From a virus, in the IMG/VR virus record IMGVR_UViG_3300046501_000552, positions 1-64,000 of that record: a stretch of DNA of 64,000 nucleotides; one strand, given 5' to 3'. The notes under the pieces are model-generated. The model had not been told where the DNA came from. It was given only the letters and a program-made list of their open reading frames with translations, and did not search any database. This document shows, piece after piece, positions 1 through 64,000 of the stretch (within the stretch, counting starts at the first letter, position 1; every line of letters starts with the position of its first letter). The position numbers and the translations under genes were made by a program.

Positions 1-709
1 CCAGATCCTGGTAGGCCATGGCCGACTCACCGTCGAGCTTGATCGAGCCCTCCCAGTCGTCGCCTTCTTTCACGAGCCGTGGGTATTCCTTGCCCAGGTT
101 CTGTACGCGCTCTTCGTCTGACTTCACGTGACCACGCGGGAAGTCTTGCAGACCATCGACGAGAATCCCCTTGATCAACCGCATGCGTAGCTTCCACCAC
201 CAGCTGTTCGTACCGCGCCCGCCTGCACCAGATTCTTCGGCTAGACGCCGTAGGTATTGCTTGTACTCGACCGGGTTCACGTACTTCAGAATGCCGAGCT
301 CCTGCGTGATGTTGACTTCATCTTCGCTATGTACGGCCTGCGTGACCTTCATAAGCAACGCCGGAATGCTCTGCAGGTTCTTCAGCTGCATGAGTAGCCC
401 CTGCGAGAGCGTCGAGCGCAGCTTGAGCGTCTTGATCACGGCATACTCCTTCTCGCCGTTTTCCATGTCCTTCTTCACCAGCAGGTACTTCTTATCGAAG
501 TCTCCCCAGACCGGCGAGTCAAGCGGCACGGCTGCATCGATCTCGAAGTACACAGCCGTCTGTCCGACCTGATACAGGTCTTTCTCGACCACGCACTCCC
601 AACCCCCGACGACCGCGATCTCCAGCCGATCGGCCTTCTTGATCGGCTTGATCTCATCGATCTTGACGATACGGGCGAGCGCCCGCGTTTCTTCTTTTAC
701 GAACGGCAT
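1..709 (-). CDS. RNA ligase, DRB0094-like (3' part outside window)
   Basis: The translation from ATG at 709 runs open to the window edge for 236 residues, so the C-terminal half of the gene is missing. Residues 10-62 form the N-terminal OB-fold-like domain seen in the DRB0094 class of RNA ligases (ARIVKIDEIKPI then KADRLEIAVVGGWECVV). Residues 221-226 (SIKLDG) are nucleotidyltransferase motif I, so K223 would be the lysine that takes AMP from ATP. Enzymes of this family seal RNA ends in the cytoplasm, and phages use them to repair cut tRNA or other RNA. The later motifs (III, IV, V) lie beyond the window. It is the last visible gene of the minus-strand block that starts near 4.4 kb. The family call is strong; the substrate is unknown. 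Confidence 0.82.
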   Translation of the reverse strand, partial: MPFVKEETRALARIVKIDEIKPIKKADRLEIAVVGGWECVVEKDLYQVGQTAVYFEIDAAVPLDSPVWGDFDKKYLLVKKDMENGEKEYAVIKTLKLRSTLSQGLLMQLKNLQSIPALLMKVTQAVHSEDEVNITQELGILKYVNPVEYKQYLRRLAEESGAGGRGTNSWWWKLRMRLIKGILVDGLQDFPRGHVKSDEERVQNLGKEYPRLVKEGDDWEGSIKLDGESAMAYQDL

Positions 710-720
710 TGTAATTCTCT

Positions 721-1122
721 TTAGATAAGTACGTCGCGAATAAACGGAACGCGAAACTGCGCCTGCTCTTTCAGCCAAGCGCGGGTCTGCCAGTAGTCCT
801 TGTGCCAGATCGAATCAATCTTACAATCGTGATCGACACTCAGCGTAAAGCCAAACTCATCCCCCGTCTCTAACACAAAGACGAGATGATAGCCGAGCTG
901 CCAGCATTGGTCCCACCATTCATCTTGCTGATCAATGATGGCGGGCGTGAAGTACCAGGAGGCGGCTTGCGCGCCAGAGTCAAACGACAGATGCAGTCGC
1001 TGAAGGGCGCGCAGATAACCCATCTGAATCTCGAGCATCATGAAGTTATACGTTGCTTCATCACGCGCATGGTGATGCAAGAATAACTGCAAACGAGTAT
1101 CGAGATTAAGATGACGTGCCAT
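721..1122 (-). CDS. hypothetical protein, 133 aa
   Basis: I do not recognise this protein. It starts at ATG 1122 (MARHLNLDTR), with GGAG about seven bases upstream, and overlaps the end of the preceding DUF488-like gene by 17 bases, as is usual in this packed block. It is rich in His, Trp and aromatic residues (LFLHHHARDE near the start, DEWWDQCWQLGYH in the middle), with no membrane segment or signal peptide. It ends 11 bases before the RNA ligase start, so the two are probably cotranscribed. An upstream in-frame extension to about 1320 is open, but it would lie wholly inside the neighbouring gene and was rejected. Confidence 0.6.
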   Translation of the reverse strand: MARHLNLDTRLQLFLHHHARDEATYNFMMLEIQMGYLRALQRLHLSFDSGAQAASWYFTPAIIDQQDEWWDQCWQLGYHLVFVLETGDEFGFTLSVDHDCKIDSIWHKDYWQTRAWLKEQAQFRVPFIRDVLI

Positions 1123-1561
1123 CAGGGAGCTCCGGTTTCGGAAAATGATCTTTGGTGATCTCACCCATGATCCGTACGCGCCAACCCATGGATTCAAGAT
1201 GATTCTTCGCGTGCTGGATGAATAAGTGACGGTGGCAAAACACCCCCGCCGGGCAGTAGCACCCATACGCAGCGTATGGGTACACGGAGAGGCGATCCCA
1301 CACTGCTCGATGCAGGTCACGGGACTCCACCATCTTGTCTTCGTAAAGCTCCGTGTAGCTCTGCTCGTTCAGGCGCCCTTCCTTGTACGCCTTCACATTC
1401 TCCCAGTCGGGCGCAAATGCCAGGACCCCGTCCTTCGCAGTAGTATTAATGAGTTTTATTTTTTGCTTGCCACGAGCAGTTTCGATTTCCTCATTCTCGA
1501 TTCGTCGCCATTGGGCTATCTGAATCGTCCAGAGGAAGAACTGGGGAGGTTTCTCTTCCAT
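1106..1561 (-). CDS. DUF488-like protein, 151 aa
   Basis: The C-terminal half has the layout of DUF488-type proteins: a WDRL segment, then YGCYCPAGVFCHRHLFIQH, a Cys/His cluster matching the family's conserved C-x(n)-CHR signature, then a predicted beta strand (MGWRVRIMGE). The molecular function of the family is not settled. The start at ATG 1561 is chosen because AAGGA sits five bases upstream. The first 71 bases lie inside the end of the GIY-YIG homing endonuclease gene in another frame. Its N-terminal segments PQFFLWTIQ and KLINTTAKDGV recur in a degraded copy on the far side of the endonuclease (2344-2620), which suggests that this gene arrived with, or was reshuffled by, the endonuclease. 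Confidence 0.66.
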   Translation of the reverse strand: MEEKPPQFFLWTIQIAQWRRIENEEIETARGKQKIKLINTTAKDGVLAFAPDWENVKAYKEGRLNEQSYTELYEDKMVESRDLHRAVWDRLSVYPYAAYGCYCPAGVFCHRHLFIQHAKNHLESMGWRVRIMGEITKDHFPKPELPDGTSS

Positions 1562-2327
1562 TTAATTCCTTGTAGATCCCTGCGTTAACGCGATTGGTGA
1601 TCGTTGTGGTGGTTAGCCCAAGCTCTTTAGCGGCTAACCCTCGGCTGGCATAGACAACATCGTCTATAACGACTGGTTTAGCGCGATAAAGCATACCCAG
1701 GTGTTTGTTAAGCACAGTCTCAGGAGGATCTTTTCTCCCTAGGGCTACCTCACTCAGTTTCTTTTTGTGTTCTTCACTGAGATGACCACCAAGTTTTGCT
1801 TGTCGCATAACCTCTTTGGCTTCTGGCGAAACTACGTGCGTTCGGCCAGTACTGCTGAGTCTGAATTTTTCGATTGCTTCTGGAGAATGTCTGTAGCCTT
1901 TGTTGTAGCCGGGATTATTCTGATGCTCCTGAAGCAAAGCTTGTCGCAATTTCTCGACATGTTCAGGAGACAGTTTTCTTCCTACTAATTTCTCCTTCAT
2001 TCTTTTTATTGAATCCGGAGATTGGCCTACAGAACAATGCCGCGCATCATCAGACAAGTTCAAGAAAAGCGGACTCCCATAGAACTCATCAATGATAGAT
2101 TGTTCAAGGTCAAACGCCGCTTCTCTGTTCTCAACTTCTACAGACACGAAGTCAAAATTGGGATTACGATTATACGCTCGTTGAAATTTATAATTCGGAT
2201 GCCGCTTATTCCTCAGAGCACTCCTATGTTTACTCTCTCGATAAACATCATCTTTCGTACTACCCGCATAAACCTCGTCAGTCTCGGGATTGTGAAAGAT
2301 GTAGACTTTGTGGTTTTCTTCAGGCAT
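1491..2327 (-). CDS. GIY-YIG homing endonuclease with NUMOD3 repeats
   Basis: A 278-residue selfish endonuclease of the SegA/I-TevI class. Residues 7-90 form the GIY-YIG nuclease: VYIF (Y9), VYAG (Y20), R30, H34 and E75 occupy the expected catalytic positions. Residues about 104-205 hold repeated NUMOD3-type DNA-binding motifs (SPDSIKRMKEKL, SPEHVEKLRQAL, SPEAIEKFRLS, SEEHKKKLSEVALGR). Residues about 222-258 form a NUMOD1-like helix-turn-helix (RGLAAKELGLTTTTITNRVN). The gene is clearly more AT-rich than its neighbours, a sign of transfer. Its last codons overlap the start of the DUF488-like gene. No splice junctions or intron core were evident, so I take it as free-standing. It probably cuts a related phage genome nearby and is copied by repair. 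Confidence 0.9.
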   Translation of the reverse strand: MPEENHKVYIFHNPETDEVYAGSTKDDVYRESKHRSALRNKRHPNYKFQRAYNRNPNFDFVSVEVENREAAFDLEQSIIDEFYGSPLFLNLSDDARHCSVGQSPDSIKRMKEKLVGRKLSPEHVEKLRQALLQEHQNNPGYNKGYRHSPEAIEKFRLSSTGRTHVVSPEAKEVMRQAKLGGHLSEEHKKKLSEVALGRKDPPETVLNKHLGMLYRAKPVVIDDVVYASRGLAAKELGLTTTTITNRVNAGIYKELNGRETSPVLPLDDSDSPMATNRE

Positions 2328-2343
2328 CTCTCATAATCCCTTC

Positions 2344-2620
2344 TTAATGTCGGAACCCCAGCCCCACCCCTGACTTGGCCGTGGTGTCAATCAGCTTGAT
2401 GTGATCCACATCCCGACCCATCAGGTAGGGGTTTTCAGCCCCAGCTGGGTCGGCGGTAGCCGGTGATGGGATCGATGACGTCGTGCTTGACGGTGCCGAA
2501 TCCGAGGGTGGGGTCGACGATGCCGTCGGGGTTGACGTCAACGCGGCGTTCGATGTCGCGCTTCGTGCGCGCAGCAGCCTGTGCTGCCCAAGCTGAATTG
2601 TCCAGAGAAAGAACTGCGGG
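2344..2620 (-). pseudogene. degraded 5' fragment of a DUF488-like gene
   Basis: In the reading frame that ends at 2344 there are two short segments matching the N-terminus of the intact DUF488-like gene at 1106-1561: PQFFLWTIQLGQ (intact copy PQFFLWTIQIAQ) and HIKLIDTTAKSGV (intact copy KIKLINTTAKDGV). At DNA level, 2594-2620 matches the intact copy at about 24 of 27 bases. The matching pieces are separated by Ser/Pro/Thr-rich sequence that is the shadow of the overlapping gene at 2435-3208. The frame stops 17 bases before the homing endonuclease start. I infer a remnant left when the endonuclease and an intact gene copy entered; it is probably not translated. Confidence 0.5.
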
Positions 2621-3208
2621 GTAGGACTTGGGGATGCTGGTGTGTCGGTAGACGAGATGGCGGATGCGTCCACAGGTCGGACCTCCCGTACGGTAGTTAA
2701 GGGATTCCCAGTCCGTGCGCTCGAGCACGTAACCGTTTGCGTCCAGCGACGCTTCGTCGAAGAGGACCGCGCCGACGACCGCGCCTTCGGGGGCCTTCTG
2801 GTTAAAGAGCTGGGCGATGTGGATGCGGCTCGCGAAGCCCATCAGGCTCGGCGTATTACTGCGTTGCACCAGACGGTGGATCGCGCTGTGATGATAGTCG
2901 ACCATGAAGTGGCCGATCTCGTGGTTATGCAGCCCAGCCTGGTAATCGAAGTTGTCTTCCCGATACATCTTCGTGATGTCGTCGATATGACTTCCGTTCA
3001 TGTCCAGCAGATGCGGTGCAACGTGAAACTCTTTACAGGCGCTATACGCCTCTTCTGCGCAATGCAGCACCTGACCCTGCAAGACGTTCTTCAGACGGCT
3101 CAGAGCGTGGTTTAAGAGCGCCGGAGCACCATCCTTGTACACGGGGCGACCCGCTTGGTCCAAAGTGATGATCAACTGCACGTTTTCTTTGCGGTTTTGT
3201 TCTTTCAT
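2435..3208 (-). CDS. hypothetical protein, 257 aa
   Basis: Starts at ATG 3208 (MKEQNRKENVQLIITLDQAG) with AGGGA just upstream. No family was recognised. The middle is rich in His and acidic residues (LLDMNGSHIDDITKMYREDN, HNHEIGHFMVDYHH), which could suggest metal binding, but HEIGH lacks the full HExxH metallopeptidase pattern. No membrane segment is present. The last 60 or so residues overlap the remnant of a DUF488-like gene in another frame, so the present C-terminus may be a fusion extension created at the homing endonuclease junction. It lies downstream of a strong hairpin terminator at 3245-3270. Confidence 0.6.
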   Translation of the reverse strand: MKEQNRKENVQLIITLDQAGRPVYKDGAPALLNHALSRLKNVLQGQVLHCAEEAYSACKEFHVAPHLLDMNGSHIDDITKMYREDNFDYQAGLHNHEIGHFMVDYHHSAIHRLVQRSNTPSLMGFASRIHIAQLFNQKAPEGAVVGAVLFDEASLDANGYVLERTDWESLNYRTGGPTCGRIRHLVYRHTSIPKSYPAVLSLDNSAWAAQAAARTKRDIERRVDVNPDGIVDPTLGFGTVKHDVIDPITGYRRPSWG

Positions 3209-3244
3209 GGTCCCTGCAACAACAAAAAATAAAGATGTCACAAA

Positions 3245-3270
3245 CTCCCAGGGGCCGAAACCCCTGGGAG
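3245..3270 (-). terminator. intrinsic terminator-like hairpin
   Basis: A perfect 10-bp stem CTCCCAGGGG/CCCCTGGGAG with a six-base loop. On the minus strand it follows the stop of the gene at 3312-3797 and is followed within about 20 bases by the T-rich run CTTTATTTTTTG. Confidence 0.7.
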
Positions 3271-3311
3271 CGTTCTCAGCTACTGCCCCCATAAACGGAA
3301 GTGGCGCTCGC

Positions 3312-3797
3312 TTAGTCGCTCAGCGCCGACGCGGCGATGTCCGTCAGGTGATCGCGCACCTTCTTGAATTCGCCACGCGATTGCGACGCGCCGTAGAAGT
3401 CGAGCTTCATCGAGCCCGTGCCGAACTTGGTGGTCGGCTCTTGGCCCGGTGCACGCACTTGCGACGAGCGCTCGAAGACGCCTTCGAACTTCGACTTGCC
3501 GACCGTCGGGAACACAGCTTGCACTTCGTTGACGGTCTTGTGCTTCTTGAAGAAGTCGACGCCGGTTTCGCCGAGTGCCAGGAACGATGCTGCGGCGAAG
3601 CGCGTGTTGTGGTTGTCGATCGCGAGCACCGTGTCGGCGCTCACGCCTTCGGGCAGCAGTTCGACGTACACGCCCTTCAGCTTTTCCGGATCGGCCAAGC
3701 CAGTCTTCGGATCGAGGTGGATGTGCTTCTTGATCTTGTCGGCCAGTTCACGCGTTTCCGGCTTGAAGACGATGGATTCTTTAACAGTCGTGGTCAT
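3312..3797 (-). CDS. hypothetical protein, 161 aa
   Basis: A soluble, mixed alpha/beta protein with no recognised domain. The start at ATG 3797 has GGAAA eight bases upstream. It begins MTTTVKESIVFKPETRELAD and ends with an alanine/serine tail; Lys-rich helices (DKIKKHIH, VDFFKKHKTV) alternate with strands. It follows the gene at 3866-4351 on the minus strand and is closed by the hairpin at 3245-3270, so it is probably transcribed from the TATATTAC element at 4463. Position next to an early promoter suggests early expression, but no role can be given. Confidence 0.6.
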   Translation of the reverse strand: MTTTVKESIVFKPETRELADKIKKHIHLDPKTGLADPEKLKGVYVELLPEGVSADTVLAIDNHNTRFAAASFLALGETGVDFFKKHKTVNEVQAVFPTVGKSKFEGVFERSSQVRAPGQEPTTKFGTGSMKLDFYGASQSRGEFKKVRDHLTDIAASALSD

Positions 3798-3845
3798 GAT
3801 ACGTTTCCTTGTTTATCGGATTTAAGAAAGAGAGTGACTACTGGA

Positions 3846-3865
3846 GTCCTTGAGCTCAAGAACTA
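3846..3865. repeat. 20-base inverted repeat between two minus-strand genes
   Basis: AGTCCTTGAG/CTCAAGAACT is a near-perfect palindrome with no loop, centred on CTTGAGCTCAAG. It lies directly after the stop codon of the gene at 3866-4351. It could be a weak terminator stem or a protein-binding site; there is no good T-run. Confidence 0.4.
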
Positions 3866-4351
3866 CTATTTGCTTCGAGCGTACTGGTTGCCGCCGGAAG
3901 GCTGCCGAGAAATCGTCGGGCGGCTCCCGTACGGCTTCCGCGGCGTTCTCACCTCAGTGCGGTTGGAGGGCACCGAGTTGAACTTGTCGACCAATGCTTC
4001 CACTGCCGCCGGGGCTACTGCCACCGGCGTGTCGATGCGCGCAGCTTTGAGCGCGGGACTGGAAAGGATGTGGCCGGAGATGTGGGTTTTGCCCTTTTGC
4101 AGGTCGCGACTGACTTGATCGCGCCCGCCGAAGACGATGAACTTGCCTTCGAGTTTGAAGAAACTGATCGTGCCGCCATGGAACTGCGGACAGTCTTGCG
4201 AGAGGTCGATCATGGCAAGCGCTGCGTCGGAGAAGTTGATGTCTTTCACCGCGACAGAAGCGATGCTACCGGAGCCAGCTTTGGCCATGACTTTGGTCAG
4301 CGAGTACTGCTGGTCTTTGAAGGTCAGGATGACTTTCGAAATATCTTCCAT
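3866..4351 (-). CDS. hypothetical protein, 161 aa, first gene behind an early-type promoter
   Basis: The N-terminal ~115 residues look folded and strand-rich (SKVILTFKDQQYSLTKVMAK, GTISFFKLEGKFIVFGGRDQ). The last ~45 residues are basic, Pro/Ser/Arg-rich and probably disordered (RTPRKPYGSRPTISRQPSGG), as in many nucleic-acid-binding proteins, though that is inference. ATG 4351 is taken as the start. A TTG further up at 4480 would give an unlikely N-terminus overlapping the promoter, and no convincing ribosome site was found for either. About 110 bases upstream lies the exact octamer TATATTAC, so this is probably the first gene of an early transcript. Confidence 0.58.
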   Translation of the reverse strand: MEDISKVILTFKDQQYSLTKVMAKAGSGSIASVAVKDINFSDAALAMIDLSQDCPQFHGGTISFFKLEGKFIVFGGRDQVSRDLQKGKTHISGHILSSPALKAARIDTPVAVAPAAVEALVDKFNSVPSNRTEVRTPRKPYGSRPTISRQPSGGNQYARSK

Positions 4352-4462
4352 GATAGATGCAGAGAATTCCTCGTGTTTAGGGACGATACTGTTATCGCAT
4401 AGCAGGAGTCGCACACGTAAAATAATTCGCGTATTTGAATGCTTCTGTTTCTGCTCAATGTA

Positions 4463-4470
4463 GTAATATA
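4463..4470 (-). promoter_or_regulatory. phiKZ-type early promoter core TATATTAC
   Basis: The minus strand reads CCTATATTACTACATTGAG, containing the exact octamer that is the conserved core of phiKZ early promoters read by the virion RNA polymerase. It sits in a 196-base AT-rich gap, 112 bases upstream of the ATG at 4351. A second exact copy with the same orientation, spacing and following bases lies at 26165. Confidence 0.62.
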
Positions 4471-4510
4471 GGTCCAACAAATCTTTGAATCATGCGGATC
4501 AACGGCATAA

Positions 4511-4532
4511 GCCCCAGGGTTTCCCCTGGGGC
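4511..4532 (-). terminator. terminator-like hairpin after the prohead protease gene
   Basis: Stem GCCCCAGGG/CCCTGGGGC with a four-base loop, 15 bases after the protease stop codon on the minus strand, followed by CTTATGCCGTT. It carries the CGGCATAA arm shared by the hairpins at convergent gene ends and would separate the protease transcript from the early promoter at 4463. Confidence 0.6.
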
Positions 4533-4547
4533 TCGCTTACGGTGGTG

Positions 4548-5348
4548 TCACCACTGCAAGAAGGCGGGCTTCTTCGCCCCTTCGGTTTCGGTTGTGTCCC
4601 AGCCCATCGCTTGAAACAGTTCCTGTCCCGTCAAGATGGCTGATTCCTGAGCTACCCCGTACATCGAGTTACGCTTGATGCCGCGCTCGATCTGACCCCG
4701 GCTAAACAGGTGGTCGAAGTCCTGCGTGTTGCGATCGCTCGCGCCCACGTGGGCTCCTTCCAGTGCCGGTGCCTTGAACTTCTCCGCCGCTGCCAGTCCG
4801 GGTTCCAACACTTGGTCCCAGGTGACGATGGTGCGCAAAATGCGCTTGCAGGTGCCACGCTCCATGAAGTCGTCAGTGAACGCCCGGATCGAGAAGCAGA
4901 CGTTCTCGTTCGGATTGTCCAGCGATCGACGCAGCTGCTCGCCATGGGGACCCGACGGATAGACGCGCGAGATGATAGCGATCACGGGGTTCCCGTGGTC
5001 ATCTTTCACCCGATCGAAATCCAGGTAGATCTCCTTGTGGTGGCAGCACACGTTGTCTTCATAGATCGACATCACGCGCTGTGCAAACTGCTCTTCACTC
5101 ATGCCAGGCAGTGGCTTGGGATGACCCAGCTCACCACGCAGCACGCCGCGCTTCACGCGTCGCATGAAGGTGCTCGAGCCCTCGAACAGATCACGGGCTT
5201 GGTCGTACACGTAGTACTGACCAATTGAGTTGAAGACGTTCAGCGCCCCGACCACTAGCTCGTAGTAGCCGTTCTCGTCTTTCTTCAACACCCCGCTCTT
5301 GTTCGATGCCGCGAGTGCCGTACACGCGAATCGAATTTGATTGCCCAT
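4548..5348 (-). CDS. prohead maturation protease, T4 gp21-like
   Basis: A 266-residue serine protease that would cleave scaffold and capsid proteins inside the prohead. The visible family signature is VLRGELGHPKP, with the presumed catalytic H76, followed about 77 residues later by NVCFSIRAFTDD with the presumed nucleophile S153. This His-then-Ser spacing and the GELGHP box are typical of the T4 gp21 / phiKZ gp175 type. A Cys/His pair CCHH at 101-104 is unusual. The start is ATG 5348 (MGNQIRFACTALAASNKSG). The upstream genes at 5369 and 6110 are close and on the same strand, so they may be assembly partners. A terminator hairpin follows the stop. Confidence 0.72.
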   Translation of the reverse strand: MGNQIRFACTALAASNKSGVLKKDENGYYELVVGALNVFNSIGQYYVYDQARDLFEGSSTFMRRVKRGVLRGELGHPKPLPGMSEEQFAQRVMSIYEDNVCCHHKEIYLDFDRVKDDHGNPVIAIISRVYPSGPHGEQLRRSLDNPNENVCFSIRAFTDDFMERGTCKRILRTIVTWDQVLEPGLAAAEKFKAPALEGAHVGASDRNTQDFDHLFSRGQIERGIKRNSMYGVAQESAILTGQELFQAMGWDTTETEGAKKPAFLQW

Positions 5349-5368
5349 TGTGTTCTCGACTTGTTGAC

Positions 5369-6094
5369 TTATGCTCGCAAGAGAGACTCGATGCGCTCCA
5401 CGCGATCCGCCGGATTCACGAGAGCAGACACCAGAGCATCTCCAAAGTACGACCCGGCGAGCTTGTTGGTCGTATTGGTCGCTGCGTACTGCACTGAGCG
5501 CAGCGGAATGAACGCAGGCTTCACGACGCTTAGCTGGGAGAGGTCTTCGATCGTGGTCCGGTAATACTGGTTGCGATCTTTCTCCGAGCGCGAGATCATC
5601 GAAATGATCAGCTCCGTGACTTCCTGGTTGGCCCCGATGTTGGCTCCGGCATGATACAGCGCCGTGTCGAAGATTTTCCCGAGCTCCAGATAGCCCAAGT
5701 ACCAAGGTACCCGACCCTTCGAGATGATCTCGTCGTAGATTTTGTACACCAACACGTCGGTCTTCACCAGATCCGTGCTTGTGACCACGACGCTACCCGC
5801 ATCGAAGCTGAACTCGTAATACTCATCCCCGTCGATTTGTATCTTCAGGGTCGCCGTCGGTTCGATGGGCAACATGGCATTCACCATGGAGACGCCATAG
5901 TACACATCCTCTACGACAATCGCATAGATTCCCACAATGTAGGTTTCAATGCCGATCTGAGCGAGGCCTCGTTCTGCGAAGCGCGCCGGAATATAGATCT
6001 TCACCGGTTTCTTGCAGACGAGGCTCCCATTTGGAAGTTCTTCGAGGTAAGCCTGGACCCGTTTGGGATCGCGAATGAGTTTACTCACGTCCAT
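5369..6094 (-). CDS. hypothetical protein, 241 aa, probable virion or assembly protein
   Basis: No recognised domain. It starts MDVSKLIRDPKRVQAYLEEL at ATG 6094 and has a strand-rich first half with many valines and tyrosines (GIETYIVGIYAIVVEDVYYG), then a helical half ending RVERIESLLRA. There is no signal peptide; the hydrophobic stretch is too interrupted for a clear membrane helix. It sits 20 bases upstream of the prohead protease and 15 bases downstream of a 484-residue gene. This suggests a head-assembly role, but only by neighbourhood. Confidence 0.55.
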   Translation of the reverse strand: MDVSKLIRDPKRVQAYLEELPNGSLVCKKPVKIYIPARFAERGLAQIGIETYIVGIYAIVVEDVYYGVSMVNAMLPIEPTATLKIQIDGDEYYEFSFDAGSVVVTSTDLVKTDVLVYKIYDEIISKGRVPWYLGYLELGKIFDTALYHAGANIGANQEVTELIISMISRSEKDRNQYYRTTIEDLSQLSVVKPAFIPLRSVQYAATNTTNKLAGSYFGDALVSALVNPADRVERIESLLRA

Positions 6095-6109
6095 GACTTA
6101 CCCCCGCGC

Positions 6110-7564
6110 TTAGATGGATTGCTTGAAACCCGCGTCGACCACTTGCAGCTGCGAGCCGACCCACCAGGCGACGTATTCGATCACCGAGATAGCGGCCGCT
6201 TCACGCACTTCGAGCGACGGGTTCTTCTTCTTGATGCGATCGATCCCGGCGAGGATACGCTCGGCTTCGGTCTTCGAGAAACGCGAGCGGCACACGAGCT
6301 TCAGACCCAGCGTGTAGAGGCATTCCAGATCCGACTCGACCACCTCATCGAGCAGCTCATCGAACTTGGCCGTCGCTGCCCCCACGTCGAGGTTCGCGAG
6401 ATCTTCCTCGGTAAGCTCGCGCAGCTGACGACGAAATACCGTCGAGAGCGCTTCCTTGGTACGGGCGAACTTGCGGTTCGCTTCGACCGTGGCCGTCAGC
6501 GCAGCATGGTTGTCCCACGCACGCTTGAGCGTCCCGGCGTTAGCTTCGATGTCCTCGAGCATCACGTACGGGTTCGACTGCAGCAGGTTGCCGAAGAGCA
6601 CTTCGTTCTCGCCGCCGTTCTCGATGTACTGCTTGTAGAGCTGCGGGTTGACGACGATCTCGTTGCTGCTCAGGCTGATCACCAGCGCGCCTGCCGATTC
6701 GGCTTGCTCGTAGGCATTCAGTTCCCGGCACAGGAAGGCCGCGGCTTGATCACGGAAGTCCGCCATCAGCGTTTCGTACTGCTGCAGGCTCATCGTGATC
6801 CCGTCGAGCGGGTTGTCGATCAGCTTGCGTGCGAGCAAGAAGATGATGAGGGCGTTGTCCACGCCGCAGTCGGGCGAATTGAGCAGATCGACGAAGCGAT
6901 GCACCCGTGCGTCGTTGATGTCGGCTTGCTGTTGCTGGAAGGCTTTCGCCCACACGTCAATCAGGCAGCCGTCGCCCAGCGTTGCCGCAAACTGTTCGAT
7001 GTCAGCATCCAGCGAAGCCGACCCGGTCTTCATCAGTTCGACGATTTCCGCACCGGTTTGATCCGGCAGGTTGAAATTCAGCGCCGGGGAATCCAGCGGC
7101 GTTTCTTCGAACTTGCGCACCATCGCGTCGAATGCAGCGTTCGTGAGCGGCGCGGGCAGTTCGTCGATGCGCACTTCCATGCCGAGCAGTTGGCTCGGGG
7201 TGTGCTGCGACAGAATGTCAGTCACACGGGTCACCAGATCATCCACGGCCGGAGCCACGACTTCCTTGGCAAACTTCACATGCGATTGGACTGCCGGGAT
7301 ACAGACTTCGGCGATCTGGTCGAACACGTTGTCGTGATCCGAGTCCCCAAAGACCGGATCTTTGATCGCAGCCGAAGCCGCGAGTTGTTGCAGGTCGACC
7401 TTGATCGTCACGCCATCGTGCGAGGACGTGACGGTTTCGGGACTGCGGGTGCGGTTCACCAGCATTTCCAGCGGCGTGTCCGCACGCGGCAGCACCAGCA
7501 GCTTGCGCTGGTCGAAGCGTTCGGCCAGCGGCAATGCGCTCTCGAGGGCTTGAATGCTCAGCAT
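6110..7564 (-). CDS. hypothetical protein, 484 aa, probable virion protein
   Basis: A largely helical, acidic protein (MLSIQALESALPLAERFDQR; long helices with FDELLDEVVESDLECL near the C-terminus) without recognised domains, signal peptide or membrane segment. It is the second gene of a run that starts with the 65-residue gene at 7763 and leads to the prohead protease. Length and composition would suit an internal head or scaffold-like protein processed by that protease, but this is only inference from order. A 652-codon open frame on the opposite strand (5651-7609) is a shadow with Arg/His-rich low-quality translation. Confidence 0.58.
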   Translation of the reverse strand: MLSIQALESALPLAERFDQRKLLVLPRADTPLEMLVNRTRSPETVTSSHDGVTIKVDLQQLAASAAIKDPVFGDSDHDNVFDQIAEVCIPAVQSHVKFAKEVVAPAVDDLVTRVTDILSQHTPSQLLGMEVRIDELPAPLTNAAFDAMVRKFEETPLDSPALNFNLPDQTGAEIVELMKTGSASLDADIEQFAATLGDGCLIDVWAKAFQQQQADINDARVHRFVDLLNSPDCGVDNALIIFLLARKLIDNPLDGITMSLQQYETLMADFRDQAAAFLCRELNAYEQAESAGALVISLSSNEIVVNPQLYKQYIENGGENEVLFGNLLQSNPYVMLEDIEANAGTLKRAWDNHAALTATVEANRKFARTKEALSTVFRRQLRELTEEDLANLDVGAATAKFDELLDEVVESDLECLYTLGLKLVCRSRFSKTEAERILAGIDRIKKKNPSLEVREAAAISVIEYVAWWVGSQLQVVDAGFKQSI

Positions 7565-7565
7565 G

Positions 7566-7763
7566 TTAATCAGCTCCCAGAACTTTGCCCGCGCTCTCTT
7601 GGAACTTGAGCTGAGCCAGATTGAAAATCGTGCCGCGCGTGAGGGGCGACCCGTCGATGGTGTCCGCTACGTCGTTACCGACGACTCCCTGGACAATAGC
7701 CGCAACCAACTCAGCGGCATTGCCAAGTGTTGCGACGGTCCGATGCGAATCTTGCAATTGCAT
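7566..7763 (-). CDS. small hypothetical protein, 65 aa
   Basis: MQLQDSHRTVATLGNAAELV..., an Ala/Val/Gly-rich soluble small protein. ATG 7763 is preceded by AGGAAA at good spacing, and its stop is one base before the start of the 484-residue gene, which argues for a real, translationally coupled gene. It is the first gene after the polymerase operon terminator. No function can be assigned. Confidence 0.55.
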   Translation of the reverse strand: MQLQDSHRTVATLGNAAELVAAIVQGVVGNDVADTIDGSPLTRGTIFNLAQLKFQESAGKVLGAD

Positions 7764-7824
7764 AGCTTTTCCTGTCTAGTAGACGTAAACGTTGAAAGGA
7801 CGTGAAAAAAGGCCGAGTAGGTCA

Positions 7825-7842
7825 CCCTCACCGCAATGAGGG
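7825..7842 (-). terminator. possible terminator after the RNA polymerase operon
   Basis: Short stem CCCTCA/TGAGGG with a six-base loop, followed on the minus strand after about ten bases by six Ts (GGCCTTTTTTCACG). It lies 14 bases after the stop of the beta-like gene. Confidence 0.4.
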
Positions 7843-7855
7843 CAACCACACTCAG

Positions 7856-10800
7856 TTAGCTCTTGTAGGCAGCGACTGCTCGTTGGGCAATCACGTCCAG
7901 CAGGGTAGTGGTGGTGCCAATGATCGCAGGGCTATTCACAATACGATCGTAGACACTCTTGTAACCGAATACGCAGTCGATGACTGTGCCCGACTCCGTC
8001 TTCAGTTCGTTCTCCATCACCTTACCGAACACCGTCTTCATCTGGTTGGCAAACACACCCTTGTCACCGACCCCTGCGCTCACATCAGCCGTGATGTAGA
8101 TCTGAATCGCCACTGTATCCAACGCCAGTGGTTCTCCATCGACCCGGAAGCCCTCATCGGTACTTCCCGTGAAGCCCTTTCGTCCAGCGGACTTATGGCG
8201 CTTCGCCATCTCACGATCCGACATGTTCGTCAGTTGCCGCAGCGACTCCGACATGTCCTCTTTGTCCCCGTGATAGAAGACTTCAATACGCTCAACCACA
8301 CCCTTGGTCTTGGAGAGCGGCACCTGAGCAGACAGATTGCGCAAGGTGTCCAGCGACTCCTCATCAAAGAGGTGATTGTTCGCGGTGACCGCGTCCTCGA
8401 TTATGCATAAGATGTCCTCGCTGCCCACGCGCTGGCCGGTTTTCACCAACCGATGCACGGCTTGATCGAAGTTCACCACGATCTTACGCACCTTGGTGGT
8501 CTTCGTGGTCAAGAGACCCGACACCCGTTTGCTAATCGCCGAGGAGTCTTCCAGGGTATCGGTCGACTCCAACAGAACCGTCTTGACAATCGTCCCAGCC
8601 TTCCACACCACCTGATTCGGATTCAACGTATCGCGCTCGAAGAATCCGGTGTTGTGACACAAGAGGTCGCCTGCCTTAAACACTTGACCTTCAACGACGT
8701 CAGCGACTACTTCATGCGCGACGGTAAGACCCGCTGCGTTGCCATAACGACGACCCAGTTCGATCCCTTTGCGCGTACCATCGGCGTACTCGATCACCAT
8801 GCCGGTGTCCGAGACGCTGATCACCTTGCCGTCCTTCTTGGCCGTATAGGCGTAGAGGTCTGAAGTCCGATGCGCGAGCACCTGTTCATAGCCGGTACGC
8901 ACCGAGGCTTGCGTGTAACCCGCGCAGGCAATCCCGTGAGAATGCTGAATACCCACGAAGTTCACCCGCTTCGCATCATCGCGATCCGAGCCCGGTGACA
9001 AGAGCGCCGCAGTTGAGAGCAGGGCCGTCGCACCCGTCACTCCAATCTCGTACGGATTAGAGGTCCCGCGCAGTGAGTTAAACTGCGGGTCCGCCGACAG
9101 GTAGGTGTTGATCGCCACGTCGGAGGAGTCCTTGGTCGACTCGGAGATGGTCCCCATGTCGTTGCGATGGTACTGACGCGTGCGCTTGGTCATCGAGCGC
9201 GACCCCCGTCCACCGGTCCCCGAGAACGTGACGGCCTCGACGTCTTTCAGGTTTTCCACCGGATTGATGTCCGATACCTGGTTCTTGGCCGGGTCGGTCT
9301 GAATCGCCGTCCAGACAGCGTACGGGTTCAGGTCGATCGGATGCTTGTTCTTGCCCGGGCGGCCGTTATGAATCCGAATCGCCCGAATCAGTTCCGCATA
9401 CACCGCCCCTGCCATACGCTCGTAGCCCTTGATCCGCATGTACTTCGGATCGAGCTCGTCGGGGTGGGTATCCGAGAGTAGCATCTCCACCGAGCGCACC
9501 AACAGCCCCTGGAACGTCAGCGGCTCTTTCATGCCCTGCAAGATTTCCCGTGTGATCGGATCGATAAACATCTGGTACATCAAATCGATCTCACGCAGGT
9601 AACGCTCCGAGCGACCATTGCCTTCGAGGATGTTCAGATAGACGCCGCGCCGATCAAACTCGAACACACTGTAGTTACGGATCTGTCGATGGAACTCGTT
9701 AAAGCCGCCGAGGATCATCGCCGCGAAGGTGTTATCGCGCGGGAAGATCAGCGTCTCATCCGAGAACGCAATCGCGTACTCGTTATCTTGCAGGTTCAGA
9801 CGCTGGCCCGCGTTCACACGGCGTGCCGTCACCTTCAGCGCCCGCATGAGCTTTTCCAAGCCCATTTGGTAGCCCAATACCACCGCCAGCGGAATCGTCC
9901 GACCCAGTACCTTGAGCTCCGCAAACTCCACCGGGGCTTTCTTGGCTTCCAGATCCAGCAACTGCTCAAAGCCCGGCAGAGCGTCATCGGTATTCTGAAT
10001 CACACCATCGATCAAACCGACCAGGGCCATCGAGTTATCCGGATACATGACGATATACTCACCGCCTTCCGCCTGCCCGCAGATGATCTTACCTTCGCTT
10101 TCGAGCGCCGCCAAGACGTCCGGTCCGTAGAGCTTCTCACGCTTTGAGTGATCAAAGAGGAAGTTGAGCTTCTTCGAGAAATGGGCCGAATCCACCGTGA
10201 AACCCCGAAAGCCCATCGCCATGGATGAATACAGACGCGGCGCTTCAAAGAGGTTGTCGAACACGTCGCCCGGATGCAGATTCACCACCGTGGTGTTCTC
10301 GTTATCCAGTCCCATCGCCATGATCGCATTACGCATCCACTGCGAACGATCGTTCACGCGTTTTTCGCTCCGTGACACAAACACCTTACCGTAGTAAGAC
10401 GTCAGCGCCACCCGATCCGGTGCAATCTTACGAATCGGCATGTCACCCTTTTGCTTACGGATGCGATAGCGCGTACCGTTGGCCATGTAAGTGCCATCGT
10501 CTTGCAACAGCGGCAGCTTAAAGTGCAAGGTAGAGGCCGTGCCCTGCACCGGCACAATCCGTACGTGGTACATCACGTACGAGCCCATCACATCCTCCAC
10601 TTCTTCACGCTCGTAGGACGTCACGCAGATCCCGGCGTTTTGCAACGCCAGTACCATGCCTGCCACATCCTTTTCCAGCAGCGTCTCGATGTAGCGCTGG
10701 TCGAACTCCAGCAGCGACGATTTTAACATCGTCTTATCCAGCACGGTCGGAATGTCCTTGATGGCGGGCGATTCCACGATCTTGGTTTCGTGTGGCTGGA

Positions 10801-12394
10801 CTTGCGAGAAGTCGTGCAGGTTACCTTCGCCCTTGGGCGCAGGCAGGTTCTTGGGCGACTGTGCCAGTTGCGTGAAACGACGATACTCCGCCGCACTGAC
10901 CATCCCGTCATCCGCCAGGCGATTGAGCAAAGCAATCACGCCGTCTTCCGGTTGCGGCACGTCATTCAGCTCGACCACTTCCGCCGGATGCGGAATCTCA
11001 CCCGCGCTCACCGCGACGGCTTGACGACTGAGCTTATCGAGCGTTTGCAGATCCTTTTCAATCTGCGCGTCTTCAGTCGGATCAAAGACAAAGTCCTCGG
11101 CCTTCTCGGTCGGGGTGAATTCATCGGTCGGGGTGCTCTTGACCGAGTTGGTCTTCACTGCCGTCGGCTTCAGAATTGCTTCGCCCGTAATCGGATCGAC
11201 CTTGGGGAGACTGCCCGTTTGCTTGAAGGTCGGCAAGAGACTCTCGTCTTCCTCGTCGTCCTTGTTTGCATCGAACTGCTCATCGGGATCGTAATGCTGC
11301 GCTTCCGGTACGCCATCGGCGCTCGCGTCTTGCGCATCCGCCGCCTGGATCGACTCTTCGTCTTGGGCGGCGTCTTCAGCTTCCGGACCCACATCCGTTC
11401 GCACTTGGAAGAGCGACATCGACATGCGCAGCAAGCGACGCTGCATCTGCACCGGCGACAGTCCCTTTTGATTCGCCTGCGGATTCGCCGCGAGCTCTTC
11501 CTCGGTCGCCACGCGCCAGCGATTGATGACACCCAGATTCACCACGAACCACCGACCCGATTCCGTGAAGATCAGATTCACGCGATCCAGATGCTCATCA
11601 TTGACGTTGGCAATCAGCGAGCTATGGCGGGCGTCGCCTGCCCACTTCCACAGCTCGAGCAGCATCAGGGCTTCGGGCGTATGGAACACCTTGAGCGTAC
11701 GCTGGTTCATTGCTTCCATCGCTACGCTATCCACATAGTGGGGCGAGGCTTGCACCAGATCCAGATACTCCTGATCGACGGACTCTAGCGCCAGCTTGAT
11801 ACCTTCGGCGGCATGGCTCAGCACGTCGCCTTCGATAAGCGACTCCGAGGCAATGCGCAAATCCGTCAAGCCCGGCAAAATCTTCGGCAGCCGGATTTCG
11901 ATGAACTGATGCCGGGTCGAGTCTTTCGCCAGATCGCCAATGCGCTTCCAGACCGTGGCTGCAATATTGTACCAGCGGTTGTACTCCGCAAACATCGAGC
12001 GCTGATAACGGTAGAGCCCCGCCAGAAAGCCGTAGTTCATCACGAACGGGACATTCACATCGCGCAGCGCAGCGTTCAGGTTGATCTGACGACGAAACCG
12101 GCGATGATGCTGGTGGTACTTGCGAATCTCGGTTTCCACCGGCACTGCGACCCGCCGTGGCATGCCCTTGTCCGAGAGCAACTCGATCTGATGCATGATC
12201 GGGATGGGACGCGCCACATGCCGAAAGAGAAACTCATCCGAACGCGGGCCGATATCCACCGCGCTTTCACTCACGTAGTGAAAGATCGACTCACGCGGCA
12301 GCTCCAGCAAATCGAGCTTGGGCATGGGTGGGTTCGTCAACTGCGAAGCCGTGCGCACACCAAAGCGTCGAAAGAAGTTGTTGTAGAAAATCAT
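7856..12394 (-). CDS. phage multisubunit RNA polymerase, beta-like subunit (N-terminal to double-psi barrel)
   Basis: 1,512 residues. Residues 1-330 are phage-specific. Residues about 340-470 are an acidic, Asp/Glu/Pro/Thr-rich, probably disordered linker. From about 520 the protein follows bacterial RpoB: DGTYMANGTRYRIRKQKG (about 630) resembles the beta 'NGTERVIVSQ' strand; KRVNFVGIQHSHGIACAGYTQASVRTGYE (about 1140) resembles the region ending TGMEYRAA; and GDKGVFANQMK (K1445 and K1453) keeps the two active-centre lysines with the same eight-residue spacing as E. coli K1065/K1073. The protein ends right after this barrel, so the RpoB C-terminal clamp part is missing; a separate gene at 28798-29499 appears to supply it. 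The start codon overlaps the stop of the beta'-like gene (ATGA), so the two are cotranslated. It is not clear whether this is the virion or the non-virion polymerase. Confidence 0.85.
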   Translation of the reverse strand: MIFYNNFFRRFGVRTASQLTNPPMPKLDLLELPRESIFHYVSESAVDIGPRSDEFLFRHVARPIPIMHQIELLSDKGMPRRVAVPVETEIRKYHQHHRRFRRQINLNAALRDVNVPFVMNYGFLAGLYRYQRSMFAEYNRWYNIAATVWKRIGDLAKDSTRHQFIEIRLPKILPGLTDLRIASESLIEGDVLSHAAEGIKLALESVDQEYLDLVQASPHYVDSVAMEAMNQRTLKVFHTPEALMLLELWKWAGDARHSSLIANVNDEHLDRVNLIFTESGRWFVVNLGVINRWRVATEEELAANPQANQKGLSPVQMQRRLLRMSMSLFQVRTDVGPEAEDAAQDEESIQAADAQDASADGVPEAQHYDPDEQFDANKDDEEDESLLPTFKQTGSLPKVDPITGEAILKPTAVKTNSVKSTPTDEFTPTEKAEDFVFDPTEDAQIEKDLQTLDKLSRQAVAVSAGEIPHPAEVVELNDVPQPEDGVIALLNRLADDGMVSAAEYRRFTQLAQSPKNLPAPKGEGNLHDFSQVQPHETKIVESPAIKDIPTVLDKTMLKSSLLEFDQRYIETLLEKDVAGMVLALQNAGICVTSYEREEVEDVMGSYVMYHVRIVPVQGTASTLHFKLPLLQDDGTYMANGTRYRIRKQKGDMPIRKIAPDRVALTSYYGKVFVSRSEKRVNDRSQWMRNAIMAMGLDNENTTVVNLHPGDVFDNLFEAPRLYSSMAMGFRGFTVDSAHFSKKLNFLFDHSKREKLYGPDVLAALESEGKIICGQAEGGEYIVMYPDNSMALVGLIDGVIQNTDDALPGFEQLLDLEAKKAPVEFAELKVLGRTIPLAVVLGYQMGLEKLMRALKVTARRVNAGQRLNLQDNEYAIAFSDETLIFPRDNTFAAMILGGFNEFHRQIRNYSVFEFDRRGVYLNILEGNGRSERYLREIDLMYQMFIDPITREILQGMKEPLTFQGLLVRSVEMLLSDTHPDELDPKYMRIKGYERMAGAVYAELIRAIRIHNGRPGKNKHPIDLNPYAVWTAIQTDPAKNQVSDINPVENLKDVEAVTFSGTGGRGSRSMTKRTRQYHRNDMGTISESTKDSSDVAINTYLSADPQFNSLRGTSNPYEIGVTGATALLSTAALLSPGSDRDDAKRVNFVGIQHSHGIACAGYTQASVRTGYEQVLAHRTSDLYAYTAKKDGKVISVSDTGMVIEYADGTRKGIELGRRYGNAAGLTVAHEVVADVVEGQVFKAGDLLCHNTGFFERDTLNPNQVVWKAGTIVKTVLLESTDTLEDSSAISKRVSGLLTTKTTKVRKIVVNFDQAVHRLVKTGQRVGSEDILCIIEDAVTANNHLFDEESLDTLRNLSAQVPLSKTKGVVERIEVFYHGDKEDMSESLRQLTNMSDREMAKRHKSAGRKGFTGSTDEGFRVDGEPLALDTVAIQIYITADVSAGVGDKGVFANQMKTVFGKVMENELKTESGTVIDCVFGYKSVYDRIVNSPAIIGTTTTLLDVIAQRAVAAYKS

Positions 12395-14019
12395 GAATCG
12401 TAACCTGTCAGATTGTGGAACACCAAGGACACGGTCGAGACTTCGATACTGGACATGAAGGAGCCGTCGGTACCGACGTAGGCGCGCTTCTTACTCAGGT
12501 GTGCCTTGACTTCCGCGATGGATTCGTCCGAGTACGTGACGTTACCCGAAGCGGTATCGCCGTCAAAGTCCGCGCCCAGTTTGCCAAGCTTGGCTGAGTG
12601 CGGCACCAGCGAGTTGATAAACGCACCGCCCGTAATCGGGAACTGATACGCCACCGGCGCATCCAGTCGTAGTTGCCACTGCTCATCGAGCTCCTTGCGA
12701 ACCTCAGCCTTAATCGTCGTCTTCACATAGGCGAGCGACGGATAGATCGAGCCCACCCCGGTCACCGGGTAACGCGTCACAAAGAGCGGCAAGCCATTGA
12801 TGGCCTGGAAGGTCGACAGATAGAGCAGCTCACAAAAGGTGAGCGGCGTCACATCTTTGCGACTGCGCTCAATGGGCACATCACCAATGTCCTGGAAGAT
12901 CTTGTAGGTCCCGTCCGGGCCCTTGTAAATGAGACCGAGGTAATAGCCTTCAATCTCCAGCGGCTTATGGCGCAGGTCCTCGTCTCCAAACGACGTGATC
13001 ACCTTCTCGATGCCTTCGTTGGTCATCCAGCGATCGTAGCTTTGCGTCTTGAGTGTGACTTCGACTGGGCGCAGCGTCTTCTTGTCAATCAGCTTTACCG
13101 GCCGACCCACTTCAAAGAACACCTTGGAGAGAAAGCCGTTGCGAATGTTGTACATCGCAATCGGACGCGCCGCTTTCAACATCTGGTACAGGCCGATCAC
13201 GGTGTTATTAAAGCCCACCGCGTCGGGTGCCCCCAGATAGGGACTGGACGTATCCATCGCCGTAATCACGTTTCGCGTGCCGTCCTGAATCCGCCGACTG
13301 GCCCACTTGCCCATCAGCAGCTTCTTCTTGCCCTGCACCATGTTTTCCAGCATGTCGTACAACTGGTTAAAGGTGAGCTGCAAGTTGTAGCGTGCGGTGT
13401 TGATCACTTCCGGTGCAGTCTTGACCGACGCTTCGGAGATGGTGTTGGAGATCGCCAGCAGCTTGCGGTAAAAGGTGTTGATTTCATCCATCTGCACCCG
13501 ACCGCCATCGAGCTCCACGTCACGCATCCCCGCAGGCATCACAATCACTTTGCTGGTGAGCGCCACGCTCTGGAACTTCTTCAAGAGCGACACATTCATT
13601 TCCCGTGTCACACTCTTGGTGTCACCGAATTCGATGAGCTTCCAGTATTCCAGAAAGAATGCGTAGCCGGTACGGCCGGTAATTGAATTGCTGCGCTCAA
13701 AGTCTTTGGTTTCCGGATTCCACACCGCGTACTCAGTGCCTGCCATAATCGCAGCATAGAGGCGCTTGAGCTGGGCGAGTGCCCGATAGATCACCGGATG
13801 GAACACCGGGGCCTTGATGTCAACAAACGAAAAGCGCTGACTCCGGCGCTCATCCCCGACTTTGCCGAAGATGCTCACCGAGAAGAGTCCGCCTTCGTCG
13901 AAGTTGTGGGTCGCGCCATCGAAGATGTCTTGCTTCGTAACAGGTTTCACACCCACGAGCTTTTTCTCCGTGAGTTCAAGGATACTCACGTTAAATGGGA
14001 CTTCGCTTTTCTGGGGCAT
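12391..14019 (-). CDS. phage multisubunit RNA polymerase, beta' N-terminal-like subunit
   Basis: 542 residues matching the N-terminal half of RpoC. EGGLFSVSIFGKVGDE (about 42-57) matches the 'RDGLFCARIFGPVKD' start of beta'. GKWASRRIQDGTRNVIT (about 237-253) matches the 'GKRVDYSGRSVI' segment. PVTGVGSIYPSLAYVK (about 424-439) matches the 'RAPTLHRLG' region. LGADFDGDTASGN carries D484, D486 and D488, the three aspartates that hold the catalytic Mg. The N-terminal zinc finger of beta' is absent. The protein ends 54 residues after DFDGD, so the bridge helix and trigger loop must be on another polypeptide, not seen in this window. It is the first gene of the operon, divergent from the tape-measure gene. 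Confidence 0.88.
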   Translation of the reverse strand: MPQKSEVPFNVSILELTEKKLVGVKPVTKQDIFDGATHNFDEGGLFSVSIFGKVGDERRSQRFSFVDIKAPVFHPVIYRALAQLKRLYAAIMAGTEYAVWNPETKDFERSNSITGRTGYAFFLEYWKLIEFGDTKSVTREMNVSLLKKFQSVALTSKVIVMPAGMRDVELDGGRVQMDEINTFYRKLLAISNTISEASVKTAPEVINTARYNLQLTFNQLYDMLENMVQGKKKLLMGKWASRRIQDGTRNVITAMDTSSPYLGAPDAVGFNNTVIGLYQMLKAARPIAMYNIRNGFLSKVFFEVGRPVKLIDKKTLRPVEVTLKTQSYDRWMTNEGIEKVITSFGDEDLRHKPLEIEGYYLGLIYKGPDGTYKIFQDIGDVPIERSRKDVTPLTFCELLYLSTFQAINGLPLFVTRYPVTGVGSIYPSLAYVKTTIKAEVRKELDEQWQLRLDAPVAYQFPITGGAFINSLVPHSAKLGKLGADFDGDTASGNVTYSDESIAEVKAHLSKKRAYVGTDGSFMSSIEVSTVSLVFHNLTGYDS

Positions 14020-14096
14020 ATATCTTATCCTGCGGGTTTTAAGCCCAAACCTATGAGGGGCTCACGTGCAGCCCGACATCATTGGAGCCTGTGTTT

Positions 14097-17000
14097 ATGG
14101 CCAAGCAACAAAAATTCACGTTGAACGATTTCCAGTTCGACAAGAACCTTGACGTGCCTGATTTCGATTTCGATCTCAAGCCGCCGAAGGATAACCGCAA
14201 GCCGGTTACCAAAGTCGCTGCGGGCCTGAAAGAAGGCATCAGCCTGTCGGCGAAGAACTCCGAGTTTATCAAGGGCGTCATTGAGAAAGCACTGCCTCGG
14301 GGATACGGCTCCGCGTATGATCTCGCCGAGAAATCGTTCGGATCGATAAAAAGTCTATACGATGATACGACCAAGGAAATCCGGCCGTTCATGAACGACT
14401 TGAAGCGCACGACGGCACGCTTGCTCCCGAAGGTGGAGCAGGCGATGCCGGACAAGCTCAAGAAGCAAGTGAAGGACTGGACTGAGACGGCGGACGCCAA
14501 ACCGGGCAGCTCGAACTATGATCCTCGCGAAGCCGAGATCAGTGCGATGCTTGCAGGCTTCGCCCAGGTTCAGTCCGAACTCCAATACAAACAAACCACT
14601 GAATCAGACACCAAGGATCGACTCCGTGAAGGCCTCGAACAAGTCCGCCATCGGGACAAGCTTAAGCAGATGGACTCGCTGCGCGTTGGCATTGCTCAGC
14701 TTGTGGATTACCAGTCCAACGTTACCGCTAACTACCATCGCAAGTCGCTCGAGCTCCAGTACCGCCATTACTTCGTTGCTGTAGACGCACTGGAAGAAAC
14801 CAAGCGCAGCAACGCAGAGATGCGCCTGCTCTTGCAAAGCGTGGTGCACAATACGGCGCTACCCGAGCAAGCCAAGCTCAAGGCTTCGGACACCTTCAAG
14901 GACATGGCCAAGCAACAGGCCATGAAGCTGATTGGCGGCACCATTCTTGGGCGCGGCCAGGAGTTCTTGAACAATCTCACCGGGAACCTGAAGAAGAACG
15001 CCTTGCGCACGGTGAAGGGCGGGCTGGGTCATGGTCGCTCAGGGATGGACATGTTAAACGGCGTCCTGGATGCTGATGACATGGCGCGTGCAATGGGCAT
15101 GCAAACCGATCCGTATCATGCTGGCGGGATGGTGGCCGGTGCGTTTGGCACAGGCATCATCGGGCAGTGGCTCGCTAAGAAGATGGCGCCGCACTTGCAA
15201 AAGATGCCAGGTGTAAAGAAGTTCGGTAACAAATTGCAGTACGGCGTTGAGAACGTGCCGCAGATGCTCGGCGAATGGGCGCGCTCGAACAAGCACGAGA
15301 ATGGTGGCATCACCGACGGTCTGGTACGCTTCTTGAAGATGAACGTCAGGAGCTCGCAGAAGATGCAAACCGGTCTGCAAAAGGATACCGTTGAAGGCAT
15401 GGGGGAGCCGTCCTACTTTAGCCGTCAGTCGGCAAAGTCGTTGAACGAGATCATTCCTGGCTACCTCGCCCGGATTCTGCGTGAGTTGCAAGTCACCCGC
15501 ACCGGGGACCCGAACGTCGAGATGACGCATTATGACTACACCAAGAACAAGTTCGACACGCAAAGCAATGTGCGTACGAACGCGTTTAAGTCCCTGGTCA
15601 AAGACAACGAGCGCAAGTGGACCACCGAGTCGATCGATAGCCTGATCGATGAAGTTACCACTAAGACGGGCAAAACCCTCACCCCGGAACAGAAGAAGAT
15701 TCTCGGTAGTCAGCTCTTGCGTAACAACGTCAAGGGTCGCCTAGGTGGGGAAGAGGTGCTCGGTAACCGGCGCCGTTATGATGGTGATGCCGCACCGCAC
15801 GCTGATGCGTTTGCCGATCTGTTTAAGACGTACTTCCGCAACGATCACGATAACGAGCGCAAGCACTCGTTTGCCAATGCGTACAATGCATTTGGTCAGT
15901 ATGCGTCCGCCTCGCGTGAAAAGGTCCAGCATTTTTCCAATCTGGGCATGAACGACTTCTTGAATGAGGCGGGCCTGCTTAATGATGACGAAGATGGCGT
16001 GAAGCTCGAGCAGTTCTTTGACTACTATTACGGCAAGGACTTTAACCCGGCCGCGGGGAGTACTGCGAATGGTTTTCGTCCCGCTCAGGCTGGGGCAGCC
16101 GCGGCTGCTGTGGGTCCGCGTCGTCGTCGGCGGCGCGGCAATGCAGGCAGTATTGGTCGCGCAAATCGCGGTGGGGTGCATCAAGCCCTGTCTCAATTGG
16201 CAGCGGGTCCGGTCCCGTCCTTTGCAACGCCTGGTCTGATTACGCCGAGCTTTGTACCGACGACCGCTAATGCGGGTGCCTATAGCCCGCAACCGAACGC
16301 CGCCGTCGGCACGCCCAAGTATCGTCAGCAGTTGGCGAACTACTTGCAAAAGCTGGGAGTACCGGTTCAGCAAGTCAATGCGCTGGTGGAGCAAACTGTT
16401 TCTGCCATGGGAGCAACGGCGCACGGTGCAGTACAAGGTGCGGCAGGTTTGCAAGCCGCGGGTACGCAACGCGCTGGCGGGTTCTTTAGCAATGCACGAG
16501 ATCACGCGCGTGAGTTTGCTAACCGGACGGCTTCGGGTGCACGCGCGCTGCATGAGAATGCCAAGAACCACATCGAGACGTTGCTCGAGAAGCTCTCTGA
16601 AGGTGTAGGGTCCATTAGCGATGGGATCAAGGCCATCCAGGAACGTTTCGCCGAAGCGCTGCCAGTGATGGTGGTCGGTAACGCCGCAGATGGTTCGATC
16701 CCGACGGGTGCCGCAGGTACGGGTCGCAAGGTACGCTGGTGGAACAAGTCCATCAAGGACGGTGTCAAGAGCCTCGCCTCGGGCGCATGGGGCGGCATGA
16801 AGAGTGCAGGCAAGCTGGGTAACTGGTTGGTCGGCAGCAGCTTCGGTGGTCTCTTCGGCACGGCCAAGGCGGTGGGCGGTATGGCAACCGGTCTCGCAGG
16901 CAAGGTGATTGACAAGGCCCGCGGCTTTAAGGATGTGTATTCAGAAGAGACAGGTCCGCGTAAGGTCCTGCTCTATGCGGCACGTCTGAAGGCTGGTGAA

Positions 17001-20000
17001 TACTTCGATGTCAAGACGGGCAAACCCGTCAAGACCTGGCGAGATATTCAAGGCGCAGTGGCCGATGCCTCAGGCATTGTCATGACCGAGGAGCAAGCGT
17101 CGACCGCCTATGTGCGAGAAGGGCTCGCTAAGAAGGCCCTAAGGGGGCTGGGTGCCGGTGTCAAGGTCGCCAGCAAGCTCGGTAGCTTCCTCGGTGGCAA
17201 CCTCTTGGGTGGCCCTCTGGCGGGCTACAAAGCGATCGCTAAACTCGGTGAGCTGGCCATCAAAGGCGCGCTGGGTTATGCCAATGGTCCGCAAGATGTG
17301 TACGTATTCGACAAGGATCATCCGAAGCGACTGCGTAAGGCTCTGGACGCGAAGACCATGCGCGCAGGTGGCTATCACTCGGCAGTCAATGACAAAGCCA
17401 TCAAGAGTCCGAAAGACATTGATGGCGAAGTCTACAACTACAAGGGTGTTACGGTACTCGACGAAGAGGAATTCAAGCGCGGTCTCTATGACAAGAACGG
17501 CAACCCGCTCAAACACGGGGTGGCACGACTTCTGTCAGGCGCCACGAAGATTCTCGGCGGTGGGTTCGGCGCGCTTAAGTGGTTGGCTGGGGGTGTGAAC
17601 CAAGGTATCGGTCATGCGTTCGGCCTGGGCAAGGGCATGTTCAGTGGACTGGGTTCCCTCTTTGGCAAGACGGGGATTTTCTTTGGTGGTGGCAAGAAGT
17701 TGATGTCCGCTGTGGAAGAGATTCGTGACTTGCTCAAGGACCGGCTACCTGAACGGCACAGAATCCGCAAGGGTTCGATCGAGGACCAGCACAAGTCGCG
17801 TAAGGAACAGCTCGAAGAGGAATGGAAGAAGCACCTGGGTCAGAACGGCCAAGGTGATGACAGCCAGAAGAAGGGCGGTATTCTCAGCCTGCTCAGTGGT
17901 CTGTTCAAGCGCAAGAAAAAGAAGGACGATGACGAAGACGACTCCAAGGGTGGTCTGGTTGATGGGGTCGAGTCCGCAGTCGAACAAACGATTGCTGATA
18001 AGATCCTCGGCAAGATTCCTGGAGGCAAGCTCCTGCGCAAGATTCCGGGCCTAGGACGACTCTTCGGTAAGGGCGGCGCGGGTGCAGCAGCCGGTGCCGC
18101 TGAAAACATCGTGGGCGGCGCGGCTAAGCAGGGTCTCGGTACCCGCATCATGGGCGGTCTGAAGTGGGGCAAAGGCCTGGGTGCCGGTATGGCGCTCACG
18201 GGTGCCTCGGCGCTGGCCAATGCCACGGGCCACGATACCATTGGAAAGGGGTTGGGTTATGCAGGTGATGCTGCGACTGGGTGGTCTCTTGCTTCTGGGG
18301 CTGCTGGTCTACTCGGTGTTGAAGGTGGAGCATTGGGCCTTGCAGGCGCTGCAGGCGGGACACTCCTTACTGGACTTGGGGCGGTGCTTGCTTCGCCTGT
18401 GCTCTTGCCTGCTCTCGGTATTGCGGCTGCTGGGGCTGCAGTGTACAGCGGCTATCGGCTCCTGACCCGTAACAAGCTCGATGCGCTCTCAAAGATCCGT
18501 TACGCTCAGTATGGTTGGAAGCCCGAGGACGACGGCAATGTGCACAAGGTGTTTGCGTTGGAAAACGCACTGATGCCGGGTGTCACGTACGTCGGTGGTC
18601 AGGCGCAGATTGATCCCAAGAAGGTGGACATTAAGAGCGCAGTCGAAGGCCTGGGTGTCGATCTGAAGGATAAGGATCAGGTGCAGAACTTTGCCACCTG
18701 GTACGTGCGTCGCTTTAAGCCGGTCTTTATCACCCACCTGACCATCTTGAATAACATCAAGAAGGGTACGGCGTTGTCGGATGCCAACGACAAGCTGTCC
18801 TCAGCGGAGAAGAAGACTTTCCTGCAAGGGATTCGCATGCCTGCCGACCCGTATAACTCGATGGTCTCGCCGATTCCGGGCGAGAAGCAATTGAGTGCAG
18901 GGGCTGACGACGTGAAGGCCGTGATGGACGAGGTGCAAGCCGCCAACGATAAGGAGGTCGAGAAAGATAAGGACAAGAAGACCAACGACAAGGCGGACAA
19001 AGCCAAGGACGAGGCTAAGCACGACGCAGCGACGAAGGGCGATAACAAGCCTGAGCCGAGCTGGATGGATAATCTTAAGTCAGGGATCAGTAACGCCTGG
19101 GATAAGACCAAACAGTTTGCAGGCAATGCGTGGGACGCGACGAAGAGTGCTGCCAGCTCAGTAGGTTCGGCGGCGTCGAGTCTCATCTCGGGTGCAGGCG
19201 ATGCCCTGAAGTCCGGCTACCAAGCGGCGAAGGGAGCAGCGGGTAAGATTGGTGCCACCCTCACGGCTTCGGCCTCGGCTATTAAGGGTGCGTTGATTGC
19301 GGCGATGAAAACCGCAGGCATGAGTGACCCGACCGAGCAAGCGATGTTCATGGCACAGATGGACCACGAGAGTGGCGGCTTTAAGTCCCTCTCGGAAAAT
19401 CTGAACTATCGACCCTCGGTGCTCGCGAGTCTCTTTAAGTCGCACTTTAATGGCGAGGGGGATGCCGCTAATGTGGCTGCGGCCGGTCCGCAAGCGATTG
19501 CGAATCGGATCTACGGTGGTCGCATGGGGAACACGGGGCCTGATGATGGCTGGAACTATCGGGGTCGCGGGGTCGTCCAGTTGACGGGTAAAGCCAACTA
19601 CGCCAAGTACGGCAAGATGACTGGTCTGGATCTGGTGAACAATCCGGATCTCGCCTCTGACCCGGCCAATGCCGCTAAGATTGCGCTGGCGTACTGGAAG
19701 GATCGAGTGTCTTCAGCGGCTGCGAAAGCAGGCGATGTGCTCTCGGTCACCAAGGCGATCAACGGTGGCACGAACGGCCTGAGCGATCGGCAGGCGAAGT
19801 TCCAGGCTTACCTCGGTCAGGCGCAGCAAGGCCAGTTGGGTGGCAAACCGGACCCGAATGCCAAGGCAGGGGAGGCGGGTACCCAAGTCGCCTCGACCGG
19901 TGGTGCTCCGGCCACGGGTAGTGCAGGTGGTGCGGGCGCAGCGGGTGCGACAGGCGCAGCAGCAGGCGGGATCATCAAGGTCGCGGATCAGACTCCTGGT

Positions 20001-20411
20001 CCGGCTCCGGCACTGAAGTCAACCCCGGCAACTGCTCCGGATGCAGCGCCGGTGGATAATGGTGCGAGCGCAGCAGTTAGCGCCCTGCCTGACTCCATCA
20101 ATAGCCAAACCGCGGCAGCCATGGGGGGCTTCCAGAATCGCAGTAAGGATCTGGCAGCCCAAAGCCAAGCCCAGTCGCAAGATCTGGCCAAAACACTCGG
20201 CCCGGTCTCTGATGTGCTCAAGCAATCGCTCGATGTCCAAAAGCAGATGCTGACGGCGTTGCAACAACTCGTGGGTTTTGCCGGTAAGCAAGGGAGCAAT
20301 TCTCAAGCGAACGCGAAGACTCCGACGGGGACACTCTCGCCTGATGCTATGCAAAGGAAGACACCGCAGCCGATGACGTCTGCTCCGGTTTCCATGTCCA
20401 AAGTGGCTTAA
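14097..20411 (+). CDS. tape-measure-like virion protein with GH19 muralytic domain
   Basis: 2,104 residues, the largest gene here. The first ~600 residues are helical and charged; residues about 680-760 and 1840-1990 are Gly/Ala/Pro-rich linkers. Residues about 1355-1460 are strongly hydrophobic and Gly/Ala-rich (GALGLAGAAGGTLLTGLGAV), as in tape-measure proteins. Residues about 1735-1905 are a GH19 lysozyme/chitinase-type domain: MDHESGGFKSLSENLNY holds the catalytic glutamates and GWNYRGRGVVQLTGKANYAKYG the substrate cleft. It probably sets tail length or is carried in the tail and cuts peptidoglycan during DNA entry. The ATG at 14097 has GGAG nine bases upstream; a TTG at 14082 is less likely. 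A strong terminator follows. Confidence 0.76.
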   Translation: MAKQQKFTLNDFQFDKNLDVPDFDFDLKPPKDNRKPVTKVAAGLKEGISLSAKNSEFIKGVIEKALPRGYGSAYDLAEKSFGSIKSLYDDTTKEIRPFMNDLKRTTARLLPKVEQAMPDKLKKQVKDWTETADAKPGSSNYDPREAEISAMLAGFAQVQSELQYKQTTESDTKDRLREGLEQVRHRDKLKQMDSLRVGIAQLVDYQSNVTANYHRKSLELQYRHYFVAVDALEETKRSNAEMRLLLQSVVHNTALPEQAKLKASDTFKDMAKQQAMKLIGGTILGRGQEFLNNLTGNLKKNALRTVKGGLGHGRSGMDMLNGVLDADDMARAMGMQTDPYHAGGMVAGAFGTGIIGQWLAKKMAPHLQKMPGVKKFGNKLQYGVENVPQMLGEWARSNKHENGGITDGLVRFLKMNVRSSQKMQTGLQKDTVEGMGEPSYFSRQSAKSLNEIIPGYLARILRELQVTRTGDPNVEMTHYDYTKNKFDTQSNVRTNAFKSLVKDNERKWTTESIDSLIDEVTTKTGKTLTPEQKKILGSQLLRNNVKGRLGGEEVLGNRRRYDGDAAPHADAFADLFKTYFRNDHDNERKHSFANAYNAFGQYASASREKVQHFSNLGMNDFLNEAGLLNDDEDGVKLEQFFDYYYGKDFNPAAGSTANGFRPAQAGAAAAAVGPRRRRRRGNAGSIGRANRGGVHQALSQLAAGPVPSFATPGLITPSFVPTTANAGAYSPQPNAAVGTPKYRQQLANYLQKLGVPVQQVNALVEQTVSAMGATAHGAVQGAAGLQAAGTQRAGGFFSNARDHAREFANRTASGARALHENAKNHIETLLEKLSEGVGSISDGIKAIQERFAEALPVMVVGNAADGSIPTGAAGTGRKVRWWNKSIKDGVKSLASGAWGGMKSAGKLGNWLVGSSFGGLFGTAKAVGGMATGLAGKVIDKARGFKDVYSEETGPRKVLLYAARLKAGEYFDVKTGKPVKTWRDIQGAVADASGIVMTEEQASTAYVREGLAKKALRGLGAGVKVASKLGSFLGGNLLGGPLAGYKAIAKLGELAIKGALGYANGPQDVYVFDKDHPKRLRKALDAKTMRAGGYHSAVNDKAIKSPKDIDGEVYNYKGVTVLDEEEFKRGLYDKNGNPLKHGVARLLSGATKILGGGFGALKWLAGGVNQGIGHAFGLGKGMFSGLGSLFGKTGIFFGGGKKLMSAVEEIRDLLKDRLPERHRIRKGSIEDQHKSRKEQLEEEWKKHLGQNGQGDDSQKKGGILSLLSGLFKRKKKKDDDEDDSKGGLVDGVESAVEQTIADKILGKIPGGKLLRKIPGLGRLFGKGGAGAAAGAAENIVGGAAKQGLGTRIMGGLKWGKGLGAGMALTGASALANATGHDTIGKGLGYAGDAATGWSLASGAAGLLGVEGGALGLAGAAGGTLLTGLGAVLASPVLLPALGIAAAGAAVYSGYRLLTRNKLDALSKIRYAQYGWKPEDDGNVHKVFALENALMPGVTYVGGQAQIDPKKVDIKSAVEGLGVDLKDKDQVQNFATWYVRRFKPVFITHLTILNNIKKGTALSDANDKLSSAEKKTFLQGIRMPADPYNSMVSPIPGEKQLSAGADDVKAVMDEVQAANDKEVEKDKDKKTNDKADKAKDEAKHDAATKGDNKPEPSWMDNLKSGISNAWDKTKQFAGNAWDATKSAASSVGSAASSLISGAGDALKSGYQAAKGAAGKIGATLTASASAIKGALIAAMKTAGMSDPTEQAMFMAQMDHESGGFKSLSENLNYRPSVLASLFKSHFNGEGDAANVAAAGPQAIANRIYGGRMGNTGPDDGWNYRGRGVVQLTGKANYAKYGKMTGLDLVNNPDLASDPANAAKIALAYWKDRVSSAAAKAGDVLSVTKAINGGTNGLSDRQAKFQAYLGQAQQGQLGGKPDPNAKAGEAGTQVASTGGAPATGSAGGAGAAGATGAAAGGIIKVADQTPGPAPALKSTPATAPDAAPVDNGASAAVSALPDSINSQTAAAMGGFQNRSKDLAAQSQAQSQDLAKTLGPVSDVLKQSLDVQKQMLTALQQLVGFAGKQGSNSQANAKTPTGTLSPDAMQRKTPQPMTSAPVSMSKVA

Positions 20412-20416
20412 CACGA

Positions 20417-20443
20417 GGGGAGCTTCGGCTCCCCTCTTTATTT
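20417..20443 (+). terminator. intrinsic terminator after the tape-measure-like gene
   Basis: Perfect 7-bp stem GGGGAGC/GCTCCCC with a TTCG tetraloop, followed by TCTTTATTT; six bases after the stop codon. Confidence 0.85.
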
Positions 20444-20456
20444 CGTAGGAGCAGCC

Positions 20457-22568
20457 GTGGCTTCAACAGTCTCGCTGAATAATCTTGAAAAAGACGCCTC
20501 GTGGGTACGGCAGTCTTTTCTGGTGAACCTGTCGCACCTGCAACCGGTGGATCAGCAAAACCGGATCTTCACGCCGGTGAGTCTGGACTTTCAGGACACC
20601 CGCCCAGGCGGGAGTTTGTGTATCAACCCGCCCCCGCAGTTTACCCGCAACGCGGATCTGAAACCCCGCGCGCCCAACGGGAGCTGGAACCCCAACCAGG
20701 TCAATCGGGCCGGGAATACTGGTTATGGTCGCTATTACGGGGAAGCCATCGCCGCGAACTCGCAGATCATCAATATCCGTTGTGGTCTGCCCTCGTTCAA
20801 TTCGTTGACGACCTTCTTCACGGGCTTCTATAACACCAGCGCAGGTACCCTGGCACGCACCGGACGAGCACCCTCAGCGTTTTATGAGCTGGGCCGCGCC
20901 GCAGGCTTTGTAGTCTCGATCCTGTCGTGGAAGTTGCTGGCCGTGACGCTCCTGGGTAATGCAGCACGCTTCTTCTTGCAAAAGCCCTCGAGCAAGTTCT
21001 ACTACTCGAAGCCTGCCATGCCACTTTACTGGAACGCGGTGCAAACCATCGTCAACCAGATTGCGGTGAACATGGGGATTGTGCCACGGATTGGCGGCAC
21101 CTCGCTTGCCCAACAACTGGGGGAAGGCTATCAGTTCGATGCTAAAGCACAAACGCAGCTGCATCAGCTCTTGCCCGACATCATCAACGAAGGCGGTTCG
21201 ATCAACGTCTACGCGATGGCCAACCGGGCGCAGCGCCTGGCGACCCTGCATCAGAACAACCTGAAGCAGGCGTTTAATGCCGATAACCTCGATCTAACGA
21301 GCGCGGTGCAGAAGGCCTATAGCCAGTCCTTGAAAGATAACGGTGGCACGGGTTGGAGTGATTACCTGAAGAAGTGGCTGGGTTCGTCTCAGGCCGTTCC
21401 GCAAGCCGCCGGGGGTGGGGGTGAGAGTTCGACCACGGAGTCGCTCAATAACGACGACAATGGCACGACCGCTCCGAATCAGGCTTACGATGCAGGCTTC
21501 TTCGAATTCCTTGGCTCAGAGATCAATGACGGCTCGGCCTTTGTGGGCTTTCGGGTCAATGCAACTGGTCCAGTGGGTGAGTCGTTTTCCAGTCAGGCGC
21601 AGGAATCGGAAATCGCGCAGAAGATCAATAGCATCTCCTCGCAGGCCCGCTCGGCTGAGTTTGATCTGGCCAATGGTAACCTGGGGGGTGGGGCGATCGG
21701 CGGCATGATCACCAGCGCCTTCGGTGCGGTGGGCAATTTCATCAAAGGCGGGCTGGACTCCTTGCATTTGTCGGGTCTGGCCGCTCTGGGCGGTGCAGCG
21801 TTTGTGGACATCCCGCGTTCCTGGCAGTCGTCCGCCGCGTCCTTGCCCCGTATGAGCTACACCATCAACTTGGTGAGCCCGTATGGCAATCGCGTCTCGC
21901 AGCTGCTTAATCTCTACGTGCCGCTGGCGATGCTGCTCGCCATGACCTTGCCGATTGCAACCGGTAAGCAGTCCTACACCAGTCCGTTCCTGTGTGAGAT
22001 CTTTGACCGGGGTCGTTGCCAGTCGCGTTTGTCCATGGTGGAGAGCTTGTCAATTACCCGCGGTACGGGCAACACAGGCTTTAACAACAAGGGCCACGCG
22101 ATGGGCATTGAAGTGAGCATTACGTTCATGGACATGTCCACGGTGCTCGCGATGCCGATCAGTCAGGGCTTCTCCTCCAATGCCATGGCAGCAGGCAGTG
22201 AGATTGGCGCCGTCGCAGGTGGGGTGGTGGGTGCAGGCGGGGGTCCGCTGACGGCGATCGGGGGTGCAGCACTCGGCGGGGCAGTCGGCGGCGCACTCGG
22301 TGCGGGTGCCGATGCCTTGAACAATGCCGCGCAAACCATCGGCTCGATGTTCGACGATGACAATACCTTCACGGATTACATGGCGGTGTTGTCAGGCATG
22401 GGTCTTACGGACCAGATCTACTCGATGAACAAGTTCAAGCTTAACTTGACTCGCGCCATGACGAGCTGGAAGACCTGGTATAGCACGGCGCATTTTGCCA
22501 GCTTTGCCGGAGATACCTTGCCGGGCAGTTTAGTTTCCGCGATCTTTGGTCGCACCGTCCGTAACTAA
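20457..22568 (+). CDS. virion structural protein, 703 aa
   Basis: The start is GTG 20457 with TAGGAG seven bases upstream, just after the terminator of the tape-measure-like gene. No catalytic domain was recognised. It begins MASTVSLNNLEKDASWVRQS, has a hydrophobic segment near 145-171 (FVVSILSWKLLAVTLLGNAA), a second near 500 (PLAMLLAMTLPIA) and a Gly/Ala-rich region near 580-620 (GAVAGGVVGAGGGPLTAIGG). The latter is similar in style to the membrane-like parts of tape-measure proteins. Position and composition suggest a tail or injection-associated structural protein. The gene ends against a minus-strand gene with a bidirectional hairpin between them. Confidence 0.6.
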   Translation: MASTVSLNNLEKDASWVRQSFLVNLSHLQPVDQQNRIFTPVSLDFQDTRPGGSLCINPPPQFTRNADLKPRAPNGSWNPNQVNRAGNTGYGRYYGEAIAANSQIINIRCGLPSFNSLTTFFTGFYNTSAGTLARTGRAPSAFYELGRAAGFVVSILSWKLLAVTLLGNAARFFLQKPSSKFYYSKPAMPLYWNAVQTIVNQIAVNMGIVPRIGGTSLAQQLGEGYQFDAKAQTQLHQLLPDIINEGGSINVYAMANRAQRLATLHQNNLKQAFNADNLDLTSAVQKAYSQSLKDNGGTGWSDYLKKWLGSSQAVPQAAGGGGESSTTESLNNDDNGTTAPNQAYDAGFFEFLGSEINDGSAFVGFRVNATGPVGESFSSQAQESEIAQKINSISSQARSAEFDLANGNLGGGAIGGMITSAFGAVGNFIKGGLDSLHLSGLAALGGAAFVDIPRSWQSSAASLPRMSYTINLVSPYGNRVSQLLNLYVPLAMLLAMTLPIATGKQSYTSPFLCEIFDRGRCQSRLSMVESLSITRGTGNTGFNNKGHAMGIEVSITFMDMSTVLAMPISQGFSSNAMAAGSEIGAVAGGVVGAGGGPLTAIGGAALGGAVGGALGAGADALNNAAQTIGSMFDDDNTFTDYMAVLSGMGLTDQIYSMNKFKLNLTRAMTSWKTWYSTAHFASFAGDTLPGSLVSAIFGRTVRN

Positions 22569-22574
22569 TCGACG

Positions 22575-22611
22575 GCATAGAGGCCAGGGGAAACCCTGGC
22601 CCTTATGACGT
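22575..22611. terminator. bidirectional hairpin at a convergent gene junction
   Basis: Stem GGCCAGGG/CCCTGGCC with a GAAA loop between the converging genes ending at 22568 and 22630. The flanks are CGGCATAGA on the left and CTTATGACG on the right, the shared arms of this hairpin family. Confidence 0.7.
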
Positions 22612-22629
22612 TGAAATAGACGATGAAGC

Positions 22630-24156
22630 TTAGTCGAACGTAATGCTCTTAGCCACGTAGCCTTGGCCGGTATCCTTGTTCGTGTAGACCCCACCAATCT
22701 GCCAGTGACCGTCGGGCCAGATGTAGTAGCCGTTCTGGTTCTTGACACCCGGATCGCTCAGGTCATAAGCCTGACCGGTATCCGGATTGATCGTCTTCGG
22801 GTCCGGAGCCGGGTTGACCGTTTGTCCCGTATTGGGCGAAACATTCGAGTAGCCGGTCGGCACTGTGATCGGTTGAGCCCCCGAAGCCAGTGCCAAGGGG
22901 TCTTGTGTGGAGGCCGACTGACTGTTGCCCTCAAACACCGTCATCGGAAACTGCGAGGCCAGTTTGTCCGCCACGGTGGATTGCTGCACCACCCCTGCCA
23001 AAGCCATCACGTTGTTGGTGCGATCCGTGGTGCTCGTCACGCCCTGCTGAATCACCTTCTTAAAATCATCCGAGCCATTGGTGATCGCATTCAGATTAAA
23101 TGCCGGATCGTTTTGTGTCACGTCATTACCGTCGGCATCGGTAATGGTGGTTTCCCGATTCAGCGTGGCCCAGTCTGGATCAACGCTACTGTACGCACTG
23201 GTCAGATTGCTAAAACAGTCCGCATAATCCACCTGGTTCGTATTGGACGAGGGTGGCGGCAAATAGTACGACGAACTGAAGTCCGCCAGGATGTTCGGGT
23301 TATAGGCGTAGGCGCCACGCGCCCCCAGGCTCGCACCAATTGACATTAGGCTGTGCACATCACCACTGGCAATCACTGAAGGCAATACCCTGGCCGTAAT
23401 CTGCGCGAGCATGCCGCGATCCGTAATGGCTGCTGTGAGCGAGCCGAACGAATTCGGAATCCCGTAGCCGCACGAGGTTTGAATCAGGCCCGCATACAGA
23501 CCGACCTTCACCCCAACGTCGTTGATATTGAAGTTCGCACTGATACCCAGCGAGTTAATACATTCCCCGAGCGCCTGCATGCCGCCCGCGTACGCCTGGT
23601 CCACTTGCTGCATCACCCCGCCTAGCTCAGCGTAGATCTGACTACCTACCTGACCCACGGCCTGGCCTACTGCGCCCTCGGCTGCACCAATTCCGGCATT
23701 GATGGAACTGGCGATATTGTCTAGTCCTGCTAGACCGAGCGCATTGAGCGCCCCTTTGGTGACGAGCGACGCCCCGAGGATGCGCGCCATGATGTCACCC
23801 TTTTGCAGCATGGTGACACCGCGCTGAATCTGACCCGCTACGCGCAAGCCAGCGCGCAAGCCTGCCATCACCGCCCCGGCTTCCTGGGCGATAAACTTCC
23901 CCCCGCGCAAGACGTCGGAGATGGAGAAGTCAAACTTCTGAAACAGATTCTGGACGTCCGTGATGATGGCATTGCCACCAGGGGGATTGTAGACGTCCGC
24001 GGTAGCCAGCGCGTTATCCGCTGAGCCGACCCAGGCATTTTGCGCCAGCGCGGCTTGCTGCGCAGACATTGCACCATTGACACCCGTCAGTGCCGTGCTG
24101 GTGCTCGCGGCCACAGCGTTAGTAGCGCTCTGAACCGCATCGGTAATAGACGGCAT
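22630..24156 (-). CDS. probable virion structural protein, 508 aa
   Basis: No recognised domain. It begins MPSITDAVQSATNAVAASTS and is unusually rich in Ala, Gly, Ser, Thr and Asn, with amphipathic Gly/Ala helices (NAGIGAAEGAVGQAVGQVGS) and a C-terminal Thr/Pro/Asn region (NTGQTVNPAPDPKTINPDTG) that reads like a repeat-rich exposed tail. The ATG at 24156 has GAGGA at good spacing. It follows three small genes behind the TATATTAC at 26165 but is separated from them by a hairpin at 24193-24212, so it may have its own late expression. The virion call rests on composition and on the structural gene across the junction. Confidence 0.5.
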   Translation of the reverse strand: MPSITDAVQSATNAVAASTSTALTGVNGAMSAQQAALAQNAWVGSADNALATADVYNPPGGNAIITDVQNLFQKFDFSISDVLRGGKFIAQEAGAVMAGLRAGLRVAGQIQRGVTMLQKGDIMARILGASLVTKGALNALGLAGLDNIASSINAGIGAAEGAVGQAVGQVGSQIYAELGGVMQQVDQAYAGGMQALGECINSLGISANFNINDVGVKVGLYAGLIQTSCGYGIPNSFGSLTAAITDRGMLAQITARVLPSVIASGDVHSLMSIGASLGARGAYAYNPNILADFSSSYYLPPPSSNTNQVDYADCFSNLTSAYSSVDPDWATLNRETTITDADGNDVTQNDPAFNLNAITNGSDDFKKVIQQGVTSTTDRTNNVMALAGVVQQSTVADKLASQFPMTVFEGNSQSASTQDPLALASGAQPITVPTGYSNVSPNTGQTVNPAPDPKTINPDTGQAYDLSDPGVKNQNGYYIWPDGHWQIGGVYTNKDTGQGYVAKSITFD

Positions 24157-24192
24157 GGTGGTCCTCGAAACAAAAAAAGAAGAAGGGGCATA

Positions 24193-24212
24193 GGGGAGGC
24201 CGAAGCCTCCCC
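24193..24212 (-). terminator. terminator-like hairpin between two minus-strand genes
   Basis: Stem GGGGAGGC/GCCTCCCC with a four-base loop, 22 bases after the stop of the gene at 24235-24948. On the minus strand CTATGCCCCTTCTTCTTTTTTTG follows, giving a late T-run. Confidence 0.65.
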
Positions 24213-24234
24213 GAGCGATACAACGCGAACTGCG

Positions 24235-24948
24235 TTAGTGCCCGTTCCGTTCCGGATTGGGATTGAACACGTCGCTGTAGTCGGGTTTATCCGGACGACG
24301 CCCTTCCTTCATCAACGTCCGAATGCTCTCCATCCCACGGGTGAACCAGGGAGCAATCTGCGGACGAATCGGAAAACCGGGGTCGTTGGCGCTGGCTTCC
24401 TTACCACGAAAAATGTAGTAGTGATCGAACGGCAACTCAGAAGCCACAAAGAGCGCTTTGAGGTGGTCATTCTGTTCGATCTTGAAGTAGTTCGCCTCCA
24501 TAATGATCTGGTGAAAATTGGCGATCCAGCGCACACCCAAGTTGCGCGTCTCGCGCTTGGCCGTCATGCCGGAGACATAACGCCAGCGGTCATCGCGCGT
24601 TGTATCTCGCACATAGCCCCAGAATCCCTCGACTGAACGAAAGCGCCCAAACTGCGGGTGCTCGAACTTTGACGCGAACTGATGCACCAGCATGCGGCCC
24701 AATTCAGTCTGCGCAAACGCATCGATGTTGATATGCGTGTTACCGTCTTCCAGAACGAGCGGATGCACCGGCACCTGCACTTCCTCCGTTACTGCTTGCA
24801 TGACATTCTCCGCGGGTTTGGCTCCCGTCCTTGTATTGTCTTGTGCGTTTGCCCCAGCGCCCGACTTCTCCTGGGACGCTTCTCGGCGGCGTTCGTCACT
24901 AATGTTCGGGAAACGCACTCTTCCCTTGCGTTCACGATCATTGAACAT
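24235..24948 (-). CDS. NADAR-domain-like protein, 237 aa
   Basis: Residues 1-65 are charged and probably disordered. Residues about 72-215 resemble phage NADAR-family proteins. The run is FASKFEHPQFGRFRSVEGFW (the family's 'SNF...SVEGYW' box), then GMTAKRE ('G..AK' box), then IIMEANYFKIEQNDHLKALF, then ELPFDHYYIF ('LPF.HYY' box), and finally WFTRGMESIRTLM. NADAR proteins remove ADP-ribose from nucleic-acid bases or related NAD-derived compounds, and some neutralise DarT-type DNA ADP-ribosylation. In a phage this could be an anti-defence enzyme, which is inference. It belongs to a four-gene minus-strand run behind the TATATTAC element at 26165. Recognition is by pattern only. Confidence 0.55.
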   Translation of the reverse strand: MFNDRERKGRVRFPNISDERRREASQEKSGAGANAQDNTRTGAKPAENVMQAVTEEVQVPVHPLVLEDGNTHINIDAFAQTELGRMLVHQFASKFEHPQFGRFRSVEGFWGYVRDTTRDDRWRYVSGMTAKRETRNLGVRWIANFHQIIMEANYFKIEQNDHLKALFVASELPFDHYYIFRGKEASANDPGFPIRPQIAPWFTRGMESIRTLMKEGRRPDKPDYSDVFNPNPERNGH

Positions 24949-25011
24949 TCCTTCTATCCTCGCGCTCGATTAGTTCAACCCGAGCTGACAGCACTCGGGA
25001 ACGAAGATGGC

Positions 25012-25437
25012 TCATTCGTCTCCCTTAGGTGTGTTGTCAGTCAACGTCTGAGTAGGCACCGTGCGGTCGCCCAGATTCACATCTGTGCTAAACGCAATTT
25101 CACGCCCGTGTTTATCGCGCGCGATGATGCACACCTCGAAGTGAACAAACTGCATGAACATCATGGCCTTGCAGAACACTTTCCACGTCATCTGCGGCCG
25201 GGCGAATTCCTTCGTCAAATTCCCCCGCATGCTGGTCTGATCCTTACGCGTATTCGGTACGCCGTTACGCGGATCGTTCAGGAACGCATGCATTAGGATG
25301 TTCCACCGGTTCTCATTGACGTTCATGGTCAGCAAGAGCTTCCGGAAGAGGCGAGAGAGCACCCCGTTCGGACCGTATGTGCCGCCTACGTCCTTGTCGG
25401 TTTTGGCGAGGATGTTCGCCATCTGATTCTTTGCCAT
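25012..25437 (-). CDS. hypothetical protein, 141 aa
   Basis: MAKNQMANILAKTDKDVGGTYGPNGVLSRLFRKLL then a helical, Met- and Phe-rich middle (FCKAMMFMQFVHFEVCIIAR) and a polar tail. The ATG at 25437 is chosen because GAGG lies six bases upstream; a TTG at 25455 is also in frame. The hydrophobic stretch near residues 94-112 is broken by charged residues and is not a clear membrane helix. It lies between the 186-residue gene and the NADAR-like gene and is probably cotranscribed with them. Function unknown. Confidence 0.58.
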   Translation of the reverse strand: MAKNQMANILAKTDKDVGGTYGPNGVLSRLFRKLLLTMNVNENRWNILMHAFLNDPRNGVPNTRKDQTSMRGNLTKEFARPQMTWKVFCKAMMFMQFVHFEVCIIARDKHGREIAFSTDVNLGDRTVPTQTLTDNTPKGDE

Positions 25438-25487
25438 TTGTACCTCGCGTTTCAATTGTAAATCGCTATTAAGTCCTGCGCCTTGTT

Positions 25488-26048
25488 TTACTTCTTGCCC
25501 TGCTCGAGCCCCACCTCCACCAATGCGGTGCTCAGTTCCCGCAACTGCACAAAGAGCCGTGACAGCATACGAAAGTTGTGCTCGTGGATACCGTGCGTCG
25601 CGGTGTCTGATTCACGCATCAGCTCACACAGTCGCAGGCCCGCTACCTTAAACTTCTGCACGCTTTGTGCCACGTCCAAGTAGTAGCCGCCACTTGCGAT
25701 AAAGAGCCGGTCAAACTGCACCAGCACTTCATCGGGTTTCATCCAGCCAGGCGGTATTGGCGTTTCTTTCAATACCATCGCCGAGGTATCCAGCAGACGT
25801 TTGGTGAACGCTTCCAGATTAGCGATGTCTTCACCGAGCTTCACCTGCTTGGCATAGTACGGTTGATAGCCAATGTACTTGTCCGGCTCCAGCAGGGTCA
25901 AAATTTCTTCGCAGCTCTGGCGATGCGGCTTCTTCTCCGGAATCTCCTTAAGCCGCCTCTTCAGTGCTTCGTACTGCGCGCGCGTGTTATGGTCACGCAG
26001 CCCCTGGCTGACCCGCATCACCCAGTTCTTCCAGCGATCAACGAACAT
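25488..26048 (-). CDS. hypothetical protein, 186 aa, first gene behind a second early-type promoter
   Basis: A mostly helical soluble protein (MFVDRWKNWVMRVSQGLRDH; CEEILTLLEPDKYIGYQPYY; a C-terminal helix pair ending VEVGLEQGKK). No domain recognised. Its ATG is 117 bases downstream of an exact TATATTAC on the same strand, a spacing almost equal to that of the other copy at 4463. The Leu/Arg pattern near residues 130-175 could form a coiled coil. It heads the run to the NADAR-like gene. Function unknown. Confidence 0.58.
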   Translation of the reverse strand: MFVDRWKNWVMRVSQGLRDHNTRAQYEALKRRLKEIPEKKPHRQSCEEILTLLEPDKYIGYQPYYAKQVKLGEDIANLEAFTKRLLDTSAMVLKETPIPPGWMKPDEVLVQFDRLFIASGGYYLDVAQSVQKFKVAGLRLCELMRESDTATHGIHEHNFRMLSRLFVQLRELSTALVEVGLEQGKK

Positions 26049-26164
26049 AACGCCCTCTTTGTAAATTCGCCTATTTACGGTGCCTTTTGACCGATACTAT
26101 GACTCCAGCCCCCGTCAAGCATAGGGGCATTGGATAAGGACACCTTGTTACTTATCTCCAATTA

Positions 26165-26172
26165 GTAATATA
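26165..26172 (-). promoter_or_regulatory. phiKZ-type early promoter core TATATTAC (second copy)
   Basis: The minus strand reads ATATATTACTAATTGGAG, with the same octamer and a similar following sequence (TATATTACTA-ATTG) as the copy at 4463. It sits in the 150-base gap between the divergent genes starting at 26048 (minus) and 26199 (plus). Confidence 0.62.
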
Positions 26173-26198
26173 TCGCTGAGTTTTTTAAGGATACGACC

Positions 26199-26645
26199 AT
26201 GTCTGCACATCAGGAAGTCGAAGTCGTGGGGCCCGCCGATGCGGATGAGGCCGTACTCGACTATACCCAAGGAATGCGGAAGCAGATTGTTGGCGTGCTC
26301 GCTAAGAATCTGGAAAACCTCGCCGACCCCAAAATCGTGGGCACCATCTCCCAAGTGCTCGACGGCATGGACCGACAGGCGCTCGGTAAGATGAAGCTGC
26401 GCGTCGAAGAAGCGCAGGTGATGAATCAAGAAGGCATGGCGGCCAACATCGCGGAGATCTTGCGCCAGATGGGCAGCGGCGGTCATAACTTCCAAGCCGC
26501 TGAACCTGTTCCAAGGGAGGTTCCGAAGCTCGGAAGCGATGTACCCGACCCCGTCCTGGTGGAAGGGGAAGTTGCCACTACGCCGATTCAGCAAGACTTC
26601 GATTCGTTCCACGCTCAGTTTGCACCGGTGGACGGTGCAGACTAA
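26199..26645 (+). CDS. hypothetical protein, 148 aa
   Basis: A lone plus-strand gene between two minus-strand blocks. Residues about 18-90 are strongly helical (MRKQIVGVLAKNLENLADPK, QALGKMKLRVEEAQVMNQEG); residues about 100-148 are acidic and Pro/Val-rich and probably disordered. A small helical protein with a flexible acidic tail could be a packaging or scaffold helper, but nothing proves it. The ATG at 26199 follows AAGGATACGACC. A hairpin at 26676-26720 follows the stop. Function unknown. Confidence 0.58.
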   Translation: MSAHQEVEVVGPADADEAVLDYTQGMRKQIVGVLAKNLENLADPKIVGTISQVLDGMDRQALGKMKLRVEEAQVMNQEGMAANIAEILRQMGSGGHNFQAAEPVPREVPKLGSDVPDPVLVEGEVATTPIQQDFDSFHAQFAPVDGAD

Positions 26646-26675
26646 CGGAAACCCGCTCCAAACCGTGACTGTGCT

Positions 26676-26720
26676 CCGCACCCACCTCGACCGCTCCAGA
26701 AGTGGGGTCGAGGGGTGCGG
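26676..26720. terminator. bidirectional hairpin at a convergent gene junction
   Basis: Stem CCGCACCC + CCTCGACC pairing with GGTCGAGG + GGTGCGG around one bulged A. It lies between genes converging at 26645 and 26726 and is followed on the plus strand by GTTTATGCCGG, one of the shared arms; the left arm is absent here. Confidence 0.65.
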
Positions 26721-26725
26721 GGCGT

Positions 26726-27454
26726 TTATGCCGGTTCGGAAGGTCGAATTATGCTGAAGTATTCGACATCGATCAAGTTCAGGCCGACGAGCGACCGTCC
26801 CAGGATCTCTACAGCTTGCAGTGGATGGGCTGCACGCTTGATGACTTGCTGCAATTCTTTGTCGCTTGGCTTATCCGCGAAGAATATCGCTGGCGCGAAT
26901 ATTGAGACATCTTGGATAGGCGTTGCTTGCTTCGATGTGGGTCCAAAATGCAGACTCATCCAAGGATCGTACTCGTACATCAACAAGCTCGAATACGACT
27001 GCTGTTTAACGTACAGAGGAGAAAGCTCTTGTGGGCGCATATGTACGAGCTCAACCGGTGCGAGCCCTGAAATCCAGGTCGCAATGACCTTGCCCAACTC
27101 AGCTTCTTCTTCGACGCTCAGCACGTAAGGGAACGTATTAATGACGACTTTTGCACTCTCGTGATACGGGCGTACAGTCGCCTGTTCCTTCAGATAACGC
27201 ACTAGCGAATTCAGGAGGAACACCGCTTTAGTCGCGCGTGAGAACTTGAGCGTCTCTACGTCGCGCTTGGAGTACAGGTCACGGTAGACCTGCATATCCA
27301 CGTCTGCGAACACGTCGCAGTCGCGTTTATGATAACTCCCGGACAACAATACAGCTTCGGCTACATGGTCGCCCATGCGTGCCAGGGTCCCGAGCCGTGT
27401 ATCGAGCAGAGCATCAAGCTCGGCGTATACGACGGCAACCGCTGATTGATCCAT
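26726..27454 (-). CDS. hypothetical protein, 242 aa
   Basis: No recognised domain. It starts MDQSAVAVVYAELDALLDTR at ATG 27454 with AGGAATGA upstream. The middle is basic and aromatic (GSYHKRDCDVFADVDMQVYR, SRATKAVFLLNSLVRYLKEQ) and the C-terminal third is hydrophobic but soluble-looking. The pattern GSYHKRDCDVFADVD slightly recalls the GS...D.D box of nucleotidyltransferases, but the spacing and the rest of the fold are not convincing. It is the last gene of the dense 26.7-32.2 kb block, 67 bases after the gene at 27522-28064. Confidence 0.57.
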   Translation of the reverse strand: MDQSAVAVVYAELDALLDTRLGTLARMGDHVAEAVLLSGSYHKRDCDVFADVDMQVYRDLYSKRDVETLKFSRATKAVFLLNSLVRYLKEQATVRPYHESAKVVINTFPYVLSVEEEAELGKVIATWISGLAPVELVHMRPQELSPLYVKQQSYSSLLMYEYDPWMSLHFGPTSKQATPIQDVSIFAPAIFFADKPSDKELQQVIKRAAHPLQAVEILGRSLVGLNLIDVEYFSIIRPSEPA

Positions 27455-27521
27455 TCATTCCTGCCAGGCTTATTGTTATTGACCTGGCGCCCCGTTAAAT
27501 ATCTGACATCGCCATCGGCCC

Positions 27522-28064
27522 TCAGGCCTCCGGCATTTGGCCGTGGATCGGTTTGACGAATAGCTTAATCAGCATCGCCACGACAACCCACTTATTGGCT
27601 CTGAGGTATTTTTTTACAGTATCAGTCGGTGATAGACGCGCGCTAAGGTCTTTCGACATTAGCACGTAACCTTTGTCCTCACCGTCTTCATCTGCCGCAC
27701 ATCCCCAGCTCAATGTATCTACCAGACCAGTAAATTTTACTTTTCCCTCACCCCAGCGGGCAAAAAAGGTGAAAGTGAGCAGCATGATAAAATCACGGGT
27801 GAACTCGTCGACCATGAAGAGATCATCGAGATGGGCTGGCCCTTCCGGCGAGACCCAGACCCAGGGTTTCTCTTGCACCACGATGTTGTTGATAAACATC
27901 AGGAGCTTTTCCCTGAGTGCCTCATCCCGGTACTGCTCCAGCACAGTTTTAATCGCCGCCTCGAAAGCCCCGGCGACGACTTCCATGTCATCGTTGGTGA
28001 ACACGTTCGGGTCGGCGACATCTTTCGGATTGCGCCATGCACTATCTGCTTTAAAACCACTCAC
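27522..28064 (-). CDS. hypothetical protein, 180 aa
   Basis: Starts at GTG 28064, overlapping the stop of the GIY-YIG-like gene (GTGA), which implies translational coupling. The protein is acidic, with a helical middle (DEFTRDFIMLLTFTFFARWG) and a C-terminal hydrophobic helix (ANKWVVVAMLIKLFVKPIHG, about residues 155-175) that could touch a membrane. No domain recognised. An ATG 25 codons further in could be an alternative start. Confidence 0.55.
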   Translation of the reverse strand: MSGFKADSAWRNPKDVADPNVFTNDDMEVVAGAFEAAIKTVLEQYRDEALREKLLMFINNIVVQEKPWVWVSPEGPAHLDDLFMVDEFTRDFIMLLTFTFFARWGEGKVKFTGLVDTLSWGCAADEDGEDKGYVLMSKDLSARLSPTDTVKKYLRANKWVVVAMLIKLFVKPIHGQMPEA

Positions 28065-28450
28065 TCCAACACCCCGTTATTTAGTAAAGTAGCGCAGTCT
28101 TTATAGGCTGCTAGAAATTGCTCGAGAAGGGCTCGCGCTTGCTCGCGACGTGACGTAACAATCGCGAAGAATAGGACCTTGCCTTCCGGATCGTCGTTGA
28201 AAGCTTGTTGTACAGCCGGGTTTTCATGACGTTGACAGCGAAGTTGATACAGGTGATGGGCTTTAGCGTGTTCCAGATCGCCTGCTTCTCCGAAATACAC
28301 GGCTTCATGCTCCGGAAAGTACAAGGCGTACATGCCTACGGCTTTACGAAGCTCGGGAAATAAAGGCCCGACTGGCTGAGGCTCCCGTGAGAGGGCCTGA
28401 GCCAGTTCGAGCGTGATCCACTTGTCGACGAAATAGGCGTCGATATTCAT
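28061..28450 (-). CDS. small GIY-YIG-fold protein, 129 aa
   Basis: Residues 36-125 have the GIY-YIG layout: KAVGMYALYF (first motif, Y41), AVYFGEAGDL (second motif, Y52-F-G), His pair at 65-66, the QQAF box and E110 in ARALLEQF. The arginine normally found before the His is replaced (LEHAKAHH), so nuclease activity is uncertain. There are no NUMOD repeats, unlike the homing endonuclease at 1491. It shares layout with the GIY-YIG part of the 33842-35929 frame (PGVYAIHF, VFFGQTK, LQRAF). The ATG at 28450 is chosen because it overlaps the stop of a 33-codon gene (ATGA). It may be a domesticated nuclease, or a DNA-binding relic. Confidence 0.6.
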   Translation of the reverse strand: MNIDAYFVDKWITLELAQALSREPQPVGPLFPELRKAVGMYALYFPEHEAVYFGEAGDLEHAKAHHLYQLRCQRHENPAVQQAFNDDPEGKVLFFAIVTSRREQARALLEQFLAAYKDCATLLNNGVLE

Positions 28451-28548
28451 TGTTGTTTCGGTGTGACGATGACGCGACACGGCTGGGAGTCGTACATCAA
28501 CTTCCAGGCACGAATTTGCGCCATCACGCGTTTGTGTACTTCAGACAT
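28447..28548 (-). CDS. 33-residue microprotein coupled to the GIY-YIG-like gene
   Basis: MSEVHKRVMAQIRAWKLMYD then a short tail ending VTPKQQ. The ATG at 28548 has GGAG seven bases upstream, overlaps the end of the 82-residue membrane protein gene by eight bases, and the stop overlaps the next start as ATGA. This chain of overlaps is the main evidence that it is translated; it may act only as a coupling leader. It is short, basic and helical. Confidence 0.45.
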   Translation of the reverse strand: MSEVHKRVMAQIRAWKLMYDSQPCRVIVTPKQQ

Positions 28549-28789
28549 GGCCGCTCCAGACGAAGTGATCACTCCAGATAATAGCAACTATCCCGATCAG
28601 ACCGATGAGGGCCAGAATCACGCAGATCCAGGCATCGATCGTCGTGAACCGAGACTCCTCGTCCCAGGGATAGTTGAGATCTGGCCGGTTGGTAAAGCCC
28701 AGACTTTCACCGGCTCGACCTTCGCGAATAAAGCGCGCTTGGCGCTCCTTGGCAAGCCGCTCGTAGCCGATGTTAGTAAAGAGTCCCAT
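28541..28789 (-). CDS. small single-span membrane protein, 82 aa
   Basis: The N-terminal 50 residues are polar and basic (MGLFTNIGYERLAKERQARF); residues about 54-73 (WICVILALIGLIGIVAIIWS) form one clear membrane helix, with a short external tail. The positive charges before the helix predict the N-terminus inside. It lies directly after the beta C-terminal gene. Small one-span proteins in phages are sometimes holins or membrane toxins, but nothing specific supports that here. Confidence 0.65.
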   Translation of the reverse strand: MGLFTNIGYERLAKERQARFIREGRAGESLGFTNRPDLNYPWDEESRFTTIDAWICVILALIGLIGIVAIIWSDHFVWSGHV

Positions 28790-28797
28790 GACGATCC

Positions 28798-29499
28798 TTA
28801 ATTAAGACCAGTATTGGCGAGGTGCATGCAGGTCAGAATGATGCTGAGGGTCTGCGTGGACTTCACCTGGGTGCCCAGCTTCTCGATCGACTTGAGCGAC
28901 ACCCCGCCAGTTTTGCTGATAGCGGAATTGAGCGCATCAAAGCCTTTCTCATCCCCGCCTCGATACTTGAGCATCTCGGTGAGGTTGGCGTCCAGATTAA
29001 GTGCGGCCATAATCTGCGTCTCTGGGTAGGAGATCTTCGATCCCTTGGACTTCCCGGTCGGCTGGCCTGTGAAATCGTCCACGGACTTAGAGTCTTCAGG
29101 AATCGAGATCTTCTTGACCAGCAGCTGCGCTTGACGGCGCAGGGGGAGATCAACCACCAGGTACGGAATCGGTGACAGATACGGTGGAATATCGTTGCCA
29201 TTGTCGATCCAGATCCTTTCAAAGAAGTTATGGCCCAGTTCATCAGCCAGCTTCAGGTTCCGTTCGATGTCTAGGCGCACCAGCTTCTTATCGCCGCCTT
29301 GCGGGTGTTCTGCGAGGTTAGGCGCAATCACCGCGAGTCGAATCTCCTGCCGCTCAAGCTTTTCCATCCATACGGCAAACGCCGCGTCGTCCATGCTGGC
29401 GAAGAGATTGCGGTAAATGTCAGTGTTACCTGACTCCGGGATCAACTTCTCGATCCATTCGTAGATAACCGCTTCAGCAGCTGCTCGGTTTCCTGCCAT
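28798..29499 (-). CDS. phage RNA polymerase, beta C-terminal-like subunit, 233 aa
   Basis: The order of motifs matches the RpoB C-terminus. It runs ASMDDAAFAVWMEKL ('FSDEEVMRLAENL'), FFERIWIDNGNDI ('IRLYDGRTGE'), PIPYLVVDLPLRRQAQLLVKK ('[20 protein letters not shown]'), then DFTGQPTGKSKGSKISYPE ('[20 protein letters not shown]'). It continues with LDANLTEMLKYRGGD ('AYTLQEMLTVKSDD') and ends in SLKSIEKLG ('LLKEIRSLG'). This is the part missing from the 1,512-residue beta-like protein. The ATG at 29499 has AGGAAA eight bases upstream and overlaps the preceding gene by 58 bases. That the two proteins form one enzyme is inference; phiKZ-type phages have two polymerases, and this piece might belong to the other one. 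Confidence 0.72.
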   Translation of the reverse strand: MAGNRAAAEAVIYEWIEKLIPESGNTDIYRNLFASMDDAAFAVWMEKLERQEIRLAVIAPNLAEHPQGGDKKLVRLDIERNLKLADELGHNFFERIWIDNGNDIPPYLSPIPYLVVDLPLRRQAQLLVKKISIPEDSKSVDDFTGQPTGKSKGSKISYPETQIMAALNLDANLTEMLKYRGGDEKGFDALNSAISKTGGVSLKSIEKLGTQVKSTQTLSIILTCMHLANTGLN

Positions 29500-30032
29500 G
29501 ATGTTTTCCTAATCCGTTCAAGCCAGTCCTCGTCCGGTTCCACAAGGTTGATCGTCATCGCGAGCTGGTACTTCTTGCCCTGATCGATCATGTGTTTCGT
29601 GCCTCGTGATTCACCGTCCCAGAACGTGATGAGATGGGTTGCCACGCGTGCCATTTGAGTGTTGCGCACATAACCTGCGCTACGCCCGAGCCCGTCCCAG
29701 TCGGCAGGAAACTCTGCCCATGGGAAGCCGTTCTCTTTGCACCAGTGGATAATCATATCATCAGCGCCCTTGCTGGCCTTGCCGGATACAAAAACGATCC
29801 TGGGTAAGTCAACCAAATCCTCTTTCATGAGCCGCAACTCCAACCAGTGGACAAAGTCCTCGTAACGGTTATAGTTGCGACCCCCGGCGACCACAATGAT
29901 CGCGTCCCAGATCTCACGCGTTAACAGCTCATGCGGCACCACAAACTCTCGGCCCTTTACGATGGGCCACTCGTCGAGCAGATTTAAGCGCTCGCGTAGT
30001 GCGATTGCGGAATGCTGAATTTCATCATGCAT
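29442..30032 (-). CDS. DUF2493/YspA SLOG-like protein, 196 aa
   Basis: Residues about 43-160 match the DUF2493 (YspA) branch of the SLOG Rossmann-like fold. The visible pieces are IIVVAGGRNYNRYEDFVHWL (glycine-rich first loop), then IVFVSGKASKGADDMIIHWC (GxASKGAD box), then RNTQMARVATHLITFWDGES and SRGTKHMIDQGKK (GT-rich nucleotide-binding loop). SLOG proteins bind or process NAD- or nucleotide-derived ligands, and DUF2493 members are common in phages with unknown role. The overlaps with the genes on both sides (49 and 58 bases) show tight packing with the polymerase beta piece. Confidence 0.8.
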   Translation of the reverse strand: MHDEIQHSAIALRERLNLLDEWPIVKGREFVVPHELLTREIWDAIIVVAGGRNYNRYEDFVHWLELRLMKEDLVDLPRIVFVSGKASKGADDMIIHWCKENGFPWAEFPADWDGLGRSAGYVRNTQMARVATHLITFWDGESRGTKHMIDQGKKYQLAMTINLVEPDEDWLERIRKTSWQETEQLLKRLSTNGSRS

Positions 30033-30352
30033 GGCAGGACCATCTGTTCGAAGAGACGCATCCAGTCGTCAGCCGTGCCCTGATCGACCAGGCAGAAACG
30101 AATCTGCGTGGTATTCGCGGGCACCGCACCGACGAGCTGACGCAGTTGGCGATTGACCAGGAAGCGATGACGGGGAAACTCGATCGTGGTGTAGGCGTCG
30201 CTATGGATGCCTTCGCCATAGGTCTGCCAGGCGCTCGGATTCGGGTGACCGGATTCGGCCAGCCGATTCGTCACGTACTCGATCAGGTTGGCTTCGAGTT
30301 GCGCGGGGGCTTCGCCGCCCACGATGTCAGTGGATTGAACTGCGGTATTCAT
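29984..30352 (-). CDS. hypothetical protein, 122 aa
   Basis: MNTAVQSTDIVGGEAPAQLE... then EYVTNRLAESGHPNPSAWQTYGEGIHSD and a strand-rich centre, ending MMKFSIPQSHYASA. No domain recognised, soluble. The ATG is at 30352; the stop lies 49 bases inside the YspA-like gene. It sits between the DUF1653-like and SLOG genes in a run transcribed from the RecA-like gene. Function unknown. Confidence 0.57.
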   Translation of the reverse strand: MNTAVQSTDIVGGEAPAQLEANLIEYVTNRLAESGHPNPSAWQTYGEGIHSDAYTTIEFPRHRFLVNRQLRQLVGAVPANTTQIRFCLVDQGTADDWMRLFEQMVLPCMMKFSIPQSHYASA

Positions 30353-30362
30353 GTTGGTACTC

Positions 30363-30653
30363 CTAGCCGCGCGTCATAAGCGGGCGTGTGGGTTCTTCGG
30401 GGTAGCCGAGTGCTTTGGCTCGGCCACGATAGACGAAACGACCGTCCTCGAACTCCGACTGACAGCGCATGCACATCCGACCGTCCTTCATCCGGTAAGC
30501 GTACGCGGGTTCACGCGTGTTCTCGAGAACGTACTCCGTGGGCAGTCCAGCGACCACGTACAGGCCGCCCGACTTAACATGTTCCACCACGTCGTTGATC
30601 ACAAACTTCACCGGCGAGACGACGGGGATTTCTTGTTGTTCAGTGGTGCTCAT
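30363..30653 (-). CDS. small hypothetical protein, 96 aa, weakly DUF1653-like
   Basis: The segment HVKSGGLYVVAGLP...EPAYAYRMKDGRMCMRCQSEFEDGRF is weakly like DUF1653, a small SH3-like fold with a conserved 'GG.Y...' strand, an acidic middle and 'W.R....F' end. The match is by eye and short. A Cys pair (CMRC) could bind metal but has no partner pair. The start at ATG 30653 lies 14 bases inside the preceding zinc-ribbon gene. Confidence 0.5.
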   Translation of the reverse strand: MSTTEQQEIPVVSPVKFVINDVVEHVKSGGLYVVAGLPTEYVLENTREPAYAYRMKDGRMCMRCQSEFEDGRFVYRGRAKALGYPEEPTRPLMTRG

Positions 30654-30807
30654 GATAGCTCAGGACCTTAAAACCGTTGTAGGGTTCGACGAAATCTTTG
30701 CCACACCCCTTACAAACACGGTGGACCAATACGAGATCGGTCCGGACCATCTTCTTCTCGGGGTGCTTGCAAAGCGTCGCTCTAATCAAACGACGCAGGT
30801 ACTTCAT
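30640..30807 (-). CDS. 55-residue protein with a CxxC zinc-knuckle motif
   Basis: MKYLRRLIRATLCKHPEKKM then VHRVCKGCGKDFVEPYNG and a His-rich end (SYHEHH). C13/H15 and C34/C37 could ligate one zinc. The ATG at 30807 overlaps the stop of the RecA-like ATPase gene (ATGA) and its stop overlaps the next gene, as in a coupled operon. Small zinc proteins like this occur widely in phages as DNA- or protein-binding adaptors; the role here is unknown. Confidence 0.55.
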   Translation of the reverse strand: MKYLRRLIRATLCKHPEKKMVRTDLVLVHRVCKGCGKDFVEPYNGFKVLSYHEHH

Positions 30808-32234
30808 GCTGCGGCCTTCAGGGCATCCACGCTGACCGGATACCAGTACGGATGGTACAACCCCTTACGCATCCGCAGCAAATCCATGGTCGAAAGGAAA
30901 GGCAACGGATGGTCTTCGTCCGTCGTCCACCAGCCGCGCGTATTGAGCAGCAGCTCCCAGTCGTAACCCTTGGCCTTCAGGTCGTTGTACAGCTCTTCCG
31001 GCGTGCACATCAGGTCGTCCAGGTGATGCCACATGTACGACATCTGGCACATTTCCGACGTGATGTTCAGCGCCCGACGCAGCTTCGCATCTTCGTCGAT
31101 CTTGCTACGCACGGTAGTGCGACCCAGCTTGCACTCCGGATAGAGCGCCAGTGCGTAGTTGATCTTGCTGCCCACCAGCCCGTAGTAATCCTGTTCACGG
31201 ATGTGATGGAACTCGGTCAGTGAGGGCAACACGCCTTCGGTTTGTGAGACGATCAAGGTGATCGCCATGCCCGAGGGCCCGGACTTGGAGCGCAGATTGC
31301 GCAGCTGCACGGTGTTCAAGTCCGTATCGAGCTTGACCTTGTCATCGGAATCGCGCGGATACTCCGGCCCGTTCTTGTCCGCCGCCATCAAAGGCGAGGC
31401 GTTATAAGCGTGCCAGCAGTTGTGCGTGATGAAGGTGAACTTGTCGGTCGTGCCCTTGATCTTGTCGCCGTTTTTCAGGTGCTTGAGCTTGACGATCGGC
31501 ACCGAACCGGCAGGCCCTGCGTTTTGCATCGTCGACTCTTTGCCGATGTGTGCGGTCATCAGCGAGTAGTTATTCGCCTGACCGTTCAGACGCGGCGCTT
31601 CCATCAGCAAGCGCAGCTTAGCCAGACCCTGACGCATGTGAATCGTGTTACCGCCCGATTCGCCCAGATCGTTCTTGTCCTGCATGTCCATCACGTCCGA
31701 GGTTTCGAATTCCGTGAAGGAGTCGATCTCATTGAACGTGGGGATGATCATGCGCAGCGGCCCGGAGCGATCCCGATTCCAGAACGGCGTATCCACCGAC
31801 CACTTGCCGACGTTCTTGGCTTTCTCTTCCAAGAACTCGCGCTGCTTGGCGTACCAGTCGTCGCCCGTGTGCATGGTCTTGTCGGTGATAATCCAGCGTC
31901 CCGTTTGCAGGACGTCTTCTTCGTGCAGACCTTCGACTCGACGGATCATCTCCATCAAGTGCCATTCCTGAATGTTGACTTCGGTATCGTAGGTGGAGGC
32001 CGAAGCCTGACGAAAACGCGACATCGCGGTGAGCATCTGGTAGTGCATCACCGTGGACTTGAAGTTGTTACCAATCCCCACGACCCCGGTGAGCGTAGCC
32101 AGGCCGCCGTTAAGGATGTGCTCACCCTTGCGCCCCTCGATATAGGTGCCGGTGGGGATGTCCATCAGTGCACCGATGTTAATCATCAGTTTCACGTTGG
32201 GCGCAGCGTTGATTTTAGGTTGAAGAAATTCCAT
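30804..32234 (-). CDS. RecA/DnaB-fold P-loop ATPase, 476 aa
   Basis: Residues 46-70 give a beta strand and P-loop (TLTGVVGIGNNFKSTVMHYQML) with lysine K59 in GIGNNFKST, a variant Walker A of the RecA/DnaB superfamily. The strand LRMIIPTFNEIDSFTEF (about 155-171) sits where Walker B is expected, and SGPSGMAITLIVSQTEG (about 335-351) looks like the late strand that ends the core. The last ~120 residues (Trp/His/Leu-rich, WHHLDDLM, NTRGWWTTDED) are a phage-specific domain. It could be a UvsX-like recombinase or a DnaB-like loader; the sequence does not decide. ATG 32234 is the most likely start, though its ribosome site is weak. It heads the operon that runs to 26726. Confidence 0.6.
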   Translation of the reverse strand: MEFLQPKINAAPNVKLMINIGALMDIPTGTYIEGRKGEHILNGGLATLTGVVGIGNNFKSTVMHYQMLTAMSRFRQASASTYDTEVNIQEWHLMEMIRRVEGLHEEDVLQTGRWIITDKTMHTGDDWYAKQREFLEEKAKNVGKWSVDTPFWNRDRSGPLRMIIPTFNEIDSFTEFETSDVMDMQDKNDLGESGGNTIHMRQGLAKLRLLMEAPRLNGQANNYSLMTAHIGKESTMQNAGPAGSVPIVKLKHLKNGDKIKGTTDKFTFITHNCWHAYNASPLMAADKNGPEYPRDSDDKVKLDTDLNTVQLRNLRSKSGPSGMAITLIVSQTEGVLPSLTEFHHIREQDYYGLVGSKINYALALYPECKLGRTTVRSKIDEDAKLRRALNITSEMCQMSYMWHHLDDLMCTPEELYNDLKAKGYDWELLLNTRGWWTTDEDHPLPFLSTMDLLRMRKGLYHPYWYPVSVDALKAAA

Positions 32235-32375
32235 GTGCTTTGCTTTGGTCTTAAATGGAGAATGACGAAACACAGCCGTACAAATAATGGCGATAGTCGG
32301 TGAAAAATACCATCCCGCTATAGCTGCCACGCGCATGTTATGGCTTACAAACTTACCCCAGTCAGAAGGACACCT

Positions 32376-33203
32376 ATGGACTCGCTTCAAACTCTGCGTC
32401 ACCATCGTGACGTTGTGGCGCTGGAGACTTTCAGCGTCCAGGCACTCGATGTCACCGGCATGCTCAAACAGATCTTCCCGGACATCAAGAAACACTTCCT
32501 CGATTTCACACAGCGCTTCTCGGGCACCGACAAGCCGGTGCCGCTCTCGCGCCATCAGGCGAGCTTCATGAAGCTGCTGGAGCGTCACAACTACGTCGAC
32601 ATCAGCCCGCTTACCGTTTACTGCCCCGAAGGCATGAAGGGTACTTACCTGGAACTCGCCGCGGTGCTTAAGCGCGGTGCCGAGCATTCGGCCAAGGTGA
32701 TGGATCTGCTTAACCAGTACACCACGTACTTGGCGCTGCTGATCACCAACGAGTATCAACGCTTCTCGACGGAAAATTCGGCCAAGGTCTACCAGGGTCT
32801 GCAAGAAGCCCGCACGAGCCTCTTGAAGGACATCGGCGCCTGCTTCAATCCGGGTCGTCACGACACGACCATGAAGTACGGCGAGGCCGTCGCGCGCAAC
32901 AAGGACTGGGAGCTCGTGTTCGGTGAAGTCGACACGCTCTCCAAGCTGAGCAACAGCGTCTCGCGCGAGAAGCTCAATGCGAAGGTGAAGGAAGCCACCC
33001 AGTACATGGAAAAGATCGTCCAGATGCTCAAGGACGGCAAGATGGAAAGCACTGCGTACGAAGTCGCGCAAGAGCTCTCCGAGGGCGCCTACCAGATCGC
33101 CTGCGAGCTCGAGTTCTTCTCGACGATGTACTTTCGCGTGATGGCGTTTAACACGAGCATCAACGAATCGGTCGACAAGATTACCGATAACCTGAAGTCG
33201 TAA
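32376..33203 (+). CDS. hypothetical protein, 275 aa, all-helical
   Basis: The ATG at 32376 is chosen for its perfect AGAAGGA five bases upstream; an upstream ATG at 32340 is in frame but lacks one. The protein is almost entirely helical with heptad-like patterns (EVDTLSKLSNSVSREKLNAK, LEFFSTMYFRVMAFNTSINE) and has no signal or membrane helix. Phage head interiors often contain such helical proteins, which makes a virion role possible. It is a single plus-strand gene divergent from the RecA-like ATPase and ends at a bidirectional hairpin. Confidence 0.58.
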   Translation: MDSLQTLRHHRDVVALETFSVQALDVTGMLKQIFPDIKKHFLDFTQRFSGTDKPVPLSRHQASFMKLLERHNYVDISPLTVYCPEGMKGTYLELAAVLKRGAEHSAKVMDLLNQYTTYLALLITNEYQRFSTENSAKVYQGLQEARTSLLKDIGACFNPGRHDTTMKYGEAVARNKDWELVFGEVDTLSKLSNSVSREKLNAKVKEATQYMEKIVQMLKDGKMESTAYEVAQELSEGAYQIACELEFFSTMYFRVMAFNTSINESVDKITDNLKS

Positions 33204-33218
33204 GCCCTTTCGCCAGAC

Positions 33219-33274
33219 CGGCATAAACCCACTAACCCGCCCGTACCACTGGGGAGGTTAGTGGGAATATGACC
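33219..33274. terminator. bidirectional hairpin at a convergent gene junction
   Basis: Perfect 10-bp stem CCCACTAACC/GGTTAGTGGG (33228-33237 and 33256-33265) with an 18-base loop between genes converging at 33203 and 33284. The flanks are CGGCATAAA and AATATGACCG. Confidence 0.68.
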
Positions 33275-33283
33275 GCGATGGCA

Positions 33284-33697
33284 CTAGCCCAAAACTTCGG
33301 ACTTATGACGGAACAACTTCTGCAGATCCGCATCGACCTCACCTTCACGACCGTAACGCAACCACGCTGGGATGCAGGCCTTGATCTGTTGTACGAGGTC
33401 ACCGATGGTGGATTCAGGAAGAGGACCTCCCTTGGATAGCAGCGCTATGGCATCGACCGAAGTCTTGCCGTCCCAGATGGCTTTGGAAAGCGACGCGGGC
33501 AAACCCATCGCTTTTTCCTCGCCAGCCAGGTCCATGAGATTGTTGAGCTTACGAATCGTCTGAACATCCAAGCTGCGCGTTTCCTTCGCCTGGGCGACGA
33601 TCGACGTCAACAAGATCAGTCGCTTCATCCGTCCAGGCAGTGACGATTCGAGGACCCCCGCCGCTGCAGATTTCAGACTTGCCGTTAACCGTAACAT
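33284..33697 (-). CDS. hypothetical protein, 137 aa
   Basis: MLRLTASLKSAAAGVLESSL... then helices (RMKRLILLTSIVAQAKETRS, IRKLNNLMDLAGEEKAMGLP). It is basic and helical with no domain recognised. The ATG at 33697 is preferred over a TTG two codons upstream because GGAG sits at proper spacing. The helix at residues 26-38 is moderately hydrophobic but flanked by charges, so a membrane role is doubtful. It follows the RNase H gene after 144 bases that hold nothing recognisable. Confidence 0.55.
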   Translation of the reverse strand: MLRLTASLKSAAAGVLESSLPGRMKRLILLTSIVAQAKETRSLDVQTIRKLNNLMDLAGEEKAMGLPASLSKAIWDGKTSVDAIALLSKGGPLPESTIGDLVQQIKACIPAWLRYGREGEVDADLQKLFRHKSEVLG

Positions 33698-33841
33698 GGA
33701 CAAAACTCCAATAATGGGCCGCCACTGACGGTAATAAGCAGCAACCCATCGAGGTTAGTGAGATTGCGGTGTCACAATCCGCACGTTACTGTACATCCGA
33801 CACATCTTCCCCGGAGCTCCAGACCTCGAACCCTGCCACCC

Positions 33842-35479
33842 TTACGCCTTGGCAGGCGTGACGATGCGCACGTTCGAATATACTCCGGCCCAGATCCCCA
33901 GATCCTCCTCGGTTTCAATCACCGTGGCGTAACGGAAAATGTGCGGGGCCTCCAGCCAGGTAATCAAACTGACTTTCGGGTGAGAATTCTCCAGGCGTTT
34001 CAGAGCGTTCCGATCGAGGAGGTCAATGCCAAGTGTCAGGGTCACTGACGCAGAGCCGATACCTTCATCGGTCTTATACTTAGCCTCAACATCCATGGCC
34101 GCAAACCCGACGTTGTACTTCGGATTTAGCGTGCAGACGTCGACCGTCTCTTTCTTGACGACCTTTTGACTCTTCTCATACAGAATATCGGTCAGATCCG
34201 TGACAACAATCTCCGGGTCCTTCGCCAGATACTGATTGAGCTTGTGCATCAGGAGCTCAATGGACTCCACGGCACGCATCGCCAGATGGGGCGGTTGGTG
34301 CTCGCGCGTGATGGGTTCCTTCTGCTTGTCCTTATCGAGACTGTGCAAATCGAAGGTGTCCAGCCGCCGCGGATTGTCCTGTACCATCACAAGCGGTCCA
34401 TGCTGCGAGAGCTTCTTGTGAATGTCGGGACGGTAGATGAAGTCGAGGCGCGCCGAGGCGAGCGCCATGACGTTATCAGCCAGCGTGCTCTGGTGACCGC
34501 GCACCAGTTCCAACACCGGGTCGGGTGTCTTCAGCTTGACAATCGCGTACGCACCGTCACTGATGCGCTTGCCCGGATGCTCTTCCTCGCGACCGTTACT
34601 GAGGTAGTACTCACCCGCACGGAAGTAATCCGTACAGGTGTTAAAGTACATGCGGGGCATCGAGATAAACGGATGCTTTTCCGTGTCGTACTTCCAGTAG
34701 CCGTCGGCTGGGGACGTGTCGATTGACGCGTAGGTGGTCGCCACCGGCCCGTCCGGATCGAAGCTCCACGACTTGCCGAACATCGCCCGTTGTGAGAGCA
34801 TCACGCCGATGGTCGCGGCCTGATCAGCCGTCTCGTTGCCCAGATGGTCGTTATGACCCTTGACCCAGTCAAAGCGCACTGTCACGCCGCGATTGGTCAA
34901 GATGTCGCGAGCGCTTACGAGCCTCTTCCAGTACTCAGCATTCTTCACGACCATGCCGTCGGACTTGATCCAGTTATTGCGAATCCAGGTCGGCACGTAA
35001 TCCATCAGGCCATTGCAGACGTACTTCGAATCGCAATGCACCTGCACAATCTTCACGTCGTACTGTGCGGCATGCTCCAGCGCTTGCGTCGCTGCCACCA
35101 GCTCGGCGATGTTGTTGGTGATTGCCGCGCTGAACGAGCCATACCCGTCGATGTAAGCAATCGGGGTGACTTCCATGTGCTTACGACGGGCAAGTGGGTT
35201 GCTCAACCATTCCTGGAAATCCGCGAGCGTCCAGTCATTGGTCTGCTTGTTGTACTCGACCTTGGTTACATAACCCGCAGCCGTTACGATGTGGTCCGGG
35301 TTGCCCGAACCTTTCTTCGGCTTCGCAGCCGCGTACAGATAGCCGTGAATGCCCCAGCCACCAGGGCCAGGATTCGGGCGGCAGCCCCCGTCAGTGTGAT
35401 ACACCACACCTTGCGGGGCATCGAGTAGTGCCGGTTGGCCTTTTGCAGGCTCAGCACCGACTTCTTCTACGCTTGACAT
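33842..35479 (-). CDS. rnhA-like: RNase HI with phage-specific C-terminal domain, 545 aa
   Basis: Residues 25-220 are RNase HI: VVYHTDGGCRPNPGPGGWG (first catalytic Asp in TDGG), NNIAELVAATQAL (Glu), VQVHCDSKYVCNGL (Asp) and WVKGHNDHLGNETADQAA (final Asp after the His loop). A 60-residue insertion between the first Asp and the Glu is unusual. Residues about 235-545 form an unknown domain with an Asp/Lys-rich central helix. The enzyme would remove RNA from RNA-DNA hybrids in phage replication. The ATG at 35479 has AAAGGA nine bases upstream, so it is probably an independent start, yet the same frame stays open upstream into a GIY-YIG domain (see next entry). Confidence 0.82.
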   Translation of the reverse strand: MSSVEEVGAEPAKGQPALLDAPQGVVYHTDGGCRPNPGPGGWGIHGYLYAAAKPKKGSGNPDHIVTAAGYVTKVEYNKQTNDWTLADFQEWLSNPLARRKHMEVTPIAYIDGYGSFSAAITNNIAELVAATQALEHAAQYDVKIVQVHCDSKYVCNGLMDYVPTWIRNNWIKSDGMVVKNAEYWKRLVSARDILTNRGVTVRFDWVKGHNDHLGNETADQAATIGVMLSQRAMFGKSWSFDPDGPVATTYASIDTSPADGYWKYDTEKHPFISMPRMYFNTCTDYFRAGEYYLSNGREEEHPGKRISDGAYAIVKLKTPDPVLELVRGHQSTLADNVMALASARLDFIYRPDIHKKLSQHGPLVMVQDNPRRLDTFDLHSLDKDKQKEPITREHQPPHLAMRAVESIELLMHKLNQYLAKDPEIVVTDLTDILYEKSQKVVKKETVDVCTLNPKYNVGFAAMDVEAKYKTDEGIGSASVTLTLGIDLLDRNALKRLENSHPKVSLITWLEAPHIFRYATVIETEEDLGIWAGVYSNVRIVTPAKA

Positions 35480-35929
35480 ACGCTGTAATCCTTTCTTTTC
35501 TATTCGTACCGAATCAGAGTGTTTCGGGCTCGTCAGAGTATCCCTCAGGGGAATATATTGTTTCTTGCGTGTCCGAGACGCCCTCGCCTGATTCAGTAGG
35601 TAAGGTTGTCCATGGTGCAGGTCTAAGTAGTCCTGCTCGACCTCTTTCGTCACCTCGACTGGGAGGTTGATGTAGTAGAAATCAAAGGTTCGCTTACCTT
35701 CTTTAAACGCACGTTGCAAACCCTTGTTTTCGGCTACACCCCGTTTAAGTGCACGTAAGTGTTTAATCCGACCTCGGTACAAGTGCTTGGTTTGTCCGAA
35801 GAAGACTTCATCGGTCTGGGGGAAATGAATCGCGTAGACGCCAGGCAAAGGAATGCGTTTGCGCAAATCCCCGTGGACATAAAGCGACAGATTGGTCTGA
35901 AGCCAATCTCGGATCGTAGATGGTGTCAT
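33842..35929 (-). CDS. GIY-YIG domain read in frame into RNase HI (695 aa fusion form)
   Basis: From ATG 35929 there is no stop before the RNase H end, giving a 695-residue protein. Residues 28-115 form a GIY-YIG-fold domain: LPGVYAIHFPQTDEVFFGQT (Y32; F44-G45), R52/R54, H57, LQRAF box and E98. Residues 116-150 form a basic linker, and M151 is the separate RNase H start with its own ribosome site. A fusion or a nested pair are both possible: an upstream protein ending as the fusion, with RNase H also made alone. No stop codon was seen between the domains, and a lost stop is a third possibility. Confidence 0.6.
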   Translation of the reverse strand: MTPSTIRDWLQTNLSLYVHGDLRKRIPLPGVYAIHFPQTDEVFFGQTKHLYRGRIKHLRALKRGVAENKGLQRAFKEGKRTFDFYYINLPVEVTKEVEQDYLDLHHGQPYLLNQARASRTRKKQYIPLRDTLTSPKHSDSVRIEKKGLQRMSSVEEVGAEPAKGQPALLDAPQGVVYHTDGGCRPNPGPGGWGIHGYLYAAAKPKKGSGNPDHIVTAAGYVTKVEYNKQTNDWTLADFQEWLSNPLARRKHMEVTPIAYIDGYGSFSAAITNNIAELVAATQALEHAAQYDVKIVQVHCDSKYVCNGLMDYVPTWIRNNWIKSDGMVVKNAEYWKRLVSARDILTNRGVTVRFDWVKGHNDHLGNETADQAATIGVMLSQRAMFGKSWSFDPDGPVATTYASIDTSPADGYWKYDTEKHPFISMPRMYFNTCTDYFRAGEYYLSNGREEEHPGKRISDGAYAIVKLKTPDPVLELVRGHQSTLADNVMALASARLDFIYRPDIHKKLSQHGPLVMVQDNPRRLDTFDLHSLDKDKQKEPITREHQPPHLAMRAVESIELLMHKLNQYLAKDPEIVVTDLTDILYEKSQKVVKKETVDVCTLNPKYNVGFAAMDVEAKYKTDEGIGSASVTLTLGIDLLDRNALKRLENSHPKVSLITWLEAPHIFRYATVIETEEDLGIWAGVYSNVRIVTPAKA

Positions 35930-35987
35930 GGAACTGCAGGGCAGGCATGTCGCAAAACATGAACCTACCCTGTCAAAATAACTTTTT

Positions 35988-36470
35988 TTACTGCTGATGG
36001 AGCATGACCCAGCGTTTGCATTCAGCCGCGTATTGACGCCGCTGACGCTCGCTCTGATCGCGCACCCGCGTGGCATACTGGTGCATCTGATCGATGTGAT
36101 CATTGAGTAGCTGGATGAGCGCATCCTTATCCTTGGGACTCAGTTGCCTGAGTTGATCCACTGGTACGGGCGGAGGCTGCGGCACCGGCACCAGTTTGAC
36201 GTAAGGACACAGCACATTACCAGCTTCGTCGCGTGTTGCAATGACGATCTCAGGCGCAGAAGCCGGTGAATCAACCGGTACTTCACTCGCGGCTTGATCG
36301 CCCTGATCGTCACTGCCAAACAGGAAGGAGAAAAAGCCTTTATCCTGCTTCTTAGGGGGGTCGCGCTGCTCTTGTCGACCGCGCGGCCCGTGGGGAGGCT
36401 CGTAGGTATTAAAGCTATTGCACCCCGTGAGGCCAATGGCCAGCACTACTGCGTATTTTAGCGATCTCAT
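35988..36470 (-). CDS. lipoprotein, 160 aa (candidate outer-membrane spanin)
   Basis: MRSLKYAVVLAIGLTGCNSF is a lipoprotein signal with lipobox IGLTGC, so C17 would be lipidated. After it comes a Pro-rich, acidic stretch (EPPHGPRGRQEQRDPPKKQD) and PVPQPPPVPV, then a helical end (DHIDQMHQYATRVRDQSERQ) with coiled-coil character. It starts four bases after the stop of a membrane protein gene, the layout of an i-spanin/o-spanin pair, although a 160-residue o-spanin is long. Alternatively the two are unrelated envelope proteins. A second, shorter candidate pair lies at 52660-53554. Confidence 0.6.
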   Translation of the reverse strand: MRSLKYAVVLAIGLTGCNSFNTYEPPHGPRGRQEQRDPPKKQDKGFFSFLFGSDDQGDQAASEVPVDSPASAPEIVIATRDEAGNVLCPYVKLVPVPQPPPVPVDQLRQLSPKDKDALIQLLNDHIDQMHQYATRVRDQSERQRRQYAAECKRWVMLHQQ

Positions 36471-36474
36471 GAGT

Positions 36475-36939
36475 CTACCTGCTCTTATAACCGCCAGTCC
36501 GCTCACGCGCCTGGATTTGATTAAAACGCGCTACGGTGGCGTCGTAACTGGACCACTGCTGCACCGTAGCTTCCGGCACCACAGGTGCACTAGCGGGCGA
36601 CCGGGCGGACGCAGGCAGTGCATCTGTAATCTTGTCCGGCTGCACCATCGACGTGTATTTCTTCACGGGCGGCGGTGCAGGCGGCGGTGTGTCGACCTTA
36701 GGATGATCCTCGGCACTCGTCTTTAAATCATCATACTTGTGCTTGAGCTCCACATAGTCCGTGGAGATACGCACAATGTTGGGCACCAGCCATAAGTTCA
36801 TCACGACCGAACCGATGATGGCGGCGATCAGAAAGACGCGTCCTTTGTTGGTCTTCAGTGCCTCGCTCAGTGTTTTCTTTCCAAGGAAGAGCTCCTTCAG
36901 AAACGGCCACAAGAGAGTGATAGTTTTCCATGCCAGCAT
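36475..36939 (-). CDS. membrane protein, 154 aa (candidate inner-membrane partner of the lipoprotein)
   Basis: MLAWKTITLLWPFLKELFLG (short amphipathic N-terminus), then a membrane helix at residues 34-56 (RVFLIAAIIGSVVMNLWLVP), then a helical, charged region (DYVELKHKYDDLKTSAED), a Pro-rich stretch (VDTPPPAPPPVKK) and a polar end. One membrane helix followed by a periplasmic helix is the plan of an inner-membrane spanin. The ATG at 36939 has AGGGG seven bases upstream. It is divergent from the structural gene at 37051. Confidence 0.57.
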   Translation of the reverse strand: MLAWKTITLLWPFLKELFLGKKTLSEALKTNKGRVFLIAAIIGSVVMNLWLVPNIVRISTDYVELKHKYDDLKTSAEDHPKVDTPPPAPPPVKKYTSMVQPDKITDALPASARSPASAPVVPEATVQQWSSYDATVARFNQIQARERTGGYKSR

Positions 36940-37050
36940 GATAGCCCCTATTGCTTCATTTTATGCTTAGTCTTATTCTAATGGATTTCACGACACTTGG
37001 TCCATCCCACGGTGTCCACGACCTGTTGAAGAACAGCTGGAGATTACTCG

Positions 37051-38358
37051 ATGTACACACTTAAAGGTTTTGCGAGCCACGCCTTGTTCGCAAACAACAC
37101 GCCGGGTCAAGTCAATGCCGTCGGGGAACTCTCCACGGTGTCGCGGACTTACTCGCGCGAAATCGGCCTCTACACCGATGCGGCGGGTTCGCCCAACGTC
37201 ACGCTCTGGTCTTTCTTGAGCGCCACGGACGGCACAGCTCAAGTCGTCGATGCAGACCTCGCCAAGCGCGTGCTCACGATCTGTGCCTGGTTCTACAACC
37301 AGACCATTAACAATGCCGGTCAGCAATACGCAGACGTCCTCCTGGAAGGCGCCCTCACGCAGTTTGCTGCTACCGCTAACACTTTCGCCTCCGGCGCGAT
37401 GGTCACCGACGGCACGCGCTGGTTGCCCGAATGGGTCAGCTGGACCGACGTGGCCAACCCTGGTTCGTTTATCCGGATTTGGTTTGCAGATGCCAACTTC
37501 CAGAACGAATACGACGAATCGGCTTTTGTGATCGTGCCGCCGATCACTCCGCTTGACGACTTTTTCAAAGCCGCCACGCAAGTGCAAGCGGAAGTCAGTG
37601 CCGTCACCAAGCCGCAGTTGTTCCTGAACATCCAGGCAGCCAAGGCGAACAATCCGGAAACCGACATCATCGTCATGTCCTACGACTGGCATGATCCGGC
37701 CGGAACCGGCACGCTGATCTCGACGGACTGGACGCTGATTCTCTACGGCATGGCGGGCGACAATGTCGACTCGATCAGCGATGCGCTGGAAGCCTACATC
37801 CTCGCCAACAGCTCGCATTCGCGCGATGAGTGGGTCACGGTGTTTCCGGACATCTTCAAGCGCACCGAGTTTGTGCTCATCCCCCAGTGGAACAAAATGG
37901 CGATCGCTGATCGCGCTACGGGTCAAGCGGGCATATACTCTCCGATTACGAATCTGACGGATGCGCTCGCGCTGCTCCCCCAGTTCGCTAGTTATCCAAG
38001 TGCTCATATCAATGCGCACGGCACCGTCATGGGCCATCCGTACAAGTCGCTGGCCATTGCCATGATTGGTTCGGACCAGAACCGCAACAACCTGTACGAG
38101 CTCTCGGACGTGTTCCCCGATCTCATCTCGGTGAGCTCGACTTCGACGGACTTCGCCCGCATGAGCCAGGCCACGCAGGCGTTCCTGTCGGCATTGGCCA
38201 CGATGTTGCTGGTGGCGGAATCGATGACGCAGTATTCCAGCATTCCGCTGGGTTACACCAAGTTGATCCGGAACAACATTCTGTACCTGGTGTATAACTA
38301 CCAGACGATCGACTACCTTGTCGCTGCCAAGTCGAACCCGCAGTTCGCCGCGCCGTAA
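37051..38358 (+). CDS. virion structural protein, 435 aa
   Basis: MYTLKGFASHALFANNTPGQ at ATG 37051 (CTGGAG eight bases upstream). The sequence is rich in aromatic, Asn, Ala and Thr residues with mixed beta/alpha pattern (TLWSFLSATDGTAQ, WVSWTDVANPGSFIRIWFAD) and no catalytic motif. It starts a plus-strand unit with the SPRY-like fibre protein directly downstream (12 bases between). Tail or baseplate protein is most likely by position, but its family was not recognised. Confidence 0.58.
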   Translation: MYTLKGFASHALFANNTPGQVNAVGELSTVSRTYSREIGLYTDAAGSPNVTLWSFLSATDGTAQVVDADLAKRVLTICAWFYNQTINNAGQQYADVLLEGALTQFAATANTFASGAMVTDGTRWLPEWVSWTDVANPGSFIRIWFADANFQNEYDESAFVIVPPITPLDDFFKAATQVQAEVSAVTKPQLFLNIQAAKANNPETDIIVMSYDWHDPAGTGTLISTDWTLILYGMAGDNVDSISDALEAYILANSSHSRDEWVTVFPDIFKRTEFVLIPQWNKMAIADRATGQAGIYSPITNLTDALALLPQFASYPSAHINAHGTVMGHPYKSLAIAMIGSDQNRNNLYELSDVFPDLISVSSTSTDFARMSQATQAFLSALATMLLVAESMTQYSSIPLGYTKLIRNNILYLVYNYQTIDYLVAAKSNPQFAAP

Positions 38359-38370
38359 TAGGAGCACCGC

Positions 38371-39648
38371 ATGACCGTTATCACCACCAATCTGATTCCG
38401 GAGCTGGGGGCAGCCGGAGTCTTTACGCTCACCGCGCCGTTTAACAACGCGCTGATGGCGAACGCGTCGTACACCTGTATTGCGATCCGGCAGCTTGAGG
38501 ACATCATCGCTGCAGGTGGCGACCCCTACACCCAGTACTACCAACCGCGCGAACAAACCTCGGGTGACCTGCAAGCCCAGTACCAAGCAGACCTCGGCAA
38601 CGGCGTGTGCATCATCACGCTGCAGCAGTCATCGGGGGCGGTTGCTTATGTGCCGTCGAGCTTTGTGGCCAGCTACCCGTCTAAGGGCGGTGTCCCCTAC
38701 ACCAACCTGATGATGGCAGTCGACCTGGGTGCGATGCCCACCTACGTGGACCTCACGTTTTTGAAGCAACAGATCGCCAATCTGGTGAAGACGACCGTGG
38801 GGTTGACGAGCGTGTTGATTCAGACGGTGGTGGTGTCGCCGACGACCAATCTCTCGGCGTCCGACCATGCCCGTGCTGAGGCGGCCCGGCAGGCTAACAT
38901 CACCATCACCAACACGCCCGAGTCGCAGGTGATTGCGCTGACCAAACAACTCCAGACCCTGCAAGGTCAGTACGCTAATCTGGAGGCGTTTGTGAATGCG
39001 AACATCGATAAACTCACGGGCACGACACCTCCGACCGATCCGGTGGATCAACTGGATGCAGCCTTGAGTCCAGCAGGCATCACGCTGAGCAACAACAACC
39101 TCACCGCCACCAGTACAGTAGTGGGTTGGCAATCGGCTCGCGGCACTGTCGGTCATCAGGCAGGCAAGTTCTACGCGGAAGCTACGCTCAACACGTTGGC
39201 CGGGGCAGTGGGCTTTGGCGTCTGTAACGCCAGTCAGCTCAACAACCAGCGAATCGGTACCGACACCAACGGCATGATGATCTTTACCGAAGCCGATGGG
39301 GCAACGGCCGGGATCTTCTACAACGGTGGCAATGCCCAGACGATCGGCACGGCTCCGCAGCAAGGGGACGTGGTGGGGATTGCCATCGACCTGAACGCCA
39401 AGCTCGGTTGGTTCTACAATCCGCAGACGCAGCAGTGGAATGGCGATGTGTTGGCTAACCAGAACCCGGCCACAGGTCTTGGTGGTCTGCCGCTCGCGGC
39501 GATTGCGGTTCCAGGCGGTACTGCAGGACTGGTCTACCTCGGCGTGTCACTGGATGCCAAGACGGATGCCGTGACGATCAACGCAGGTGCGACCAACTTC
39601 GTGCACACGGCGCCCACTGGCTTTAACAAGTGGAACACCGCAGTTTAA
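38371..39648 (+). CDS. fibre-like structural protein with a C-terminal SPRY-like domain, 425 aa
   Basis: Residues 1-225 are a structural N-terminus with a coiled-coil-like segment (QVIALTKQLQTLQGQYANLE). Residues about 240-425 look like a SPRY/B30.2 beta-sandwich: TVVGWQSARGTVGHQAGKFY ('GKWYFE' strand), VGFGVCNASQL, GDVVGIAIDLNAKLGWFYNP ('GDVIG...D...G.L.FY'). Such domains bind protein or sugar surfaces, so this is likely a receptor or attachment protein. The gene ends inside a 22-base tandem duplication that moved the stop codon (see repeat). AGGAG lies six bases before ATG 38371. Confidence 0.68.
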   Translation: MTVITTNLIPELGAAGVFTLTAPFNNALMANASYTCIAIRQLEDIIAAGGDPYTQYYQPREQTSGDLQAQYQADLGNGVCIITLQQSSGAVAYVPSSFVASYPSKGGVPYTNLMMAVDLGAMPTYVDLTFLKQQIANLVKTTVGLTSVLIQTVVVSPTTNLSASDHARAEAARQANITITNTPESQVIALTKQLQTLQGQYANLEAFVNANIDKLTGTTPPTDPVDQLDAALSPAGITLSNNNLTATSTVVGWQSARGTVGHQAGKFYAEATLNTLAGAVGFGVCNASQLNNQRIGTDTNGMMIFTEADGATAGIFYNGGNAQTIGTAPQQGDVVGIAIDLNAKLGWFYNPQTQQWNGDVLANQNPATGLGGLPLAAIAVPGGTAGLVYLGVSLDAKTDAVTINAGATNFVHTAPTGFNKWNTAV

Positions 39649-39665
39649 CAAGTGGAACACCGCAG
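39622..39665 (+). repeat. 22-base tandem duplication across the fibre gene stop codon
   Basis: TTTAACAAGTGGAACACCGC plus AG occurs twice in direct succession (39622-39643 and 39644-39665), identical. The second copy brings TAA into frame at 39646. Without the duplication the frame would end FNKWNTAG-stop (TGA at 39668), so the change replaces the last Gly by Val. Confidence 0.92.
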
Positions 39666-39682
39666 GCTGAAGCAACAACGGC

Positions 39683-39724
39683 ATAGAGGGAGGCTTCGGC
39701 CTCCCCTTATGTCCCTACTTTTTT
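39683..39724. terminator. bidirectional hairpin at a convergent gene junction
   Basis: Stem GGGAGGC/GCCTCCC with TTCG loop, then CTTATGTCCCTACTTTTTT on the plus strand; left flank CGGCATAGA. Between genes ending at 39648 and 39723. The best T-run of the family on the plus strand. Confidence 0.78.
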
Positions 39725-40739
39725 AATTGTACTTGAGGTTCGGTGCCATGATCGATTCGGTCGCCTCGATCGTCACTGCCGTCATGTTGCCCCGCACGTC
39801 GAGGTCGCCCAAGAGCTCAGCCTCGCCCTTGATGCTGATCTTACCCGTACCTGCGTTACCCGGTGCCGTAGTCAGGTCACCATTCAGGCCGATGTTACCG
39901 TTGTGCGTGGTGTCACCGGTGTGGGTAGTTTCTGCCGTCACGGATTCGGTAGTAGCTTTGACCGTGCGTGTCTCGGTGGTTTCACTGGTGCTGTTCGAGG
40001 CCTCGACCGACCAGTCCTTGGTGGTCCACTTAATCGAGTCATCCGCATGGCCCGAGATCGCTTTCTTGGTCATGTCGAAAAACGACCCATCGGCGTTCTC
40101 GATATGCCACTGGTGCTGCTGCGAGTCGAGGAACATCGCGTTACCGATGTCGTCTTCTAGTTGCACCTTGCCGTTACCGGTATCGAACTGGAACGAATAG
40201 GCGTAGGGCTCCCCATTGGCCTTGGTGGTGATAAGCGTGATCGACTTCTTGTGCGAACTGAATTCCACGTAGTACGTGTTGGTCTGGTCCGGGCTCGCGC
40301 CTTCCACCGCGGTGGCGCTGATGCCAAACACTACCGTCTCAAGCTTACGGAAGTTCAGGTCATTGCGCATCGTATTCCAGTAATACTTGTCGGTGTCGCC
40401 GTAGCGGTAAATGATCACCTGTTCACCGCGCCGCACATCAGGCGCAGTCAACCGGTTAGCCTGACCCACCGGTAACCAGGTCGCCTTGATGGTGCCCGAA
40501 GAGGTCATGTTCGTCTGGTACTGCTGGCCCGAGAGGTCGGTGCCTGACGCTTGCTCGGTGTTGGCATTGGTGGAGAGCTCCCCATCGACCATCGGCGTAT
40601 CCTCGATTGGCGTAATCTCCAGATCGAAGGAATTCAGGGCTTTGTTCTGAGCAGCATGGCCCAGCGAGTACACATGAAACTTACTGACGGTACCCTGCGG
40701 GCTTTCGTGACCCGCGAATTGCGCGGCAAGGTGATCCAT
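39723..40739 (-). CDS. probable baseplate spike/hub protein, gpV or gp5-like, 338 aa
   Basis: Residues about 80-140 look like an OB-fold (RRGEQVIIYRYGDTDKYYWN), the middle is beta-rich (TYYVEFSSHKKSITLITTKA, GNAMFLDSQQHQWHIENADG), and residues about 255-338 are repeats of short beta segments (THNGNIGLNGDLTTAPG, GKISIKGEAELLGDLDVRG) like the triple-stranded helix of phage spikes. This order resembles phage baseplate gpV and T4 gp5 spike parts, which pierce the outer membrane. No lysozyme domain is present; that function may sit in the tape-measure protein. The match is architectural, not motif-based. Confidence 0.5.
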   Translation of the reverse strand: MDHLAAQFAGHESPQGTVSKFHVYSLGHAAQNKALNSFDLEITPIEDTPMVDGELSTNANTEQASGTDLSGQQYQTNMTSSGTIKATWLPVGQANRLTAPDVRRGEQVIIYRYGDTDKYYWNTMRNDLNFRKLETVVFGISATAVEGASPDQTNTYYVEFSSHKKSITLITTKANGEPYAYSFQFDTGNGKVQLEDDIGNAMFLDSQQHQWHIENADGSFFDMTKKAISGHADDSIKWTTKDWSVEASNSTSETTETRTVKATTESVTAETTHTGDTTHNGNIGLNGDLTTAPGNAGTGKISIKGEAELLGDLDVRGNMTAVTIEATESIMAPNLKYN

Positions 40740-40816
40740 TTTATCGGGTCCTGTTAAAAAACACAGAGCTCAACCATCGTCTGACGACAGAATCAAGCTG
40801 TGATTAGAAGGCTTAC

Positions 40817-43303
40817 ATGCTCATTAACTCATTAGAGCTGGTCGGATATAAGCGGATCGCGCTCAATGGGCACACCCGCTTTATGATCCGTCCGGCTGAA
40901 CGCATTCAACTCATTCTCGGCACCAACGGCTCTGGCAAATCCTCCTTGGTAAAGGAATTGACCCCGTTGCCTGCTGAGCCTAAGGAATACAGTAAAGATG
41001 GCTCTAAAACCATAACGATTACTCACCGTGGCAACACCTTTGTGCTCAAGAGCTGGTTCTCAGAAGGCAATAAGCACAGCTTCCTGAAGAACGGCCAGGA
41101 GCTTAACGATGGCCACACCATCACCGTGCAACGCAAGCTGGTGATGACCGAGTTCGGTGTCAACGATGACATCCATGAGCTGCTGCGCAATGCGATCCGT
41201 TTCCACACCATGGGACCGACCGATCGCCGCAAGTGGTTTACGATGCTCTCGGACGTGGACTACACCTACGCCATCGGTTTGTTCATGCGTCTGAAAGAAG
41301 CCGCCACGGTGACTTCGGGTGCGTTGAAGATGGCCAAGAACAAGCTGGTGGCAGAAACCAGTAAGATCGTCACCGAGGAAGAGGAACGCAAGCTTAGTCA
41401 GGAAGTCGAAACCCTGATTGGGGAGATTGAACGGCTGCAGCGTCAGCGTGCCCCGTTGCCACGGCCCGTGTCGTCGTTTATGACGGAGCAGGAAGAGATT
41501 TTATCTGAGCTCTACACCATCTCGGATAATCTGCTGCGCCATCGTACCTCCTTCTTTGGTTGGAAGGGATATGACTCAGTCGAACAGATCACTGAGGACA
41601 TCGATACGACCAAGCAAGAGATTGCGGCCACTGAAGCGCTCCTCAATAAAGCGGTGGAAGAGCACGGCAAGCTGAAGGAAAAGCAGGACTTACTGAAGAA
41701 GACCGGCGCCCAAGGTGTCGATGCACTCCTGCGACGGCTGCACCTTGCTCAGGAAACCCGCAACAAGCTTCTCTCAGCCCGTGTGTTGGGCTTGGAAGGC
41801 TTCAGTGCATCCCAGGCAGCGGCGGCACTCGAATCGGTCTACGGGGTGCTCTTTGCGTGCTTCTCGGAGATCCCCTCCAATGAGGATCGCCGCTTCAGTC
41901 AGACGAAGAATAACGAGAACCGTCAGAAGGTGCTCGAGCGGCGTGACCTGATCCTGCAAAAGGAAAAGGAGATTGCCCACTTCGCCGGGAAGAAGCAGCA
42001 CATGGAGTCCCATAAGCAAGCCGGGAACATCGAGTGCCCGAAGTGTCATCACCTGTGGGTGGTGGGCTACGATCCGGAGGTGATCCAGAAGTACGACGCA
42101 GCGATTGAATCGCGCGGCGAAGAGATCACCAAGCTCAAGGCCGAGATCAAGGCACTCGAAGAAGAGATGGAGGCGTTTCAGACCTACCTCAATCTCTACA
42201 TGGACTTTAACCGCTGTGTGAAGAACTGGCCTGCGCTGCAACCGTTCTGGGATCACCTCTTGCATCACGAGATGGTCATCAAGACGCCGCGCGTCGCGCT
42301 CATGCAACTCGACCTGCTTAAACAGGATCTGGTGCAAGAGCTCGCCGCTGAGCGACAGGAGCGGGAAATCGCTGACATCAAGGAACTCATCAAACAAGCT
42401 GAACAGCTCGGTGATGCGAACCTGAACGAAGTGACGGAGTCGTTGGTCAAGGTAACGGGCACGGTCGAAGAGCTCACGGGCAAGCTGAACCGACTCAATA
42501 AGCATCTGCAACAAACGATGGCCTACCGGCGTCAGATGTCAGACGTGCAGTCGACCGGGCAGCGCCTGGAGCAGATGATCGGTCAAGCGGAAGACGCCAC
42601 CAAAGAACTGGTGGAGATGCTGCGTCGCGAAGCGATCCAAAATGCAATCAATGCGCTGCAACTGTCGCTCGCCCACAAGAACTCGGCCTTGCAGGAGATG
42701 AAGCTCCAAAAGGGCATCATCGCCGAGTTAGAAAAGACGATTGCGCAGTATGCCTTGCGTGACGAAACCTTAAAGCTGATGGTCAAGGAGATGTCGCCGA
42801 CCGATGGCTTGATTGCCGAAGGGCTGCTTGGTTTCATTCGGCGCTTTGTGCGGGAGATGAACCATCTCATCAAGAAGATCTGGGCCTATCCGCTGGAGAT
42901 TCAACCCTGCGGCGTAGCGACGGATCGTGGCGCGGAGCTCGACTACAAGTTCCCGCTGATGGTGCAGGACCGTGCCAATATTCGCGACGATGTCAAGAAT
43001 GGCAGTAGTGGCATGCAGGAAGTCGTCGACCTGGCCTTTAAGGTGGTCGCCATGAAGTATCTGGGCTTAGGCGAAGCACCGTTGTTGCTGGACGAATTCG
43101 GCGCGAGCTTTGACCTGGAGCACCGCACCGCTGCATCGAGCTGTATTAAGAACCTGATGGATACACAGCACTTCTCGCAGTTGTACATGATCTCGCACTA
43201 CGAAAGTGGTTACGGGTCGTTTACCAATGCGCAGACCTGTGTCTTGGATGCCCGCAACATCACGGTACCGAGCGTGTACAATCAGCACGTCACTATGCAG
43301 TAA
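40817..43303 (+). CDS. SbcC/Rad50-like ATPase (T4 gp46-like), 828 aa
   Basis: Walker A at residues 34-44 (LGTNGSGKSSL), long coiled coils on both sides of a zinc hook at about 404-413 (IECPKCHHLW, CPKC), ABC signature at about 727 (NGSSGMQEVVDLAF), and Walker B at about 756 (LLLDEFGASFD). This is the full order of the SbcC/Rad50 family. Its partner nuclease (SbcD, gp47) is not in the window. The complex would process DNA ends and recombine replicating phage DNA. AGAAGG precedes the ATG by five bases. The next gene follows after 23 bases. Confidence 0.93.
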   Translation: MLINSLELVGYKRIALNGHTRFMIRPAERIQLILGTNGSGKSSLVKELTPLPAEPKEYSKDGSKTITITHRGNTFVLKSWFSEGNKHSFLKNGQELNDGHTITVQRKLVMTEFGVNDDIHELLRNAIRFHTMGPTDRRKWFTMLSDVDYTYAIGLFMRLKEAATVTSGALKMAKNKLVAETSKIVTEEEERKLSQEVETLIGEIERLQRQRAPLPRPVSSFMTEQEEILSELYTISDNLLRHRTSFFGWKGYDSVEQITEDIDTTKQEIAATEALLNKAVEEHGKLKEKQDLLKKTGAQGVDALLRRLHLAQETRNKLLSARVLGLEGFSASQAAAALESVYGVLFACFSEIPSNEDRRFSQTKNNENRQKVLERRDLILQKEKEIAHFAGKKQHMESHKQAGNIECPKCHHLWVVGYDPEVIQKYDAAIESRGEEITKLKAEIKALEEEMEAFQTYLNLYMDFNRCVKNWPALQPFWDHLLHHEMVIKTPRVALMQLDLLKQDLVQELAAERQEREIADIKELIKQAEQLGDANLNEVTESLVKVTGTVEELTGKLNRLNKHLQQTMAYRRQMSDVQSTGQRLEQMIGQAEDATKELVEMLRREAIQNAINALQLSLAHKNSALQEMKLQKGIIAELEKTIAQYALRDETLKLMVKEMSPTDGLIAEGLLGFIRRFVREMNHLIKKIWAYPLEIQPCGVATDRGAELDYKFPLMVQDRANIRDDVKNGSSGMQEVVDLAFKVVAMKYLGLGEAPLLLDEFGASFDLEHRTAASSCIKNLMDTQHFSQLYMISHYESGYGSFTNAQTCVLDARNITVPSVYNQHVTMQ

Positions 43304-43326
43304 CTTAATGAGGAAAGAAAAGAAAC

Positions 43327-44313
43327 ATGAACCAGCAAGAGATCATCATCCATCCCGAACAAGACGAGCTGTCGATGTCGCCGACCGAGCTCCTGGAAAA
43401 GCGCCTGAACCGCGTGAACCTGGCGCTCTCGCAATTGCAGCAACTGCACATGAACACCATCACCGAGATGCAGAAGGACGTGGTGTTCTCGCTGCACGTG
43501 ATCGAGGCCCTGAAGGGCTTCCTGCCTGGTGCCGTGGTGGACGACGCTGTCGCAGCGGCCACGGCCGCCACCGCTTCGGTGGGTGCTTACCGGCAGCAGC
43601 CTGCGGCAACCAATGCAGGTGCTTCAGCACAGCGCCCGGCACCGGGCAAGCTGCCGATCACGCCCGCCGGTACGCAGGCTAATCCGGCGTTGCCGCCGGT
43701 GCGCCATCCGGGTCACAGCAGCATCAATGCCGCAGCGGAAGCCGCCAAGAATGCCGTCGAAACACTCGGCGAGAACATTCGCACGCACTTGCAACACCCG
43801 GCACCGGAAACCCCGGCGCGTCAACCGCGCTCGCTGCAAACCCTGCATCGTCCGACGCCCAAGCAAAAGCACGTGGGTGAGCCGGTCAGCGAAGCGGCGA
43901 GCGCGGCCGATTACCTCGGTCACTTCGTCGGCTCGGGTTCGGTGTTTGCCAAGTACTTCTCGCCGGAAGTCTACATCCTCGGGCGCGGCTTCGTGAAACC
44001 GGGCTACGGTGGCTTCGGGGAATACGAAGAAGACGTGCTGCGTATCGCGCCCCAGCAGTTGCGCGAGTACGACTACCCGAGCGGCTTTTACACCGATGAA
44101 GCGACCAAGCTCTTGCAGTTCTATCTCGGCAACGCCAAGATGCAAGTGACGGTGAGCAACTTGCCGAATACGGAGATCGACGTGTGGGTGTCGTTCGCCC
44201 CGTTCAACGATCGTCAGCACATCCGTTCGCTGAACCCGCAAGCAATGCAGCTGGTGTTCGGCACGGTGAGCGCGATCTTCAACGCCGGTGAGCGACTGGC
44301 GAGCCAGCAGTAA
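43327..44313 (+). CDS. hypothetical protein, 328 aa, low-complexity centre
   Basis: Residues 1-75 are helical (EKRLNRVNLALSQLQQLHMN); residues about 75-190 are Ala/Pro/Gln-rich and probably disordered (PVRHPGHSSINAAAEAAKNA); residues about 190-320 are folded (SGSVFAKYFSPEVYILGRGF, YDYPSGFYTDEATKLLQFYL). No family recognised. GAGGAAAG precedes ATG 43327. Despite the SbcC-like gene upstream, a virion role is as likely as a replication role. Ends at a bidirectional hairpin. Confidence 0.57.
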   Translation: MNQQEIIIHPEQDELSMSPTELLEKRLNRVNLALSQLQQLHMNTITEMQKDVVFSLHVIEALKGFLPGAVVDDAVAAATAATASVGAYRQQPAATNAGASAQRPAPGKLPITPAGTQANPALPPVRHPGHSSINAAAEAAKNAVETLGENIRTHLQHPAPETPARQPRSLQTLHRPTPKQKHVGEPVSEAASAADYLGHFVGSGSVFAKYFSPEVYILGRGFVKPGYGGFGEYEEDVLRIAPQQLREYDYPSGFYTDEATKLLQFYLGNAKMQVTVSNLPNTEIDVWVSFAPFNDRQHIRSLNPQAMQLVFGTVSAIFNAGERLASQQ

Positions 44314-44333
44314 GCCCGTGTTGTACCCTCGGT

Positions 44334-44384
44334 CATAAACCCCCGTGCCTATCCTCTTCACAGGGGACGGGCCGGGGGTTTATG
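44334..44384. terminator. bidirectional hairpin at a convergent gene junction
   Basis: Perfect 12-bp outer stem CATAAACCCCCG/CGGGGGTTTATG around a 27-base inner loop. Left flank GGTCATAAA, right flank TTTATGCCGTTATGACGTC. Between genes ending at 44313 and 44388. Confidence 0.72.
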
Positions 44385-44387
44385 CCG

Positions 44388-45665
44388 TTATGACGTCGAG
44401 CCGCTCGTGCCGCTATCGAAGTCAGTACCGATCTTTAGGAAGAAGGCCCGTGACGGAATCGAGACTTCCTGGCTTGTACGGGCGCTATTCACGCAGTCCG
44501 CATTGCGCCAGTCGACCGTATTGTAAGTGCGCTGGTTCCAACGGTTATCGTACACCGTCAGGGCCCAGCGACCATCTTCTTGCACCGACCAGTAATCCGC
44601 CAGCTTGCCATGGCCGTTCACTAGCGGGTACTTCGGCTCCTGGTTCGACACCAAGATATTGGTGAGCTTACCCGTGTAGACCTTCTCGGTTTCGATGAAG
44701 ACTTCCGGGTTATCCAGAATCACAAAGAACGACTGGCTCATCGTCGCATACGCCACCAGGTTCTCGTCGGACAAGAAGTCCGCCACATTAATCTTGGACG
44801 GATCATGCGCATCGCGATCAAAAGGTAGACCCGAGAAGTCGAGGTATTGCATCGACTCGTGGTAGCGCTCGAGAATCGGCAGATTGTTAAAGTTAATCCC
44901 CACCGACGTCGCACTGACCCGGAAGAAAGTCTGCGGATCGAGAATGTGCAAGTAGCCACCCAGCACCAACATCACGGTTTTATTCGTGATGTCCACTCCC
45001 AGATTCACGTACATCTGGTTGCGATAGGCTTGGTTGCTATTTTGCTTGTAGATCATTGACGGCTGAATCGCCACGTACTGCAAGCTACCGAGCTTCTGGA
45101 AGTTCAGCAGACCAAACTGATTCTGCTTGGAGAGGTTGCGGCTCACCATCCCGTCCATCACCCAGGCAGCGGTGGGGACCGCGTCGATATTGTGGAAGTA
45201 ACCATTGATCGTCACCATGCAGCTCTTATAAAAGAGCTCAAAGTCGATCGAGTTCCCCTCGGCGTCGGTCTTGGTGAGATACAGCCAGGTCTTCTCCGAC
45301 ATCGGCAACTGCGCATCGGGCGCAGCCAACTTATTGACGGGCTGCACTTTGTAGCCTGCGCGAAAGCCATCCTTGTACTCGGCGTACTGCGGCTTAAGCG
45401 TGGGGATGGTGGTAGACGTCGGTAACGCCGCGTCACCGTTTTGGGTGAGAAACTCATTGAACGTCATCGACAAGCCACCATCGGCAGCTTGGATTTGCGA
45501 GAGGTCCAAACTGACCTGACCGCTCACATACGGATTGGTCAGGACTGCGTACACCTTCAGGTAGCTGGAATAGATCTGGCTCAAGGGCATCGCGCCAATG
45601 TCCACACTTTCCCATCGACCTGCGCTCGCAAACGATTTACCGATAGCTGAGACTAACGTATACAT
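44388..45665 (-). CDS. virion structural protein, 425 aa
   Basis: MYTLVSAIGKSFASAGRWES at ATG 45665. Aromatic, beta-rich, with no catalytic motif: TINGYFHNIDAVPTAAWVMD and VDITNKTVMLVLGGYLHILD recur as strand-turn patterns. It lies opposite the fibre cluster and probably belongs to the tail or baseplate, by neighbourhood only. The C-terminus is Gly/Ser/Thr-rich (FDSGTSGSTS). Confidence 0.55.
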   Translation of the reverse strand: MYTLVSAIGKSFASAGRWESVDIGAMPLSQIYSSYLKVYAVLTNPYVSGQVSLDLSQIQAADGGLSMTFNEFLTQNGDAALPTSTTIPTLKPQYAEYKDGFRAGYKVQPVNKLAAPDAQLPMSEKTWLYLTKTDAEGNSIDFELFYKSCMVTINGYFHNIDAVPTAAWVMDGMVSRNLSKQNQFGLLNFQKLGSLQYVAIQPSMIYKQNSNQAYRNQMYVNLGVDITNKTVMLVLGGYLHILDPQTFFRVSATSVGINFNNLPILERYHESMQYLDFSGLPFDRDAHDPSKINVADFLSDENLVAYATMSQSFFVILDNPEVFIETEKVYTGKLTNILVSNQEPKYPLVNGHGKLADYWSVQEDGRWALTVYDNRWNQRTYNTVDWRNADCVNSARTSQEVSIPSRAFFLKIGTDFDSGTSGSTS

Positions 45666-45776
45666 GCCGTGGCTCCGGGGAAAAATCTTTTGAATACTAT
45701 GATTGTAGCTTTGTTGTAGTCTTGGAAGATAGACTAAAACCTATAGAATATCGCCTTCACCCGCTGGGAGAAAAGA

Positions 45777-47606
45777 ATGGCATTGAATTTGAATGACCTC
45801 GCTTACCCGTTTGATCCCACGGGCTCGCTTGCGTCGAACAAGATCACCAACGAGCAGCAAATCCTGACGGCGGTGAATTGGACCGATTACCAGATCATCG
45901 TGCCGCGCTGGGCGCCGTTCTTTGACGCAAGTGTGAGCCTGACCATCACGGACGCCCAAGGCAACGTCACGCCGCTACAACGCGGTAAGGACTGGTATCC
46001 GTGTTTTGAATTTATCTCCGCCTCGCGCGCCTGCGCCGCCCCCATCTGGGGTGGCATCCAGTTTGTCAATCCGCTCCTGGCTGGGGTGGTCAAGGTCAGC
46101 TATCAGACGCTCGGCGGCATGTGGACGCTGGATGAGGCAGGCGTCTCGGCCCTGCTTGCGGATCGTACAGCTAATCCGCGAATCACAGCTTGGGAGCAAG
46201 TCGTCGACCAACCGGTGATGTTCCCGGTGATCGATCACGAGTGGGATCTCGTGGACATGGTCGGGGCGACAGACCTGGTCAACGCACTCGGCGACATCGA
46301 AACCGCATTGCGTCAAACGGGTTCCACGGGCCTGGCGGCCCACTTGGCGGACTTCACCAACCCGCACCGGGTAACGGCCACGCAAGTCGGCCTGGGTAAT
46401 GTACAGAACTACGGCATCGCGCAAGCGGCTGACCTGGCAGCTGGGACGAGCAACAGCGTCTACATTACGCCGGGTGGCGTGACGACGATGATGAACGCGG
46501 GTCCGAATGCAGCGATTGCTGCGCACGCGGCACGTACTGACAACCCGCATGCGACCACCGCGCATGAAGTAGGAGCGTACACGCAAGCGGAAGTCGATCA
46601 GCTGCTATCGGGCTATACGCCTTCCGGCGGATCGGCAGCAGATTCGCTGCTCTTTGACGGCATGGATGCAACGACCTATCGGGACTGGGCACTCTCCACC
46701 GGCGTGGCTTCGAACTCGTCGAAGTTTGGCGGTCAAACCCCGGCTGACTTCACGGCCGCTGTGCTCGGCGGGACTGCTGCGAACGCCAATCAGCTCGCAG
46801 GCCATACCTACGCCCAAGTGCTCTCGGATGCGTTGGCGGGTAAAGCGGCCGACACGTTTGAATTTAACGGCATGGACCCTGCCACGTTTGCGGCGTGGGT
46901 GCTCAACAATGGTGCCGCTTCGAACGCGTTGAAAGTTAACGGCATGACCCCGGCGGACTTTGCGACCTGGGTGCTGAATAACAACGGTCCGGCGGCAGAC
47001 TCCAGCATGCTCGGCGGTTACACGCTTGCGCAGGTGTTGGCCCAAGCCGGTTCGGGCGCAGGCACGGCCTTTGCTCCGCAGGTGCTCTTTAATCCGACCA
47101 GCAGCGAAACCGGTACGGATTACTGGAGTGAGCTCGGTCAGATCCCGCTGCCGTCGGCGACCGACCCGGAACTCTCGGGCTACAACGATATTCGTTGGTT
47201 GCTCTCGGGCGGGGATTCGAATGGTCAGCTGGTGTCGGGTGCTTACCTGATCTGCTTTAACATCCGGGGACCCTCGGGCAGTCAAGTGACAATGAGCGTC
47301 ACCAACATGGTGGCGAGCGATCCGGGTGCCCAGTTTGGCTACACGATCGAGAACGTCACGGTGGGCGGCACGGCTGTCCCGACCATTCGCGTCTGGATGA
47401 AGACGGGTCCGAACCTGAACGCCTACACGGTCACGCAGCTCTCCGATGATTCGTCCAAGCTCGTGACGAATAGCCGGGTGGCGGTGGCGCCTGCCAGCAT
47501 CGTCTACGCGACGACGGATCGGTTTGCCCTGGAGTCAGAAGTCGTCAACATGGTGGACACACTGACCACATTGTTCAACCAGCTGGCCGCTTCGATTAGC
47601 AGCTGA
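45777..47606 (+). CDS. tail fibre protein with NPH repeats, 609 aa
   Basis: The N-terminal ~140 residues resemble those of the next fibre gene (LAYPFDPTGSLASNKITNEQ; VSYQTLGG), pointing to a common virion attachment module. Residues about 190-220 (HLADFTNPHRVTATQVGLGN) and 245-270 (AARTDNPHATTAHEVGAYTQ) are NPH repeats typical of tail fibres. Residues about 285-430 hold repeats of a 40-50 residue unit (FNGMDPATFAAWVLNNG; VNGMTPADFATWVLNNN). The C-terminus is beta-rich and then helical (MVDTLTTLFNQLAASISS). The ATG at 45777 follows GGGAGAAAAG. It likely makes a trimeric fibre or its shaft. Confidence 0.78.
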   Translation: MALNLNDLAYPFDPTGSLASNKITNEQQILTAVNWTDYQIIVPRWAPFFDASVSLTITDAQGNVTPLQRGKDWYPCFEFISASRACAAPIWGGIQFVNPLLAGVVKVSYQTLGGMWTLDEAGVSALLADRTANPRITAWEQVVDQPVMFPVIDHEWDLVDMVGATDLVNALGDIETALRQTGSTGLAAHLADFTNPHRVTATQVGLGNVQNYGIAQAADLAAGTSNSVYITPGGVTTMMNAGPNAAIAAHAARTDNPHATTAHEVGAYTQAEVDQLLSGYTPSGGSAADSLLFDGMDATTYRDWALSTGVASNSSKFGGQTPADFTAAVLGGTAANANQLAGHTYAQVLSDALAGKAADTFEFNGMDPATFAAWVLNNGAASNALKVNGMTPADFATWVLNNNGPAADSSMLGGYTLAQVLAQAGSGAGTAFAPQVLFNPTSSETGTDYWSELGQIPLPSATDPELSGYNDIRWLLSGGDSNGQLVSGAYLICFNIRGPSGSQVTMSVTNMVASDPGAQFGYTIENVTVGGTAVPTIRVWMKTGPNLNAYTVTQLSDDSSKLVTNSRVAVAPASIVYATTDRFALESEVVNMVDTLTTLFNQLAASISS

Positions 47607-47625
47607 TAAATAGCGCGATGCAACA

Positions 47626-47658
47626 CACCTCTGGCTGGGGTCATCCTGGCCAGAGGTG
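47626..47658 (+). terminator. terminator-like hairpin between fibre genes
   Basis: Perfect 10-bp stem CACCTCTGGC/GCCAGAGGTG with a 13-base loop, 20 bases after the first fibre gene, followed by ATTGTGTCGTTC (weak T content). It may tune read-through to the next fibre gene. Confidence 0.55.
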
Positions 47659-47696
47659 ATTGTGTCGTTCGGACAAGATTAGGAGTTAGTAAACAA

Positions 47697-49190
47697 ATGA
47701 CGCCGCTTCTCATTCGGTATCCGCTGGACCCGACGGGCGTAAGCCCTAACAATCTGGTCACGGGCGAAATTCAAAACCTGACCGCTAACCGTAATGTGCG
47801 CGCAATCGCGCCGTTCTACGGAGCCTTCTTTACCGAGTCGCTGGTCATCACGGACATGGCGACCAACCAGCCGCTCACCACCAGCCAGTACTATGCAGCA
47901 GAAATGTACGAGCTGCCGACCGCGCGTTACGGTAAGGAGATCTGTGCGGTCATCCTGATCACCGACCCCACGGTCAGCAATCAGGTGTCGCTGCAGTATC
48001 AAACGCTCGGTGGTCCGTACGGTACCTCCGCGCAAGCGATTATCCAGCAGATCGAAAACCTGCAACTGGATACCCGGCCGGTGGCCTGGGGTGATATCCT
48101 GGGTCGTCCGAGCGCGTTCCCGCCTGCGTTCCACTTGCACGACATTGGTGACGTGTACGGCTTCGAGTACTTGGTGCATGCGATTGACCGTCTGCGCGAC
48201 GCGATTGAAGTGGGCGATAGTGCTCAGTACGATCAGATTTACGCGTACATCGATCACGTGCAGCAAGTGCTGCAAGCGGAAATCGATTCGGGTAATACTG
48301 CTTTCAACGCCCACTTGACGGACTTCAACAATCCGCACAAGGTCAGTGCTGCACAGCTGAACGTCTACACCAAGCCGCAGGCCGATGCGATCACCACGCC
48401 GATCAATACGGCCGTGACCAATCACATCGCCAACCGGAACAACCCGCACGGCGTGACAGTCGCGCAGCTCAATACGTACGATGGCCCGACCATCGACACG
48501 AAGATCGCCAACGCGACCAATGCCGTGAAGATCGGTTTCACGCCGGTGCAGCAAGGCGGTGGGGCCAATCAGGGCAGCAACAAGATCTATCTGGGCTGGG
48601 ATGGTTCGCGCTTGCGCCTGCAGGTGGACTCGACCGACATCGGTGGCATCGTGTCGTACAGCGAGCTGCAATCGAACGTCAGCAATCTGCAGAACCAGAT
48701 CAATGCGCGGGTGGTGATCGGTAACACGATCGCTTACACGGGGATTAACCAGTCGGTGAGCTTCTGGGACGTCACAGCCAACGGCACGCTGTACTCGGCC
48801 CATGACATCTGGGCCTTCTGGTCCGATGAACGCCTGAAAGAGAACATTCGTCAGATCGAGCTGCCGTTGGAGAAGATCCGTCAGCTGATGGGTATTCTCT
48901 ACACCCACAACCAGCTTGCGCATGACCTCACGGGTTGCGATACCGAAACCGAGCATATGGGTCTGCTCGCGCAGCAAGTCTTCGCCGTGTGTCCGCAGTT
49001 GGTCGGCCCAGCACCGTTTGACCTGGTCTACGACGACGAGGGTAACGTGATTCCGGGCGTGTCGAAGTCGGGTGAGTTCTACATCACGATCAAGTACGAT
49101 AAGCTCGTGGCCTTGCTGGTCGAAGGGGTCAAGGCTCTGGACGGTCAGGTGCGGGATCACGAAGCGCGCTTGCAAGCACTGGGGGTGTAA
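47697..49190 (+). CDS. tail fibre/spike with C-terminal S74 intramolecular chaperone, 497 aa
   Basis: N-terminal ~110 residues share the attachment module of the preceding fibre (YPLDPTGVSPNN; LQYQTLGGPYG). NPH repeats follow (HLTDFNNPHKVSAAQLNVYT; HIANRNNPHGVTVAQLNTYD). The C-terminal ~120 residues are a peptidase S74 chaperone: FWSDERLKENIRQIEL, with the Ser of the SDERLK box as expected cleavage site, then MGLLAQQVFAVCPQLV and ITIKYDKLVALLVEGVKAL. The chaperone assembles the trimer and is then released by self-cleavage. The gene follows the first fibre after a hairpin and has its own AGGAG. Confidence 0.86.
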   Translation: MTPLLIRYPLDPTGVSPNNLVTGEIQNLTANRNVRAIAPFYGAFFTESLVITDMATNQPLTTSQYYAAEMYELPTARYGKEICAVILITDPTVSNQVSLQYQTLGGPYGTSAQAIIQQIENLQLDTRPVAWGDILGRPSAFPPAFHLHDIGDVYGFEYLVHAIDRLRDAIEVGDSAQYDQIYAYIDHVQQVLQAEIDSGNTAFNAHLTDFNNPHKVSAAQLNVYTKPQADAITTPINTAVTNHIANRNNPHGVTVAQLNTYDGPTIDTKIANATNAVKIGFTPVQQGGGANQGSNKIYLGWDGSRLRLQVDSTDIGGIVSYSELQSNVSNLQNQINARVVIGNTIAYTGINQSVSFWDVTANGTLYSAHDIWAFWSDERLKENIRQIELPLEKIRQLMGILYTHNQLAHDLTGCDTETEHMGLLAQQVFAVCPQLVGPAPFDLVYDDEGNVIPGVSKSGEFYITIKYDKLVALLVEGVKALDGQVRDHEARLQALGV

Positions 49191-49193
49191 ACC

Positions 49194-49703
49194 ATGACGA
49201 TGCAATCCTCTGGCGCGATCAGTATCGGACAGGCGATGGCAGAGTGTGGGATTGGCCAGCAGCAGTACGACGCAGCTGGCGTACCGATCTCGATGCTCGC
49301 AGGCGTGGGTTCGGGGGCGCAATACGCCTGGTCGTATTGGTACGGAAAGTCGAACCTGACCACCTACAACAATGCGCTCTTTGCCCAGTACGCGATGTAC
49401 ATTGACCGCAACGGTTATCTGTCGCTTAACTTCCGTACCGGAGCGTATAACGGGTATGGCTTTAACGGGGATCACGGCCCGCATTTGTCGTTCTGTAATT
49501 TGCAGATGGCGCCGATTGATAAGATCGCGCAGTACCGCACCGTGCAGTGTACGCCGCAAAAGTACGCCGGTCGTTCGAACGTGTCGTTGCAACAAGCACC
49601 GAACGCAAGCAACGACTGGACGGCCATCTTCTACAACGACGATAACCCTTGGGGTGGTGCGACCGATGTCGGGGTGAATGTACTGATCACCGCGATTCCT
49701 TAA
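49194..49703 (+). CDS. small fibre-associated structural protein, 169 aa
   Basis: MTMQSSGAISIGQAMAECGI; the start SSGAISIGQA resembles the 'GxISLGQ' opening found in many small phage tail-tip and receptor-binding proteins. The rest is Gly/Asn/Tyr-rich with beta pattern (YMYIDRNGYLSLNFRTGAYN). It lies three bases after the S74 fibre gene and nine before the next gene, so all belong to one fibre operon. A distal fibre or adhesin role is likely but unproven. Confidence 0.6.
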   Translation: MTMQSSGAISIGQAMAECGIGQQQYDAAGVPISMLAGVGSGAQYAWSYWYGKSNLTTYNNALFAQYAMYIDRNGYLSLNFRTGAYNGYGFNGDHGPHLSFCNLQMAPIDKIAQYRTVQCTPQKYAGRSNVSLQQAPNASNDWTAIFYNDDNPWGGATDVGVNVLITAIP

Positions 49704-49712
49704 GGACTCACG

Positions 49713-50162
49713 ATGAAGCTTAATCTGAACCAACCCGCTGCGCAGATTCTGTTGGATCTGATCTGGCGCAGTAACGGCCTCTGGTTGCAACAGGACTACA
49801 TGGAGTTCGGCACGCCGGTGGCGATCGGCAATGCAGCTTCCTGTGGTCCGGATACCTTGATTACGGTCACTGCTGACCAGATCGAGGATAACCGCTTCGA
49901 AGGCAGTCAGCAGATTCTGTATCGACGCTTGCCGCTGGATGAAGTGTTGCTGCCTGCAGTGTCGTTGACGGTCGCAGCTTTGCCGTTTAACCTCGTCGAT
50001 CTGCTCCCGGCGATCAATCAAGCCTATCAGCTGCAACTCACCGCAGCCGATATCGTGAATACCCAGTATGCGGACCTCACCCAGCCTGTCGTACTGGCTG
50101 CTGCGCCTGAATCGCTCTGTTATAGCGGCCAAGTGCAACTGACCGTCGTAACGGTACCTTAG
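49713..50162 (+). CDS. small structural protein, 149 aa
   Basis: MKLNLNQPAAQILLDLIWRS then strand-rich sequence (PVAIGNAASCGPDTLITVTA; YRRLPLDEVLLPAVSLTVAA) ending in beta strands. No family recognised, though it has the feel of a head-tail or fibre accessory protein. AAGGA lies eight bases before the ATG. It is the last gene of the fibre operon, followed by a bidirectional hairpin. Confidence 0.57.
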   Translation: MKLNLNQPAAQILLDLIWRSNGLWLQQDYMEFGTPVAIGNAASCGPDTLITVTADQIEDNRFEGSQQILYRRLPLDEVLLPAVSLTVAALPFNLVDLLPAINQAYQLQLTAADIVNTQYADLTQPVVLAAAPESLCYSGQVQLTVVTVP

Positions 50163-50176
50163 AAGCCTTCAGTTAA

Positions 50177-50236
50177 CGTCATAGAGGCCTTTCCCGCCCC
50201 TCGCAACCATGAGGGTAGGGAAAGGCCTTATGCCGC
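50177..50236. terminator. bidirectional hairpin at a convergent gene junction
   Basis: Perfect 11-bp stem AGGCCTTTCCC/GGGAAAGGCCT (50185-50195 and 50218-50228) enclosing a second small stem CCCTC/GAGGG. Flanks are CGTCATAG and CTTATGCCG. Between genes ending at 50162 and 50279. Confidence 0.74.
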
Positions 50237-50278
50237 TATGACAACGCCTCTGAGAGGCTCTCAGTGCGTTTACTGCAT

Positions 50279-52162
50279 TTACTGCGCTTGGGCTTCGAGC
50301 TTACGCTTGTCCTGATCGTTCTCCGGCGGAATCTCATCGGTCTCGGCCTTGGACGGCACGTTCGCTACCCCTGCTTGTTCACCATTGGCTTGGTCGATGT
50401 CTTCGCCCGAACCATTGTTGCCTTCAGCGGTCCCCGAGGTGGAAGTCGGTACGGTACCTTCTTCACTGGCCGGGTCAGTCGCATCCGCGCTGGTCAAATC
50501 CAGTGCGTCGTCGTCCGTGCCCGTGGTGCCTGCACCGTCTGCCAGTTCACCACCCAGTCCATCACCGGTGCCTGCACCGTTCTCGTCCGGGTTGGTGCCA
50601 TCAGTCGCACCTGTGACGTTGCCGCCATTGGCGGTTTCTTCGCCTGCCCCTTCCGGATTGTCTTGGTCATCGGGCTTCATCATCGACGGGTCCCCAGCGG
50701 GGTTATCGATGAGGTCCACCGGCACCTTGCCATCTTCGGTCGGATCGAGCTTGCCTTGGGATTCGGCTTCGGCCTTCTTCTGTTGCTGAATGGCTTCGAC
50801 TTTATCTTCGGTTTGCTCTTGGGTCTGTTCTTCCTGTTGTTCTTGTTGCTCTTCAGGCGTAGATGCCGTGGAGCTATTGTCCTCAACAGGCGCTTCGTTC
50901 CCGGCTTGCGGCTTGGTTGCCAACTCATCCGGCGTGTCGCTAGGCGCGCTCACATCCGGCTGCTCAGGTTGCTCCAGTGGCGTACCCTCGGCTTGAGCGG
51001 CTTCGGCTTCGGGCTGTTCAGCTTGCGCCGGAGCTTCGTTCGGCGCAGGCGTCTGCGCAACGGTGGAATCGACCTGGGCCGGTTCTTCAGCTTGAGCCTG
51101 TTGCGGCAGTTCAGCCGTTACGGGTTCTTGCACTTCCGGTTCCGGTTGCACCTGCAGGTTATCCGGAATACCTTGATTGAGCGCCTGATCCAGTTGCTGC
51201 TGGGGATTCTGCGCCGTCGACGCAGCGGGCCGGGGTGCGATGTCTTGCACTGCCGGGGCCGGTGCTTCATCGCTCGCACTGGTGTGGGTGTCGAGCTGTT
51301 GCGGTTCGGCCGTATCGTTGGGCAAAGCCGGAACCGCGGTCGCGAGACCCTGATCACCTGCGCTCGTCGAACCGACGGCTGGCGCTGCGTCCCCGCGCGG
51401 CAAGAACTGGTTCTTGAGCAGGAAGAACTGATCGTAGAGCTGGGTGATCTGGTTCTGTACTTCCCCGCCCCCAGTGCGACCGTAGCCTTCGGGCAGAATC
51501 ACGTCTTCCAGTGGAATCGGAAACTCAGGAATCGGCTGTTCGCGGTTCTGCACTTCCAGATCGATCTTGCACCACTCGAAGAACCCGTCGCCATCGGGCT
51601 TGGGGAACATGTCGATTTCCCACTTCAGGTTCGTGCCGATGATCGGGAAGGTGTAGCGCACCTTGCGCATGCCTTGGGCGGCGAGGAACTTGAAGATGGT
51701 GAACTCGTCCTTATTGGACGGCATGGGCAACTCAATCTTGTCGCCCTTTTCGTTCATCACGACTTTCGAGGTACGGACGAACGAGGCTTCTTCTTCCTTG
51801 CCATCGAGCCAGGTCTTGCGCACGCGCATCGAGCCCTTCCCGGCGATCTTCTCGGTCTTCTCGATCCGGATTTCCCACTGTTCCTGGTTTTCCTTCGACG
51901 CAGCCTGCTCGAGGTCAGAGAAGTTCACCACGCGCGCGTAGATCGTGTGCTCGATTTCGTTGACCGGCTGACCATTGGCGATTTCTTCCATGGCCAGATA
52001 GGGTCGACCAATCGGGTTGTGCTCGATCACGACAGGCGGGCTCGGATACAGGTGACCGAACTCCTTGCGAAATGACATGATCAACGCGTCTTCATGCGAA
52101 GGCGGTTGGTTCACGTTGATAAACGCATTCTCGAGGGCCAGTCGCATCAGTTGACGGCGCAT
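50279..52162 (-). CDS. protein with CYTH-like N-terminal domain and long acidic disordered tail, 627 aa
   Basis: Residues about 75-255 resemble CYTH (triphosphate tunnel) enzymes: QWEIRIEKTEKIAG has the E-x-E-x-K box, GSMRVRKTW the paired basic strand, then KVRYTFPIIGTNLKWEIDMF and CKIDLEVQN with a late D-x-E. Members cleave inorganic or nucleoside triphosphates or make cAMP; the exact reaction cannot be told. Residues about 300-627 are Glu/Gln/Pro/Ala/Thr-rich, low complexity and almost surely disordered. The start at ATG 52162 has GGAG eight bases upstream. It is the last gene of the minus-strand 50-57 kb block. The CYTH call is by pattern only, and a virion protein with a flexible acidic tail is a fair alternative. 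Confidence 0.48.
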   Translation of the reverse strand: MRRQLMRLALENAFINVNQPPSHEDALIMSFRKEFGHLYPSPPVVIEHNPIGRPYLAMEEIANGQPVNEIEHTIYARVVNFSDLEQAASKENQEQWEIRIEKTEKIAGKGSMRVRKTWLDGKEEEASFVRTSKVVMNEKGDKIELPMPSNKDEFTIFKFLAAQGMRKVRYTFPIIGTNLKWEIDMFPKPDGDGFFEWCKIDLEVQNREQPIPEFPIPLEDVILPEGYGRTGGGEVQNQITQLYDQFFLLKNQFLPRGDAAPAVGSTSAGDQGLATAVPALPNDTAEPQQLDTHTSASDEAPAPAVQDIAPRPAASTAQNPQQQLDQALNQGIPDNLQVQPEPEVQEPVTAELPQQAQAEEPAQVDSTVAQTPAPNEAPAQAEQPEAEAAQAEGTPLEQPEQPDVSAPSDTPDELATKPQAGNEAPVEDNSSTASTPEEQQEQQEEQTQEQTEDKVEAIQQQKKAEAESQGKLDPTEDGKVPVDLIDNPAGDPSMMKPDDQDNPEGAGEETANGGNVTGATDGTNPDENGAGTGDGLGGELADGAGTTGTDDDALDLTSADATDPASEEGTVPTSTSGTAEGNNGSGEDIDQANGEQAGVANVPSKAETDEIPPENDQDKRKLEAQAQ

Positions 52163-52190
52163 TGTATTACTCCAATTGTTACACGCTGGT

Positions 52191-52682
52191 TTACTCTTCT
52201 CCGCCAGTGATGACGGTAAGCACTTCTTTGGCAGTGTGCCAGAGTGCGACCAGAGCGGGGTTGTTGGCAGCATGACCTTCACGGATGGCGACCATCGCCG
52301 TAGCCCCGGTCACGATCAGGATGACAGCCGCGGCGAGCAGAAAGGCTCCCTTCATGAAGAAGATCTTCAGCTTGTGCTCTTCCTGATCCTCCGTCTCGGC
52401 CTCCGGCTTCGGTACTGGGGCACCCGGCAGGGGACCAGGAAGCTCACCGCTTGCTTGCAGGTACACATACAGCAGTTCGACTTGGTCTTCGGAGTCCATC
52501 GCGAGAATGGCCTCCTTCAACTCTCGTCCGGTTGACAGAGGTGTCATGTTCGGTAGTTCATCGACATGCGCAACCTTCTTGTTGTAGGCTTCTACCAAGA
52601 CATCCACCGGCAGACGTCCTGGCTTGTGATCCGAAACCGCTCGCGTGTCGCTGATCCCCTTAAGGACGCGTTCCACTAACAT
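52191..52682 (-). CDS. membrane protein in the lysis-like cassette, 163 aa
   Basis: Residues 1-105 are soluble and acidic with a Pro-rich linker (GPLPGAPVPKPEAETEDQEE); residues about 106-134 (IFFMKGAFLLAAAVILIVTG) form a membrane helix, and a short polar/amphipathic end follows. Its start overlaps the end of the lipoprotein gene by 23 bases, so it is coupled to the candidate spanin pair. It might be a holin or lysis regulator, but one helix near the C-terminus is not a typical holin. Confidence 0.6.
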   Translation of the reverse strand: MLVERVLKGISDTRAVSDHKPGRLPVDVLVEAYNKKVAHVDELPNMTPLSTGRELKEAILAMDSEDQVELLYVYLQASGELPGPLPGAPVPKPEAETEDQEEHKLKIFFMKGAFLLAAAVILIVTGATAMVAIREGHAANNPALVALWHTAKEVLTVITGGEE

Positions 52683-52992
52683 TGCTTGCCCCTTGCGGAG
52701 ATGCCGCAAAGACGGCGTTGTTCTGTGTTTTCCAGTCCTGCAAGGAACTGATGTGACGATTGGCCGTGGCAACGTTTGCCGTTTGCGCATCGTACTTCGA
52801 TTCCCACAGGTCGCTGCGCTGCTTCCAGGAGAGCGTGCCATAGCTCGTTTGATCAGGCGGGGCTTCCACCGTGGCCTTCACAAGCAGTGCGTCGGGTGGC
52901 GCGACGTACAGGTTCTTCAGTTCCGGTACACCGGTTTGTGCACACCCCGCCAGGCTTGCTGTCACCAGCACAGCCAGGATTGTCTTTTTCAT
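52660..52992 (-). CDS. lipoprotein, candidate outer-membrane spanin (Rz1-like), 110 aa
   Basis: MKKTILAVLVTASLAGCAQT is a clear lipoprotein signal with lipobox SLAGC (C17). The mature part has PPD and APPDQTS segments and a helical end (WKQRSDLWESKYDAQTANVA). It lies 16 bases after the stop of an inner-membrane protein with a periplasmic helix, as in separate Rz/Rz1 genes. Together they would fuse inner and outer membranes at lysis. It is close to usual o-spanin size, so more convincing than the pair at 35988-36939. Confidence 0.68.
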   Translation of the reverse strand: MKKTILAVLVTASLAGCAQTGVPELKNLYVAPPDALLVKATVEAPPDQTSYGTLSWKQRSDLWESKYDAQTANVATANRHISSLQDWKTQNNAVFAASPQGASNVSGTRP

Positions 52993-53008
52993 GATGGTCT
53001 CTCGCTTC

Positions 53009-53554
53009 TTACTGAGCTTGCGGCAGTGCTGTGCACTTGGCATCAGCGTTGTCAATGGCCGCACAATACTTCATCCAACTCCCCGTGAGCTGAACGGCAC
53101 TTACTTCGGCGTCACGCCCCACGGGCACAACGTCACCGGCTTGATCACTGGTAATGGTCTTGACCGGCACAACTGGTTTAGGCTTAACTGTGTTCGAGGG
53201 CGTGCTTGTCGCCGACGTCGCCGGAGCGACAACACTTGTCGTCGGATTGGCGTACTTCGAATCGATCTGCTTGGTCTGGTCTGCGACCCAGGCGTCGATC
53301 TTGCTACCCGTGGCAGCCGCTGCTTGATCGGCCTTCACCGACGAAGCCACCACCGCATCGGTCACTGCAGCGGTACTCGCCTGCTGAACGATCGTGGTTG
53401 CCTGGCCTTTGATGACCACAGCGTCTGAACCGATCTTCTGGTTATCACTGAGCACGGTGTGATACTCGTGCACCGCGAACCAGCCGAGCAGTCCGATAAC
53501 CGCGATAATTGCTGCCCCGATCGCGAGTTTGATTTGCCATGTGAGGGTGCTCAT
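53009..53554 (-). CDS. inner-membrane protein, candidate i-spanin (Rz-like), 181 aa
   Basis: MSTLTWQIKLAIGAAIIAVIGLLGWFA: one N-terminal membrane helix (about residues 8-27), then a long, Ala/Val/Thr-rich periplasmic helical region with charged repeats (VLSDNQKIGSDAVVIKGQAT, ASSVKADQAAAATGSKIDAW), a Pro/Thr linker (STPSNTVKPKPVVPVKT) and a Cys-bearing end. This is the plan of an i-spanin. The ATG overlaps the stop of the RuvC-like gene (ATGA). Confidence 0.66.
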   Translation of the reverse strand: MSTLTWQIKLAIGAAIIAVIGLLGWFAVHEYHTVLSDNQKIGSDAVVIKGQATTIVQQASTAAVTDAVVASSVKADQAAAATGSKIDAWVADQTKQIDSKYANPTTSVVAPATSATSTPSNTVKPKPVVPVKTITSDQAGDVVPVGRDAEVSAVQLTGSWMKYCAAIDNADAKCTALPQAQ

Positions 53555-54129
53555 CTGTGTTGCTCCCGTAGGATTTTAAGTCGACAGTACGCCACGGCGA
53601 GCGCGTCGATCGAGTGCTCATCCAGCATCTCAAGCGCAACCGGTCCGTTATAGTTTAAATCCGGTAGACGCATCAGTGCTGCCTTGACTTCATCCTTCTT
53701 GGCGTGTGAGGTTGCCCCCACGGCCTTCTTGACGCTGGGCGGGTCGATCATAAAGAGCGACAGCCAGCAGTCGTATCGCCATAAGGCACTCCGGATCGCA
53801 TCGACAGTCTCTGTCAATGCGCCGTATGCCTGAGGTCGAAATTGACTGTAAAACGGAGACTCTGATGCAACCAGGTTAGGACGGTAATACTCGAAGATTT
53901 CCACCAGGTTATCTTCGTGGGCTGCAATACGCTCAGCCCGTGCACCATGGGTGTCGCCAAACCAGGTGTCTTTCGCCAGTTTCGACCCGACGAAAGTAAA
54001 CGCAGTGCTCTCGATGATTTCGAGCTTCACTACGTCTACTCTCAAGGCACCCATTCCAAGTGTCTCGCTCCCAGGGTCGATACCGACGATGCATCCGATG
54101 GGGGATGCACCTTCCGGTATTACTAACAT
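53551..54129 (-). CDS. RuvC-like Holliday-junction resolvase, 192 aa
   Basis: RNase H-fold resolvase: CIVGIDPGSETLG holds D18; NLVASESPFYSQFRPQAYGA holds E90; then PPSVKKAVGATSHAKKDEVK, the RuvC-type basic loop; and LDEHSIDALAVAYCRL holds D170, H172 and D175. All acidic positions of the family are present. It would cut branched recombination intermediates before packaging. Sitting directly between a structural gene (nine bases upstream) and the lysis-like cassette (ATGA overlap) fits late expression. Confidence 0.88.
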   Translation of the reverse strand: MLVIPEGASPIGCIVGIDPGSETLGMGALRVDVVKLEIIESTAFTFVGSKLAKDTWFGDTHGARAERIAAHEDNLVEIFEYYRPNLVASESPFYSQFRPQAYGALTETVDAIRSALWRYDCWLSLFMIDPPSVKKAVGATSHAKKDEVKAALMRLPDLNYNGPVALEMLDEHSIDALAVAYCRLKILREQHR

Positions 54130-54138
54130 GCCTTAGCC

Positions 54139-55023
54139 TCAGCTGGTGGTAGTCTGCGAACCCGATGTCGTGCCCGTCCCGGAGGTGAGCTTGTACAGGG
54201 GTTCCACCGCGCCACAGTCGACCACGTTCTCGACGCCGTCCTGGCTAAAGTTCAGCGCATAGAAGGTGTTGATAAACGTGTCCACTTGCGCGGCGATGAC
54301 TTCCTTGAAGTTGAACGTGGGTTGCCCCGACCCACCCACTGCAATGACCTTGTCCACGCCGGAGACCAGCGCAATTTCGGAAACGATCGCAGCGTTCGGA
54401 TCACCATAAATGATGTTAGCGACGTTCAAAATTTCCGTGACGTCATCGGCGGTGAGCGTAATCGGTACCGGCGCCGAGGCCATTACGTAGTCGCCAGTGG
54501 CCACATTCACGCCGGTGGGCGAGAGGGCTTGCGGGTTCGGATTCAGATTCGACGTATCGGGCTGGAACGGCGTGGTGGTGACCGAGCCATCCGCATTAAC
54601 CGTCTTGTACTGCATCGAAACCGCTACACCCGTAAAGTCGATGCGCTTCAGGTAGTAGGCGATGTAGTTGACGCCGTTGTGCGTTTCCGCCACGCGCAGA
54701 CCGTACGCGGCTTGTTGGGCCGACGTCAAATCGTTGGTGGGTTCACGCAGCACGAACGGCAGGTGGTTGTAGAGCGCTGCGTCGGTCGTCAAGTGCTGGA
54801 TCGGCTCAGGGATGTACAACCCATTGGTGATGTTCAGCTTGTGACCACCATTACCGATCGCAAAGTAACGGCAGGTCGGCAGCACCCCGGAGTTGGGCAG
54901 AACGCCCGGCTGCACTTGAAACTTTTCATTCAGCGTGCTGTTGGTAGCCAGTGCAAACGGCAGCCCCAAGAGCTGGCACGACTGCAGATAGCTGCCGTAC
55001 ACGGTGCGTACGATATTGTCCAT
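54139..55023 (-). CDS. virion structural protein, 294 aa
   Basis: MDNIVRTVYGSYLQSCQLLG then beta-rich sequence with many Asn, Thr and Val (KLNITNGLYIPEPIQHLTTD; KRIDFTGVAVSMQYKTVNAD; LTADDVTEILNVANIIYGDP) and a flexible Gly/Ser/Thr C-terminus (SGTGTTSGSQTTTS). No catalytic motif. It lies between the 786-residue structural gene and the RuvC-like gene. Neck, tail or fibre-adaptor roles are all possible. Confidence 0.6.
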   Translation of the reverse strand: MDNIVRTVYGSYLQSCQLLGLPFALATNSTLNEKFQVQPGVLPNSGVLPTCRYFAIGNGGHKLNITNGLYIPEPIQHLTTDAALYNHLPFVLREPTNDLTSAQQAAYGLRVAETHNGVNYIAYYLKRIDFTGVAVSMQYKTVNADGSVTTTPFQPDTSNLNPNPQALSPTGVNVATGDYVMASAPVPITLTADDVTEILNVANIIYGDPNAAIVSEIALVSGVDKVIAVGGSGQPTFNFKEVIAAQVDTFINTFYALNFSQDGVENVVDCGAVEPLYKLTSGTGTTSGSQTTTS

Positions 55024-55089
55024 TCTCTTACCTGAAAAAGGGTGTCACAGATTACTTAATCACACTATTTGCGATCAATTGGCCCGTGC

Positions 55090-57450
55090 TTAAAAGCCAT
55101 CGAGGTCGAGCTGTGGAATGACGTTAATCGTTCCATCGGGCTGGTGGTAAATCAGACCGGTGAGATAGCCGGTACGAATTACGCTCGACAGCATCGTCGT
55201 TTGGTTATCCGGCACCGTGGGTTGGAAGTCATTGCCCCAGATGTCCGTGATCTTTTGCTGCTCGCCTGCAGGCAGATTCAGCCAGTTACACAAGCCCGGT
55301 ACCACAATCGCCTGGCTGGGGTTAGGCGCCGCGCACTCGCAGTCGTGCATCCTAAAGCGCACCTTACCTGCATTGAGGAAGGTGTGCTGCACGTTGCTGC
55401 TGACTTCGTGCCACGGATTCTTGATCGCCAGTTTCACGTGGTTGGCCATGGACACATGTCGATCATGGATCGGCGTGTACTTGGTCACCTGGTTCTCCAG
55501 CGAATTCTTGAAGTGCGGGTGTTGATCGAGCGCCCGCACACCAAGATCCGTTGCATCCATCTCATTGGCCTGATGACCGCGCGCATCCCCGACCCGAATC
55601 GCGGCCCACTCACCCGGCACGATGGTCGAATCGTTAATGGTCGACATGAATTGAATCGAGTAGCTCGAGAGCTGCTCCATCATGCCAATCATCGCCTTCT
55701 GGATGTTCGCTACGCTCGGCGTCGTGATGAGATCCTGACCCGTGGCGTGAGCGACGATCTCCGCGTAGAGTGAACCCCACTCGGTTTGCGTGAATGCCGC
55801 CACGTCCAGGTTGCGCGCTGCAAACCAAGCCGAGTAGTTATCCCCCGGATCAGCGACGTAGCACAAATTGTCGCTCCACAAGAGTGAGGTGGCGTTCTTC
55901 ACATAGCCACGCACTTCCATGTGTTCCTGGTACGACACCAGGCCGTCTTGCTGATTGGCTGCGGTATAGATCTGCTGACACAGGCTATAGAACGCTTCGG
56001 TCGAGAGGAAGGTCGATGACGGCTTGATCAACGGCATCAAGTCATGGATCTCCTGCAACGTCGCTCGATCCACCTTGCTCATGTCACACACTGCTGCCAT
56101 CGCGTCGACACTGGGCGTCGGCAAGCGTGGCACGCGCTGCGCGAACATCGGTGGGATCACATCCAGCGTAATCCCAATCGAAGCGTTAAGCGCATACCAG
56201 GCCAGACAGAACGCATCCTTCGCAAACAAGGGTACCGTTTCACCGGTGGCTGGATTGGTGAACTGCACGGCCGAGTTGTAATACCCGAGACTTGAGAGCC
56301 ACAACCAGTTATTGACCAGGATCTCAGAGAGCGGATACTTGACGCTACCCGTGTAGTCGATCATCGACGACTCAAGCGCCTTGGTCGGCAACTCATTGGA
56401 GAGCGAATTTTGCATCGCCTCCAGAATCTTCGGCTCGTAGTCGCCCTCGTACTTCTCATTGTCGCGCGCAACGGGCCGTTCCTTGATCAGCATCTCGTCC
56501 AAGGTGATCTCGTTGATGCTATCCAGGTTGTAGCCCAGATTGACCGGATCGCGCGTAAACGTAATGGTCGGATAGAGATCCGTGGGCATCTGAGACACGT
56601 CATGGCGCATGGTGTACTTTGCCAGGGGCAAATTACGCTCGGTCATGATATGGTCCACGAGCCACTCGAAGATCTCCGACTGCCCGGCGTTACGCTCCAG
56701 GTAGTTGATGTTCCGATATAGCTCGAGCGACTGCTTGGTCGTCAGCTGATCGAGGTACAGATCCAGCAGGCCATGACTCAGGAGGTACTGACGCACGTGA
56801 AAGCTATGCGCCTCATTAGTCTTGCAAGCTTCCAGGCGCAGCGACAAAATCACCTGCGGCAGCAACGCGTACATGATCCCCAGGGTGAAGGGGGTATACA
56901 TGTCGTCTGAGACCGTGTAGGCGAGATTCACCCAGCGCGTTTTGAATCCATCGATCCAGCGCTGCAGCTTGTCGATGAGGCTGTACTCATTGAATTCGAC
57001 CAGGCTGCTCGGGTAGGCCAAGATCTTCCCATCGGCGGCGCTGATGGCATCGTCGATGTCAACCGGATTCAAGATCCCGTTGATGAGAGTGACCTGGGTC
57101 GGATACTGGGCCACCAGCGCCAGATAGTCACGTTGGCCAAACTGGTAGGCCTTGGCAGTGGCGCGGTGTAGCGCCAGATTCTCGACCGTGAATTCGATCG
57201 TTTCTAGCGTATCCATCGAGACGACATACATCATCGTGTCGGCGAAGTGATACTGGCCAGACAAATTCATATAGTAGCGCCACGTCGTGGGGTCCAGGTC
57301 ATTGACCTGATCTGCCCCATACACGCCGCTGATATACGTGTTGATTGCATCAGCCGTGGCTGACGACTTGACGACAATGTATCGGGCCAACGCGAGTACA
57401 CTGTCGAGATAGACCTGATACTGATTCGAGGTACTAGTTGTCGCGGCCAT
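55090..57450 (-). CDS. large virion structural protein, 786 aa
   Basis: MAATTSTSNQYQVYLDSVLA at ATG 57450; mostly helical, Leu/Tyr/Asn-rich (SVLALARYIVVKSSATADAI; FTLGIMYALLPQVILSLRLE; NNWLWLSSLGYYNSAVQF), with no enzyme motif. It is divergent from the portal gene and heads the 50-57 kb minus-strand block. Such large proteins next to the portal in jumbo phages are virion components, but the specific position (head vertex, neck, baseplate) cannot be told. Confidence 0.62.
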   Translation of the reverse strand: MAATTSTSNQYQVYLDSVLALARYIVVKSSATADAINTYISGVYGADQVNDLDPTTWRYYMNLSGQYHFADTMMYVVSMDTLETIEFTVENLALHRATAKAYQFGQRDYLALVAQYPTQVTLINGILNPVDIDDAISAADGKILAYPSSLVEFNEYSLIDKLQRWIDGFKTRWVNLAYTVSDDMYTPFTLGIMYALLPQVILSLRLEACKTNEAHSFHVRQYLLSHGLLDLYLDQLTTKQSLELYRNINYLERNAGQSEIFEWLVDHIMTERNLPLAKYTMRHDVSQMPTDLYPTITFTRDPVNLGYNLDSINEITLDEMLIKERPVARDNEKYEGDYEPKILEAMQNSLSNELPTKALESSMIDYTGSVKYPLSEILVNNWLWLSSLGYYNSAVQFTNPATGETVPLFAKDAFCLAWYALNASIGITLDVIPPMFAQRVPRLPTPSVDAMAAVCDMSKVDRATLQEIHDLMPLIKPSSTFLSTEAFYSLCQQIYTAANQQDGLVSYQEHMEVRGYVKNATSLLWSDNLCYVADPGDNYSAWFAARNLDVAAFTQTEWGSLYAEIVAHATGQDLITTPSVANIQKAMIGMMEQLSSYSIQFMSTINDSTIVPGEWAAIRVGDARGHQANEMDATDLGVRALDQHPHFKNSLENQVTKYTPIHDRHVSMANHVKLAIKNPWHEVSSNVQHTFLNAGKVRFRMHDCECAAPNPSQAIVVPGLCNWLNLPAGEQQKITDIWGNDFQPTVPDNQTTMLSSVIRTGYLTGLIYHQPDGTINVIPQLDLDGF

Positions 57451-57518
57451 AACGGCGCCCCTTATTTCAATAACATGCAGTCCTTGTTTTTCAAGGGCTA
57501 TCTTTCGTTGAGGTTCAA

Positions 57519-60383
57519 ATGTCCAAAGCGTTGAAGGAAGCCATTGCGCTTGCTGGCAGTGGCAAACGCTACTCGGCGATGTCCCTGGTTCGTCAAGACC
57601 CAGGCATGGCCGCCACCATCAGCAAGATGGTCCATGGCAAAACGCCTCCCCGGTACGACAGCTCTGGAAACATGACGACGGACAATCCGTCGATCCAGGC
57701 ATTGAAGAACGTCTCGGATAATACGGTTCAAAACATCTCGGACGCACAGACTGTGCTCCAGACGTTGCCTGAACTCGAACTGGCGATCCAGATCCTCGTG
57801 TCCTCGGTACTTTCACCGAAAGACATGATGACCGTGGAGCTGACATATAAAGCTCCGGAGAACCTGGTCCCGCCGGAAGTGAACACGGCAATGACCAATC
57901 GTGTTCGCGTCCATTTTGAACAGAACTATAAAATAAAGCAGGTCCTTCCTCGGATGCTGCGTGACGTTCTGGCTGAGACGGGCTCGTATCCGGTCGCGGT
58001 GATTCCCGAGAACTCGATTGACGATGTGATCAACTCCAATCGTAAAGTGTCGATGGAGTCGCTCGTCGAGCACTTTCACAACGATGGTCGGATTAAGCCG
58101 CTGGGTCTGCTCGGTCCGGTCACCAAGACCAAGCCCACGCAAGTGCGTCAGGGTGCCGCACTCTCGATGGAGTCGCTCGAGACGTTCAAGTTCGACACGA
58201 CCTATCGCACCGATGTGACGCTTGAGAAAGCGTTCGATAACGTCGCGCAGGAAACCTATACGACGGTGACCGATAACCCGTCGTTGCTCAAGGTGCCAAT
58301 GCTGCACCAGAAGATCCGCGAAAGCCGGGTGATGGATCTGTTGGGTGCCCGTAACGGTCTGTCGCGCGGGATGAAGCTGGCGAGCGAAGCGTACGGCGCG
58401 CAGAACCCGACGCATCAGGTGCAACAGCATAAGCCCAATGACCGGGAACTGGCGGGGATGATCTATCGGGATCGCAACTACCAGTACAAACCGATCACTA
58501 CGCTGAAAACCCAAGAGCAGCTTAATCGCCGCACGGTGGGTGCGCCGCTCATCATGCACTTGCCCTCGGAAGCGGTGATTCCGGTGTTTGTGCCGGGTAA
58601 CGTTGAGCAGCACGTGGGCTTCTTCATTCTGATCGATGAAGACGGTCACCCGATCCAGCGTATTGCCGACATCGATTACTACCAGCAACTGAACGCGCGG
58701 ATGAATTCCGGTGGTTCGTTCCCTTCGGCCATGCTGCAAAAGGTCAAGGCGAACATGCAGGGGTTCGATAACACCAATAACGCCCACCTCGATTACTCGG
58801 CACGCGTGTACGGTGAAATGATCGAGCAGGATCTGCTCGCTCGCCTGCGTAATGGCGTGTACGGCAACGGCGTGGCACTGGCTAAGCGCGAAGAAGTGTA
58901 CCGCATCATGTTTGCACGAGCGCTCGCTAAGCAACACACGCAGCTGCTCTTCATGCCGATCGAGTTCATGACGTACTTCGCGCTGCGCTATAACGGCGAC
59001 GGCATGGGTAAGTCGATGCTCGATGACTTGAAGATCATCAATTCGCTGCGCTCGATGCTCTTGTTTGCCAACGTGATGGCGGCCGTCAAGAACTCGATGG
59101 GTCGCACCGAGGTCAAGATCAAGATGGATGAGCACGATCCTGATCCGCAGAAGACCTTTGAGCGCGTGGTGCATGAAATCTTGCGCAGCCGTCAGCAAGC
59201 ATTCCCGGTGGGCACCAACTCGCCGATGGACATCGTTGACTGGGTGCAGCGTGCGGGCTTTGAGTTTGTACCGGAAGGTCATCCTGGACTCCCGGACATG
59301 ACGGTGGAGTTTGGGGAAAAGAACACCAGCTACGTGAAGCCTGATACGGAGCTCGATGATGATCTGCGTAAGCGCTCGATCATGGGCCTGGGTCTTACGC
59401 CGCAGTCCGTTGATGCGGCCTTCGAAGCGGAGTTCGCCACCTCGGTCCTGACTAACAACATCCTCTTGTCCAAGCGGGTGATGAACATTCAAGAAGTGAT
59501 TGAGCCGCAACTGGCCGATCACGTGCGTAAGGTCATGATGAACGATGAAGAGCTCGTTCGTGATCTGCGGGCGATTCTGGAGGCGAGCGCCGATAAGCTG
59601 CTTGAGCGCTTGAAGAAGCAAGACGAGGCCCATAAGGACGATCCGACGTACCGCTCGCATCTGGGCGGTCAGCCGAAGGAATTGGTGATTCAGCAGCTCC
59701 TGTACGACTTTGTGATGGGCCTGGAAGTCAGCCTGCCGAAGCCGAACAGCGTGACGCTGGAGAACCAGCTGGCGGCAATGGATACGTACTCGAAGTCGCT
59801 CGATCAGGGGCTCGACTACTACATCTCGACGAACTTCCTCACGTCCGACACCGCGGGCGATCTCGGTAACTACGCGGGTTCGCTCAAGGAGATGGCCAAG
59901 GCCTACTTCATGCGTAAGTGGATGGGTGAGAATGGCGTGCTGCCGGAGCTCTCCGATCTGAACACGCTCGACGATGACGGCAAGCCGAAGCTCAACCTGT
60001 GGGACGCGTTCCAGGATCACACCAGCAACATGATCCTGAGCATGGACCACTTCATGAACGGCATGAAGCCGATCAAGGATGCAGCGGGGCTAAACAACGC
60101 CAAGCGTCAAGCAACCGACCAGAACAGCGGTGGGATGGGAGGCGGGATGGGTGACATGGGTGGCGGCAGCATGGGTGGCGGCATGTCCATGGGTGGTGAC
60201 ACCGGTTTGGGTGGGTTGGGTGGCGGTGATGACTTTGGGGGCGGTGGTTTCAACATGGGTGGTGCAGGGGGCGGTGACGATCCCTTTAACCTCGGTGGCG
60301 GAGCCAGCACGACCGATGAGTCGCCTTTGAATCCGGAAGATGACAAGCCGGAAGATCAGGGTGCTGCAGAACCGCAAGTCTAA
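57519..60383 (+). CDS. portal protein, 954 aa
   Basis: Portal-like plan: helical N-terminus, then LPELELAIQILVSSVLSPKDMMTVEL (about 85-110) resembling the conserved early portal helix of T4 gp20-type proteins. It continues with a beta-rich middle, long stem and clip helices (MGKSMLDDLKIINSLRSMLL, HEILRSRQQAFPVGTNSPMD, about 485-580), and a C-terminal helical part. Residues about 870-925 are an unusual Gly/Met-rich stretch (MGGGMGDMGGGSMGGGMSMG), followed by an acidic tail. The portal forms the DNA gate at the head vertex. The length is close to other jumbo phage portals. GAGG precedes ATG by five bases. A bidirectional hairpin follows the stop. Confidence 0.7.
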   Translation: MSKALKEAIALAGSGKRYSAMSLVRQDPGMAATISKMVHGKTPPRYDSSGNMTTDNPSIQALKNVSDNTVQNISDAQTVLQTLPELELAIQILVSSVLSPKDMMTVELTYKAPENLVPPEVNTAMTNRVRVHFEQNYKIKQVLPRMLRDVLAETGSYPVAVIPENSIDDVINSNRKVSMESLVEHFHNDGRIKPLGLLGPVTKTKPTQVRQGAALSMESLETFKFDTTYRTDVTLEKAFDNVAQETYTTVTDNPSLLKVPMLHQKIRESRVMDLLGARNGLSRGMKLASEAYGAQNPTHQVQQHKPNDRELAGMIYRDRNYQYKPITTLKTQEQLNRRTVGAPLIMHLPSEAVIPVFVPGNVEQHVGFFILIDEDGHPIQRIADIDYYQQLNARMNSGGSFPSAMLQKVKANMQGFDNTNNAHLDYSARVYGEMIEQDLLARLRNGVYGNGVALAKREEVYRIMFARALAKQHTQLLFMPIEFMTYFALRYNGDGMGKSMLDDLKIINSLRSMLLFANVMAAVKNSMGRTEVKIKMDEHDPDPQKTFERVVHEILRSRQQAFPVGTNSPMDIVDWVQRAGFEFVPEGHPGLPDMTVEFGEKNTSYVKPDTELDDDLRKRSIMGLGLTPQSVDAAFEAEFATSVLTNNILLSKRVMNIQEVIEPQLADHVRKVMMNDEELVRDLRAILEASADKLLERLKKQDEAHKDDPTYRSHLGGQPKELVIQQLLYDFVMGLEVSLPKPNSVTLENQLAAMDTYSKSLDQGLDYYISTNFLTSDTAGDLGNYAGSLKEMAKAYFMRKWMGENGVLPELSDLNTLDDDGKPKLNLWDAFQDHTSNMILSMDHFMNGMKPIKDAAGLNNAKRQATDQNSGGMGGGMGDMGGGSMGGGMSMGGDTGLGGLGGGDDFGGGGFNMGGAGGGDDPFNLGGGASTTDESPLNPEDDKPEDQGAAEPQV

Positions 60384-60387
60384 GACC

Positions 60388-60440
60388 AAAAAAAAAGAGC
60401 GTCATAAGCCCCCAGGCTTTCGCCTGGGGGTCTATGCCGT
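60388..60440. terminator. bidirectional hairpin at a convergent gene junction
   Basis: Perfect 9-bp stem CCCCCAGGC/GCCTGGGGG with a four-base loop; flanks CGTCATAAG and TCTATGCCG. On the minus strand CTTATGACGCTC and nine Ts follow (60388-60396), so it is a good terminator for the gene at 60503-61972. Between genes ending at 60383 and 60503. Confidence 0.8.
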
Positions 60441-60502
60441 CTTTAAGACGTGTCGAGCACGCCGTTTGGATTTGTTATTATTGGCCCCATCGCACGGCCC
60501 CG

Positions 60503-61972
60503 TTAATCACCCGTCTTAGGCAAATCCACCTGTCCGTTGTTGTTTACATCGGCGACCCTGGTCAGGTTCTGTGACAGCATCATCTCTTCGGCTTGAAGCA
60601 ACGCCTCCGCTGGTTTGCAGATGGTCATCCCACGGCGGGAATCCGGGTAGCTCTTCCACACGTCGAGATCAGCGATGCGTTCCATCTGATCTTTCAACAC
60701 CGGATCAGCAGGCGAAGCTATGGGTGCAACACCGCCCGGCCACAGTCCTGCGTCGTCGATGTGCATGACGGAGCGGCTCATCCCACGTGGTTGCTTGACA
60801 ACCGTATCGCCTTGAGCCTGTTCGAAGATGGTGTCGACTTCTTGTTGGGTCTGGAGCATTTCGGCTTCTATCTTCCAGCGCACCCCGCACTGCTCATCGA
60901 ACACCAGATCGACTGGGAGGTTCGAATAGTCCAACGCCAAGTGGCCGCCGAGGTGAGCCGTACGAATGAACGGACGTGCGCGTACCAGCATCTGATTACG
61001 CGTTTCACCGGTGAGCGGATGGATCTGCATCTGGTACTTGAAACCCGACTCCAGTTCGCCATTGTGATCCCCGTTATCTTGCCCCAGCGGATGACCCAGG
61101 ACAGTACCACCGAACTCTGCAGGCCACCCTCCTTCAGGCCTGAAAACACGCGCATCGGTGGCCCGCACCGCGAAGTGGTTCTTGGTGATGTCTTCCAAGG
61201 TTTCCAGGATCGGTGAAGACTCCCGGACTTGTTGGCTCGTCATGGTCAGCAACGCATCCCCACCGGCTGAAGCCAGCGCACCATGGGTTTTCCGATCGAA
61301 GAGTGGTGTGCCAATGCGCAGTTCATCGTCTTTAGCAGCTTCTGCCAACCCCAGGAAGCTCTGCACGCTTCGATCCGCGTAATCATCCCCCTTCAGGCGA
61401 GCTTCAGCTTCCGCGATCATTTCGTCACGCGTCTTGTGCGGCAACAATGCAGCGCTCGCGTTCAGGGCGTTGGGATTAGCTTGCCGAGCTTGCTCCAGAA
61501 TTTCCCTGGTGCTGGGGCGCAAACGCAACTTTGCTGGCAGCTTGGCTGAACCGAGCCCGTAATGGCGCTCCATGACCTCGGCAGTTGAGAAGCCATGCGG
61601 TTCATCAGTCATCGGTTGCCCCCGACCCATTTCGTAGTCAATGTGCTCCTGGTTGGAGAATATCGGCGTGTACTGGTCCGGCTTGGCTTTCCAGCGACGT
61701 GGGTTTTCGGACACGCCTTCTGCGATGAAGGGCCGTGGCGTGTTGCGCTCGACGAACACAAACTCAGTGTCCTTCCAGAAGTTGTGAGCGACGGCCTCTT
61801 CGATGATGCGCCGCCCTTCAGCTTCTTCGAACTGAATACCACTGTCGTTGAGGAAGGTGATCTGGGCGTCTTCGATGCCGTTCTGCTTGAGGAAGTCAGC
61901 GAAGGCAAATGCCAGCAGCGTCTTGCCTGTGCCGCAGAAACCATCGATGGTGATACGGATTTCCTTTTTCAT
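60503..61972 (-). CDS. P-loop NTPase with large unknown C-terminal part, 489 aa
   Basis: MKKEIRITIDGFCGTGKTLL: Walker A GFCGTGKT at residues 11-18, followed by an ATPase-like helix (AFAFADFLKQNGIED). Residues about 25-125 may complete a small kinase-type core (EFVFVERNTPRPFIAEG as possible Walker B strand). The remaining 360 residues are charged and Gln/Glu/Asp-rich without a recognised fold, including MTSQQVRESSPILETLEDIT and a polar C-terminus. This composition is not typical of a helicase or terminase. The role is unknown. It lies 23 bases after the next upstream gene. Confidence 0.6.
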   Translation of the reverse strand: MKKEIRITIDGFCGTGKTLLAFAFADFLKQNGIEDAQITFLNDSGIQFEEAEGRRIIEEAVAHNFWKDTEFVFVERNTPRPFIAEGVSENPRRWKAKPDQYTPIFSNQEHIDYEMGRGQPMTDEPHGFSTAEVMERHYGLGSAKLPAKLRLRPSTREILEQARQANPNALNASAALLPHKTRDEMIAEAEARLKGDDYADRSVQSFLGLAEAAKDDELRIGTPLFDRKTHGALASAGGDALLTMTSQQVRESSPILETLEDITKNHFAVRATDARVFRPEGGWPAEFGGTVLGHPLGQDNGDHNGELESGFKYQMQIHPLTGETRNQMLVRARPFIRTAHLGGHLALDYSNLPVDLVFDEQCGVRWKIEAEMLQTQQEVDTIFEQAQGDTVVKQPRGMSRSVMHIDDAGLWPGGVAPIASPADPVLKDQMERIADLDVWKSYPDSRRGMTICKPAEALLQAEEMMLSQNLTRVADVNNNGQVDLPKTGD

Positions 61973-61995
61973 CCTGTTCTCCTGAAAGCGTTACG

Positions 61996-62499
61996 TTAAG
62001 CGGTGGCGTGCTCGATCTCTTGCAACAAGGCGCGGTCCCCGAGGCGAAAGCCCGCGTTGATGATAAGACCTAGCACGCTGTTGGGCGTCGGTTCCCCCAC
62101 GCCGTCGAGCCAGCGCTGATACTCGGCGGCCCCTTCGGTGTATTCTTGCGTGAGCTCGCCGTAGCCGAGCCAGCTAATCATGTCCGCCAGGGCACGCTCC
62201 TGTTCCCGCGCACGATTGTAAAAACGCGGGGCGTACTCTTGCGAGGCCGAGCGCATAAAGCGCACTTCAAAGAAGCCCGTGAACTGCCGCGCCCGGATAC
62301 GCACCTCGCGTTCAGCGGCTTCGCTGCCCGAGGTTGCGCCGAAGCGAATTTCCATATCACCCCATCCCGTCGAGGCATACAGCTTTTCCTTTACCGTGCC
62401 CAAGGGGAAGACCTTCTTCGAGATGATCTGGGAGTTCAAAGCCTCGATCAGCTTGACGCCGAATTCGTTACCGGCATTGGTGAAATCAAAGAGTTCCAT
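61996..62499 (-). CDS. hypothetical protein, 167 aa
   Basis: MELFDFTNAGNEFGVKLIEA at ATG 62499, preferred over a TTG four codons upstream. Mixed alpha/beta, basic in the middle (REVRIRARQFTGFFEVRFMR) with aromatic/charged helices (NRAREQERALADMISWLGYG). No domain recognised. Lies between the three tandem paralogues upstream and the P-loop gene downstream, so it may work with them. A small hairpin separates it from the paralogues. Confidence 0.57.
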   Translation of the reverse strand: MELFDFTNAGNEFGVKLIEALNSQIISKKVFPLGTVKEKLYASTGWGDMEIRFGATSGSEAAEREVRIRARQFTGFFEVRFMRSASQEYAPRFYNRAREQERALADMISWLGYGELTQEYTEGAAEYQRWLDGVGEPTPNSVLGLIINAGFRLGDRALLQEIEHATA

Positions 62500-62534
62500 G
62501 TTTTTATTCAACTAAGACATAAGCGTTATAAGTA

Positions 62535-62558
62535 GCGAGGAAGCCGTAGCCTCCTCGC
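62535..62558 (-). terminator. hairpin between two minus-strand genes
   Basis: Stem GCGAGGA/TCCTCGC (7 bp) with a 10-base loop, 18 bases after the last paralogue's stop. The minus strand continues with TACTTATAACGCTTATGTC, recalling the arms of the convergent-junction hairpins. Confidence 0.5.
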
Positions 62559-62575
62559 CGGTAAGAAAAGCAGGG

Positions 62576-62989
62576 TTACAGCGCGCGGGCTGGTTCGACA
62601 ATACAGCCGTCGAGGACCAGCGCTTCTTCAGCCGTGATGCCTTCCTGACCGATCGCACCCAGTGAAAGCGGGCGTGGTTCGGACAAAAAGCCCATGCCGT
62701 CGGTGTTGATCTCAGCCACGTTGGCATTTTCCCGACTGACCACCGTGACCGGTGCATCAAACAACTGCGGATTCGCATCCCGCATGGCGTCAAGCAGCGT
62801 GTCAGGCTGCTCGTCTATCCCTTGGGTGCTGGTCCAGGCTCTAAAGCCAGGCGTATCGGCCTGAATGTTGGCCACGGTGACATTATTAAAGCCATACGTG
62901 TCCTTCAGTGCTTGACCAATTGCCCGACCCACAAGCTCCGCAGCCTTGCCATCGGGGCTTTCCACCACGATGTTCACAGGTGCGTCCAT
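62576..62989 (-). CDS. paralogue family member C, 137 aa, unknown function
   Basis: One of three adjacent related genes. Shared pattern: an N-terminal strand and helix (VNIVVESPDGKAAELVGRAI), GFNNVTVANIQ, then DTLLDAMRDANPQLFDAPVTVVS. This version has an extra tail (GFLSEPRPLSLGAIGQEGIT, EALVLDGCIVEPARAL). The last part resembles the end of the small gene at 63846. A very strong ribosome site (GGGAGGGAAA) precedes ATG 62989. The core fold looks like a small alpha/beta sandwich; no known family was recognised. Confidence 0.6.
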   Translation of the reverse strand: MDAPVNIVVESPDGKAAELVGRAIGQALKDTYGFNNVTVANIQADTPGFRAWTSTQGIDEQPDTLLDAMRDANPQLFDAPVTVVSRENANVAEINTDGMGFLSEPRPLSLGAIGQEGITAEEALVLDGCIVEPARAL

Positions 62990-63001
62990 TTTCCCTCCCT
63001 T

Positions 63002-63370
63002 TTAATCGCGTTCGTTCACCTCGTCACGATCCAGTTCGAGCGCGACTTCCAGATCCGCCGCTTCGTTGGGTGGCAGATCCATCTCCACTTCGAGCTCCGG
63101 CTCCAGACACGCACTCACCACTTCGATACGACGATGGAAGAGCGCCGGATTGGCGTCTGCCATCGCATCGAGCAACGACTTACCTTGCTCGAAGTCCGTT
63201 TGCGGGTCACCCACGGCTTCGCTACTCACATCCGCATGATGAGTAACGGTGACGTTGGTGAAGCCGACGTTCTGGATCGCGTGTCCCACCACCTTACCGA
63301 GCGCCAGCGCGAGTTCGTTGTTATCCGACTCGATGACTACGCTGGCAACCGCGTCTTCTTGCTGTTCCAT
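63002..63370 (-). CDS. paralogue family member B, 122 aa, unknown function
   Basis: Same core as its neighbours: VASVVIESDNNELALALGKV, GFTNVTVTHHADVSS, then KSLLDAMADANPALFHRRIEVVS. It ends in a strongly acidic helix (LEPELEVEMDLPPNEAADLE). AAGGAGGAAGGAC precedes ATG 63370, close to the ideal ribosome site, so high expression is likely. Core similarity to members A and C is about one third identity by eye over 60-70 residues. Confidence 0.6.
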   Translation of the reverse strand: MEQQEDAVASVVIESDNNELALALGKVVGHAIQNVGFTNVTVTHHADVSSEAVGDPQTDFEQGKSLLDAMADANPALFHRRIEVVSACLEPELEVEMDLPPNEAADLEVALELDRDEVNERD

Positions 63371-63400
63371 GTCCTTCCTCCTTGTTTTTACTGCGTCATT

Positions 63401-63814
63401 TTACTGCACGATGACCGTAGCTGCTTCGGGCTTGCTCACCCGGATCGCATCGTTCAGACCTGCGCCGTCGCCGAGTTCTTCCTTGGCGTCTTCAATCATG
63501 TCCGTGACGAGATCCAGTGCTGCACTGCCGCCCGCGGTGGCAATGACGGCGATGGGTGCATCGAAGAGCTGCGGGTTTAGGGCCTTCATCGAGCCGAGGA
63601 GCGTGTCCGCGTTCGAGAGGTCCACATCCACACGCGTCGGATCGTCGCTCTTGTCGACATGGATCGCCACGTTGGTGAAACCTGCGTCCGAGAGGCCTTT
63701 ATTGACCGCGACGGCAATCGCCTGTCGCTGGCTGATGTTGTCTGACGCGATGATGACACCCGCACCGCTGTCATTCTTGGTTACGTCGTTCATAATGCGA
63801 GCAAATTCCTTCAT
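63401..63814 (-). CDS. paralogue family member A, 137 aa, unknown function
   Basis: Core: GAGVIIASDNISQRQAIAVAVNKGLSDAGFTNVAIHV, then NADTLLGSMKALNPQLFDAPIAVIA, the family signature (NPxLF). The C-terminal helix is acidic (LVTDMIEDAKEELGDGAGLN). ATG 63814 with AGGAACGG upstream; an internal ATG at 63793 is also possible. The first gene of the three, 31 bases downstream of the gene at the window edge. Confidence 0.6.
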   Translation of the reverse strand: MKEFARIMNDVTKNDSGAGVIIASDNISQRQAIAVAVNKGLSDAGFTNVAIHVDKSDDPTRVDVDLSNADTLLGSMKALNPQLFDAPIAVIATAGGSAALDLVTDMIEDAKEELGDGAGLNDAIRVSKPEAATVIVQ

Positions 63815-63845
63815 GATACCGTTCCTGTTCGTGATGGGTTTTTTG

Positions 63846-63992
63846 TTAGACGAGAACTTCGTCGAGTAGCACTGCTTTTGGTGCTACAAACGTGGCGAGG
63901 TCAATGATCGTGCCATCTTTCAGACGACCTTGACCGGGCTGGAGTTCGGGCGCATCGCCCGAGAGTTCTGTCATGTCGATGTGGTCAGCCAT
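63846..63992 (-). CDS. small protein or 3' end of a gene at the window edge (48 aa visible)
   Basis: MADHIDMTELSGDAPELQPG then KDGTIIDLATFVAPKAVLLDEVLV. ATG 63992 is a candidate start eight bases from the window end, but the frame stays open to the edge, so the gene may be longer. The end (VAPKAVLLDEVLV) resembles the C-terminal tail of paralogue C (ITAEEALVLDGCIV), suggesting it is a partner or fragment of that family. Confidence 0.45.
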   Translation of the reverse strand: MADHIDMTELSGDAPELQPGQGRLKDGTIIDLATFVAPKAVLLDEVLV

Positions 63993-64000
63993 CGTGCTCA

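Follow-up and report, generated by a model that had tools for sequence, protein, structure and literature searches.

The virion RNA polymerase (RNAP) of Pseudomonas phage phiKZ is composed of gp178 (beta N), gp149 (beta C), gp180 (beta' N), gp80 (beta' middle), and gp176 (beta' C). In the available portions of the published work, Sokolova et al. 2020 described N-beta and C-beta as two distinct subunits of the virion enzyme, virion and non-virion beta as split at different sites, and the polymerases of this group as having no alpha or omega subunit (PMC7598289). Similarly limited to the available text, tagged Gp180 of phiKZ co-recovered Gp178, Gp80, and Gp149 (PMC10612078), De Martin Garrido et al. 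2021 reported the structure of a non-virion polymerase (PMC8287921), and a 2026 review repeated the five-polypeptide core (PMC13282480). For Salmonella phage SPN3US, the accessible part of Thomas et al. 2016 gives gp241 (betaN, 1,401 aa) and gp218 (betaC, 222 aa), the former with an N-terminal domain of ca. 400 residues without RpoB homology for which a head-targeting role was proposed; particles made without gp241 contained neither gp241 nor gp218 at a detectable level, and gp244, the homologue of phiKZ gp176, is given a beta' C role (PMC5105663). In the sections available of Iyer et al. 2021, the extension past the beta catalytic domain is a protein of its own in virion polymerases and the beta-barrel proteins carry a unique N-terminal region; their review counts three beta polypeptides (PMC7824862), whereas two were found here, a single chain comprising both the barrel and the N-terminal part.

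The window analysed here is a stretch of 64,000 nt of IMGVR_UViG_3300046501_000552, a virus record of 71,392 bases that is itself a fragment. The features discussed below are collected in Table 1. The three polymerase open reading frames named in the preliminary description were found at the positions it had given, all on the minus strand, a detail that it did not include. The beta N and beta' N genes overlap by 4 bases (12391-12394), and the two beta genes are separated by 16,403 bases, in agreement with the 16-17 kb reported earlier. In three IMG/VR records of 310-315 kb, the long protein recurs at 100%, 97%, and 96% identity and the short protein at 99-100% identity, and on these identities the records are ascribed to this phage or to one very close to it. 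We are nearly certain that the locus encodes a phiKZ-type RNAP, which would be packaged in the head, and that its beta subunit comes as two separate chains, a long piece that runs through the double-psi barrel and a 233-residue C-terminal module.

Table 1 Features of the virion RNAP genes in the window
Feature	Position	Strand	Remarks
beta' C-terminal piece of virion RNAP	5369..6094	minus	241 aa; phiKZ gp176 orthologue
beta N-terminal piece of virion RNAP (long piece)	7856..12394	minus	1512 aa; phiKZ gp178 orthologue
Active-centre lysines K1445, K1453 (GDKGVFANQMK)	8036..8062	minus	aligned with E. coli K1065/K1073
Acidic linker, residues 336-500 of long piece (approximate boundary)	10895..11389	minus	variable length
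Family N-terminal domain, residues 1-335 of long piece (approximate boundary)	11390..12394	minus	conserved, folded; no RpoB counterpart found
beta' N-terminal piece of virion RNAP	12391..14019	minus	542 aa; phiKZ gp180 orthologue
beta C-terminal piece of virion RNAP (short piece)	28798..29499	minus	233 aa; phiKZ gp149 orthologue
Short-piece residues 154-233, aligned with E. coli beta 1268-1330	28801..29040	minus	VIA-align 7xug_I: Z 3.9, rmsd 4.1, 61 aligned
Short-piece residues 1-118, aligned with E. coli beta 1134-1230	29146..29499	minus	VIA-align 7ubn_C: Z 4.0, rmsd 3.9, 94 aligned

The long protein matched phrog_3148 (phage RNA polymerase beta) of PHROGs over residues 1-1511 with an E-value of 0, and the short protein matched phrog_3233, likewise a phage RNAP beta family, with an E-value of 2.8e-76. 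At these E-values the family matches are not due to chance, and phiKZ gp178 and gp149 fall in phrog_3148 and phrog_3233, respectively. In pairwise alignments, gp178 showed 33% identity with the long protein from residue 7 almost to the C-terminus of the latter, and gp149 showed 40% identity with the short protein over residues 16-229. Among 50,697 public phage records, 294 matched the long protein (258 over at least 80%) and 273 matched the short protein (272 over at least 80%). Pfam recognised neither piece above its cut-offs, no polymerase was retrieved when the PDB was searched by sequence with each protein alone, and these searches together with the literature listing yielded no solved structure of this polymerase.

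The position of the cut was examined in the register of E. coli RpoB. A profile of 17 long pieces aligned residues 1122-1376 with RpoB 657-937 (P 5e-6; 0 of 100 column shuffles), and in the profile alignment residues 1430-1485 corresponded to RpoB 1050-1107, placing K1445 on K1065 and K1453 on K1073 (P 0.008). The two lysines, which had been described as having the bacterial spacing, are indeed 8 residues apart as in E. coli, and both were invariant in all 16 sequences of the beta N alignment. Besides the window protein, that alignment draws on 15 of 25 loci, after exclusion of one that was identical, seven with interruptions, and two that were partial. The last 27 residues of the long piece would reach approximately RpoB 1134 if ungapped. 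The alignment to RpoB thus supports the earlier reading of the long protein as a beta piece that stops just after the double-psi barrel.

The motifs TGQPTGKSKGSKISYPE, EMLKYRGGD, and a late LG, which had been put forward as marks of the missing RpoB C-terminus, were found in that order in the 233-residue protein. In an alignment of 40 beta C sequences (the window protein and 39 of 49 loci), G145, Q146, G149, S151, S157, E160, E175, and R180-D183 were invariant; the closing LG varied within this family, and RGGD turned out to be a motif of the phage family that was not seen at the matching place of E. coli RpoB. The assignment itself was borne out by profiles and by structure. A 53-sequence profile aligned residues 11-196 of the short piece with E. 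coli beta 1140-1310 (P 9.1e-6; 0 of 100 shuffles). The same alignment obtained with a 41-sequence profile had a P of 0.044, its score being reached by 6 of 100 shuffles, and another shallower profile gave a P of 0.03, within noise; it was the addition of 12 more distant phage sequences (of 13 fetched, from the 273 records) that raised the match clearly above noise. Since the long piece ends at ca. 1134 and the short piece starts at 1134-1140 by profile and structure, the two pieces abut near E. coli 1134, and this edge-to-edge placement offers a boundary for co-expression.

AF2 modelled the short piece with moderate confidence (pLDDT 64, with residues 117-159 below 50). When this model was compared with the PDB using Foldseek, no match reached an E-value of 0.001 or lower, ranks 1-31 were all RNA polymerase chains, headed by the AR9 non-virion polymerase, and 34 RNA polymerase rows stood among the best 50 of 60 matches. 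We take the chains matched to be beta subunits. VIA-align, which re-aligns Foldseek's own candidates, gave RNA polymerase entries in 50 of 50 rows (the best 50 of 92 with Z of at least 2). Z values in the listed rows were low (3.4-5.3), and for this predicted model the weight rests on the agreement of the residue ranges (Table 1). As a control, the model of the N-terminal domain of the long piece, which was better folded, was compared with the PDB in the same way, and no RNA polymerase appeared among the best 50 of 204 matches.

An alternative explanation would have the short gene encode an unrelated virion protein, with the beta C module missing or encoded elsewhere. It would account for the published annotations of some matches as virion structural protein, for the failure of sequence-only searches to reach a solved RpoB (a 40-sequence profile retrieved from the PDB no polymerase and only three designed proteins, E 0.41-0.84), and for the lack of signal in the comparison with the non-virion beta that the same phages encode, where 60 of 100 shuffles reached the score. 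We consider it quite improbable, because the deep profile match falls in the expected register, the top structural neighbours are RNA polymerases matched in the right region, no such neighbours stood among the best 50 matches of the control model, and there was no second candidate of the beta C family in 23 large records. No fold outranked RNA polymerase in Foldseek or VIA-align. Each of the three 310-315 kb records held one match of the C-terminal family, the other beta C-terminus in them being part of the non-virion polymerase.

The reading of the short gene as the beta C-terminal module was further strengthened by the constancy of the split. The stop codon lay 59-66 residues past the second lysine in all 26 scorable genes, comprising relatives, Burkholderia phage FLC9, phiKZ, the window (L002), and the near-identical copies L007, L010, and L011; one further listed gene, L027, was unscorable as an intron breaks the motif (27 listed), and L030, whose contig ends inside the gene, was left out earlier. 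In the 23 large records (22 IMG/VR records >200 kb and phiKZ), the beta C family gave exactly one match per record, always as a separate frame of 224-268 codons, and the beta N gene was present in all 23 (uninterrupted in 17, in pieces in 6). No fused beta N and beta C gene was seen among these records. The distance between the two genes was 14.9-21.9 kb in the 22 IMG/VR records (in G010 only if circular) and 26.9 kb in phiKZ.

The preliminary description had judged a split at this point unusual, and a novel architecture peculiar to the phage of the window might be suggested by the non-virion beta of the same phages, which is split elsewhere, before the catalytic domain, so that the two splits of each phage differ. 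This explanation is very improbable in view of the same split in 26 of 26 genes, the separate beta C in 23 of 23 records, and the 273 public phage records that match beta C, and the split is also described in the available text of three papers (PMC5105663, PMC7598289, PMC7824862). The cut after the double-psi barrel is the normal, already described arrangement of the phiKZ-type phage group, and the split is a family rule. The idea that assembly error or pseudogene formation explains the two genes, the long one as a truncated copy and the short one as a displaced fragment, has a negligible chance of being correct even though the window comes from a 71-kb record fragment, as the three 310-315 kb records contain both genes at 96-100% protein identity and 16.4-17.1 kb apart, isolate FLC9 has both genes, and the spacing in the IMG/VR records is that given above. 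The identities of the genes, the point at which the two pieces abut, and the conservation of the split were established directly in this analysis, and a phiKZ-type beta in two polypeptides is retained in what follows.

An N-terminus of 330 residues and an acidic linker had likewise been regarded as unusual features of the long piece. Both are present, and both are common to phiKZ gp178 and the relatives examined. Residues 1-340 were alignable across 24 sequences (the window protein and 23 of 25 loci), and residues 330-500 contained 25% D+E and 7% K+R, the length of the linker stretch being 103-174 residues across 16 sequences. The AF2 model of residues 1-340 was confident, with a pLDDT of 83 and a pTM of 0.81, with residues 188-203 and 217-228 below 50. 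Foldseek found nothing in the PDB at an E-value of 0.001 or lower for this model (best 0.1), a result that does not prove a new fold, and a second structure look returned SRP-type GTPases at Z of 4.8 or less, a level common for the tool. Against viral models, eight matches had E-values of 0.001 or lower. Two of the eight have a name, one being a beta subunit of RNA polymerase from Photobacterium phage PDCC-1 and the other a Myoviridae protein listed as uncharacterised. The less significant matches were a Myoviridae protein named RNA polymerase subunit (E 0.002) and a protein of Bacillus phage PBS1 (E 0.007). These viral-library matches show that the domain belongs to the family and is no peculiarity of the phage of the window. 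We tentatively raise the possibility, doubtful as it is, that this domain of ca. 290-335 residues has a fold confined to jumbo-phage polymerases and serves as the address by which the whole polymerase is loaded into the head. For the head-targeting signal that has been proposed in SPN3US gp241, the domain offers a well-delimited candidate open to testing.

The beta' pieces were also recognised. The beta' N piece matched phrog_2986 (E 2.1e-201), showed 37% identity with phiKZ gp180 in a pairwise alignment, and contained an intact catalytic GADFDGD (DxDGD); its Pfam match was only below the cut-off. The beta' C piece showed 44% identity with phiKZ gp176 and matched phrog_2926 (E 6.1e-88), a family named only 'virion structural protein'. 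The orthologue of the beta' middle piece (gp80) was present in all three close 310-315 kb records and absent from the 71-kb record, itself a fragment. The close records also encode a separate non-virion RNAP, of which the two beta families were detected. Across the 23 large records, each had a match to the non-virion beta N and to the non-virion beta C, the latter as one frame in 20 and as two pieces in phiKZ, G009, and G020. The non-virion beta C-terminal chain runs through the virion cut, its residues 17-658 aligning with RpoB 665-1291 (P 4e-20), and the non-virion beta N profile gave no alignment to RpoB. A homologue of the phiKZ shell protein gp54, the criterion for the nucleus-forming Chimalliviridae, was encoded in all three close records (26% identity, E 5.6e-34 to 1.9e-33), and by this marker their phage would belong to that group.

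In several relatives the long gene is interrupted. In the numbering of the window protein, the interruptions lie after ca. 650 (L019, L028, and L030), after ca. 1140 (L021, L022, L024, L025, L027, L028, and L030), and after ca. 1444, directly before the active-centre K1445 (L027). Rfam group I introns were found in seven of the eight interrupted loci examined, L030 being the exception. The point at ca. 1140, by a correspondence read from the alignment of the long protein with gp178, is the one studied in PhiPA3 gp210, equivalent to phiKZ D1072 and E. coli D675 in the available part of that report (PMC11620839). An origin of the splits at present-day introns was rejected, the intron points at ca. 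650, 1140, and 1444 coinciding neither with the virion split after 1512 nor with the start of the non-virion C-terminal chain, which maps to ca. 1112. The latter lies ca. 28 residues before the 1140 intron point, a proximity that is probably due to chance. The intron map, with introns away from the split, is thus weak evidence against a simple origin of the split from those introns; ancestral introns elsewhere could still have given rise to the splits. In the phiKZ locus, a group I intron (L005:6397-6718) lies between genes 178 and 180, and annotated gp180 stops at LGAD, where the beta' piece of the window continues uninterrupted with FDGD.

Several other genes of the window and one of another phage were noted. 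The products of 24235-24948 and 29442-30032 match the first and second halves of phrog_11222, respectively, the latter product being a SLOG-type (YspA) domain, and the two may be another split pair with the beta C gene between them. At 14082-20411, in the position of phiKZ gp181 adjoining the polymerase genes, a 2,109-residue protein has tail fibre and endolysin family matches. Two adjacent genes at 45777-47606 and 47697-49190 encode tail-fibre-like proteins, both with an N-terminal match to phrog_2163 and differing in their other families. The C-terminal end of a 677-residue protein of Staphylococcus phage UFV_DC4 (L231:160-2193) weakly resembles beta C (24%, E 0.1) and recalls the HD-fused pieces described for Bacillus phages; Pfam gave no family for this protein at an E-value of 0.01.

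The long polypeptide consists of the phage-specific N-terminal domain, the acidic linker, and beta to just past the double-psi barrel with both lysines, and the 233-residue polypeptide supplies the beta C-terminal module from E. coli beta ca. 1134 onward. The further picture of the enzyme follows published work on phiKZ and SPN3US, from which its assembly, its packaging and injection, the lack of alpha and omega, and a role of the N-terminus in head targeting are inferred. Cutting beta after the catalytic barrel would separate a catalytic half from a C-terminal module, the two joining in trans. The two beta pieces and the split beta' pieces would then assemble into an enzyme without alpha or omega, which would be packaged in the head, injected, and used to transcribe early genes, as in phiKZ.

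Among the known systems, the virion RNAP of the Bacillus jumbo phages AR9 and PBS1 resembles the locus of the window in having, as given in the available text of PMC7598289, the beta C-terminal part in its own subunit, and differs from it in the fusion of beta C to an HD domain. In the window, beta C is a protein of 233 aa in which no HD domain was found, with no Pfam family at an E-value of 10 or lower and, beyond phrog_3233, with only a weak PHROGs match (E 0.42), which falls in the C-terminal portion of a family of hydrolases. phiKZ gp149 matches the C-terminal part of phrog_23439, a 423-aa family named hydrolase, with an E-value of 8.9e-8, which would fit an HD-beta C fusion. The phiKZ non-virion RNAP (gp123 / gp71-73) shares a split beta and, in the accessible part of PMC8287921, the lysines K386/K394 in gp71-73; unlike the virion enzyme, it is cut ahead of the catalytic domain, at a point extrapolated to lie near E. 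coli 650, so that the barrel and C-terminus are on one chain. SPN3US gp241 and gp218, both virion proteins, show the same split and a phage-specific N-terminus in the available text of PMC5105663, but they are distant, the beta C being 29% identical. The nearest named relative is FLC9, with 80% identity in beta N, 88% in beta C, and a similar layout by eye; the listed genes of its matching stretch, the polymerase pieces included, are all annotated as hypothetical proteins. In phiKZ, the beta C gene lies 26.9 kb downstream of beta N, whereas that of the window lies 16.4 kb upstream, and the group I intron between phiKZ genes 178 and 180 contrasts with the window, where none was found at the Rfam gathering threshold. 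In other respects the window follows phiKZ, with orthologues of gp178, gp149, gp180, and gp176, the same split point, the long N-terminus, and a separate beta C.
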